From: a bacterium
Lineage (GTDB): Bacteria; Bacillota_I; Bacilli_A; Izemoplasmatales; UBA1188
Length of the DNA stretch: 35,388 nt
Direction of reading: 5' to 3'
Assembly (NCBI GenBank): GCA_017541975.1
Contig: JAFXYB010000001.1
Coordinates: 1 to 35,388, forward strand
Shown here one piece after another: positions 1 to 35,388 of this stretch; position 1 is the first letter of the stretch; every line of letters begins with the position of its first letter. The notes beneath the pieces are model-generated. The model made no database searches. It was not told where the DNA came from and saw only the letters and a program-made list of their open reading frames with translations. The position numbers were made by a program, and so were the translations under genes.

Positions 1-2
1 GT

Positions 3-176
3 AAATCTGATGTAGATAATATTGAATTAATAATTCCTAATGATGAAAAATTACTAGAATCTTTAAACAATTATATTTTTGCAATTGAAAAGCGTCAAGA
101 AGAAATAGAGCAATTAGAAAACTTGCGTAATTTATTACTTCATATGCTTATGAATGGGCAAATATCAATAATATAA
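3..176 (+). CDS. hsdS: Type I restriction specificity subunit HsdS, C-terminal fragment cut by the window edge
   Basis: An open frame enters from the left edge and ends at TAA (174-176), giving 57 residues. They read as the C-terminal conserved region of HsdS: a short proline-containing segment (ELIIPNDEK), then a long charged helix with an EEIEQLENLRNLLL run, which in the family packs against the HsdM subunits. HsdS sets DNA target specificity in type I restriction-modification. The upstream part lies outside the window, so gene length and target domains are unknown. Its last 12 bp overlap the end of the opposite-strand hsdS half-gene, so the two are tail to tail. It could be a silent specificity cassette or the end of a separate locus. 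The match rests on the conserved-helix pattern only. Confidence 0.6.
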   Translation, partial: KSDVDNIELIIPNDEKLLESLNNYIFAIEKRQEEIEQLENLRNLLLHMLMNGQISII

Positions 177-743
177 ATTATCGTTTATGCGATTATTTGT
201 ATCAATTTTATCATCAATACATTTTAAGATATTTGCTATTTCTAGCTGTTTTTCATAAGAATAATCTGCTACTTTTGTTTGTCTTATAGATTCCATCGTA
301 ATATTTGGCTGTGCAGAACCTTGCTTGTATTGAAACAAATAACCTTGACCAATTGGACTTTGCAAATAGTATTTTAAATACTCTAAGTGGAAATGATTGT
401 CAGTTAACTCTATTTTTGCGATATTACTAGCAAGTTGACAATCATAATTATGATAAAAGACACCAACTTCACCTAAATTACTGCCAACATATGGAACTAA
501 AATACAATCTTTTGTTAATTTACTTCTTTCCAATTTGTCTGATATTTTTTTACTAATATAGTACTCATATTTTTCAATAAACTTTCCGTTTTTAATGTTT
601 TTACCCTTTACTAATGGAATGTCGTCAGCTTTTACTTTAACCCTTGTTTCATTTTTCTGAATGTATTCAGAATGCTCAAATCCAGCAAGTTTTGTAACAA
701 AAACATGAGAATCTAATATTTCATATTTAATCTCTTTCTTCAT
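165..743 (-). CDS. hsdS: Type I restriction specificity subunit HsdS, half-length (one target recognition domain)
   Basis: 192 residues, about half of a normal HsdS (around 400). Residues 1-160 look like one target recognition domain, ending in the family's GSAQPNIT-like motif. Residues 160-192 begin the conserved coiled-coil spacer (KQLEIANILKCIDDKID) and stop abruptly at TGA. It would direct the HsdM/HsdR complex to half of a bipartite target. Half-size S subunits can dimerise in this family, so it may be functional, or it may be the residue of an inversion. It is third in the operon: its ATG lies inside the end of hsdM (17 bp overlap) with an AAGGAAG ribosome binding site. The end overlaps an opposite-strand hsdS C-terminus. 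Confidence 0.8.
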   Translation of the reverse strand: MKKEIKYEILDSHVFVTKLAGFEHSEYIQKNETRVKVKADDIPLVKGKNIKNGKFIEKYEYYISKKISDKLERSKLTKDCILVPYVGSNLGEVGVFYHNYDCQLASNIAKIELTDNHFHLEYLKYYLQSPIGQGYLFQYKQGSAQPNITMESIRQTKVADYSYEKQLEIANILKCIDDKIDTNNRINDNLYY

Positions 744-2412
744 ATTTTAGCTTCCTTAACTGCTCCTTAATTTGTTTATTAAGTTCATCGCCTTCAGCAA
801 ATAATTTATCTAAAGTTTCTTCATATGATTTCATCTTTGCTTCAAACTCTTCTTGTGTCATTTCAACATATTCAATCTTTACATCAAAGTATTGTCCTGC
901 AGCAAAAGAATAATTTTTCTTCTCTAAATCTTCATATTTAACTAGTACACTAAAGTCATCAACTACTTCTTTATTGATAAATGTATTTTCAATCTTTAAT
1001 ACTTCTTCTGGTTTTAATACAGTCTTTTGGTTTTTGCCTTCTTTAACTTTATCACCAAGTTTTGAAGCATCAACTAAAATGATGTCACCATTTTGGTTTG
1101 TTTTATCAATAAAGATAACTGATACATTAGTTCCAGTATTAGCAAATATATTTGATGGCATTGAAACAACACCTTTTAACCATTTACGGTCAACTATCTT
1201 TTGTCTTATTGTTTTTTCAATTCCAGACTGAGCTGTTAAAAATCCTGTTGGAACTACGATTGCAGCTTTTCCTGAGTCTTTTAATGAAAATAAGATATGT
1301 TGAATAAATAGTAAATATATAGCCATTGATTCTTTTTTGTTATTAGGAATCTTTGGAACTCCAGCAAAGAATCTTTTTTCACCATTGTTATCTGTATATT
1401 CTCCCCATTTACTTTCAATCGTATCTCTAGTAGATGAAAAATCTAATTTGAATGGTGGATTTGAAACGATATAATCAAATTTCTTTAATCCAGATTGTGG
1501 ATCATCTTCAATTAGATAATGAGCAGGCTTTACTAATGTATCGCCTTGGATTGCATTATGTAATGAATCATTTAATCCATTTAATAATAAATTTATTCTT
1601 AAAAATCTTGATGATTTTTGAGATATATCTTGTGTATATACTATAGCTCTAGAGATATCTTTTTCTTTACCTAGTTCATTTGCTAAATGTAATACTAATG
1701 ATCCAGATCCTGCAGATGGGTCATATATTTCACTAGCAGTTATTGTTTCACTCATTCCAACTAGAATCTTTGCGATAATCTCAGATACAGCTTGTGGAGT
1801 AAAATATTCAGCATATCTACCACTTGCTACATTATAATCTTTAATTAAATATTCAAATATTCTCGAATAAAAATCAAAACTGCCATTTTCAAATGCTACT
1901 GAAAAATCAAATTTACTCTTTGAAATATCACTAAAAATTGCTTTAGCAAAGTTATCTTTTGATGATTCTTCTACTTCGTTGCTTATTTTTTCAAACAATG
2001 GTTTCTTTGTGCCATCAGATGTTTCAACATTAAATGCACTATTTCTAGGATTGTTAGAAATGTTTTCTAATGCTTTATCAAACATCTTATAAAATCCTTG
2101 TTGACTTGCATATTGAATTAAATATTCAATTGTATCTTCATAATGAAAAGCTACACTTCCACTATATGCATCATAAAATGCATCTAACTCATTATTTTTG
2201 TTTTTGAAGATATCAGTAATGCTAATCTTTGTATCATCAGAAAATTGTTTTAGGTTGTACATGAATCTGTCATTTAAAAACTTGTATAGGAAAACGGTTG
2301 TAATGACTCTTTCTTCACCACTAGCATTACTTAATCCCTGTTGATTACATATTCCTTTTAATGAATCAATTATGGATTCAATATCATGTTCTAATTTTTC
2401 ATAACTTGTCAT
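727..2412 (-). CDS. hsdM: Type I restriction-modification DNA methyltransferase subunit HsdM
   Basis: 561 residues. It transfers a methyl group from S-adenosylmethionine to adenine N6 in the site chosen by HsdS, and is also a structural part of the HsdR-M-S restriction complex. The N-terminal helical HsdM domain (about 1-160) is followed by the N6-adenine methyltransferase fold: motif I DPSAGSGS at 231-238 for cofactor binding and catalytic motif IV NPPF at 318-321. The charged C-terminal helix (about 520-561) suits contact with HsdS. A strong AGGAGG site precedes the ATG. It lies 11 bp downstream of hsdR and overlaps hsdS, so the three are translated from one message. Length and motifs are normal. 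Confidence 0.95.
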   Translation of the reverse strand: MTSYEKLEHDIESIIDSLKGICNQQGLSNASGEERVITTVFLYKFLNDRFMYNLKQFSDDTKISITDIFKNKNNELDAFYDAYSGSVAFHYEDTIEYLIQYASQQGFYKMFDKALENISNNPRNSAFNVETSDGTKKPLFEKISNEVEESSKDNFAKAIFSDISKSKFDFSVAFENGSFDFYSRIFEYLIKDYNVASGRYAEYFTPQAVSEIIAKILVGMSETITASEIYDPSAGSGSLVLHLANELGKEKDISRAIVYTQDISQKSSRFLRINLLLNGLNDSLHNAIQGDTLVKPAHYLIEDDPQSGLKKFDYIVSNPPFKLDFSSTRDTIESKWGEYTDNNGEKRFFAGVPKIPNNKKESMAIYLLFIQHILFSLKDSGKAAIVVPTGFLTAQSGIEKTIRQKIVDRKWLKGVVSMPSNIFANTGTNVSVIFIDKTNQNGDIILVDASKLGDKVKEGKNQKTVLKPEEVLKIENTFINKEVVDDFSVLVKYEDLEKKNYSFAAGQYFDVKIEYVEMTQEEFEAKMKSYEETLDKLFAEGDELNKQIKEQLRKLKYEERD

Positions 2413-2423
2413 TAGTCTTCCTC

Positions 2424-5400
2424 CTAATACAATTGTAAATTAACAAACAAATTACCTAAAACAGTATCAAATAAAGTATTTAAAGCTAATGAAGAATATA
2501 ATCCTTCTTTTAATAGTTTACCTGATGTTTGTTTTTTAATATTAGCTACAAAGTTAGTTCTGCCTAATAATACTAAGTTATTAACAGATTTGATACCAAC
2601 CACTGCTTCAGATATAATCTTAACAAATTTTAGTACTTTATCTTTTTCAAATTCAGGATGGTTTTTACAAATATCTTGATATGTTTTAACGTATGCAAAT
2701 TCACCATTAAATTCAGCTGATAATTTTTCATTTTCTTTGTTGATTTTTCTCGCTTTTTCGATAGCTTCTTGTATTTCTTTGCTTAAACTATCAATATCAT
2801 TGGCATTGTTAAAAGCTAATTTATCAAATGCATTCTTTAGTAATACATCTAAACTTATTACTTCTTCATCATCATGATTCTTAATCTTCTTTACTTCATG
2901 AGCTAATGTATCAATATAAACTCTAAAGTTATCCGGAACTTTGATATTCTTTAAATCAAGCACTATTGTCCTAATCTTTACAAATTCAAATAATAACTCT
3001 ACAACTTCCTTTTCACTTAAGAAGTCCATTGTTTGAAGAGGGTTACCTGTTAGATTTAGAAAATCAATTCTATGTTGAACTAGTTTTACTAATTCTTTGA
3101 AATGTTTCCTGTCTATTTGAGCTGCCTTTTCATCTTCATGAGATAATAAGAATTCAGTTTTGCAATCTAATATTGTATTTATTAGTTTTCTTAATTTATA
3201 CAAAGGATCCTTATCATTAAATCTTTGCAAGAACATATCGTATTCTTCTAGATTATCATGGTCATGAATTTCTTCTAATCTTTCTAATGCGTTTTGATAC
3301 TTCTTTTCTATTTCATTAACATCAAATACTAGTTTTCCACCATTAACTGATGATGGATCATCTGGATCTGTTAATTCTTCATTTAATTCTTTTAAGTATT
3401 GGGCTACAGTTCTATCATATTCTTCTGTAATATCAACAAAGTCAGATATATATCCATATTGATATGTTTTACCATTGGGACTCTTATATGGCCTATTAAC
3501 CCTAGATATCGTTTGAAGTAATGAGTGTTCTTTTGGAGCTCTTAATAAATACATCTTTTTAAGTCTTGGAACATCATATCCTGTTGTAAGCATTAAATTT
3601 ACAATTAAGATATCAATTCCATTTTTAGCAGTCTTAAAATCCTTTTGACTCTCTTTATTTACTTCAGATGGAACTTCATCTGTTACAAGCCTTGTGTTTA
3701 AATTAGAGAATTTTTCAAACCAATTCTGCATTTTTGCTGCTTGAGGGTTAGAGTGGCATACTATCATTGCACCAATGCTTGGATCTCCATTAACATATCT
3801 AAAGTTTTTAAAATCATCTTCAATATATTTTGCAAGTGCAGCTACATATTCATCTGATTCTAAAATCTTTTGTTTTTCATTCTCTCTTTTCCCTTTTAAT
3901 TCTAATTCAAGATTTCTCTTAATATCAGCTTTAGCGATAGTCTCCATTTCTTCTTTCTTAATTTTTAAAGTATAGCCATCAAGAATAGATCGGTCATAGA
4001 AATATTTATGAATATATTCACCAAATCTTAAATTTGATCTTTCTTTCTTGGAAAGCAGTGGAGTACCTGTCATTGCAAGGAAGATAGCATCTCTATCTAC
4101 CAACATTAAGTTTTTATAAAATTCTCCTGTTCCTTTAGAATAACTTCTATGTGCTTCATCAACAAAGAAGATTCTCATAGTTTTAGCATTATAATCATTA
4201 GATACTTCTGGAAGTGAATCACTAAACTTTTGAATATTTACTACACAACATGCGCCAAATGCGGATTGGTTCTTTTTCTTATCAAGGCTTCTATTTAGTT
4301 CATCAACAAATGCTTCTTTACCATCGACGCTTACAGCTTCAACTCCACGCATTTCAAACGCAGCTTTTGTTTGATTTAATAATTCTAATCTATCAACTAC
4401 ATAGAAGAATCTTGCATTAATTCCTTGTTCAGCATAGAAATCTCTAATTATTCTATTAACATATACAGCTAGTTCAGTTTTACCAGAACCTTGTGTATGC
4501 CAAATAATACCTGATTTACCACCATTCTTGATTCTCTTTAGGATTGCTTGAGATGCAAAAAACTGAGGATATCTCATAATATGTTTTTTAACAATATCTT
4601 CATCAACATAAACAATTCCATATTGTAACAAATACAGTAATCTAGATTTTTCAAATAATGATGTAATAAATGAATTACAAGGTGTATTAATTGCGATATT
4701 AGTTTTATATTCTAATGTATCCATTACATCGGGTGAGTAGCCATTATCAATTAATAAATCTTCAATAACATCATTATCATCTTCAAGTAGTGGAACTTCT
4801 TCTTTGCTTTCTTCTCTAAAGAAATTGAATGTTGTTTGTGAACCATTAGGTGTTGAATAGAATGAGCCTTGTTTTGGCTCTGTTTCTCTATCATCATCTG
4901 TTTCATATGGCATATTGTTAGAAAAGCACGTTAATTGAATCATATTAAAATATTTTCTATGTTCAATTTGTTCGTATCTCTTATTAACCATACGATCAAA
5001 TTCAACTTGAATTCCACCTTCGTTATTAGGTTTTTTTACTTCTAAAAAGGCTAGAGGAATACCATTGATTAAAATATTTATATCTGGTCTAAAATGCCCT
5101 TCATCTTTTTCGCCAAATTTTAATTCGTTTACAACTTCAAACACATTATTATTAATATTCTTAAAGTCAATCAAACGTGGTTTGTCTATTGGGTTTATTA
5201 ACCAAGCATAGAACTCTTTTCCTAAATCATTATTTGATATCGTATTATGAATTTTATCAATAATACCTTTTATCTCTTCATCGTCATATTCTTTATTATT
5301 AATTTTGGAGATGCTTTTTTTAAATGTATCCACAAAAATTTTGGTTTTAAAATCAATTAAACCATTTTCCAATGCATTATTATATGACCTATACTTATAA

Positions 5401-5474
5401 CCAAGCCTTAAAAAGTGAATTGTACCTGGAAATTTAACTCTTGTATCTTCATTGAAAGCAACTCTTAGTTCCAT
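2424..5474 (-). CDS. hsdR: Type I restriction endonuclease subunit HsdR (translocase/nuclease)
   Basis: 1016 residues. This is the motor and nuclease of the type I complex: it pumps DNA with ATP and cuts unmodified DNA away from the recognition site. The N-terminal PD-(D/E)xK nuclease is visible as RPD (129-131) and EVK (145-147). The superfamily 2 motor follows, with Walker A TQGSGKT (327-333) and DEAH (439-442); SRVNRPY further on is motif VI. The C-terminal 300 residues are helical and probably contact HsdM. It is first in the operon. The ATG has an AGGAGA site about 12 nt upstream, and an extended -10 (TGATAAAAT) sits 40 bp upstream beside a palindrome. The gene looks intact. Confidence 0.95.
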   Translation of the reverse strand: MELRVAFNEDTRVKFPGTIHFLRLGYKYRSYNNALENGLIDFKTKIFVDTFKKSISKINNKEYDDEEIKGIIDKIHNTISNNDLGKEFYAWLINPIDKPRLIDFKNINNNVFEVVNELKFGEKDEGHFRPDINILINGIPLAFLEVKKPNNEGGIQVEFDRMVNKRYEQIEHRKYFNMIQLTCFSNNMPYETDDDRETEPKQGSFYSTPNGSQTTFNFFREESKEEVPLLEDDNDVIEDLLIDNGYSPDVMDTLEYKTNIAINTPCNSFITSLFEKSRLLYLLQYGIVYVDEDIVKKHIMRYPQFFASQAILKRIKNGGKSGIIWHTQGSGKTELAVYVNRIIRDFYAEQGINARFFYVVDRLELLNQTKAAFEMRGVEAVSVDGKEAFVDELNRSLDKKKNQSAFGACCVVNIQKFSDSLPEVSNDYNAKTMRIFFVDEAHRSYSKGTGEFYKNLMLVDRDAIFLAMTGTPLLSKKERSNLRFGEYIHKYFYDRSILDGYTLKIKKEEMETIAKADIKRNLELELKGKRENEKQKILESDEYVAALAKYIEDDFKNFRYVNGDPSIGAMIVCHSNPQAAKMQNWFEKFSNLNTRLVTDEVPSEVNKESQKDFKTAKNGIDILIVNLMLTTGYDVPRLKKMYLLRAPKEHSLLQTISRVNRPYKSPNGKTYQYGYISDFVDITEEYDRTVAQYLKELNEELTDPDDPSSVNGGKLVFDVNEIEKKYQNALERLEEIHDHDNLEEYDMFLQRFNDKDPLYKLRKLINTILDCKTEFLLSHEDEKAAQIDRKHFKELVKLVQHRIDFLNLTGNPLQTMDFLSEKEVVELLFEFVKIRTIVLDLKNIKVPDNFRVYIDTLAHEVKKIKNHDDEEVISLDVLLKNAFDKLAFNNANDIDSLSKEIQEAIEKARKINKENEKLSAEFNGEFAYVKTYQDICKNHPEFEKDKVLKFVKIISEAVVGIKSVNNLVLLGRTNFVANIKKQTSGKLLKEGLYSSLALNTLFDTVLGNLFVNLQLY

Positions 5475-5512
5475 TATACTTGCGTATCTCCTAACAAACT
5501 ACTATTAAAATC

Positions 5513-5521
5513 ATTTTATCA
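5513..5521 (-). promoter_or_regulatory. Extended -10 promoter element of the hsdRMS operon
   Basis: On the minus strand this reads TGATAAAAT, an extended -10 (TGn plus a 5/6 match to TATAAT). It would start transcription about 30 nt before the hsdR ATG. There is no good -35 at 17 bp; that position is occupied by one side of the palindrome at 5533-5551. Confidence 0.45.
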
Positions 5522-5532
5522 TTTTTTTATTT

Positions 5533-5551
5533 TTTTGACTATATGTCAAAA
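5533..5551. promoter_or_regulatory. Palindrome over the hsdR -35 region, candidate operator
   Basis: A perfect inverted repeat, TTTTGAC-tatat-GTCAAAA, with 7-bp arms and a 5-bp centre. It lies where the hsdR -35 box should be, so a bound protein would block the restriction operon. The neighbouring ribbon-helix-helix-like protein at 5734 is an obvious but unproven ligand. Confidence 0.4.
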
Positions 5552-5645
5552 CAAAATTCAATAATTTTATATAATTAGTTTTATTGAAATTTTATAATGG
5601 ATATTTTATCTAACATTATTTAAAATGAAAATCAAAACTATTATA

Positions 5646-5674
5646 TTGACATTAAATTATAATCTAATTATTAT
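5646..5674 (+). promoter_or_regulatory. Sigma-A type promoter of the BrnA-like gene
   Basis: A consensus -35 TTGACA (5646-5651) is followed after 17 bp by TATTAT (5669-5674). Transcription would start near 5681, leaving a leader of about 50 nt. An AT-rich palindrome, TAATTAT-tat-ATAATTA (5665-5681), covers the -10 and could serve autoregulation, although such AT-rich palindromes arise easily by chance. Confidence 0.55.
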
Positions 5675-5733
5675 ATAATTATCTAATATATTTATTATTT
5701 TCCTAATAAAAATGTATTATGGAGGTAAAACTT

Positions 5734-5943
5734 GTGAGAGATGAATATGATTTTACAAATGCAAATAAAAACCCATATGAAAAAAAGCATAAACAACAAA
5801 TAACAATTAATCTTGATGTTGAAACTGTTGACTATTTTAAAAAGATGTCTGCTGAAACAAATATTCCTTATCAGACTTTAATCAATATCTGCTTAAAAGA
5901 ATATAGAGACAAACAAAAGAAAATTAATATTTCATTTGATTAA
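5734..5943 (+). CDS. BrnA/CopG-like antitoxin-type DNA-binding protein (no toxin adjacent)
   Basis: 69 residues from a GTG start at 5734. I chose this over the in-frame ATG at 5719 because GGAGGT at 5721-5726 is an ideal ribosome binding site for 5734 and would lie inside the gene otherwise. The protein starts RDEYDFTNANKNPYEKK. A basic stretch and a ribbon-helix-helix-like segment follow: a beta strand QITINLD, a helix, then IPYQTLINICLKEY. This matches the BrnA/CopG antitoxin family, dimeric repressors that usually neutralise a toxin and bind their own promoter. No BrnT or other toxin gene is next to it, so it may be a solitary regulator. It diverges from hsdR and has its own promoter. Family assignment is fairly sure; role is unknown. 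Confidence 0.75.
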   Translation: MRDEYDFTNANKNPYEKKHKQQITINLDVETVDYFKKMSAETNIPYQTLINICLKEYRDKQKKINISFD

Positions 5944-5962
5944 TAAATGTGTCAAAATTAAT

Positions 5963-6001
5963 CTTGAGGTCGCAAAAAGCGACTTTGATTGCGACATCAA
6001 G
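5963..6001. repeat. Imperfect inverted repeat 1 of a related pair
   Basis: The arms 5963-5975 and 5989-6001 pair at 12 of 13 positions around a 13-nt centre. The arm ends in GGTCGCAA, which recurs in the left arm of repeat 2. A competing inner hairpin, GTCGC-aaaaa-GCGAC (5969-5983), shares the left arm. Only two folds of the same sequence are visible; the function is unknown. Confidence 0.6.
5967..5990 (+). terminator. Possible weak terminator of the BrnA-like gene
   Basis: AGGTCGC-aaaaa-GCGACTT forms a 7-bp stem (one G-U) followed by the short T-rich run TGATT. It is 23 bp after the stop codon. The tail is poor, so termination is uncertain, and the same bases take part in the larger inverted repeat 5963-6001. 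Confidence 0.35.
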
Positions 6002-6027
6002 TTTAAATGAAAATATGTCAAATGAAC

Positions 6028-6068
6028 GTTCAAGGTCGCAAATTATGTCTCAAATTGTGACCTTGAAC
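6028..6068. repeat. Inverted repeat 2 of the pair
   Basis: The arms 6028-6041 and 6055-6068 form a 14-bp stem with one G-U pair around a 13-nt loop. The left arm ends in AAGGTCGCAA, sharing the core GGTCGCAA and the loop length of repeat 1. Its centre is 66 bp from that of repeat 1. No T-run follows, so it is not an ordinary terminator. Confidence 0.6.
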
Positions 6069-6177
6069 AACACATAATATTATAGTATTAAATACTATTT
6101 TCATGTATTAACTATACATTTTTATATAATAACATAAATTCTAATTTAAAAAAATGTAATTAAATATTTAAGTAAAA

Positions 6178-6237
6178 ATTCAGTTATTAAGAAATCCTTA
6201 ATAACTAGAGTTGTCAAAAATTATTTGACAACTGAAT
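6178..6237. repeat. Nested inverted repeats, potential three-way junction
   Basis: Outer arms ATTCAGTT (6178-6185) and AACTGAAT (6230-6237) are perfectly complementary. Between them are two perfect hairpins with 5-nt loops: GTTATTAAG-aaatc-CTTAATAAC (6183-6205) and AGTTGTCAAA-aatta-TTTGACAACT (6209-6233). The outer and inner arms overlap by a few bases, so the structure can be either two separate hairpins or a three-way junction. Confidence 0.6.
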
Positions 6238-6261
6238 CTGTCAAATATAATAATGGATAAT

Positions 6262-6301
6262 TAAAAAACAAAAGGTGATATCTATAATGACTTCACCTTT
6301 T
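6262..6301 (-). terminator. Rho-independent terminator of lepA
   Basis: On the minus strand AAAAGGTGA (6293-6301) pairs with TCACCTTTT (6270-6278) around a 14-nt loop and is followed by GTTTTTT. It begins 3 nt beyond the lepA stop and ends the nudF-lepA transcript. Confidence 0.85.
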
Positions 6302-6304
6302 ATA

Positions 6305-8128
6305 TTATTTCTTTGAATCGTCATCGAGTTTAAGTACTGCAAGGAATGCTTCTTGAGGTACCTCTACTCTACCGATGGCTTTCATCTTCTTCTTGCCTTC
6401 TTTTTGTTTCTCTAGGAGCTTTTTCTTTCTAGATACATCTCCTCCATAGCATTTCGCAAGAACGTCCTTTTTAAGAGCTTTTACAGTAGTTCTAGCGATT
6501 ATTTTAGTGTTAACGGCTGCCTGGATTGGGATTTCAAATAGTTGTCTTGGGATGATATCTACAAGCTTTTCACAGATAGCTTTTCCTCTTTGGTAGGCAA
6601 AGTCTCTGTGAACGATAGATGCTAGAGCATCTATTTGTTCACCATTAAGAAGGATATCTAGTTTAACTAGATGTGATTCTTTATATTCTTCAAATTCATA
6701 ATCAAGGGATGCATAACCCTTAGTTGATGATTTTAGTTTATCGAAGAAATCATAGACAATTTCTAATAGTGGCATCGAATAGTGGATAGCTACTCTATTA
6801 GATGCTAGATAATCCATTGAGATAAAACTACCACGTTTATCTTGGCAGAGTTTCATGACAGTTCCAACATAAGCTTCTGGAGTCATGATGGTAGTTTTCA
6901 TATATGGTTCTTCTATTTTACTAATAGATGCTGGCGGAGGTAGTTCTGCAGGGTTATCTACTTTCACCTTCTTACCACCAGTTAGTGTTACATTATAGAT
7001 AACTGATGGAGATGTGGCAATTAGAGGGATACCATATTCTCTTTCAATTCTTTCAGTTACTACTTCCATATGAAGTAGTCCTAAGAAACCTAATCTATAG
7101 CCAAATCCTAATGCTTGTGATGTTTCTTTTTCATAAATGAGTGATGCATCATTTAATTTTAATTTATCTAGTGCTTCACCTAAGAATGAATAATCAGCAT
7201 TATCAACTGGATAAAGTCCGCAGAACACCATTGGATTTAATTGTTTATAACCTGGAAGAGGATCAGTTGATGGATTATCAAGTAGGGTGATTGTATCACC
7301 TACATGAATGGTTTTAATATCTTTAATAGAAGCTGTAAGATATCCTACATCACCAACTGTAAGATAATCTCTTTCTTCTTCTAGTGGATTCTTTATAAAG
7401 AGAGTATCTACTTGGTAGGTTGCTTTAGAACCAAGTAGAGTAAATGTATCACCTTTTCTAATTGTACCATCTACTACTCTAAAGGCTGGAATAACACCTC
7501 TATATGGATCAAATACTGAATCAAAGATTAAACATCTAAGTTTAGCGTTTGGATCTCCAGTTGGAGGAAGTACATCGGTGATTATCTTTTCAAGAATATT
7601 CTTTACACCTTCTCCTGTTTTAGCACTACAAGGACAAGCATCTTTAGTATCAAGACCGATGAAATCTTCTATTTCATGCTTAACCATATCGATATCAGCA
7701 CTTGGAAGATCAATTTTATTGATTACTGGAATAATAGATAAATCATTATCTAGTGCAAGATAACAGTTGGCAAGTGTTTGTGCTTCTACACCTTGTGTAG
7801 CATCTACTACGAGGAGAGCTCCTTCACAGGCAGCAAGAGATCTTGATACTTCATAACTGAAATCGACATGTCCTGGAGTATCTATCACGTTAAAATAATA
7901 CTCTAGGCCATCGTTTGCTAGGTATTTTAGATGAACTGTATTAAGTTTAATCGTGATCCCTCTTTCTCTTTCTAAGTCCATTGAATCAAGGAATTGATCT
8001 CGCATCTTTCTTTCTGGAAGAGCTTTGCATTCTTCCATGATGCGATCTGCGAGAGTTGATTTACCATGATCGATATGGGCTATAATTGAGAAGTTACGAG
8101 TTCTTGAGATCTTCTCTTTAATATCCAT
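6305..8128 (-). CDS. lepA: Elongation factor 4 (LepA), ribosome-associated GTPase
   Basis: 607 residues, the usual length. LepA is a cytoplasmic GTPase resembling EF-G that acts on stalled or back-translocated ribosomes and helps initiation and 30S assembly. GTPase motifs are intact: G1 AHIDHGKST (17-25), G3 DTPGH (83-87), G4 NKID (137-140) and SAK. Domain II, the EF-G-like domains and the basic LepA-specific C-terminus ([17 protein letters not shown]) follow. The ATG overlaps the nudF stop by one base (TAATG) and has no close ribosome binding site, so translation is probably coupled to nudF. A terminator follows directly. Confidence 0.97.
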
Positions 8129-8664
8129 TAATCTTTTAATAAAACCTTTCGGAGTTTTGATAGTAGAATGATTGTTTTAGCATCTTCAAATTCATTATTA
8201 TCAAGCATCCTATAAGAGTCTTCTATTTTTATCTTAATAATATCCATAAATTCATCGATATCCCTAGCAGTAGATGTAACTTCGTTTTCACTAGAATAAA
8301 ATAGATGAATGATTTCATCTGTATAACCGACAGATGGATACATATATCCCATATATTCAAGAGATTTTGAGATGAATCCTATTTCTTCTTTTAATTCTCT
8401 TTTCATGGCATCTATTGGATTTTCATTATCCTCTAGTTTACCTGCAGGGAGTTCTAATATTTCTTTAGAATAAGCATATCTATATTGTTTAACAAAATAG
8501 ATATAACCATCTTTAATAGATAGACAACAAACACCACCTTTATGTCTTACGATTTCACGATAGGTGGTTATATTATTTGGAGTAATGATTTCATCTTTAT
8601 ATAAAGATAAAATTTTACCATCATATATTAAATTTGACTTAATACATTTTTCTTTCTTATCCAT
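8128..8664 (-). CDS. nudF: Nudix hydrolase, ADP-ribose pyrophosphatase type
   Basis: 178 residues. It probably cleaves ADP-ribose to AMP and ribose 5-phosphate, as NudF-type enzymes do. The complete Nudix box GX5EX7REUXEEXGU is at residues 75-97 (G75, E81, RE at 89-90, EE at 93-94, G96), supplying the magnesium ligands. The preceding [15 protein letters not shown] stretch is typical of the ADP-ribose pyrophosphatase branch. The C-terminus ([10 protein letters not shown]) fits the family. I see no ribosome binding site before the ATG at 8664. Translation continues into lepA by a 1-base overlap. The substrate is inferred from family resemblance, so another nucleoside diphosphate derivative is possible. 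Confidence 0.88.
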
Positions 8665-8681
8665 TTGATGATTTATATTAG

Positions 8682-8710
8682 ATAACGCTTAAGTCATACT
8701 TAAGCGTTAT
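8682..8710. terminator. Perfect 12-bp hairpin between rnpB and nudF
   Basis: ATAACGCTTAAG (8682-8693) and its perfect complement (8699-8710) surround a 5-nt loop. It begins 8 nt beyond the 3' end of rnpB, so it is likely the transcript end or a 3' processing signal. The T-run after the stem is poor in the minus direction (CTAATATAAAT) and better in the plus direction (TTTGTT). Confidence 0.5.
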
Positions 8711-8717
8711 TTTGTTA

Positions 8718-9052
8718 AATAGAATCTATAAGCCATGTTCTGTAGTAGACAGTCATCTATCTTCAGTTACCTGACCATATTTTAGTTCAGTTCCTAAAAT
8801 ATGACTCCCCTACCAAAATTTGGGTTTCTGACTTAAGGGGTTTACCAACGTTTCATTTTTAAGTATTCCTTAAAACTCGTCTCTGTGGCACTTTATGGAT
8901 ACTTTTGCCTTTTATATCAATTTCTCCGCCGTTACCTATTTGTATAGATACCTAGGGTTATTTATTCCCCTAGCATAAACACTTACAATCATCGCAGATT
9001 GTGTCAGCATGGACTTTCCTAACGAATAATCGCTCGACTGTCCGATTCTATT
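8718..9052 (-). ncRNA. rnpB: RNase P RNA, Bacillus (B) type
   Basis: This is the catalytic RNA that removes 5' leaders from tRNA precursors. On the minus strand the conserved blocks appear in order: AGGAAAGTCCATGCTGAC near the 5' end, AGTGCCACAGAGACGA, GGTAAACCCC, AGAAACCCAAATTTTGGTAG, then ACAGAACATGGCTTAT at the 3' end. The AGAAACCCAAATTTTGGTAG block and the overall order match B-type RNAs of low-GC Gram-positives. The ends are set by complementary AATAGAATC and GATTCTATT, which form stem P1; exact ends may be off by a few bases. The gene starts only 13 bp after the pnp stop, so it may be processed from the pnp message or use a promoter inside pnp. Confidence 0.95.
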
Positions 9053-9065
9053 ATTTTAATTATTA

Positions 9066-11270
9066 TTAATTATTTACTTCAGTAGAGACAACTACTACTT
9101 CTTCATCGTCTTCTTTTTTATCTTTTTTAAAGTTCTTTTTAGATTTAGGCTTATCGCTATAGCGTTCCATTGTAGCGGCATGGCTTAGATCAACACGACC
9201 TTTTTCATCGATCTTGATGATCTTTACCTTTAATGTATCACCAATCTTAACGAAATCTTCTGTCTTTTCAATTCTCTTAGTTGAGAGTCTTGAAATATGG
9301 CAAAGGCCTTCTTGACCTGGCCAGAGTTCTACAAAGGCACCATAAGCTTCAATTCTTGTGACTGTTCCATCATAGGTATCACCAACTTCTGGTTTTCTTA
9401 CAATGTTTTCAATTAATTGGATTGCCTTTTCGCAGTTTTCAAGTTCTGGATGCATTACGACAACTCTACCTTCTTCAGAGATATCGATCTTTACACCATT
9501 ACACTCTTCGATAATAGCGTTAATTGTCTTACCACCACTACCGATTACATCTTTGATGTAATCTTTATTGATATACATTACTTTAATCTTTGGAGCGTAT
9601 TTAGATACGTTTTCTCTAGGTTTAGAGATACATGCGTCCATTGTATCTAAGATTTCCATTCTTGCCTTATGGGCTTGAGCTAGAGCTTCTGATAGAATCT
9701 TTCTATCGATGCCTTTAACCTTGATATCCATTTGAAGAGCTGTGATACCATCACGAGTACCGGCAACCTTGAAATCCATATCACCGAAGTGATCTTCTAG
9801 ACCTTGGATATCTGTGAGAATTGTATAATTCTTTTCATCTGAGATAAGTCCCATCGCAATACCAGCAACTTGTTTCTTGATTGGTACACCAGCTGCCATA
9901 AGTGACATACTAGATGCACAGATAGTAGCTTGTGATGATGAACCATTAGATTCTAAGATTTCTGATACTGTACGGATACAGTATGGGAATTCTTCTTCTG
10001 ATGGCATTACTTGGGCAAGTGCTCTTTCAGCAAGAGCTCCATGACCGATTTCTCTTCTACCAGGAGATCCATATTTACCAATTTCACCAACTGAGAATGC
10101 TGGGAAATTATAATGTAACATCCATCTTTTATTATCTTCTATTTGAGCACCTTCTAAGATTTGTGCTTCATCGAGTGAACCGAGGGTAGTGATTGCGAGA
10201 GCTTGAGTTTGTCCACGAGTGAACATTGCGCTTCCATGAGGACGTTCTAAGAGATCAATAGAACATGATAGAGGTCTTATTTCATCTACTTTTCTTCCAT
10301 CAGGTCTAATCTTATCTTCAAGGATTAATCTTCTAACTTCATTTACCATGAAGCCTTCCATTACGCTTCTTGCATCAGCTTCTACTTGTTTGAGTTCATC
10401 TTTATCGTAGCCTAAAGCTTTATACTTTTCTACACAAAGTTCTGAAACTTCTTTTTCGATATCTTCAATAGCGTTTGCGCGTGCTTGTTTCTCAACGATT
10501 GATACACTCTTTTCAATTCTTTCTTTAGAAAGAGGTGTAACGAATTCAACAATTTCTTCTGGTACTGTCTTGTATTCGATTTCAAGCATTGGTTTTTTGT
10601 TTTCTTCAATGATCTTGTTTTCGAATTGAATGAGTTCTTTGATTGCTTCATGAGCAAAAAGTAGTGCATCACACATATCTGATTCACTAACTTCTTTAGC
10701 TCCAGCTTCAACCATATTGATGGCATCCATGGTTGCAGAAACAGTGAGGTCAATATCAGATAATTCTTTTTCAGCTTGAGTTGGGTTAATGATAAATTCA
10801 CCATTAACTCTACCAACGATTACGCCTGCGATAGGTGCTTCAATTGGTACACCACCAAGTGATAAAGCGAGTGATGATCCAAATAGAGCTGCCATTTGTG
10901 GTGGGTTATCAGGATTGCATGATAATACCATATTGATGACTTGAACTTCGTTTCTAAAACCATCTTTAAATAGTGGTCTTATTGGTCTATCAATAACACG
11001 GCTCATTAGAGTTTCGTGTTCTGTAGGACGACCTTCTCTTCTAAGCCATCCACCAGGAATCATACCATTTGAGTACATCTTTTCCTGGTAAAGTACTGTG
11101 AGTGGGAAAAAATCTTGAGTAATTGGTTCTTTACCAACACAACAAACAGATAATACTTCGGTGTCTTCGTATTTTACTATACAAGCACCTTGAGCTTGCT
11201 TAGCGACTTCGCCAAGCTCTACGCTTAATTTTCTTCCCCTGAAATTAAGCTCATAAACTTTCTTTTCCAT
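9066..11270 (-). CDS. pnp: Polyribonucleotide nucleotidyltransferase (PNPase)
   Basis: 734 residues. This cytoplasmic trimeric exoribonuclease degrades RNA 3' to 5' using phosphate and is part of the RNA degradosome. The order is first RNase PH-like domain (1-220), helical linker, second RNase PH domain (about 325-550, with DGRKVDEIRPL and GDMDFKVAGTRDG carrying catalytic acids), KH domain with the GSGG loop (about 560-615), S1 domain (about 622-690) and a charged low-complexity tail. The ATG follows an AAGGAG site (11280-11285) with 9-nt spacing and a short leader from the extended -10 promoter at 11301-11309. rnpB begins 13 bp after its stop. Confidence 0.97.
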   Translation of the reverse strand: MEKKVYELNFRGRKLSVELGEVAKQAQGACIVKYEDTEVLSVCCVGKEPITQDFFPLTVLYQEKMYSNGMIPGGWLRREGRPTEHETLMSRVIDRPIRPLFKDGFRNEVQVINMVLSCNPDNPPQMAALFGSSLALSLGGVPIEAPIAGVIVGRVNGEFIINPTQAEKELSDIDLTVSATMDAINMVEAGAKEVSESDMCDALLFAHEAIKELIQFENKIIEENKKPMLEIEYKTVPEEIVEFVTPLSKERIEKSVSIVEKQARANAIEDIEKEVSELCVEKYKALGYDKDELKQVEADARSVMEGFMVNEVRRLILEDKIRPDGRKVDEIRPLSCSIDLLERPHGSAMFTRGQTQALAITTLGSLDEAQILEGAQIEDNKRWMLHYNFPAFSVGEIGKYGSPGRREIGHGALAERALAQVMPSEEEFPYCIRTVSEILESNGSSSQATICASSMSLMAAGVPIKKQVAGIAMGLISDEKNYTILTDIQGLEDHFGDMDFKVAGTRDGITALQMDIKVKGIDRKILSEALAQAHKARMEILDTMDACISKPRENVSKYAPKIKVMYINKDYIKDVIGSGGKTINAIIEECNGVKIDISEEGRVVVMHPELENCEKAIQLIENIVRKPEVGDTYDGTVTRIEAYGAFVELWPGQEGLCHISRLSTKRIEKTEDFVKIGDTLKVKIIKIDEKGRVDLSHAATMERYSDKPKSKKNFKKDKKEDDEEVVVVSTEVNN

Positions 11271-11300
11271 TTAGTTTATCTCCTTTTTTTGTTCCAAAGC

Positions 11301-11309
11301 ATTATAGCA
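11301..11309 (-). promoter_or_regulatory. Extended -10 promoter of pnp
   Basis: Minus-strand TGCTATAAT combines a perfect TATAAT with the TGn extension, 31 bp upstream of the pnp ATG. No recognisable -35 lies 17 bp further up, as expected for an extended -10 promoter. Confidence 0.65.
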
Positions 11310-11344
11310 TAATTTAATAATAATTGATATTATTAATTTTTGGC

Positions 11345-11405
11345 AAAATAAAAAGATAAGCTTTTTTTCTTAAAAATATTATAAATTTTTAAGATTTGCT
11401 TATCT
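11345..11405 (-). terminator. Terminator of the LacI-type regulator gene
   Basis: On the minus strand AGATAAGC (11398-11405) pairs with GCTTATCT (11354-11361), with an inner AT-rich stem (CTTAAAAA/TTTTTAAG), followed by TTTTATTTT. The stem includes part of the stop codon. It separates this operon from pnp. Confidence 0.8.
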
Positions 11406-12435
11406 AGATATTTAATAATTTTTTCAAATTTGTATCTGATGAACCATCATATAGTTTTGTATCAATTAAGATGGTTTTTATAGTTGTTTCAAAGTATTTG
11501 ATGTCAGAAATAATTGTATCTGCGGCTACTTCACCAATTTTTACTATTGATGGTTTTATTGTAATAATTGGCTCATTGCTTTCATCAATATAATCAATTC
11601 CATCAATTGCCACTATTGACACATTTTTATCTTTAAAAAAATCTGAGTCTTTAAGTTTAGATATAGCGTGCTTTGCGGCTTTTTTACTTGAACAAATGAA
11701 AGCTGTAGGTGTTATTGGTAATTCTTGAATGTTTTTTAAATCTTCTTCAAGTGAAGTACCATTTAAATTATAATATATTGATGCAGGATCACCTAGATGT
11801 TTTCTATTTATTACTTCAAGGACATCTTTTACACCATAGAATCTTTCACCAAAGTAGTTTAATCCTTGTCTTTCAGAGACATATGCTAAATTTCTATGAC
11901 CTTTTTCATATAAATATGAAACTGCAAGTCCTCCAGCTTGATAGTTGTTCATTTTAATCTTAGTGAACTCAGAACCCATATAATCATTTGGATCAACGAA
12001 TTCAATTGGTTTGTCGATAACTCTTAAGGCATCAAGTATTTCCTTTTTTAGTGTTTTAAGGATGATATATCCTTTTACTTCTTTTAGGTGAATATCTTCA
12101 AATACATCTTGTAGAGTTGATGATTCGTCCCAAAATATCAGCTGATATTTGTAGCCTTCACGGATGAATATTTTTTCTGCGCCTTCTAAGAATTTGCCAA
12201 AATATTTTGACATAATGGCAAATTTTTTGTCTATAAAAATACAGATTCTTTTTTTGTGATCTGTATTCTTATTATTGTAGTTGTAGTTGAAGTCGTATCC
12301 TAGTTCTAAAGCTTTTTTAAATATTTGATAACGTAATTCTGAAGATACGCCATATTTATCGTTTAAAGTTAAAGATACTAGTGATTTAGAGATGCCGAGA
12401 CTATCGGCAATTGTTTGCATTGATACTTTTTTCAT
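11404..12435 (-). CDS. LacI-family transcriptional regulator
   Basis: 343 residues, the normal LacI length. An N-terminal helix-turn-helix (about 4-25: MQTIADSLGISKSLVSLTLN) would bind operator DNA, and the rest (about 60-343) is the periplasmic-binding-protein-like sugar sensor, visible in YLYEKGHRNLAYVSERQG and ICSSKKAAKHAI. The usual hinge helix is not obvious; the linker is Asn-rich (NYNYNNKNTDHKK). It lies 66 bp downstream of the isomerase-like/ROK kinase gene in the same direction and ends in a terminator, so it probably controls sugar phosphorylation genes. The ligand cannot be read from the sequence. No clear ribosome binding site precedes the ATG. Confidence 0.88.
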   Translation of the reverse strand: MKKVSMQTIADSLGISKSLVSLTLNDKYGVSSELRYQIFKKALELGYDFNYNYNNKNTDHKKRICIFIDKKFAIMSKYFGKFLEGAEKIFIREGYKYQLIFWDESSTLQDVFEDIHLKEVKGYIILKTLKKEILDALRVIDKPIEFVDPNDYMGSEFTKIKMNNYQAGGLAVSYLYEKGHRNLAYVSERQGLNYFGERFYGVKDVLEVINRKHLGDPASIYYNLNGTSLEEDLKNIQELPITPTAFICSSKKAAKHAISKLKDSDFFKDKNVSIVAIDGIDYIDESNEPIITIKPSIVKIGEVAADTIISDIKYFETTIKTILIDTKLYDGSSDTNLKKLLNI

Positions 12436-12501
12436 AAGATGAGTGCTACTTCTATAAACATCTTTTGTATTATTTTTAGTATTATGTTTATTTTGTTTGT
12501 T

Positions 12502-14328
12502 TTAATATTTTGTGAGGGCTGCGGCACCATAAGCTCCAGCTTCATTACCGAGGGTCGCATGAACGAGTCTAACCTTAGGTGCATCAAATCCGCTATATTT
12601 ATAAGCGTTCATTTTTCTTTCAAGGAGAGGAATATATTTAGAGATTACATATGAAACTCCACCACCAATAACAATTACTTCTGGTTGGAATAGATTGCAG
12701 ATATTCACAAGACCTAAGAGGAGATTGTTTTGGTATTTCTTGACATATTCTTTAGCTGCTTCATTTGTTTCATCTAATTGGAAAATTTTAAGTGGTTTAT
12801 CATCATCACTAATTAGTTCTGCAAGATGTGTTTCTGGATTAGCTCTTAATTGATCAACATCGAGTTTTAATCTCTTAAGAGATAATAGCGCTTCAAAACA
12901 GCCATATTGGCCACATGTGCATTTGAAACTATCAGATTTAACTTTCATATGTCCTACTTCTGAAATTGAACCTTGGCCGCCTTTGAAGAGCTTGCCATCA
13001 ATGATGGCACCACCACCAACGCCAGTACCAAGAGTTACTAAGAACATATCGTGGTATTTTCTCTTATCTGTATAATAATATTCACCAAGGGCTGCGCAGT
13101 TAGCATCGTTATCGATGATAACTTCAATTCCGAGTTCCTTACCTAAAAGTTCTGCGATAGGTGAATTAGTGAGTCCGAGGTTATTGGAGAATTTTACAAT
13201 TCCATTAACGGTATCTATATGTCCTGGGAAGCCTACACCAAGTTTAGTGAAGTAATTTCTTGGGAAATTAGAGTTTTTGATTAAGCCTAAGAAACATTCT
13301 TTCATATGGCCGACGATTACTGCTTCACCGAGTTCACTTTCGGTTGGTGTTTTACATTCAGCAATCTTATTAGCGGCATCATCGATGATGGCGCCTTTAA
13401 TTGATGTGCCACCAACATCGAGTCCGATACCATAATCAGCGAATCTAGTGATTAATAATTCGCCTTTACCTTCTAAGTGAAGATATGATGATGGATCTAC
13501 TAGGAAAGAATCACCTCTTTTGAATTCTACAGTATCAATTGATAATTGTCCTCTTGTGATAGTAACCAAAGAGAATGAACCTTCATTGAATCTTAGATTA
13601 TATTTATCAAAGATATTATATTTGATTACTTCGAAATATTTTCCAGCATAGAGAACTTTAGCTTTTCTATCGATATCTGTGTTTACTACGTATTGATTAT
13701 AATTTAAGACATTTAAGCCTTCTTCTAAGTTCAATAGTGGATCTAATCTATCGTAATCATATAATCTATATGATGTATCAACTCCTTGTGATACTTCATA
13801 TAGAGTTATACCTTTACCTATTGCATAAATTATTCCTGATGGTACTTTATAATAGTCACCTACTCTAACCTGTACTTTATTTAGGCAGTTTAAAATAGAG
13901 CCATCTTTGATAGCTTCTTCTATTTGTTCTCTTGTATAATCGTTATTGAAACCGAGGTAAATACATGCATCTTCATCAGTATCAAGGATATACCATAGTT
14001 TATTATCACCAAGTTTATTATGATGAATAATCGCATATTCATCAGAAGGTGATACTTCAACTGGCATATTTTCACCTGCATCGATGATTCTAACGAATAG
14101 ATTTACATCTTTATTTTCTAAGTTTTTACCAAGTTTATTTGATTTTATATAATCTTTTAGTAAAACAGTTTTTTCGTCTCCTTGAACAGAAGGCATAGAT
14201 GAATCATCAAGGGAGAATTCAATTGAATCAGAAAGCGATTCAAGCTCTGTACCCTTATGATAACGATATTTAAGTTTAGTTCCAGCCCAAATGGACTGAT
14301 TGAAAGTAGGTTTGATCTTATAGAACAT
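12502..14328 (-). CDS. Fusion of a degenerate mannose-6-phosphate isomerase-like domain and a ROK sugar kinase
   Basis: 608 residues. Residues 1-298 have the short Bacillus-type class I isomerase fold (SIWAG, WYIL, SYRLYDYDR), but the zinc-ligand positions read E91, S93, K110 and Y168 instead of Gln, His, Glu and His. Residues 299-608 form a complete ROK kinase: ATP motif GLDVGGTSIKGA, catalytic DNDAN (406-410), GTGVGGG, and the ROK zinc site H460, C470, C472, C477 (CTCGQYGC). The likely activity is ATP-dependent glucose or hexose phosphorylation, with the isomerase part probably binding sugar phosphate or serving structure. The ATG at 14328 is preferred over GTG at 14343 because GAGGT lies 8 nt upstream. 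A LacI-type gene follows. Confidence 0.85.
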   Translation of the reverse strand: MFYKIKPTFNQSIWAGTKLKYRYHKGTELESLSDSIEFSLDDSSMPSVQGDEKTVLLKDYIKSNKLGKNLENKDVNLFVRIIDAGENMPVEVSPSDEYAIIHHNKLGDNKLWYILDTDEDACIYLGFNNDYTREQIEEAIKDGSILNCLNKVQVRVGDYYKVPSGIIYAIGKGITLYEVSQGVDTSYRLYDYDRLDPLLNLEEGLNVLNYNQYVVNTDIDRKAKVLYAGKYFEVIKYNIFDKYNLRFNEGSFSLVTITRGQLSIDTVEFKRGDSFLVDPSSYLHLEGKGELLITRFADYGIGLDVGGTSIKGAIIDDAANKIAECKTPTESELGEAVIVGHMKECFLGLIKNSNFPRNYFTKLGVGFPGHIDTVNGIVKFSNNLGLTNSPIAELLGKELGIEVIIDNDANCAALGEYYYTDKRKYHDMFLVTLGTGVGGGAIIDGKLFKGGQGSISEVGHMKVKSDSFKCTCGQYGCFEALLSLKRLKLDVDQLRANPETHLAELISDDDKPLKIFQLDETNEAAKEYVKKYQNNLLLGLVNICNLFQPEVIVIGGGVSYVISKYIPLLERKMNAYKYSGFDAPKVRLVHATLGNEAGAYGAAALTKY

Positions 14329-14346
14329 ATGTGTGTACCTCACTGA

Positions 14347-14363
14347 TTAATATTTTATATTAA
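14347..14363. promoter_or_regulatory. AT-rich palindrome in the promoter region of the isomerase-like/ROK gene
   Basis: TTAATAT-ttt-ATATTAA is a perfect 7-bp inverted repeat lying 19-35 bp upstream of the ATG at 14328, over the best -10-like sequence (minus-strand TATAAA). It could be an operator for the LacI-type regulator encoded downstream. It lacks the central CG of classical LacI operators, so support is weak. Confidence 0.3.
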
Positions 14364-14369
14364 AGATAA

Positions 14370-14400
14370 TAAAAAAACAAGGTATAGTTTGAACCTTGTC
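14370..14400 (-). terminator. Terminator of rpsO
   Basis: Minus-strand ACAAGGT and ACCTTGT (14393-14399 and 14377-14383) form a 7-bp stem with a 9-nt loop, followed by TTTTTTT. It lies 16 bp beyond the rpsO stop and separates it from the downstream kinase gene. Confidence 0.85.
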
Positions 14401-14415
14401 TTTTTATAACACATA

Positions 14416-14685
14416 TTAGTGTCTTAAACCAAGCTTATCACAGCAGTTTCTGTATCTTTGAATATCTTTCTTTTCGAGGTATTTAAGAAGGTTACGTCTG
14501 TGACCAATCTTCTTCATTAGGCCTCTTTGAGAATGGTAATCATGCTTGTTTTGCTTTAAGTGTTCATTTAAGAGGTTGATTTCTCTTGTGAGTAAAGCAA
14601 TTTGAACTTCAGGTGAACCTGTGTCATTAGCATTGATACGGAATTGTTCAACAATTCTTTGGTTTTCTTCTTTTGTAAGTGCCAT
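14416..14685 (-). CDS. rpsO: 30S ribosomal protein S15
   Basis: 89 residues, the exact family length. S15 binds the three-way junction in the central domain of 16S rRNA early in 30S assembly and forms a bridge to the 50S subunit. The conserved signature is plain: [32 protein letters not shown] and [14 protein letters not shown]. An AAGGAG site precedes the ATG. It is a single-gene transcript with its own extended -10 promoter, a structured leader and a terminator. S15 commonly represses its own translation by binding such leaders, which fits the alternative pairings seen upstream. Confidence 0.98.
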
Positions 14686-14689
14686 TTTC

Positions 14690-14765
14690 TTTTCTCCTTT
14701 ACTTATACTTGCCTAAATCAATGAAAAGGGTTGGAGATTCCCTAAGCTTTGGTTTAGGTGCCTTA
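14690..14765 (-). promoter_or_regulatory. Structured leader of rpsO, candidate S15 autoregulatory element
   Basis: In the transcript CCUAAA (14753-14758) can pair either with UUAGG close by (14741-14745) or with UUUAGG near the ribosome binding site (14712-14717). A third element, GGG-nine bases-CCC, lies between. Mutually exclusive helices next to the start codon are typical of ribosomal-protein leaders. The class is inferred; I cannot match a described S15 leader. Confidence 0.5.
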
Positions 14766-14768
14766 TGT

Positions 14769-14795
14769 ATTATAACATAAAAACAATAATTTCAA
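14769..14795 (-). promoter_or_regulatory. Extended -10 promoter of rpsO
   Basis: Minus-strand TGTTATAAT (14769-14777) is a perfect extended -10. TTGAAA (14790-14795) lies 15 bp upstream and may act as a -35, although the spacer is short. Transcription would start near 14762, just before the structured leader. Confidence 0.65.
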
Positions 14796-14803
14796 ATATT
14801 TTT

Positions 14804-17800
14804 TTATTCAATTGTACCATCTGTGCAAATAATCTTTGGGAGTTTATTAGATGGATCTATTTCGATCTCATTCCATTCTGCCTTCGTACCATTATAAATA
14901 ATTGATGATAAGTTTACACAATCTTTGAAAATATCTTTTCCTATTTTCTTTAGACTCTTTGTGATAGTAATTGATTCTAGGATATCACAATTATTAAATA
15001 CATAATCTCCTATTGCTACAACAGCCTCTGATAATTCAATAGTCTTAATAAAATCTAGGTTAAAGAATGAATTATTATCTAGTCCAAACTCATAGACATA
15101 TCCAACATCATCTGAGAAATAAAATCTATTTGGAATTATAACGTTAGGACTATTACCTGTATACCTTATAATCAAATACTCTCCAACGCTCGTATTTAGG
15201 GCATAAGAAAATGAATCTTTATAATTGTATACTTTATCGGCATAGAAAGCGACAAATCCATAATTTGATGTACCTTGTGTAATCTCATTCGTCCTATAAT
15301 TATAGACTGTTTTTAAATTGGTGCAGCCATAAAACGCAGTCTTTCCAAAGTTTATTGATGCATTAGGTATTGTCACAGAGGTAATATTTTTATTATTGGT
15401 AAATGATAGGGTATCGATTGTGTATGATGTTATAGTTTCTCCATCATATATAAATGATTCTGGGAAAATAATATCTGTGTCTTCTCCAAGATAATCTGTG
15501 AGGAACCACTTTGTAGCACCATCCATTCCTTTTTTAAAGACAAATCCATTTTCATCAGTAGTTGAAATAGAATCGTCAATTGTACGAGTGATATTTCCAA
15601 TAACTAAACTATCAATATCGTTTGCATCAAAATCAATAACGCTACCAGTGCATTTTTGTACATATAGTGCATAATAAGCGGCTCTTCCCAAAACTTCTGA
15701 ACCTAAACTTAAAGATTTATCAGAATAGTTAAAGACCATTTTTATATTGCTGCATCCGTAAAAAGGATAATAAATATAAAGACTTGAACGATTAACATTA
15801 TTAGCATAATCTGATCGTACAATAATACTTTCAAGACTTGTTATAGATTCAGGCAAAACTAACACTTCAATAGATTTACAATTTGTAAATGTATAAACCC
15901 TTAATGTTTCGACGGCGTTCGGAATCACTAAAGTTTTTACTAATTCATCATTTAAATATAGGTTTTGTGCATAATAGAGTGGATTAGAAAAGTTTTGAGT
16001 AGCTTGTGCCAAATCTGAGTAAAAAAATTCATATTCAAATTCTATCTTGCACCACGCCTCAATATTTTTGATATTTACTTTGTTTAGGGATGTGCACTTA
16101 TAGAAAGCTGATAATCCACATTTAGTTAATGAATTTGGTATATCGACAGCTTCAAGCATATTGCAATTATTGAATGCATATCGACCAATAGTTTTAAGAG
16201 TTGATGGGAAAATAATTGTTTTTAAAGTAGTATTTCTATCAAAAGCATAAATTTCTATTGACTCAGTTCCTTCCGAAACTATGTAGTTTTCACCAATACT
16301 GGTTGTTGCTAAGATTAATTTCTTTAGATCTTTTGAATATAAACAACCATTATTTGATTTATTGTATTCATTATCACTTGCAACTTCTATAGATTGAAGT
16401 GGTATTGAATTATAGAAAGCATTTGTATCAATTGTAGTTACGCTACTAGGAATAGTTACGTTCTTTATACTAGTGCAATAATAAAATGGTATTTTATTAA
16501 TTGTTGTAACACCTTCAGGTATTATTAAATCAGTTAGTAATTCATCATTCAAATATAAATCATGTGAAAAATATGATGGATTTGTATAATAATCATTTTC
16601 AAAGACAATATTACACCAACCTTCTAAATTTTTAATAATAACCTTTTTAAGAGATGTACAACTAGTGAAAGCATTTGAGTTTATTGCCTTCACACTGCTA
16701 CCAATCCCAATTGTAACCAATGATTTATAATTGCTGAAAGCATATTCATAGATTATAGTGACGTTATCTGGAATGATTATTGTTTCATCATCTCCATCAT
16801 ATGAAATAAGTATTACTTCATCTCCGTCTTTATGTATTATAAATTTGCCATCTTTTTCTAATACTGATTCATCGTTAGATAAATACCTAACACTGCTTGA
16901 AGCGCCATATTCTGAGTTTAAAATAGCTGAATTTAATTCAATATTTGATTTGTTTATAATTTCATATAATTTAGTACAACCACTAAAACATGATTTATTA
17001 ATTATCTCTACACTTTCAGGGATTGTAATGGTTGTTAAAAATGAGCAATTTGCAAATGATCCATAGGCTATTGATTTAATAGTTAATCCAGGTAGTGCTT
17101 CATTAAAGTCAAAATACTTAATGTCTTTATTTAACAACTTGAATAATAATACGTTATTATCGTCAGCTAAAAAATATGAATAATCATCATTTTCCACAAA
17201 TTCAATATTTTCATAGTTATAATTATATTCAAAACTTGTGAATGAATTAATTTGTTTCTTAAAAGCACTTAATTCTTCTTCTGTTCCCTTATAGAAGCAA
17301 TAATTAGTTTGTAATGAAGTTATTACATTATTAGTAATATATTTGATACCTTTTGGTAAAATAACATAATTTAATTTTGCATTAAGTATGCCATATCCAC
17401 CAATTATTAAACAGTTTTCATGTATTGTGATATTATTTATCGATTCATCGGCTACGTTTACACAAGCTAAATAAGGGTTATCTATACTGCCTAAATAACA
17501 TCCATTACCAAATACATTATATTTAATAGATGGACAACCTTGGAATGCATACAGTTGAATATTTTCAATTGTATTTGGCAAAATGATATTCTCTAGTGAA
17601 GTATCATTGTAAAATACATTATTATTGATTGTGGTCAAACTATCAGGGATAGTAATTGATTCGAGTGATAAGCAGTTAGAAAGAGCATAGTTTCCCATAG
17701 ATGCAAGATTATTTGATAAGTTAATGCTTTTTAATTTTTCACAGTTATAAAAAGCATATTGATCTATTTCTATAACACTATCTGGAATAGTAATAGTTTT

Positions 17801-19636
17801 AAAATTTGTATATGCAAAGGCATATCTGCCTATTGATGTTACACTATCAGGAATTGTTGAGGCATTACATGCAGCAATAATCTTGTTTGTGCTTTTTTCA
17901 ATAATTACGTTATTATTAAGAGATGTATATATTGTATTTTGTGAACTTACTTTTATTTCCTTCAATGAAGAACAACCATAAAATAATGAACCACCAATTT
18001 CATTTACCGATGAAGGAATATTAATTGATTCAAGTTTAGGACAATTTATAAAACAGTTAACATCTATATATTTGAGTCCTTCATTTAACACAACAGTTTT
18101 TAGATTTTGGCAATCTCCAAATACTGTGCGGCCTAAAGTTAAAACGCCGGATGGAATATTGATAGTAGTTAACGAAGAACCAGAAAACGCATATTCACCA
18201 ATACCCTCAACGGAATTTGGAATTGTTATTTCAGAAATATCCAGATTATAAAAAGCATAACTTCTAATATCACTTACATAATTAGGTATTATAGTGTTTT
18301 TTGTCCCTATTACTAGGCCGCCATAATATCCAGGTCTATAGATAAGAGCATTAGAACCATTTCCCGAAGTGTAATAAGGGTTATTTTCATCGACAACTAT
18401 GCTTTCTAATGAAGTGCAACCCAAAAATGGCCTCATCATATTGCCATTAATAGACAACTTTGCAGTGCTAGGAAAATATATTGATTTTAGTGATGTACAA
18501 GAATTAAATGCATTGTCTTCTATAATTTCAACACCTTCTGGTATTCTTACTGATCTAAGTGATGAACAACCACTGAATGCATTGGTTCCTATAGTTTTTA
18601 CTGAACTTGGAATGCTAATTGAGGTTATATTTTTACAGTTTTGAAAACCAGCTACGTATGTTACACCATATGGAATAGAAACGCTCTTAAGTGACCAACA
18701 GTTAGTAAACATATACCCATTATATCTTTCACTATCAATATGAATATCATTAGCATTTATTGTTTCAACTAATTTTCCATTTAGATATAGATAATGAGCA
18801 AAATATAGTGGATTATATGATACTGAATCCACGCTAATTTTATTAAAAGCATTTAAATCACTTATTTCTACTCTTTCAAGTGATGTGCAATAATTAAATG
18901 CGTTAGTTCCAATTCTATTTAATACTGGTGATATATATACAGATTTAATATTGTTCAGACCTGAAAAACCATTTGTTTTTATTTCTTTAACTGGTTTATT
19001 ATTGTAAGTTGCTGGAATAACTACTGCTTCGTATTCATAGTCTTCTTTCGCTGAAACAAAATAGTATGTTTCATCTCTAGTTAGTTCAAATACAAGACCA
19101 TCGATATAAGAAAGTGAATCAATTACATAATCAGGATCTATATAAATATCGTCACAATTATTGCACTTTCTATATCTATATCCATTTGCAGTATCAGTTG
19201 GTTGTACTATTACCCAATCAGTTGAATAGTTATGGACATGTTCTGTGGTTATGTTTTCTTTAGTTGTAGTTATTATTTCTTGTGTTGTAGTAACTATCTC
19301 TTCTGTAGTAGTAATTATCTCTTGTGTGGTGGTTACTATCTCTTGAGTAGTTGTGATATTCTCTTTTGTAGTAGTAACTACTTCTTTGGTTGTGGTAGTA
19401 ACTGGCTTCTCTTTCGTAGTTGGTTCGTTGTAGGTTGTAGTAGTTGTAGGAGTATCCTCTTTAGTAGTAGTTATTTCCTTACTAGATGTTGTACTACTAT
19501 TGTTATCTACTGTTGTAGTAGTCACAGTATCTTTAGTCGTAGTTAAAGGGGTTGTACTAGTAGTATCATCATTTGTGCAACCAATGATTATTAACAATAA
19601 GGATAGGATTAATATTATTATTCTTGTGCGTTTCAT
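14804..19636 (-). CDS. BspA-like leucine-rich-repeat surface lipoprotein
   Basis: 1610 residues. A lipoprotein signal (MKRTR, hydrophobic 6-18, lipobox IIGC with C20) anchors it to the outer face of the membrane. Residues 21-135 are a Thr-rich stalk with seven tandem heptads TTTxExx (81-129). A short Cys pair (RKCNNCD) follows, then dozens of BspA/LRR_5 repeats (pattern IPxSVxxIGxxAFxxCxSLxxI). A module with NPLYFAHYLYLNGKLV-like sequence recurs at least three times, and YNGTKAEWNEI near the end is a usual BspA closing motif. Such proteins mediate adhesion to host or other microbes; here this is inferred. An AAGGAG site precedes the ATG, and the gene stands alone with its own promoter. Confidence 0.9.
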   Translation of the reverse strand: MKRTRIIILILSLLLIIIGCTNDDTTSTTPLTTTKDTVTTTTVDNNSSTTSSKEITTTKEDTPTTTTTYNEPTTKEKPVTTTTKEVVTTTKENITTTQEIVTTTQEIITTTEEIVTTTQEIITTTKENITTEHVHNYSTDWVIVQPTDTANGYRYRKCNNCDDIYIDPDYVIDSLSYIDGLVFELTRDETYYFVSAKEDYEYEAVVIPATYNNKPVKEIKTNGFSGLNNIKSVYISPVLNRIGTNAFNYCTSLERVEISDLNAFNKISVDSVSYNPLYFAHYLYLNGKLVETINANDIHIDSERYNGYMFTNCWSLKSVSIPYGVTYVAGFQNCKNITSISIPSSVKTIGTNAFSGCSSLRSVRIPEGVEIIEDNAFNSCTSLKSIYFPSTAKLSINGNMMRPFLGCTSLESIVVDENNPYYTSGNGSNALIYRPGYYGGLVIGTKNTIIPNYVSDIRSYAFYNLDISEITIPNSVEGIGEYAFSGSSLTTINIPSGVLTLGRTVFGDCQNLKTVVLNEGLKYIDVNCFINCPKLESINIPSSVNEIGGSLFYGCSSLKEIKVSSQNTIYTSLNNNVIIEKSTNKIIAACNASTIPDSVTSIGRYAFAYTNFKTITIPDSVIEIDQYAFYNCEKLKSINLSNNLASMGNYALSNCLSLESITIPDSLTTINNNVFYNDTSLENIILPNTIENIQLYAFQGCPSIKYNVFGNGCYLGSIDNPYLACVNVADESINNITIHENCLIIGGYGILNAKLNYVILPKGIKYITNNVITSLQTNYCFYKGTEEELSAFKKQINSFTSFEYNYNYENIEFVENDDYSYFLADDNNVLLFKLLNKDIKYFDFNEALPGLTIKSIAYGSFANCSFLTTITIPESVEIINKSCFSGCTKLYEIINKSNIELNSAILNSEYGASSSVRYLSNDESVLEKDGKFIIHKDGDEVILISYDGDDETIIIPDNVTIIYEYAFSNYKSLVTIGIGSSVKAINSNAFTSCTSLKKVIIKNLEGWCNIVFENDYYTNPSYFSHDLYLNDELLTDLIIPEGVTTINKIPFYYCTSIKNVTIPSSVTTIDTNAFYNSIPLQSIEVASDNEYNKSNNGCLYSKDLKKLILATTSIGENYIVSEGTESIEIYAFDRNTTLKTIIFPSTLKTIGRYAFNNCNMLEAVDIPNSLTKCGLSAFYKCTSLNKVNIKNIEAWCKIEFEYEFFYSDLAQATQNFSNPLYYAQNLYLNDELVKTLVIPNAVETLRVYTFTNCKSIEVLVLPESITSLESIIVRSDYANNVNRSSLYIYYPFYGCSNIKMVFNYSDKSLSLGSEVLGRAAYYALYVQKCTGSVIDFDANDIDSLVIGNITRTIDDSISTTDENGFVFKKGMDGATKWFLTDYLGEDTDIIFPESFIYDGETITSYTIDTLSFTNNKNITSVTIPNASINFGKTAFYGCTNLKTVYNYRTNEITQGTSNYGFVAFYADKVYNYKDSFSYALNTSVGEYLIIRYTGNSPNVIIPNRFYFSDDVGYVYEFGLDNNSFFNLDFIKTIELSEAVVAIGDYVFNNCDILESITITKSLKKIGKDIFKDCVNLSSIIYNGTKAEWNEIEIDPSNKLPKIICTDGTIE
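19250..19396 (-). repeat. Seven tandem 21-bp units encoding TTTxExx heptads
   Basis: Residues 81-129 of the lipoprotein read TTTKEVV, TTTKENI, TTTQEIV, TTTQEII, TTTEEIV, TTTQEII, TTTKENI. The DNA units are similar but not identical. They form a surface stalk that could vary in length by slippage or recombination. Confidence 0.75.
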
Positions 19637-19684
19637 TGAGTATAATCTCCTTCTTAACTATAAATATGGTATTTCTTCATTTTA

Positions 19685-19693
19685 ATTATAACA
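19685..19693 (-). promoter_or_regulatory. Extended -10 promoter of the BspA-like gene
   Basis: Minus-strand TGTTATAAT is identical to the rpsO element and lies about 50 bp upstream of the ATG. No good -35 is present. Confidence 0.6.
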
Positions 19694-19717
19694 TTTTGAT
19701 ATAAAATATACATTTTT

Positions 19718-22700
19718 TTAAATTGTATCAATTTTTCTAAGTTCTCTATCCATTATTGAATAAAGATATGTCTCAATAGGTTTATTTGTTCTGGTTTTGA
19801 GATAGTCTTTATAGGTTTTAAGTTGAGTAACATAGAGAGGATCATCGATGTTTTTGAGTTTAAAATCGATGATATAGAAGGAATCTTCATATTCAATTAA
19901 ATAGTCGATAATACCTTTAGAGCTTTCGGTAAAATATGGAAGCTCATGGTACTCTTTGATGATTGGTTTATTAAAGATATCAAGGCTTTTGAAAGACCTT
20001 AAAAGGTCTTTATCTTGAACTGGAATCTGATATTTCTCCATCTGTGGTTCGATATCAGATGTGAAGTTCACAAGTTCAAAATATGAATGAACTTCAGTAC
20101 CTCTTTCTAGTACTTTGAATACTTCTTCATCTTGTGTATAGAGTTCGTGAGAAGCCCTAGTTTTATTTACTAATTCTTTCTTTTTTGTATTAAAGATATG
20201 ATAGTTGACGTGATTTGTATAAGCTATATCAGGGTCTTTTTGTATAATGATGTTTTTAGTGTTTGATGGTTTGACATAATACTTTGAAAAATCATTATTC
20301 ATAAGTAGTAGTTTTTGATATGTCTTTGCATCATTTAGTTCGCCGATATATTCAGTTGTGTTTTCATCGAACACTAAAGTTAGAGATTCTTTTGGACGTG
20401 TTAAGGCAACATAAAGTAGTCTAATTTTTTCTATTCTTACTTCAGCGAGTTCTAATGTTTGATATAGTTTATCCAAAGATTTATCTGTTTTATAATAGAT
20501 ACCAAAGTCCTTCTTAAAATTATCAATTGTATCCTTGAATGATTCATGAGTTCTAAGGTAGTAGACAAATGGTCTTTCAAGACCTTTTGATTTATGGATG
20601 GTCATGATAGAAACATAATTTAAGGCATCAAGATCATTTTGTTTGATATCTAAATCGTTGTCGCTACTCTTTAGATAATCAAAATACTTAATCGCATCTT
20701 TAATACCCATTTTTGAGTTTGCGAGGGTTTTAACCGCATCTAATATATGAGAAATTTTGAGTTCTTTTTCTTCATAATCATCAAGAACCATTAATTTTTC
20801 ATAGACATTAAATATTTTGATTGCTTCTTTTAGAACGTAATACATGTTGTATCTATGAAGTGTTTGAACGAGATAGCACATCTTATCATAGAGATCTCTA
20901 AAGAGGGCAATCATTGCGCTGATATTAGATTGATATTTAGTTCTATCTAAATAATCAACTATTATATCGCCTTTAACACCCATCACAAAACTTCTAACAA
21001 TTGATAATAATGTTAGATTGAATTCAGGATCTTCAAATAATTCATTTTCAAATAAATATGTTAATTTTAGGATATTTTTTAAAAATACAATTTCTTTAGT
21101 TTTTATAAAGTCTCTTGTGTTGAATATCTTCGATTGAATATGATAATTCTTTAAGGCTTGTGCCATATCTTTAAAGTACTTAGATTGTGCGGATAGAATC
21201 ATGAAGTCTTTTGGTTCGGCTTTTCTCTTTTCTCCTGTTTTAGTATCATAGACCATTTGACCGTTATTGATTCTATCGTATATATCTCTTGCGATAATAT
21301 CGTATTCATTATCATTTTTAGGATCAATACTAAATATTTTAAATTTATTTGTTGGCTGATTGAAGTTATCATATTTAGTATTCCCATAACCCATATTTTG
21401 ATCTAAATATTTCATATTTACTTGTGGATAACTTTTGATATTAGTAAATGTGTTATTGACAATGTCTAGTACTTCTTCTTTTCTACTTCTAAAATTGTCA
21501 TAGAGTTCTATGACTTTACCAGTAGAATTATCTTTATAGTCGTTATAGATTCCTCTAAAGATTTCTGGATTAGCGCCTCTAAAACGATAGATACATTGCT
21601 TGATATCTCCAACAACTATTACATTATCATTTTTTATATAAGATATCATTTCATTTTGAATATCGTTGGTATCTTGATATTCATCGATTAAGATTTCTTT
21701 AATATGAGTTTTATAGTATTGTCTAACATCTTCATGCGTTCTTAGTATTCTGATAGCTTCTTTTTCAATATCAAGGAATGTATATACACTATGGTCTTTT
21801 TTAAACTCTTTTAATTTTATATCGAGTTCTTCTATAACAGTCATGATGAATGAAGATATTGATTTTTTAGCTAGATGGCCTTCTAAGATTTCTAGTTCAT
21901 TTTGATATTCAAAAAGCTTGCACAATTCTCTACGCGCATTTCTAAAGAATTCAAAACGCTCCCTTAATTCTTCTTTTTTATCTTCATCTTTCATTTTAAC
22001 TTGAGGGATGGATTTGTCTTTGCATTTTTTTAGTTCGGATATGACAAAAGATAATGAATCTGATTCAATAATTTCCTTTAAAGATTCTTTAATTTCATTA
22101 ACATACTTTGTAACCTTGTCTAGATAATCTGGAACTTCTATCTGTAAAATGAAACTCGATTTTTCTTTTGCGATAGTTAAATATCTATCCTTTATTGAAA
22201 CTAAGAATTCTGGAGAATAGAAATATTGAATATAGTTTTTGATGTAGTCCTCATAATCGACAATATTTGTGATTTTGTCGTATAAATCAAAGAAATATTC
22301 ATAGATATCACTTTCTTTTTTAACGAAGATATCAATGAATTCATTAAAAGCAGGAACTGGATTTTCAAAATATGGAGTGAGTATATCTTTTAAAATACCA
22401 TCCGCAACCATTTTAAACATATTTTTATCACCAATTTCAAATGTTTTAGGCATGGTGCTATAACATGAATATTTGGTGATAAAGCTACGACAAAATGAAT
22501 CGAATGTTTGAATACTTGCCTCATCGATATGTTCCAATTCATATTTTGTTTCTTGTCTACTTTCTTTTTTAAGTTCTTTGATAATTCTCGTTTTCATCTC
22601 TTGAGCTGCAAGATCGGTGAAAGTGAGAATTATCATCTCTTTTAGTTTGTAACCTTTGTCTTTTAAAAGATGAATAACTCTTTGAGTTAAGACAAAGGTT

Positions 22701-22795
22701 TTACCGCTACCAGCGCCAGCGCTTATTAGCATATTTGAACTTGGAGAATCAACAATTTTTTGTTGAGTAGTTGTTAAAGATAGTTCTTCACTCAT
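19718..22795 (-). CDS. addA: ATP-dependent helicase/nuclease subunit A (AddA)
   Basis: 1025 residues, somewhat shorter than B. subtilis AddA (about 1230). With AddB it resects double-strand DNA ends for RecA-dependent repair. UvrD-type helicase motifs are present: Walker A GAGSGKT (27-33), DEYQDTN, VVGDIKQCIYRFRG and YVALTRPKESL. The C-terminal RecB-like nuclease shows GIIDYL, IIDFKLK and the QLKTY motif. I place the start at 22795: GGAGG (22805-22809) is 9 nt upstream and addB ends one base before. A longer frame reaches 22861 but has no such signal and would overlap addB. This is the third gene of the cyclase-like gene/addB/addA operon. Confidence 0.93.
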   Translation of the reverse strand: MSEELSLTTTQQKIVDSPSSNMLISAGAGSGKTFVLTQRVIHLLKDKGYKLKEMIILTFTDLAAQEMKTRIIKELKKESRQETKYELEHIDEASIQTFDSFCRSFITKYSCYSTMPKTFEIGDKNMFKMVADGILKDILTPYFENPVPAFNEFIDIFVKKESDIYEYFFDLYDKITNIVDYEDYIKNYIQYFYSPEFLVSIKDRYLTIAKEKSSFILQIEVPDYLDKVTKYVNEIKESLKEIIESDSLSFVISELKKCKDKSIPQVKMKDEDKKEELRERFEFFRNARRELCKLFEYQNELEILEGHLAKKSISSFIMTVIEELDIKLKEFKKDHSVYTFLDIEKEAIRILRTHEDVRQYYKTHIKEILIDEYQDTNDIQNEMISYIKNDNVIVVGDIKQCIYRFRGANPEIFRGIYNDYKDNSTGKVIELYDNFRSRKEEVLDIVNNTFTNIKSYPQVNMKYLDQNMGYGNTKYDNFNQPTNKFKIFSIDPKNDNEYDIIARDIYDRINNGQMVYDTKTGEKRKAEPKDFMILSAQSKYFKDMAQALKNYHIQSKIFNTRDFIKTKEIVFLKNILKLTYLFENELFEDPEFNLTLLSIVRSFVMGVKGDIIVDYLDRTKYQSNISAMIALFRDLYDKMCYLVQTLHRYNMYYVLKEAIKIFNVYEKLMVLDDYEEKELKISHILDAVKTLANSKMGIKDAIKYFDYLKSSDNDLDIKQNDLDALNYVSIMTIHKSKGLERPFVYYLRTHESFKDTIDNFKKDFGIYYKTDKSLDKLYQTLELAEVRIEKIRLLYVALTRPKESLTLVFDENTTEYIGELNDAKTYQKLLLMNNDFSKYYVKPSNTKNIIIQKDPDIAYTNHVNYHIFNTKKKELVNKTRASHELYTQDEEVFKVLERGTEVHSYFELVNFTSDIEPQMEKYQIPVQDKDLLRSFKSLDIFNKPIIKEYHELPYFTESSKGIIDYLIEYEDSFYIIDFKLKNIDDPLYVTQLKTYKDYLKTRTNKPIETYLYSIMDRELRKIDTI

Positions 22796-22796
22796 C

Positions 22797-25061
22797 TTAT
22801 TCATCCTCCTCCATTTCATCTTCGATAGTAAATGTCTTATAACAGATATCTTTAAACCCACAGTTATAGCAAGAATTATCTTTTTTAGGATTTGCTTTGA
22901 AGTTGTTGTTTAGGATTTCATCGATGGTATCATCGAGGTATTTTTCTGCAACTTCTAGCATCTTATCCATCTCATCTTTTGATATTGCATTTCTTTTTTC
23001 TGTAATGGATCTAGATGGATTAATATTATTAATCAGATCTTCATATCCTAAAAACCTTGATTTAATAGATACTTTCTTATCTTCTTTTTTAGCCTTTTTA
23101 TCTATACATATATAGAAAATACCAAAGAGTTTTTTGTCTAATTTATTCATGGTATTATAGAGGTTAAAATAGATTAAAAGTTGTAATCCTTCACCTTCTT
23201 CTGTTTTCCAACTAGGAGGATTACCAGTTTTATAATCAAATATTAAAACATGGTTTGAATCATCTTCTAAAATTAGATCAGAGAATCCTTTCTTATATAC
23301 GGTAAAATCATTGTGTTTTTCTTTGACAAGAAGTCGTTTTTCTTTATAGGTTTTATTTACAGAAAGTGAATCATAATAACCTTTGATTATCTTTACGATT
23401 TCAGAGATGTTTTCATAGAATTTTTTGAAGAAATATTGTTCGATAATTGATAATTCAAAACCTTTATCTTTATTTTCATCTCTATATTCTTCATAGAGGA
23501 TATCCACTTCTGATTGATCATATTCTTTATCGATAAATCTTTCGATTACTTTATGGAAAAAATTGCCTAAATATGAATCATATGTTGTATCAAATGGATT
23601 AAGATTTAAGATATTTGATGCAAAATACTTAAATGGGCATGATAAATAATTATTAAGGCTTGAATTAGACATTTTAAGAGTGTTTTTTAAATATTCTTTA
23701 ACTCTATTTTCATTATCAAAAACTAAGTCATTAGAGAAAGAATTTCTAAGATTTTTCTTTTCTTCTCCAAGCATGTAGAAGTTTTTATAATCTTCGTTTT
23801 CAATTCCATATTTTTCTTTGATATCTAACGATTTGAAATATTTGATAATATCTCTCTTCATTGAATAACGATCATTAGAATAAACCATTTTTAATGGTTC
23901 TTGATAGTTGTTTAGTTTATCGATAATAGATGCCTTGATGTAATCTTTTGTATCATCTTTTAATTTATATGATACTACGACATTCTTAATCGCAGGGAAT
24001 CTCTTACAAAGGAACGATTCTCTGAAGGTATTGATCTGTTCCTCGGTTTTAAGCCCAAGATACTGGAGAGTTTCATCGGTTAAAAGGCCTGATTCTTTAT
24101 ATGGAGATGGGAAAGATCCTTGGTTAGCACCAAGGACGAATAAATATTCATCTTCATTAAATAATCTATCGTTAAATGAACCGATTTTAATGCAGTTTTT
24201 ATATTTCTCACTTCTGATATAGACTTTGCTTAAGAGGTATTCAAAGAATTCTTCTTTTATACGATGATGGCCTTTGAAGATGTTTTCGATTGCTTCTTTA
24301 TTCTTTGGATCAATCTCATATAATTCATAGAACTTCTTGAAGGAATCGATTGTGAGAAGATTGGTTTGCTCCCTAAAGAATTTGATTAATTTATTGGTAT
24401 CTTCAAGTGAACTAATTGGGATTATTTCATCGTAAGAATATTCAATATTATAGAATGGGAAAATATCATCAATTAAATTGATGTATTTTGGATCAGATAT
24501 TTCTACAAAGATACTATCAGGATTAACTCCTTTATCTAATAGTTCTGAAATATTCTCGGCAAGGCCTTCAACTTCTAGTACAATATTTGGATATTCAATA
24601 AATTTATGATTTAATTCTTCTTCTTTTAACTTATTTGCCTGAAGATAATCAATTTTTATTCCTATTTTTTCAATTTCTAAAAATGTTTTAAATATTAGAG
24701 TATTAAAGTTAAAACCAACGAATATTACTAGGTTTTTATCCTTGTAATATTCAATTTTTGCAGGATTATAATGATAATAATCTTTAACTAATTCTTTATA
24801 TATAGAATCGGTTATAAGGAATGAATTTAGATATTCTTCTGCACCATCATATGTGATTTCAAAATTGTTTTTGATGATATCTAAAGCTTCTTCATCGTAG
24901 TAACCTAGAAAATCTTTAATTAGTTCACTCATCGGAATGAACTTAACATCATAAAGATAATCTGAATCAGAGATAAGCTTAAAGAAGGTATGTTCTTCTT
25001 TGGTTGGAACAACTAGTATGTTGGTTTTTTCTTTGGAGAGTTTATCTGTGATGTAGTTCAT
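22797..25061 (-). CDS. addB: ATP-dependent nuclease subunit B (AddB), short form
   Basis: 754 residues from ATG 25061, against about 1160 in B. subtilis. The C-terminal nuclease is complete: GNFFHK, LIFDYKTG and a QLLIYF helix, plus the four cysteines of the AddB 4Fe-4S clamp (SCPFKYF, then CxxC-5-C in DNSCYNCGFKDICYK). The N-terminal inactive-helicase part is reduced, and no Walker A P-loop is visible: the protein begins near the ILVVPTKEE strand that normally follows it. The start is 4 bp after the upstream stop with no ribosome binding site, so translation is coupled; a longer in-frame start at 25115 would overlap that gene by 50 bp. It pairs with AddA in DNA-end resection. Confidence 0.88.
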   Translation of the reverse strand: MNYITDKLSKEKTNILVVPTKEEHTFFKLISDSDYLYDVKFIPMSELIKDFLGYYDEEALDIIKNNFEITYDGAEEYLNSFLITDSIYKELVKDYYHYNPAKIEYYKDKNLVIFVGFNFNTLIFKTFLEIEKIGIKIDYLQANKLKEEELNHKFIEYPNIVLEVEGLAENISELLDKGVNPDSIFVEISDPKYINLIDDIFPFYNIEYSYDEIIPISSLEDTNKLIKFFREQTNLLTIDSFKKFYELYEIDPKNKEAIENIFKGHHRIKEEFFEYLLSKVYIRSEKYKNCIKIGSFNDRLFNEDEYLFVLGANQGSFPSPYKESGLLTDETLQYLGLKTEEQINTFRESFLCKRFPAIKNVVVSYKLKDDTKDYIKASIIDKLNNYQEPLKMVYSNDRYSMKRDIIKYFKSLDIKEKYGIENEDYKNFYMLGEEKKNLRNSFSNDLVFDNENRVKEYLKNTLKMSNSSLNNYLSCPFKYFASNILNLNPFDTTYDSYLGNFFHKVIERFIDKEYDQSEVDILYEEYRDENKDKGFELSIIEQYFFKKFYENISEIVKIIKGYYDSLSVNKTYKEKRLLVKEKHNDFTVYKKGFSDLILEDDSNHVLIFDYKTGNPPSWKTEEGEGLQLLIYFNLYNTMNKLDKKLFGIFYICIDKKAKKEDKKVSIKSRFLGYEDLINNINPSRSITEKRNAISKDEMDKMLEVAEKYLDDTIDEILNNNFKANPKKDNSCYNCGFKDICYKTFTIEDEMEEDE

Positions 25062-25065
25062 AGTA

Positions 25066-26409
25066 TTATTGGAAATCAGAGATAGTGAAGATTGCTTCTG
25101 GTTCATCATTCTCATCTAAGGCAAAGCCTTTGATTGATGAATCTGATGATATTTCTATAGAAATACCATAATGAGATAATGTTCTTGCAGCAGCAACTCT
25201 ACCGCCACCAGTTGAACCAGCTTCAATCTTGACGATTGCACCGATAGCGACGATATCACCATTGTAGTCAATGATGGTTGCACCATCAATGCCTACCAAT
25301 TCTTGTCTTAGTTTTCTATATAACATAAAGAATTTTCTACCATCAATTAATCTATTTAATAGACAAGATTTGATATTTTGTTTGAGTTTTAAGAATTCTT
25401 CAAATGTGATATTTTTAATTGATTCATATTCTGGATCATTTGATTCGGCCATGAGTTTTCTTTTGATTTCAAAATATTTCTCATTACAAATATCTTTGAT
25501 ATTTATATGATTTAAGGCATTTTGAACTTCGTTTTCATCGAGGAATGAAATGATACCACCAGTTTGGGTAAATGATACATCTATGGCAGTAAGATATACT
25601 GCTTTTGCGAAGAGGAGGTTATCGTTTTTAGATCTTTCATGGATGAGCTTAATTGTTTCTTTGTGGCTGTATGGATTCCATCTACCACCACGTTTTGTAT
25701 ATCTAAGTTCACTATCATGGTAGATTAAGATTTCACCTTTCGCTGTTAGAACGATTGCGGTAACATCTTCTCCTGAATATTCAAGAATTCTTGTGTAGTT
25801 ATATGGAGCGAGTGCTAAATCGCTCTTTTCACTATTTAATTGAACATATCTATTTACGTAACCATCAGAATCTACTTCGATAAATGATTCTGTACCATTA
25901 GTTAAAACGGCTGCGAATGGACTTGAGATAAAGTTTGTGAAATATACATTATCAACTCTATTCTTGCATGATATTTTATCGTTTATGACAACACCGAATG
26001 AGATATTTCTACCTTCATATGTTCTTTCACTAAATTTTGATAGAGAGTTAATTACCATAGTAATAGTTGATGTTGAAACAGTAGAAAGGGTTGTGGCAAT
26101 CGCTTTATTAAGAGCGCTTTGAATCAGTGTTTCTACATATTCTTCACTTAGGTTAGGATAACTTTCTATTAAGTTCACTTCGGAAATGAAACTTGTAAGA
26201 AGGGTACAGTCTTCAGGAAGGAATGGACGCTCTCTTTTAATTTTATATCCTTTGATACCGTGAATATCACCTTTGATATTTAAAGTACCATCATCGTTTA
26301 GTGATGCATATTGTTGATCATAAAATTCAACTTCTTCAGTTATTTCAAAAGTTGGATAAAGATAGAAAATGAAATTGTTTAATATTTCTTTAAAATGGGT
26401 TAGTATCAT
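25066..26409 (-). CDS. Diadenylate-cyclase-like (DisA_N/DAC superfamily) protein with large N-terminal domain
   Basis: 447 residues. The last 80 residues resemble the DAC domain that makes c-di-AMP: DGA at 375-377, a Gly-rich turn followed by Arg-Ala (GGGRVAAAR, 401-409), then a SSDSSIKGF strand pair matching the usual SEETGxI region. The canonical GTRHR catalytic motif is altered. Residues 1-350 are an uncharacterised probable sensor domain with a GGRWNPY motif (241-247) and TGGIISF; no membrane segment or DisA DNA-binding domain is seen. It is first in an operon with addB and addA. An AGAGGTGA site precedes the ATG. It could be a divergent cyclase, a c-di-nucleotide sensor or an inactive relative; family placement is by motif only. 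Confidence 0.6.
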   Translation of the reverse strand: MILTHFKEILNNFIFYLYPTFEITEEVEFYDQQYASLNDDGTLNIKGDIHGIKGYKIKRERPFLPEDCTLLTSFISEVNLIESYPNLSEEYVETLIQSALNKAIATTLSTVSTSTITMVINSLSKFSERTYEGRNISFGVVINDKISCKNRVDNVYFTNFISSPFAAVLTNGTESFIEVDSDGYVNRYVQLNSEKSDLALAPYNYTRILEYSGEDVTAIVLTAKGEILIYHDSELRYTKRGGRWNPYSHKETIKLIHERSKNDNLLFAKAVYLTAIDVSFTQTGGIISFLDENEVQNALNHINIKDICNEKYFEIKRKLMAESNDPEYESIKNITFEEFLKLKQNIKSCLLNRLIDGRKFFMLYRKLRQELVGIDGATIIDYNGDIVAIGAIVKIEAGSTGGGRVAAARTLSHYGISIEISSDSSIKGFALDENDEPEAIFTISDFQ

Positions 26410-26440
26410 ATGTTCACCTCTTAAATATATTCTTTATTTT

Positions 26441-26446
26441 ATTATA
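26441..26446 (-). promoter_or_regulatory. -10 box of the cyclase-like/addB/addA operon
   Basis: Minus-strand TATAAT, 31 bp upstream of the ATG, preceded by GTT rather than TGn. The -35 (TTTATT at 17 bp) is weak. The lon terminator upstream means this operon needs its own promoter, which supports the call. Confidence 0.5.
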
Positions 26447-26487
26447 AACTAAGTTTTTAAAAAAATAAAGGAAATTATTAGATAATA

Positions 26488-26521
26488 ATTAAATAAAAAT
26501 AAGGCGATTTTGTCGCCTTAT
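26488..26521 (-). terminator. Terminator of lon
   Basis: Minus-strand ATAAGGCGA and TCGCCTTAT form a 9-bp stem with a 5-nt loop, followed by TTTATTT. It includes the lon stop codon and ends the tig-lon transcript. Confidence 0.88.
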
Positions 26522-28839
26522 TTAACGAATGCAAGCTTTAAGACTTCATCAAGATTTGATACTGGAATTATCTCAAGGCTTGATTTGATTTCTTCTGGGA
26601 TTTCATCTAAATCCCTAACATTTTCTGATGGGATTAGGATGGTTTTAAGACCGCTTCTATGTGCAGCTATAGATTTTTCTTTGAGTCCACCGATAGGAAG
26701 AACTCTACCTCTTAGGGTGATTTCACCTGTCATACCAACGTCGTGTTTCACTTTCTTATGAGTGAAGGCACTAGCGATAGCGGTTGTCATAGTGACACCG
26801 GCACTAGGACCATCTTTTGGCACAGCACCTTCTGGTACGTGAACGTGAACATCGAGTTTATCGAAGTATTCTTCGTTAATATTGAGTTCAGTTGCGTGAC
26901 TCTTTACCCAAGAATATGCAGCTTGTGCTGATTCTTTCATGACATCACCGAGTTTACCGGTTAGGAGTAATCCTCCTTTTCCTTTATATGTGGTTACTTC
27001 AATTTGAAGTGTATCACCACCATATTGAGTATAGGCAAGACCAGTTACCACACCGACCATATCTTCTTTTTCAGATACATTGTTTTGGTATACCTCTTTA
27101 CCGAGATAATTCTTTAGGTTAGTTGCATCTACGATAACCTTTTCTATCTTATCTGATAAGATTTGTCTAATTGATTTACGGATGATTGTGCCAATATGTC
27201 TTTCAAGTTGACGTACACCAGATTCTCTTGTGTAATGTTTAATAACATTCATGAGAGCTTCATCGGTGATTTCAAACTTGTTTGGTTCTAGACCGTTAAT
27301 CTCAAGTTCATTCTTGATGACATGAGTTTTGGCGATTTGGAATTTTTCAATTTCTGTATAACTTGAAAGTTCAATTACTTCCATTCTGTCATAAAGAGGA
27401 GCTGGAATGTTTTCTATGTAGTTTGCAGTACATATGAACATTACTTTTGATAAATCATAGTTTTCTTCTACGTAGTGATCGCTGAAACATTTGTTTTGTT
27501 CTGGATCTAGTACTTCTAGAAGTGCTGCAGAAGGATCACCTTTATAGTCTGAACCAACTTTATCGATTTCATCGAGGAGGAATACTGGGTTTACTACTCC
27601 TGCTTGTCTCATTCCATTCATGATTCTACCAGGAAGAGCACCGATATAAGTACGTCTATGACCTCTTATTTCTGCTTCATCTTTTAAGCCACCTAATGAC
27701 TGTTTAACGAATTTTCTTCCAAGAGCTTTAGCGATTGACTGTGCTAGTGTTGTTTTACCAACTCCAGGAGGGCCTACGAAGCAGATGATTGTTTGAGGGT
27801 TTTTGTTTGTGTAGAGCTTAACTGATAGATATTCAATGATTCTATCTTTTGCTTTATCGAGACCAAAGTGTGTTTGGTCTAACTTTTCTTTAGCTTTAAC
27901 GATATCTGTTTCATCTACTGTTTCAAGGTACCATGGGATATCAATCATTGTATCAATGTATGAACGAATCATACCTGATTCAGGAGATGCACTTGATACG
28001 CTTTGATAACGTCTAAGTTCTTTTAAAACATGTTCTTCAACGTTTTTTGGCATTCTTGCTTCTTTTATCTTAGTACGTAGTACTTCAATATCAGATGTAG
28101 CATTATCAACGTCACCTAGTTCTTCTTGGATTGAATGGATTTTTTCTCTTAGATAATATTCCTTTTGAGCTTTTTCCATCTTCTCTCTGACATCTTGTTC
28201 GATCTTGTCATCGAGTTCTTTGTTGTAGAAGAAAGAATTGATATCTTGAATAATCATGTTGAGTCTTGAATTTACATTCAACTCTTCAAGATATGAATAG
28301 AGATTCTTATCTCTTAAGATAAGGTTAGATGCAACGATATCTGAATAGATAGCTGGATCTACACGTTTATTCATTTCTTCTACTACTTGTTTACTGTTTT
28401 TTAGGAATGCTCCACCTTTTTCTAGGATTTGCGTATTGATTTTTGATAGGAAGAATTGTTGATCATCAACATTTCCATATATATCATCTAGGATGTGATA
28501 GTTACTATAAACATAGTCATTTGATACGTAAAGAGTGTTCACTTGAACACGAGCAAATGGTGTGAATTTGATTTTGAAATTTGAATTTGGAAGTTTGATT
28601 TTAGTATCGAATTTTGCGAGTAAGGCGATAGGATAACAATCGTTGATTGTTGGAGGTACGCCTTCTTCACCCATGTCTTCCTTTTGGAAGACAAGGAGGA
28701 TTTCATTTTCATATGATAATTCTGAAGTGATTACAGCATTTTTTGAAAATGATCTACCAACTTCTATTCTCATTTCAATATGTGGTAATGCAACGGGAGC
28801 CTTGATTGGCAATACTGGTAAAAGATCTTTATCAGTCAT
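26518..28839 (-). CDS. lon: ATP-dependent Lon protease
   Basis: 773 residues, the standard LonA length. Cytoplasmic hexameric AAA+ protease that degrades misfolded and regulatory proteins. The N-terminal substrate-binding domain (1-200) and coiled coil (210-270) are followed by AAA+ motifs GPPGVGKT (356-363) and FLLDEIDK (420-427). The proteolytic domain has the Ser-Lys dyad, S679 in DGPSAG and K722 in GGLKEK. An ideal AAGGAGG site precedes the ATG. It lies 19 bp downstream of tig, so a chaperone and a protease are co-transcribed, and a terminator overlaps its stop codon. Confidence 0.98.
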   Translation of the reverse strand: MTDKDLLPVLPIKAPVALPHIEMRIEVGRSFSKNAVITSELSYENEILLVFQKEDMGEEGVPPTINDCYPIALLAKFDTKIKLPNSNFKIKFTPFARVQVNTLYVSNDYVYSNYHILDDIYGNVDDQQFFLSKINTQILEKGGAFLKNSKQVVEEMNKRVDPAIYSDIVASNLILRDKNLYSYLEELNVNSRLNMIIQDINSFFYNKELDDKIEQDVREKMEKAQKEYYLREKIHSIQEELGDVDNATSDIEVLRTKIKEARMPKNVEEHVLKELRRYQSVSSASPESGMIRSYIDTMIDIPWYLETVDETDIVKAKEKLDQTHFGLDKAKDRIIEYLSVKLYTNKNPQTIICFVGPPGVGKTTLAQSIAKALGRKFVKQSLGGLKDEAEIRGHRRTYIGALPGRIMNGMRQAGVVNPVFLLDEIDKVGSDYKGDPSAALLEVLDPEQNKCFSDHYVEENYDLSKVMFICTANYIENIPAPLYDRMEVIELSSYTEIEKFQIAKTHVIKNELEINGLEPNKFEITDEALMNVIKHYTRESGVRQLERHIGTIIRKSIRQILSDKIEKVIVDATNLKNYLGKEVYQNNVSEKEDMVGVVTGLAYTQYGGDTLQIEVTTYKGKGGLLLTGKLGDVMKESAQAAYSWVKSHATELNINEEYFDKLDVHVHVPEGAVPKDGPSAGVTMTTAIASAFTHKKVKHDVGMTGEITLRGRVLPIGGLKEKSIAAHRSGLKTILIPSENVRDLDEIPEEIKSSLEIIPVSNLDEVLKLAFVK

Positions 28840-28858
28840 ATAGCCTCCTTATTTTAAA

Positions 28859-30187
28859 TTATTCAGATTTTTTAGTTTTTGGTTTAGATTCTTCAGTTAC
28901 AAACTTAGCTGTATCTTCGATTAATTTATAAGCTCTTTCAGTAACGATTTCTTCTTCTACTGCAGATTTGTTAACTTGATCTTTAACTTGATCAACTGAG
29001 AGTCTATATTGATCAGCGATTTCTTTGTATTTAGCTTCTAATTCTTCTTCAGTTGCAGTAAAGCCTTCAGCTTTTGCGATTTCTTTAAGAACGAATCTTA
29101 AAGAGAGAGTGTTAGTAGCTTGTGTTTTTAGAGTAGCTTTATACTCTTCTACAGTTTGACCACCAGTGTATTTGAGAAGAGTTTCTAAGTTCATTCCATA
29201 TTGTTTAGCTTGTTGTTCGGCTTTATCGAGTGAATAGTTAGCTTCTTCTTCAACTAGATCTTCTGGAAGTTCAAATTTAGCGTTTTTAACTACTGTCATA
29301 TATAGATCGTTTTTAGCTTTTTCTAATGCTTGGCTTTCTTTACGATCTAAGATAGTCTTTTTAACGTGTTTCTTGTATTCTTCTGGTGTAGTAACGCCTT
29401 CGATTTTTTGTTCTTTAATGAAGTCTTCATCTAAAGATGGAGTATCTTTATATTTGATTTCCTTTACATTAACATGGAATACGGCATCTGCACCTTTTAA
29501 GTTTTCTGCTTGATAATCATCTGGGAACTTTACATTTAAGTCTTTTTCTTCGCCAGCTTTCATACCAACCATTTGTTCTTCGAAGCCTGGAATGAAGCTA
29601 TGAGAACCGATTTCTAAAGAATAATCTTTAGCTGATCCACCATCGAATGCTACACCATCTTTGAATCCTTCAAAGTCGAATACTGCTGTATCGCCAAGAG
29701 CGATTACTGCGTCTTCGCCTTCCTTCTTAACGAGCATAGCATTTCTGTCGAGAGTTTTCTTGATTTCTTCTTCAACTTCTTTAGCGATTACAGATACTTT
29801 ATCTTTCTTGATTTCAAGGTTTTTATATTCACCAAGTTCTACAGTTGGATTAACTGAAACGGTTACTGTATATTCAATTGGTGATGTTTGACTGATTGTA
29901 GATTCATCCAAATCGATTTTTGGATATCCACATACGTCGATTTTATTTTCAGATACAGCTTCATAATATGTTTCGCTGATTGCATAGTTTATGGCGTCGT
30001 TATAGAGAGATTCAACACCATATACAGCTTCATATACCTTTCTTGGAGCTTGTCCTTTTCTGAAACCTTTGATTTCTACTTCTTGATTTTTCTTTTCAAA
30101 AGCGTCGTCTAATGCTTTTTTAAATGTGTCTACAGGAATAACTACTTTAAATTTTACTTTTGATCCTGCGAGTTTTTCAATTTCCAT
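28859..30187 (-). CDS. tig: Trigger factor, ribosome-bound chaperone and peptidyl-prolyl isomerase
   Basis: 442 residues. Trigger factor meets nascent chains at the ribosome exit tunnel. The ribosome-docking signature GFRKGQAP is at 41-48, the FKBP-like isomerase domain spans about 150-245 (GDTAVFDFEGFKDGVAFDGG, PGFEEQMVGMKAGEE), and the helical chaperone arms fill the rest, ending in a Lys-rich tail. An AAGGAG site precedes the ATG. Its promoter overlaps the end of ribF: extended -10 TGATATAAT with -35 TTGATT. It is followed by lon after 19 bp. Confidence 0.97.
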   Translation of the reverse strand: MEIEKLAGSKVKFKVVIPVDTFKKALDDAFEKKNQEVEIKGFRKGQAPRKVYEAVYGVESLYNDAINYAISETYYEAVSENKIDVCGYPKIDLDESTISQTSPIEYTVTVSVNPTVELGEYKNLEIKKDKVSVIAKEVEEEIKKTLDRNAMLVKKEGEDAVIALGDTAVFDFEGFKDGVAFDGGSAKDYSLEIGSHSFIPGFEEQMVGMKAGEEKDLNVKFPDDYQAENLKGADAVFHVNVKEIKYKDTPSLDEDFIKEQKIEGVTTPEEYKKHVKKTILDRKESQALEKAKNDLYMTVVKNAKFELPEDLVEEEANYSLDKAEQQAKQYGMNLETLLKYTGGQTVEEYKATLKTQATNTLSLRFVLKEIAKAEGFTATEEELEAKYKEIADQYRLSVDQVKDQVNKSAVEEEIVTERAYKLIEDTAKFVTEESKPKTKKSE

Positions 30188-30220
30188 ATATTTCTCCTTA
30201 ATTTTTAATTAACCTTAAGT

Positions 30221-30249
30221 ATTATATCATTTAGAAAATGATAAATCAA
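30221..30249 (-). promoter_or_regulatory. Promoter of tig-lon
   Basis: Minus-strand TTGATT (30244-30249), a 17-bp spacer, then TGATATAAT (30221-30229). The -35 overlaps the ribF stop codon. It is one of the clearest promoters in the window and gives a leader of about 27 nt. Confidence 0.7.
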
Positions 30250-31046
30250 AGAATATTGCTTAAGTATTTTTTGAAGGTAAGCTTATATACTTTGTGTTTT
30301 TCAAGTTTTTTAGATAAAAAATTTGAATCTATTGTTTTGAGAGTTGTTTCTTTTTCGTTCTCTTTCTTTTTGATTTTGGCAGTAAAATCGAAGCTATTAT
30401 TTCCATCAATAAGTGTCAATACGTAGTCACCATTCCTAGGAATATAGTTATTTGTGACTAGGGCATAATTTTTATTTTTTTTATGAATCATTACTTCTAT
30501 TGTGTATTTTCTTGATAGAAGTTTTTCAACCCTTTCTAACATTCCAAGTGATAAATAATTTTTTATTTTTTCAGTGCCAACTTTCTCGTTATTATCTTCG
30601 ATTTTTGATATTATTGTGATGGAATCACCTAATTCTTCTTTTAGATTAGTTATATTTCCTTCTTTATTTCTTCCAAAGGTATAATCAAAACCTACTACTA
30701 CATGTCTCATATCTTTTAGGAAGATATCGATGAATTCTTTATAAGAAAGGTTTAAGAATTCATCAGTTAATTCAATTATGTAGATGGCATCAAAACCTAG
30801 GCTTTCTGCAAGTTCTATCCTTTCGTTTGTGGATGTTAGATATGATGGTTCTACTTTATTGATATATTCAAAGAAAGACATATTAAAGGTTATGAGACCT
30901 ACTTCTGTGTTTGAAAGCCTTCCTAGTTCTAAGGCTTTTTTAAAAAGTTCCATATGTCCAATATGGAATCCATCAAAATAGCCAAGAGCTATTGTCATAT
31001 TCTTTTCTTTAAATAGACGATAATTACTGATGTATGATATTTTCAT
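30246..31046 (-). CDS. ribF: RibF-like FAD synthetase (FMN adenylyltransferase) with divergent C-terminal domain
   Basis: 266 residues, shorter than bifunctional RibF (about 310). The N-terminal nucleotidyltransferase is clear: GYFDGFHIGH (22-31) and VVGFDYTFGRNKEG. This domain joins AMP to FMN to make FAD. The later SSTRIR-type motif is changed to VGTEKIK. The C-terminal 85 residues occupy the place of riboflavin kinase but lack its PTAN motif and the catalytic Glu context, so phosphorylation of riboflavin is doubtful. The start overlaps the truB end by 23 bp; a later start at 30998 (MTIALGYFDG) would shorten the N-terminus. The truB-ribF order is common in Firmicutes. Confidence 0.85.
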   Translation of the reverse strand: MKISYISNYRLFKEKNMTIALGYFDGFHIGHMELFKKALELGRLSNTEVGLITFNMSFFEYINKVEPSYLTSTNERIELAESLGFDAIYIIELTDEFLNLSYKEFIDIFLKDMRHVVVGFDYTFGRNKEGNITNLKEELGDSITIISKIEDNNEKVGTEKIKNYLSLGMLERVEKLLSRKYTIEVMIHKKNKNYALVTNNYIPRNGDYVLTLIDGNNSFDFTAKIKKKENEKETTLKTIDSNFLSKKLEKHKVYKLTFKKYLSNIL

Positions 31047-31917
31047 TTTTAACCATTAAATCTATTCTATAAAGCTCTTCATCGCTATCATATTTATAAA
31101 TAGCGATATTTTCATCTTTATGTTTTAATATAATATAATCTTTTATTTTCTTAGTTATTGATTTATCTAGTTTTGATCCATTCTTAATGAACTTATATAA
31201 TTTATCATCGATTTCAATAGATTCAAAATCTAAATAATCTATTGGGTTTAAGATGGTATTTATTTCATCATCAATTGAAATTGAGTTTTCTATTTTAAAT
31301 GGGCCTACTTCTATTCTTCTTATCTCATCTGCCATACTTGGGATGTTTAAAGTGTCACCTAGTTCTTTTGCAAAACTCCTAATGTAGAAGCCTTTAGATA
31401 CAAATAGGTCAATATAAAAATATGATGAACCTTGAGTATATTCAATATTAGATGTTCTACTTAAGGTGTAGATAGAGACATGTCTTTTCTTTATTTCTAC
31501 ATCCTTATTTTTTAGTGCATATTTATATAGCGGAATCCCATCCTTTTTAATTGCGCTATAAATAGGTGGTGTTTGGTCATAATCCTTAGGAAATGATTCT
31601 AATATAGAATCAATGTATGATTCTTTGCCTCTTAAATCTGTATCAATGAGATTTGATAATTCACCTTCATTATCTAAGGTCGTTGAGGTAGCACCAAGTC
31701 TAATTCTAAGTCGATATCTTTTTGGAAGATTTTCAAAATATTTAAAGTATTTACATCCTTCATTTAATCCAACAACCAAAAGACCCGTTGCAAGTGGGTC
31801 TAGGGTTCCAAGGTGCCCTACCTTATTTAGATTGTATTTCTTTTTAATGATAGTATCAACCCTTTGACTAGAGAGCTTTAAGGGTTTATCTATTAAAATA
31901 AAACCTGGTTTTATCAT
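31024..31917 (-). CDS. truB: tRNA pseudouridine-55 synthase
   Basis: 297 residues. It isomerises U55 in the T-loop of tRNAs. The start FILIDKPLKLSSQ and the motif GHLGTLDPLATG (34-45) with catalytic D40 are diagnostic, and YRLRIRLGATSTTLDNEGE and GFYIRSFAKELG follow as in the family. A C-terminal RNA-binding extension is present but diverged. Its ATG overlaps the mutS2 stop by 4 bp (ATGA), so translation is coupled, and ribF follows with a 23-bp overlap. Confidence 0.96.
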   Translation of the reverse strand: MIKPGFILIDKPLKLSSQRVDTIIKKKYNLNKVGHLGTLDPLATGLLVVGLNEGCKYFKYFENLPKRYRLRIRLGATSTTLDNEGELSNLIDTDLRGKESYIDSILESFPKDYDQTPPIYSAIKKDGIPLYKYALKNKDVEIKKRHVSIYTLSRTSNIEYTQGSSYFYIDLFVSKGFYIRSFAKELGDTLNIPSMADEIRRIEVGPFKIENSISIDDEINTILNPIDYLDFESIEIDDKLYKFIKNGSKLDKSITKKIKDYIILKHKDENIAIYKYDSDEELYRIDLMVKNENIIHQ

Positions 31918-34244
31918 TCCTTAAAATAACAGATAGTTACTCCTCTTCCACCTTCGTGTTCTTCGCCGCTTCTAAATCTCTTGATTTCTTTATGGGTTTT
32001 GCAATAATCAATAACCATATTTCTAAGAGCTAAAGTTCCGAAGCCATGGACAATTTCAACTTCATTTAAATTGGCATATATTGCATCATCAATGAATTTT
32101 TCAAGCGCTTCTTTAGCTTCATCGACTCTCATACCACGCATATCGAGCCTTGATGAAACATTGGTTTTAAGATTAGACGAAGAGCCTTTATCAGAAATAA
32201 TTGATTTATATGGATCATATAATTCAACATATTCAATTTCATTCTTTTTAAATACTGATACCATTGAACCTAGTTGAACTGTATATTTATTATTTTCAAT
32301 CTTTATGACTTTACCTACTTCATCGAAAGCTAAACACTTAACATTATCACCGACATTGATGATATCATCAGCGCGTTTTTTCTTGATTTCTTTTACTTCG
32401 TATAAGGAATTAATTCTACCTCTTAAATCTCTTATGGCATTATTCTTGATTTCTTTATTCGCATCTAAATCTTTTTTGATTTGTTCGAGTTCATCTAAGA
32501 TGATGGTAGCTTCTTTTCTAGTTCTTTCTAAGATTTTTGATTTTTCTTCAGAGATTTCATCATACTTTTTAGAGATTTTCTCTTTTTCTTCCTTCATCTC
32601 GTTACGATGATTTTCAGCCTCTATTTCAAAATCAGTTTTAAGAGATAGATATTCTTCTTTAAGTTTCTTAACTCTTAGTGAATCTTTTTCTAATTTTCTT
32701 ATTAAATGAGATTCTTTATCTTTGAATTCTAAACTCTTACTCTTGGCATTTTTAATTATTTCTGGATTTAATCCGAGGCGTGAAGAAATTAAGAAGGCAT
32801 TACTCCATCCTGAAATACCAATAATAAGCTTATATGTAGGTTTTAATGTATTTACATCGAATTCTACAGAAGCATTTTCTATTGAATCATGTTCATAGGC
32901 ATAGAGTTTTAGTTCTGGATAGTGAGTTGTACATACTGTATAGAGGTTTCTTTCTCTTAAAAAGTCGAGAATTGATATCGCAAGTGATGCACCTTCTTTA
33001 GGATCAGTTCCACTTCCAAGTTCATCTAAGAGTACAAGGGAGTTTTCTTCAATTCTTTTTAGAATTGATACAATTCTTGACATATGAGATGAGAAGGTGG
33101 AGAGAGATTGTTCGATGGATTGTTCATCGCCGATATCTGCGTATATTCCACTAAAGATAACAGTCTTAGAACCTTCCTTAACTGGAATTAAAAGACCCGA
33201 TTGTACCATAAGTGATAATAAGCCTAAAGTCTTTAATACGACAGTTTTACCACCAGTATTAGGACCTGTGATAATCATAGTGTTTCTATCCCTTAAAGTG
33301 ATGGTATTTGGAACAATTACCTTCTTATCAATTAATGGATGCCTTGCGTCTATTAAATCAATATAATCGGCTATTTCGACCTTTTCTGCATCTATTTCTT
33401 TTGCATATTCGCCTCTTGCGAATAGATCATCAAATTTTAAGATTACATCTAAATCCTTTTTGATTTCGTTATAGTATTTAGAAATACTCACAGATAAATC
33501 TAAAAGGATTCTTTCTATTTCATTCTTTTCATTATTCTTTAGAATAGTGATTTTATTTTCTAGTTCACTAGCGAAATATGGTTCAATATAGACTGTTTGA
33601 CCTGATTGTGATTCATCAAAAACGATACCTTTTATCTTTGAACGATATTTGCTCATGACTGGGATAACTCTATGGCCATTTCTAATGGTGATAATAGCTT
33701 CTGATAGTAATGATTCATGAGTTCTAATCATTTCATTTAGTCTTTGAGTGCATTCGCTTTCACATTGTCTAATGCTTTTTCTAATTCTGTATAGTTCACT
33801 TGAAGCATTATCCATGATGTTTCCTTCAAAATCAAAAACATAATCGATTAAATCTTTAGCCTCTTTTAACTTTACAAGTTCATTTATGTATTTAGAAATA
33901 GATGTAGTTTCTAAAGAGACATTTGAAGTTTGTGAAAAATAACTAAATGTTCTATTAACGTCATAAATGAGTTTATTGATTTCCATAAACTCATTTTGAT
34001 TGAGTGGAGCTGAAATCCTTAGTCTATCTATTGTAATATCTAAATCAAAAGGTTGATAATCAATTGATGATAATCTATAGATGATGTTCTTTATTTCATA
34101 TACTTCATCAAGGTATGATAAAATAAAGTCTTTATCAGTTGAAGGCTTTAGATTTAAGATATTCTTTTTTGTTTCTTCTAAATACGCGTAAGATGCAACT
34201 TGTTTAAGTATCTTAGGGTAATCTAATAATTTAAGTTCAAACAT
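31914..34244 (-). CDS. mutS2: MutS2, Smr-domain DNA/RNA-processing ATPase
   Basis: 776 residues. MutS2 lacks the mismatch-recognition domain of MutS. It is linked to recombination control and, in Bacillus, to rescue of collided ribosomes. The core and clamp helices (1-300) are followed by Walker A GPNTGGKT (327-334), Walker B LVLLDELGSGTDP, a long coiled coil (about 515-630), a KOW-like segment and the C-terminal Smr nuclease domain with LDMRGMRVDEA, VEIVHGFGTLALR and EGGRGVT. No ribosome binding site precedes the ATG and the leader is only about 14 nt. It is first in the mutS2-truB-ribF operon and divergent from rnhC. Confidence 0.97.
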   Translation of the reverse strand: MFELKLLDYPKILKQVASYAYLEETKKNILNLKPSTDKDFILSYLDEVYEIKNIIYRLSSIDYQPFDLDITIDRLRISAPLNQNEFMEINKLIYDVNRTFSYFSQTSNVSLETTSISKYINELVKLKEAKDLIDYVFDFEGNIMDNASSELYRIRKSIRQCESECTQRLNEMIRTHESLLSEAIITIRNGHRVIPVMSKYRSKIKGIVFDESQSGQTVYIEPYFASELENKITILKNNEKNEIERILLDLSVSISKYYNEIKKDLDVILKFDDLFARGEYAKEIDAEKVEIADYIDLIDARHPLIDKKVIVPNTITLRDRNTMIITGPNTGGKTVVLKTLGLLSLMVQSGLLIPVKEGSKTVIFSGIYADIGDEQSIEQSLSTFSSHMSRIVSILKRIEENSLVLLDELGSGTDPKEGASLAISILDFLRERNLYTVCTTHYPELKLYAYEHDSIENASVEFDVNTLKPTYKLIIGISGWSNAFLISSRLGLNPEIIKNAKSKSLEFKDKESHLIRKLEKDSLRVKKLKEEYLSLKTDFEIEAENHRNEMKEEKEKISKKYDEISEEKSKILERTRKEATIILDELEQIKKDLDANKEIKNNAIRDLRGRINSLYEVKEIKKKRADDIINVGDNVKCLAFDEVGKVIKIENNKYTVQLGSMVSVFKKNEIEYVELYDPYKSIISDKGSSSNLKTNVSSRLDMRGMRVDEAKEALEKFIDDAIYANLNEVEIVHGFGTLALRNMVIDYCKTHKEIKRFRSGEEHEGGRGVTICYFKE

Positions 34245-34264
34245 ATATTTTTTAACACATTATG

Positions 34265-34273
34265 ATTATACCA
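34265..34273 (-). promoter_or_regulatory. Extended -10 promoter of mutS2-truB-ribF
   Basis: Minus-strand TGGTATAAT, perfect extended -10 with no good -35. Transcription would begin near 34258, about 14 nt before the mutS2 ATG. Confidence 0.6.
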
Positions 34274-34328
34274 AATAATCATATATTTTAAAAGAAAAAG
34301 GATGGAATAAGACTTTTTTATCGGAATA

Positions 34329-34337
34329 TGATATAAT
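34329..34337 (+). promoter_or_regulatory. Extended -10 promoter of rnhC, placed against the start codon
   Basis: TGATATAAT ends at 34337. A start 7 bp downstream would fall on the first rnhC ATG (34344), predicting a leaderless message, or a 15-nt leader if the next ATG (34359) is used. The -35 region (AAGACT) is not recognisable. Confidence 0.55.
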
Positions 34338-34343
34338 TAAATT

Positions 34344-35201
34344 ATGAAAAGCGTTAAGATGAACGAGAATCAGATTCAAGAGTTTACTATAAAATTTAAA
34401 GACTATGAAACCGATATAAAAAATGAATATATCGACCATTTTTATAAGATAAATGGAGCTACTGTTTCTATTTTCAAAAGTGGTAAAGTTCTCTTTCAAG
34501 GAAGTAATCTTGATGTTTTTGGCGATTATTTTAATACATATACTCAATTATCATTAGATCTTGATGAGGATGATACACCATATGATTATATGGATACAAT
34601 TGGCGCTGATGAAGTTGGTACTGGCGATACTTTTGGACCAATTGTATGCGCAAGTGTCTTTGTAAGAAAGAGTGATATAGAATATTTAAAAGAACTTGGT
34701 GTAAAAGATTCTAAAAAATTAAGTGATGAGAGAATAATGAAGCTTGGTAAAATCATTGAAGAAAAGTTTGAACATCAAGTAAATATACTTAGAAATGAGA
34801 TATATAACGATATAAAAGATAAATATAATATGAATGAAATGAAGGCAAGGCTTCATAATCAAAACATTCTTCTACTTTCTAAAAGAGTAAAGTATGAAGC
34901 TGTATGTCTCGATGAATTTGTGAATAGAGATAAATACTTCAGTTACTTAAATGATGAAGTATTTAAAGATATCTCATTTGAAATGAAGGGAGAGAGTAAG
35001 TCATGTGCAGTTGCGGCTGCCTCTATTCTTGCGAGATACTTCTTCCTTTTAGAATATGAAAGACTTATTAAGGAATATGGGTATAGTCTACCTAAAGGTA
35101 GTGGAACTAAGGTTAAAGAGATGATAGAAAAAATTAGGAATGAGAAAAAGGATGATTTGTTCTATCATATCGCCAAAACTAATTTTAAGAATTTCGATTA
35201 A
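34344..35201 (+). CDS. rnhC: Ribonuclease HIII
   Basis: 285 residues. It cuts the RNA strand of RNA-DNA hybrids and removes R-loops and primers. The N-terminal TBP-like substrate-binding domain (about 1-75) precedes the catalytic core with GADEVGTGD (87-95: D89, E90), DSKKLSD (D122) and the SCAVAAASILARY helix. Length fits RNase HIII rather than HII. The ATG at 34344 sits only 7 bp after the -10 box and has no ribosome binding site. M6 at 34359 is an alternative start with no better signal. It is divergent from mutS2, a neighbour in many Firmicutes, and ends in a terminator. Confidence 0.95.
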   Translation: MKSVKMNENQIQEFTIKFKDYETDIKNEYIDHFYKINGATVSIFKSGKVLFQGSNLDVFGDYFNTYTQLSLDLDEDDTPYDYMDTIGADEVGTGDTFGPIVCASVFVRKSDIEYLKELGVKDSKKLSDERIMKLGKIIEEKFEHQVNILRNEIYNDIKDKYNMNEMKARLHNQNILLLSKRVKYEAVCLDEFVNRDKYFSYLNDEVFKDISFEMKGESKSCAVAAASILARYFFLLEYERLIKEYGYSLPKGSGTKVKEMIEKIRNEKKDDLFYHIAKTNFKNFD

Positions 35202-35237
35202 ATAACGAGCCAACTAGTTATTTAATCGCTTTTTTTA
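35195..35237 (+). terminator. Terminator of rnhC
   Basis: A perfect 12-bp stem (35195-35206 with 35217-35228) around a 10-nt loop, followed by CTTTTTTTATT. It includes the rnhC stop codon. Confidence 0.88.
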
Positions 35238-35247
35238 TTAATCATAC

Positions 35248-35291
35248 AAAAGGGGCTGTTAAGAAACTAAAAATTCTTAACGCCCTTTTTC
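35248..35291. terminator. Terminator-like long hairpin, possibly for a minus-strand gene beyond the window
   Basis: AAAAGGG (35248-35254) pairs with CCCTTTT (35283-35289), and GTTAAGAA pairs with TTCTTAAC inside, with small bulges. A- and T-runs flank the stem on both sides, so it could terminate either strand. Confidence 0.5.
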
Positions 35292-35322
35292 TATACATTA
35301 TATTTGCAAAATAACAACTACG

Positions 35323-35388
35323 TTGTTAAGAAACTATGTAAAAAAACCTATTCTTGGGCATTTTTTACATCACCTTTTCCCTTAACAA
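35323..35388. repeat. Nested inverted repeat at the right window edge
   Basis: Outer arms TTGTTAAG (35323-35330) and CTTAACAA (35381-35388), inner arms ATGTAAAAAA (35336-35345) and TTTTTTACAT (35361-35370). Its left end repeats TGTTAAGAAACTA from the hairpin at 35257-35269. No gene is seen in 35202-35388. Confidence 0.55.

Follow-up and report, generated by a model that had tools for sequence, protein, structure and literature searches.

A putative pseudo-enzyme derived from class I mannose-6-phosphate isomerase at the N-terminus of a predicted ROK hexokinase

Kinases regulated by a pseudo-enzyme domain, either fused to them or bound, are already known. Mammalian hexokinase I retains its inactive N-terminal half as a regulatory glucose 6-phosphate site, but that half arose by duplication of the kinase and not from an isomerase. 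GNE (UDP-GlcNAc 2-epimerase/ManNAc kinase) resembles the protein described here in having a sugar-converting domain N-terminal to a ROK kinase; GNE differs in that neither half has lost activity and its epimerase is not related to the phosphomannose isomerases (PMIs). Vertebrate GKRP belongs to a different fold family and is a separate protein that acts in trans on a kinase from an unrelated family. The likeness of our protein to GKRP is one of working only, namely the regulation of a hexose kinase by an isomerase-type structure, and for our protein the regulation is only proposed. GKRP, whose structure is of the sugar-isomerase (SIS) type, has fructose phosphates as ligands and regulates glucokinase (PMC4109836). 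The relatives of the two halves are the short class I PMIs (1QWR, BaM6PI), homologous to the N-terminal domain, which has kept the core Trp, Gly, Arg and Asp positions but lacks the metal ligands and the catalytic Lys and is fused to a kinase, and the ROK glucokinases (TIGR00744; 2QM1, 3VGK), which match the whole kinase domain with its motifs intact but carry no dead PMI at the N-terminus. Among the titles and abstract openings of the open-licence literature searched, none describes a PMI-ROK fusion or a PMI pseudo-enzyme.

The fusion gene lies on the minus strand of the window (the whole analysed stretch of 35,388 nucleotides) at positions 12502..14328 and comprises 608 codons and a stop. 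The ORF list extends it to 12502-14343 (-), with a GTG start at 14343 that overlaps a conserved Shine-Dalgarno sequence, GAGG (14338..14341, minus strand). Since this GAGG stands 9 nt upstream of ATG 14328 and three relatives show conservation of this region, ATG 14328 is most likely the start of the fusion, and we count it as residue 1; the extent given to the PMI domain by the initial annotation agrees with this. The class I PMI-derived domain encompasses residues 1-298 (13435..14328, minus strand) and the ROK kinase domain residues 302-608 (12505..13425, minus strand). The profile HMM analysis confidently assigned the latter to PF00480 (200.2 bits, cut-off 22.9), and inspection of the motifs DVGGTSIKG, DNDANCAALGE, GTGVGGG and ExGH...CTCGxxGCxE, which we take to be the ATP, catalytic and zinc motifs, confirmed the earlier claim that all of them are intact. 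Against the ROK glucokinase family TIGR00744 the kinase half scored 182.2 bits, below the curated cut-off of 260.35, so that we predict a ROK hexokinase to which glucokinase specificity is not assignable at this score.

The N-terminal half is recognizable as a class I isomerase by sequence homology, in agreement with the initial annotation: phmmer aligned residues 10-283 of its query with B. subtilis ManA (1QWR) over 274 residues with an E-value of 1.4e-27, and our class I profile A1 matched the domain with an E-value of 7e-61. PF20511 gave no match in this domain, and its score against TIGR00218 (manA), 69.5 bits, is below the cut-off of 116.2; the intact free PMI of a related genome (G006) also falls just under that cut-off (113.6 bits), so that the shortfall alone says little. 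The AlphaFold2 model of the full fusion (36 alignment rows) was good in the ROK half, while most blocks of residues 1-221 had a pLDDT below 50, and the PMI domain modeled alone (5 rows) reached a mean pLDDT of 42.6. The only part of the PMI domain modeled with moderate confidence was the C-terminal cupin half beside the kinase (pLDDT about 56-81 per block).

In the B. amyloliquefaciens PMI (BaM6PI) the metal ligands are Gln98, His100, Glu118 and His175, and the catalytic residues are Gln98, Lys116 and Glu118 (PMC4718643). Alignment of the window's domain with class I isomerases placed E91 (14056..14058) at the ligand Gln, S93 (14050..14052) at the first ligand His, K110 (13999..14001) at the ligand Glu and Y168 (13825..13827) at the last ligand His, all on the minus strand, exactly the four replacements and the numbering first proposed for this protein. 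The catalytic Lys, which had not been listed, is lost too: GKTE has become GDNK, with D108 (14005..14007, minus strand) at the position of Lys116. By comparison, the metal-ligand columns read Gln/His/Glu/His in all 66 rows of free PMIs obtained from the order and class searches, and the catalytic Lys is present in 62/62 free class I rows, the four longer PMI-like rows having Gln there. (These 66 rows remained from 73 profile matches after 2 identical copies fell out and 5 rows were dropped by name, namely 2 duplicates and 3 fragments of longer PMI-like ORFs, L015_119, L023_127 and L191_39, among which a G038 gene has no other representation in the 66 rows; three of the 62 class I rows are ORFs of 637-652 aa that extend further at the C-terminus.) Across the 62 class I rows, invariance reaches 95% or more in 33 columns; the window's clade, which consists of the window's own genome (G000) and two relatives (G003 and G005), has lost 16 of them, including all five catalytic ones (hypergeometric P 0.018). 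The invariant positions kept in this clade include W14, G16, P94, W112, G126, G165, E178, R188, D191 and R194, of which R188 (13765..13767, minus strand) is Arg in 62/62 free class I rows. H24 and H284 are the sole His residues conserved across the three dead-site domains, which share no conserved Cys and no conserved His or Cys cluster, so that no substitute metal site is apparent. The proposal that the domain is a pseudo-enzyme is thus well supported by the loss of the ligands and the catalytic Lys in three species, and the domain is very probably devoid of isomerase activity. We considered and rejected a sequencing or assembly error, because the same four replacements occur in three metagenome-assembled genomes (MAGs; G000, G003, G005), as well as a gene-prediction error, because the start is conserved and the relatives are gap-free.

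A search for the same fusion in relatives, with comparison of the four positions, had been suggested in the initial annotation; it found the fusion in six of the seven genomes of a one-genus family (G000, G001, G002, G003, G005, G006), with G003 and G005 sharing all four replacements. The fusion was not found in G004, a genome 85% complete and split into about 200 contigs. There were no further full-length fusions in the order (90 genomes), in the phylum (392) or among the matches listed for the class (395), these samples overlapping one another. Three fusions (L084-L086) were among the best 80 named loci from 520 relatives, and the flanks retrieved for the remaining 77 yielded no PMI; the three named copies come from rumen or ruminant-gut MAGs, namely yak rumen RGIG10250 (L084, G003), RUG448 (L085, G005) and Reindeer_2_mag_168 (L086, G006). 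The viral contigs yielded one free PMI, with no fusion and no PMI found with profile A3. All six fusions are located near pnp, which in the relatives we presume from its N-terminus, recognized by eye.

Unfused PMI and ROK genes are direct neighbors in G145 (where the manA-rok pair overlaps by one base), G263 (where it presumably follows a nagA-like gene, judged by eye), G313 and G516, so that in-frame fusion of adjacent genes is the simplest origin. One such locus, L206 (G516:C3), comes close to a fusion, with manA and rok in one frame, and was rejected as such owing to the stop between them; the reading frames in G516 stay open only if TGA is translated as Trp. In the kinase tree, all six fused kinases fall into a single clade (support 100/100). 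The PMI tree, built without the fusions of G006 and G002 (too decayed) and without the four longer PMI-like rows, likewise unites the remaining four fused PMI domains (100/99) and separates them from the free PMIs of G002 and G006.

The Gln ligand is lost in all six fusions. That of G001, where it is replaced by Lys, is the sole one to keep His, Lys, Glu and His, and at this position it resembles B. subtilis ManA (BsManA), an inactive protein in which the Gln is likewise Lys and to which K96Q restores activity (PMC4718643); because of this same difference, the G001 isomerase may already be impaired. The next stage is seen in G000, G003 and G005, with E/S/K/Y at the ligand positions. The fusions of G006 and G002 have retained no ligand and lost segments of the PMI domain while their kinases are intact; their N-terminal domain has no Pfam or NCBIfam match at E 0.1 and was still found pairwise (E-values 1.4e-19 and 1.7e-6), and each of these two genomes owns a separate complete PMI gene. 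From G001, where Gln alone of the catalytic positions is gone, the three dead-site species and the further decay in G006 and G002, we conclude that a once-active isomerase was fused and then eroded. The initial annotation described a complete, coordinated loss, which holds for the window's clade but is only one stage of this gradient and, with 16/33 invariant positions gone, reaches beyond the metal site. The kinase tree groups G001 with the dead-site clade with moderate support (81/98), which would imply at least two independent catalytic losses; one loss would suffice if G001 were the first branch. A single genus thus displays graded stages between enzyme and pseudo-enzyme (G001, then G000/G003/G005, then G006/G002), all on one orthologous kinase at one locus, so that the usually hidden path from adjacent genes through fusion and catalytic loss to an accessory domain can be tested with six natural proteins.

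All three dead-site proteins have a length of 608 aa and align without gaps, and E91, S93, K110 and Y168 are identical in all of them. The NG86 dN/dS values for residues 1-298 in the three pairs are 0.14, 0.16 and 0.26 (bootstrap upper bounds 0.21, 0.24 and 0.36), rough figures as dS (1.0-1.5) is near saturation, but the difference between a pN of 0.18-0.22 and a pS of 0.55-0.65 is clear. The absence of gaps, the low dN/dS and the fixation of the four replaced residues suggest that purifying selection has continued to act on the PMI domain since it lost catalysis, assuming one loss in the common ancestor of the clade. Its dN/dS is nevertheless two to three times higher than that of the kinase (0.07-0.09). 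Between G000 and G001 the PMI domains are 39% and the ROK domains 67% identical, whereas in the operon pair G145/G263 (one pair only) the values are 54% and 43%; the PMI domain thus seems to have sped up since the fusion, which counts against a special role.

PTS HPr was found in none of the seven family genomes (the control search was positive in 7 of 14 named genomes), and the fusion is the sole ROK match in G000, G001 and G005; the fused kinase is therefore probably the main hexokinase of the cell. Additional ROK matches comprise a weak one in G003 (E-value 2e-6) and one each in G002 and G006, and G004 has one, non-fused. PGI is present in 7/7 genomes of the family. The fusion bears on how hexose phosphorylation might be controlled in bacteria without a detectable PTS.

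We tentatively favor, at slightly less than even confidence, a model in which an in-frame fusion in the ancestor of the genus joined a class I PMI gene to a ROK kinase gene of the neighboring type, the isomerase lost catalysis stepwise (every fusion lacks the Gln, and the window's lineage lacks the His, Lys, Glu and His besides), and the ex-isomerase persists as a non-catalytic N-terminal domain of the probable main hexokinase, serving as its hexose-6-phosphate product-feedback module. The metal-free former active site would still bind hexose 6-phosphate via the retained R188, D191, R194 and E178, and its occupancy would act on the kinase as product feedback, a role that GKRP, with its isomerase fold, plays for liver glucokinase; this part, ligand binding and regulation by the dead domain, is speculative and, drawn by analogy, possible rather than probable. 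A sugar-phosphate sensor is plausible given the purifying selection after the loss, the retention of E178, R188, D191 and R194, and a partner that probably serves as the cell's principal hexokinase. The domain evolves faster, however, and has almost dissolved in G006 and G002, which would also fit a structural or vestigial role, and both are serious rivals; in these two genomes the isomerase-shaped pocket is apparently dispensable, since much of the core is lost while the kinases are intact; this suggests that an isomerase-shaped sensor is not generally required. We can further speculate, with considerable doubt, that the metal site was not just dismantled but rebuilt (E91/S93/K110/Y168), which would make this built-in hexose-6-phosphate sensor an intramolecular bacterial counterpart of GKRP with its intermediates preserved in one genus; that E91 and K110 form an ion pair where the metal sat is a guess.

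The persistence of the domain in frame in all six fusions, even with the shrunken core of G006 and G002, would also be explained if it were purely structural, stabilizing or oligomerizing the kinase and sensing nothing, and the gap-free dead-site proteins and the moderately modeled cupin half next to the kinase agree with this; yet that C-terminal half is no more conserved than the catalytic half, and E178, R188, D191 and R194 are kept in the window's clade without obvious structural need, so that we consider a purely structural domain rather unlikely. The reversal of PMI and ROK identities between G000/G001 and the operon pair, together with the gross decay in G006 and G002, both with a separate intact PMI, could instead mean that the PMI became useless after the fusion and decays under relaxed selection, held only by the upstream start codon. 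Neutral decay at a pS of about 0.6 should, however, give pN near pS, or stops or frameshifts, while the dead-site clade exhibits a much lower pN, no indels and four fixed replacements, which makes a mere vestige improbable. Finally, G000, G003 and G005 yielded no second class I PMI, no PGI/PMI C-terminal domain and, above the cut-off, no type II PMI, and R188 and D191 are kept, as expected if the domain had remained an isomerase that uses other ligands or dispenses with metal. A separate PMI could, however, be missing from these assemblies (82.5-92% complete), the two conserved His residues form no cluster with each other or with Cys, Lys occupies the position of the metal-binding Glu, and the catalytic Lys is gone; moreover, the lone Gln-to-Lys difference already inactivates B. 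subtilis ManA (PMC4718643), and residual isomerase activity is thus very improbable.

Directly downstream of the fusion, on the same strand, the window encodes a LacI-family regulator (11404..12435, minus strand), whose HTH scored 22.6 bits, below the Pfam cut-off of 27. Such a gene directly follows the fusion only in the three dead-site species (window, L077, L078) and is not beside it in G001, G006 and G002. The window also encodes a 1610-aa BspA-type leucine-rich repeat protein (14804-19636, minus strand; PF13306, 11 stretches), with what by eye we take to be a Thr-rich region after a lipoprotein-like signal, and a type I restriction-modification set (165-5474, minus strand) of specificity subunit, N6 methylase and HsdR.

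Other PMI architectures were encountered as well. L072:952-2907 (G276:C2) is a PMI with intact ligands fused to a GDP-mannose 4,6-dehydratase (PF16363, 358.8 bits), adjoining what by eye is presumably a nucleotidyltransferase-like gene, and L074:1695-3602 (G381:C33), its sister in the PMI tree, is probably the same fusion. L071:2046-3965 (G223:C11) is an ORF of 639 aa whose N-terminal part is an intact PMI, in a genome with a second, short PMI (L197). The longer PMI-like ORFs L188, L189, L190 and L192 (G062, G017, G023 and G039; about 575-619 aa) exhibit QVHP and all metal ligands, with Gln for the catalytic Lys (YTQDE), and form a PMI class of their own within this order.

Follow-up and report, generated by a model that had tools for sequence, protein, structure and literature searches.

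A divergent diadenylate-cyclase-like gene precedes addB and addA in a conserved operon of a rumen bacterial genus

The first gene of a three-gene operon with addB and addA encodes a protein that is likely to be homologous to diadenylate cyclases (DACs), and the order of the three genes is kept in every evaluable genome of the rumen bacterial genus in which it occurs. We favor the reading, with a probability of roughly 40%, that this protein is a divergent but active nucleotide-signal synthase, plausibly a replacement for CdaA, which was recruited into the addBA operon.

The window, that is, the whole stretch of 35,388 nucleotides analyzed here (contig C20), comes from a MAG of 1.18 Mb that is 82.5% complete. 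The sequence-only reading had described a tightly packed operon isolated by the terminator of lon, and on both points it was borne out. The ORF listing places the DAC-like gene, addB, and addA in that order at the positions claimed (Table 1), with intergenic gaps of 4 bp and 1 bp, and a terminator-like hairpin is present ahead of the trio. The flanks hold lon, tig, and a BspA-like gene; the ORF that adjoins addA (14804 to 19636; 1,610 codons) is lipoprotein-like and combines a Thr-rich segment with numerous leucine-rich repeats of the BspA type.

Table 1. Features of the operon and its surroundings, in window coordinates
Feature	Coordinates	Strand	Basis
DAC-like gene, operon gene 1, 447 aa	25066..26409	-	ORF; orthologues in 6/7 genus genomes (61-91% identity)
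addB, 754 aa, ATG at 25061	22797..25061	-	Profile and motif evidence
addA, UvrD-type helicase, ATG at 22795	19718..22795	-	Profile and motif evidence
lon, upstream neighbor	26518..28839	-	ORF
lon terminator-like hairpin, 11-bp stem	26497..26523	-	Hairpin found in sequence
39-bp dyad, CTTTATTTT-N21-AAAATAAAG, palindromic interior	26432..26470	-	Genus comparison
Putative C-terminal DAC-like domain, about residues 269-432, boundaries inferred	25114..25605	-	Motif alignment to CdaA
DGA motif, residues 375-377 (D375-G376-A377)	25279..25287	-	Unchanged across the genus and homologues of 24-31% identity
GGGR, residues 401-404, in place of GTRHR	25198..25209	-	R404 invariant in all full-length homologues; hhalign register
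ISSD, residues 420-423, at canonical SEE site	25141..25152	-	I420, S421, and D423 invariant

The uncertain part of the earlier description was the label "diadenylate-cyclase-like" because Pfam gave no hit at all for the window protein or its orthologues, and NCBIfam thresholds were not reached. The family as a whole stays under the gathering score of the Pfam DAC model (PF02457). Its best match to that model, from the Agrobacterium homologue, has an E value of 7.6e-4 and 19.5 bits, under the cut-off of 27, and three family members show a weak match over the DGA region to NF053872, the DAC of the DS-2 system, with 13 to 16 bits against a cut-off of 630. When the family was aligned by hhalign with canonical CdaA proteins of the same order, the catalytic motifs fell in register and the alignment beat 123 of 123 decoys, narrowly. 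AF2 models, attempted for the full-length protein and the C-terminal domain with six genus sequences each, were poor (pLDDT of 55 and 46). A search with Foldseek identified DisA as the top match of one low-confidence model, with a nonsignificant E value of 0.12, and gave no match for the second; a profile search of PDB sequences gave no match to the DAC-like protein. This evidence is consistent but weak, and we consider DAC homology likely on the strength of it. Kinship with DisA in the strict sense does not hold, as there is no DisA, CdaA, or Pfam DAC match and the RHR motif is degenerate; the DisA linker and HhH DNA-binding domain likewise gave no Pfam match in the window protein.

The C-terminal domain is the best-conserved region of the protein. 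Residues invariant across the family comprise Y-E-G in mid-protein and D-G-A, S-x-x-G-x-R-x-A-A, and I-S-x-D at the C terminus, and these C-terminal motifs occupy the positions of DGA, GTRHRAA, and SEE in diadenylate cyclases. DGA, R404, and D423 are unchanged down to 24% identity, and the aspartates of DGA and ISxD are likely metal-ligand positions. With canonical CdaA, DisA, and CdaS (PF02457) the window protein shares the DGA motif, the first arginine of RHR, and an acidic residue where SEE lies, and its C-terminal elements come in a similar order. It differs from them in the missing Pfam match and in the RHR site, where GTRHR reads GGRxA: the first R is retained, the H and second R are lost, and T is replaced by G. 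In known DACs the H and second R are important for phosphate binding, and their loss means that this is not a canonical DAC; of all the evidence, this loss speaks most strongly against canonical c-di-AMP synthesis. The N termini also differ, the window protein having a long region without matches where CdaA has membrane helices and DisA has its linker and HhH parts.

Orthologues of the DAC-like protein within the genus share 60 to 91% identity, and a search of the 83 other genomes of the order found the gene missing from them. Among the genomes compared, this genus is the only one of its family. The order DAC-like gene, addB, addA is kept in all six evaluable genus genomes, with junctions of 0 to 8 bp or overlapping ends; one genome (G004) was left out of this count, its addB being cut by the end of a 4,372-base contig. 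The sequence-only reading had named confinement to a single genome as a reason to doubt the arrangement; the arrangement recurs across genomes and is limited to one genus of the order. The trio adjoins lon in G000, G001, and G003, while other genes intervene in two genomes: a DUF3800 gene and one further gene in G006, and a carboxylesterase-like gene and rmuC (RmuC, E = 7.1e-61; L071, 10318 to 11655) in G002. Downstream of addA, gene content also varies between the genus genomes. The flanks are rearranged around a tight order that stays constant, which shows the trio to be maintained as a unit and not to be a chance arrangement. Elsewhere in the order, in family f3 (L039 to L059), addB mostly lies directly after rlmN, sometimes with one gene between.

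The genes of the operon evolve at very different rates. Within the genus, Lon is 68 to 90% identical and AddB and AddA merely 30 to 60%, with AddB down to 30 to 31%. For the pair G000-G003, dN was 0.069 for the DAC-like gene and 0.081 for lon, against 0.303 for addB and 0.342 for addA, with dS near 1 to 1.4 for all four. The nonsynonymous evolution of the DAC-like protein is therefore about 4 times slower than that of AddB and AddA, and the gene is under strong purifying selection.

The identities of the two partners were clear from profiles and motifs. AddA matches the Pfam UvrD-helicase model (4.7e-53), its top NCBIfam match is addA_Gpos (1.7e-90), and it contains Walker A, DEYQD, and the C-terminal nuclease motif GIIDYLIEYEDSFYIIDFK. 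AddB matches PDDEXK_1 (Pfam, E = 3.9e-29) and carries a C-terminal PDDEXK nuclease GFSDLILEDDSNHVLIFDYK with a CxxC..C cluster, the Fe-S cysteines being C475, C731, C734, and C740; Walker A is absent from it. These helicase and nuclease motifs of AddA, and the nuclease and cysteine cluster of AddB, are shared with the AddAB of Firmicutes, from which the window proteins differ in the length of AddB (754 aa), its lack of Walker A, and scores below the NCBIfam equivalog cut-offs. Both proteins are short. The addB genes elsewhere in the order are likewise short, at about 700 to 890 codons, so a short AddB is typical of the order and not peculiar to the trio locus.

Immediately before the ribosome-binding site of the first gene lies the 39-bp dyad, which contains a TATAAT-like -10 element. 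Its arms are identical in four genomes and carry one mismatch in a fifth; the sixth has a hairpin of different sequence. Two pairs of the interior are altered on both sides, that is, they covary, and the folding z-scores range from -1.8 to -4.8. No other copy was found in the 159 kb of genus sequence scanned. The dyad may be an operator or a 5' UTR hairpin.

The genus appears unusual in its complement of c-di-AMP genes. A canonical DAC (PF02457) was found in none of its seven genomes, two of which are 96 to 97% complete, and is present in 78 of the 83 other genomes of the order; seven joint absences are unlikely to result from MAG incompleteness. Five of the seven encode the c-di-AMP phosphodiesterase GdpP, whose DHH/DHHA1 domains retain every catalytic residue (the H..D.D, D, DHH, D, and GGGH ligands). 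With the canonical DAC undetected and GdpP kept, the DAC-like protein is the only candidate synthase of the GdpP substrate. Both in the genus and in genomes elsewhere in the order (L064 to L068, L062), gdpP and rplI, the gene for ribosomal protein L9, form one ORF of about 815 codons; as the fusion runs throughout the alignment, part of the retention of GdpP could follow from it. Neither DarA/PstA (PF06153) nor a c-di-AMP riboswitch was detected in any of the seven genomes, and many relatives that carry a canonical DAC are without them as well. DarA/PstA occurs in family f2 only and is missing from f3 despite a canonical DAC there, so its absence from the genus says little, and the riboswitch and YbbR/CdaR are rare or absent across the whole order and hence uninformative.

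Given these observations, the favored reading runs as follows. As a DAC-type enzyme, the first-gene protein would synthesize a nucleotide signal. The likeliest product would be c-di-AMP or something closely related to it, and in a genus that lost canonical CdaA the protein would have taken over the synthase role. Translated from one transcript together with AddB and AddA, it would couple the signal to double-strand-break processing, and the signal would reflect that processing, similar to the link that DisA makes between c-di-AMP and recombination in Bacillus. Our inferences here are the fold, the catalytic activity, its product, and any regulation between the protein and AddAB in either direction. 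In Bacillus subtilis, DisA acts with RecA/RadA (PMC6547438). The likeness lies in pairing a c-di-AMP-type synthase, here putative, with recombination machinery; the difference is that the window protein belongs to another family and shares its operon with the end-resection nuclease itself. No DAC-AddAB operons were found in the literature. A stronger form of the proposal, in which the protein represents a cyclic-nucleotide synthase of a new class (an active site of DGA, GGR, and ISxD, with no RHR) that replaced CdaA across the genus and is hard-wired to AddAB, such that break processing directly controls the messenger, seems to us unlikely.

Distant homologues were sought by profile search and tblastn. 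The family proved rare and patchily distributed outside the genus; its members there are very divergent and have no AddAB beside them. One homologue is in G309, a genome of the same class (E = 4.8e-48), within a defense island with AAA (AbiL-like, Ppl-like), Fic, and ToxN genes. Others are plasmid borne, in the gut bacterium Vescimonas fastidiosa, in Agrobacterium vitis, and in Paracoccus albus, and the Agrobacterium vitis copy adjoins a complete type II CBASS with phospholipase, CD-NTase, E1-E2, and JAB. The Paracoccus albus homologue (L027, 7641 to 8762) has an aberrant C terminus, in which the GGGR/ISxD end is lost shortly after DGA, and adjoins an IS3 element; it is probably an inactivated copy. 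A scan of viral contigs with three queries found no relative, and a homologue in MT837587, a gut entry named "Bacteriophage sp.," was rejected as phage evidence, as the entry looks like a bacterial fragment with a large SLH-type protein.

DeWeirdt and colleagues, using DefensePredictor, reported that DS-2, composed of a phospholipase, a cGAS, and a DAC, defends against phage, that defense is abolished when the residues predicted to be catalytic in its DAC are mutated, and that half of 30 homologues of this DAC adjoin CBASS (PMC13092281). The window family resembles the DS-2 DAC (NF053872) in its weak match over the DGA region and in the phospholipase-type CBASS beside the Agrobacterium homologue; it differs in its partners, which in the window are addB and addA and in DS-2 are a phospholipase and a CD-NTase. 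This report, the CBASS neighbor, and the defense island together mark the wider DAC-like family as defense associated, and one member appears to have been made a core gene in the genus. The earlier suggestion of a role in defense thus finds support in the contexts of the family elsewhere and in a related DAC of a validated system, and none in the operon or flanks of this genus, where no effector, CD-NTase, phospholipase, or other defense gene was recognized.

These contexts, the patchy occurrence outside the genus, and the DS-2 match would suit a domesticated antiphage cyclase, one that emits an immune signal, not necessarily c-di-AMP, once AddAB encounters phage DNA or is put out of action by it. 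We hold this to be improbable for the genus, in which the gene is core, slow evolving, and free of recognizable defense partners. From the slow, Lon-like evolution and the apparent loss of a canonical synthase, a core housekeeping function is indicated no less strongly than one in defense. The same slowness weighs on the idea of a catalytically dead DAC-fold descendant that serves AddAB as a nucleotide-binding regulatory or structural partner, such as a sensing subunit. An RHR site without its H and second R would fit such a protein, and within the genus the gene is constantly coupled to addBA and to nothing else, but a dN some 4 times below those of AddB and AddA would be out of character for a protein dedicated to partners that evolve fast. 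The likely metal-ligand aspartates of DGA and ISxD and R404 are, moreover, invariant in distant homologues that have no AddAB, and we rate a dead regulator as distinctly unlikely.

The disparity in rates would instead fit a housekeeping DAC-like protein, active or inactive, that is expressed from one promoter together with addBA but has no functional link to it, as would the restriction of the arrangement to one genus. Passive partnership of this kind is hard to square with flanks that are rearranged on both sides (in G002 and G006, and after addA) around a trio left intact with few bases between its genes, and it strikes us as the most doubtful of the explanations considered.

An active synthase, the reading we prefer, would have consequences that depend in part on its product. 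Were c-di-AMP made, the catalytic definition of diadenylate cyclases by RHR would need widening, and many genomes scored as lacking c-di-AMP would be re-read; were another nucleotide made, the protein would be a new signaling enzyme with a physical link to the main nuclease of break processing. With either product, the operon would offer a simple genetic unit for the long-suspected link between a nucleotide messenger and break repair and would bring a defense-associated cyclase family together with a core operon of DNA repair.

Three further features of the window lie away from the operon. By reading of its genes, a type I restriction-modification system (an S fragment, M, and R) occupies 165 to 5474. 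A class B RNase P RNA lies at 8724 to 9049, and a 613-codon ORF at 12502 to 14343, found also in L072, reads as a mannose-6-phosphate isomerase fused to a ROK-family sugar kinase.
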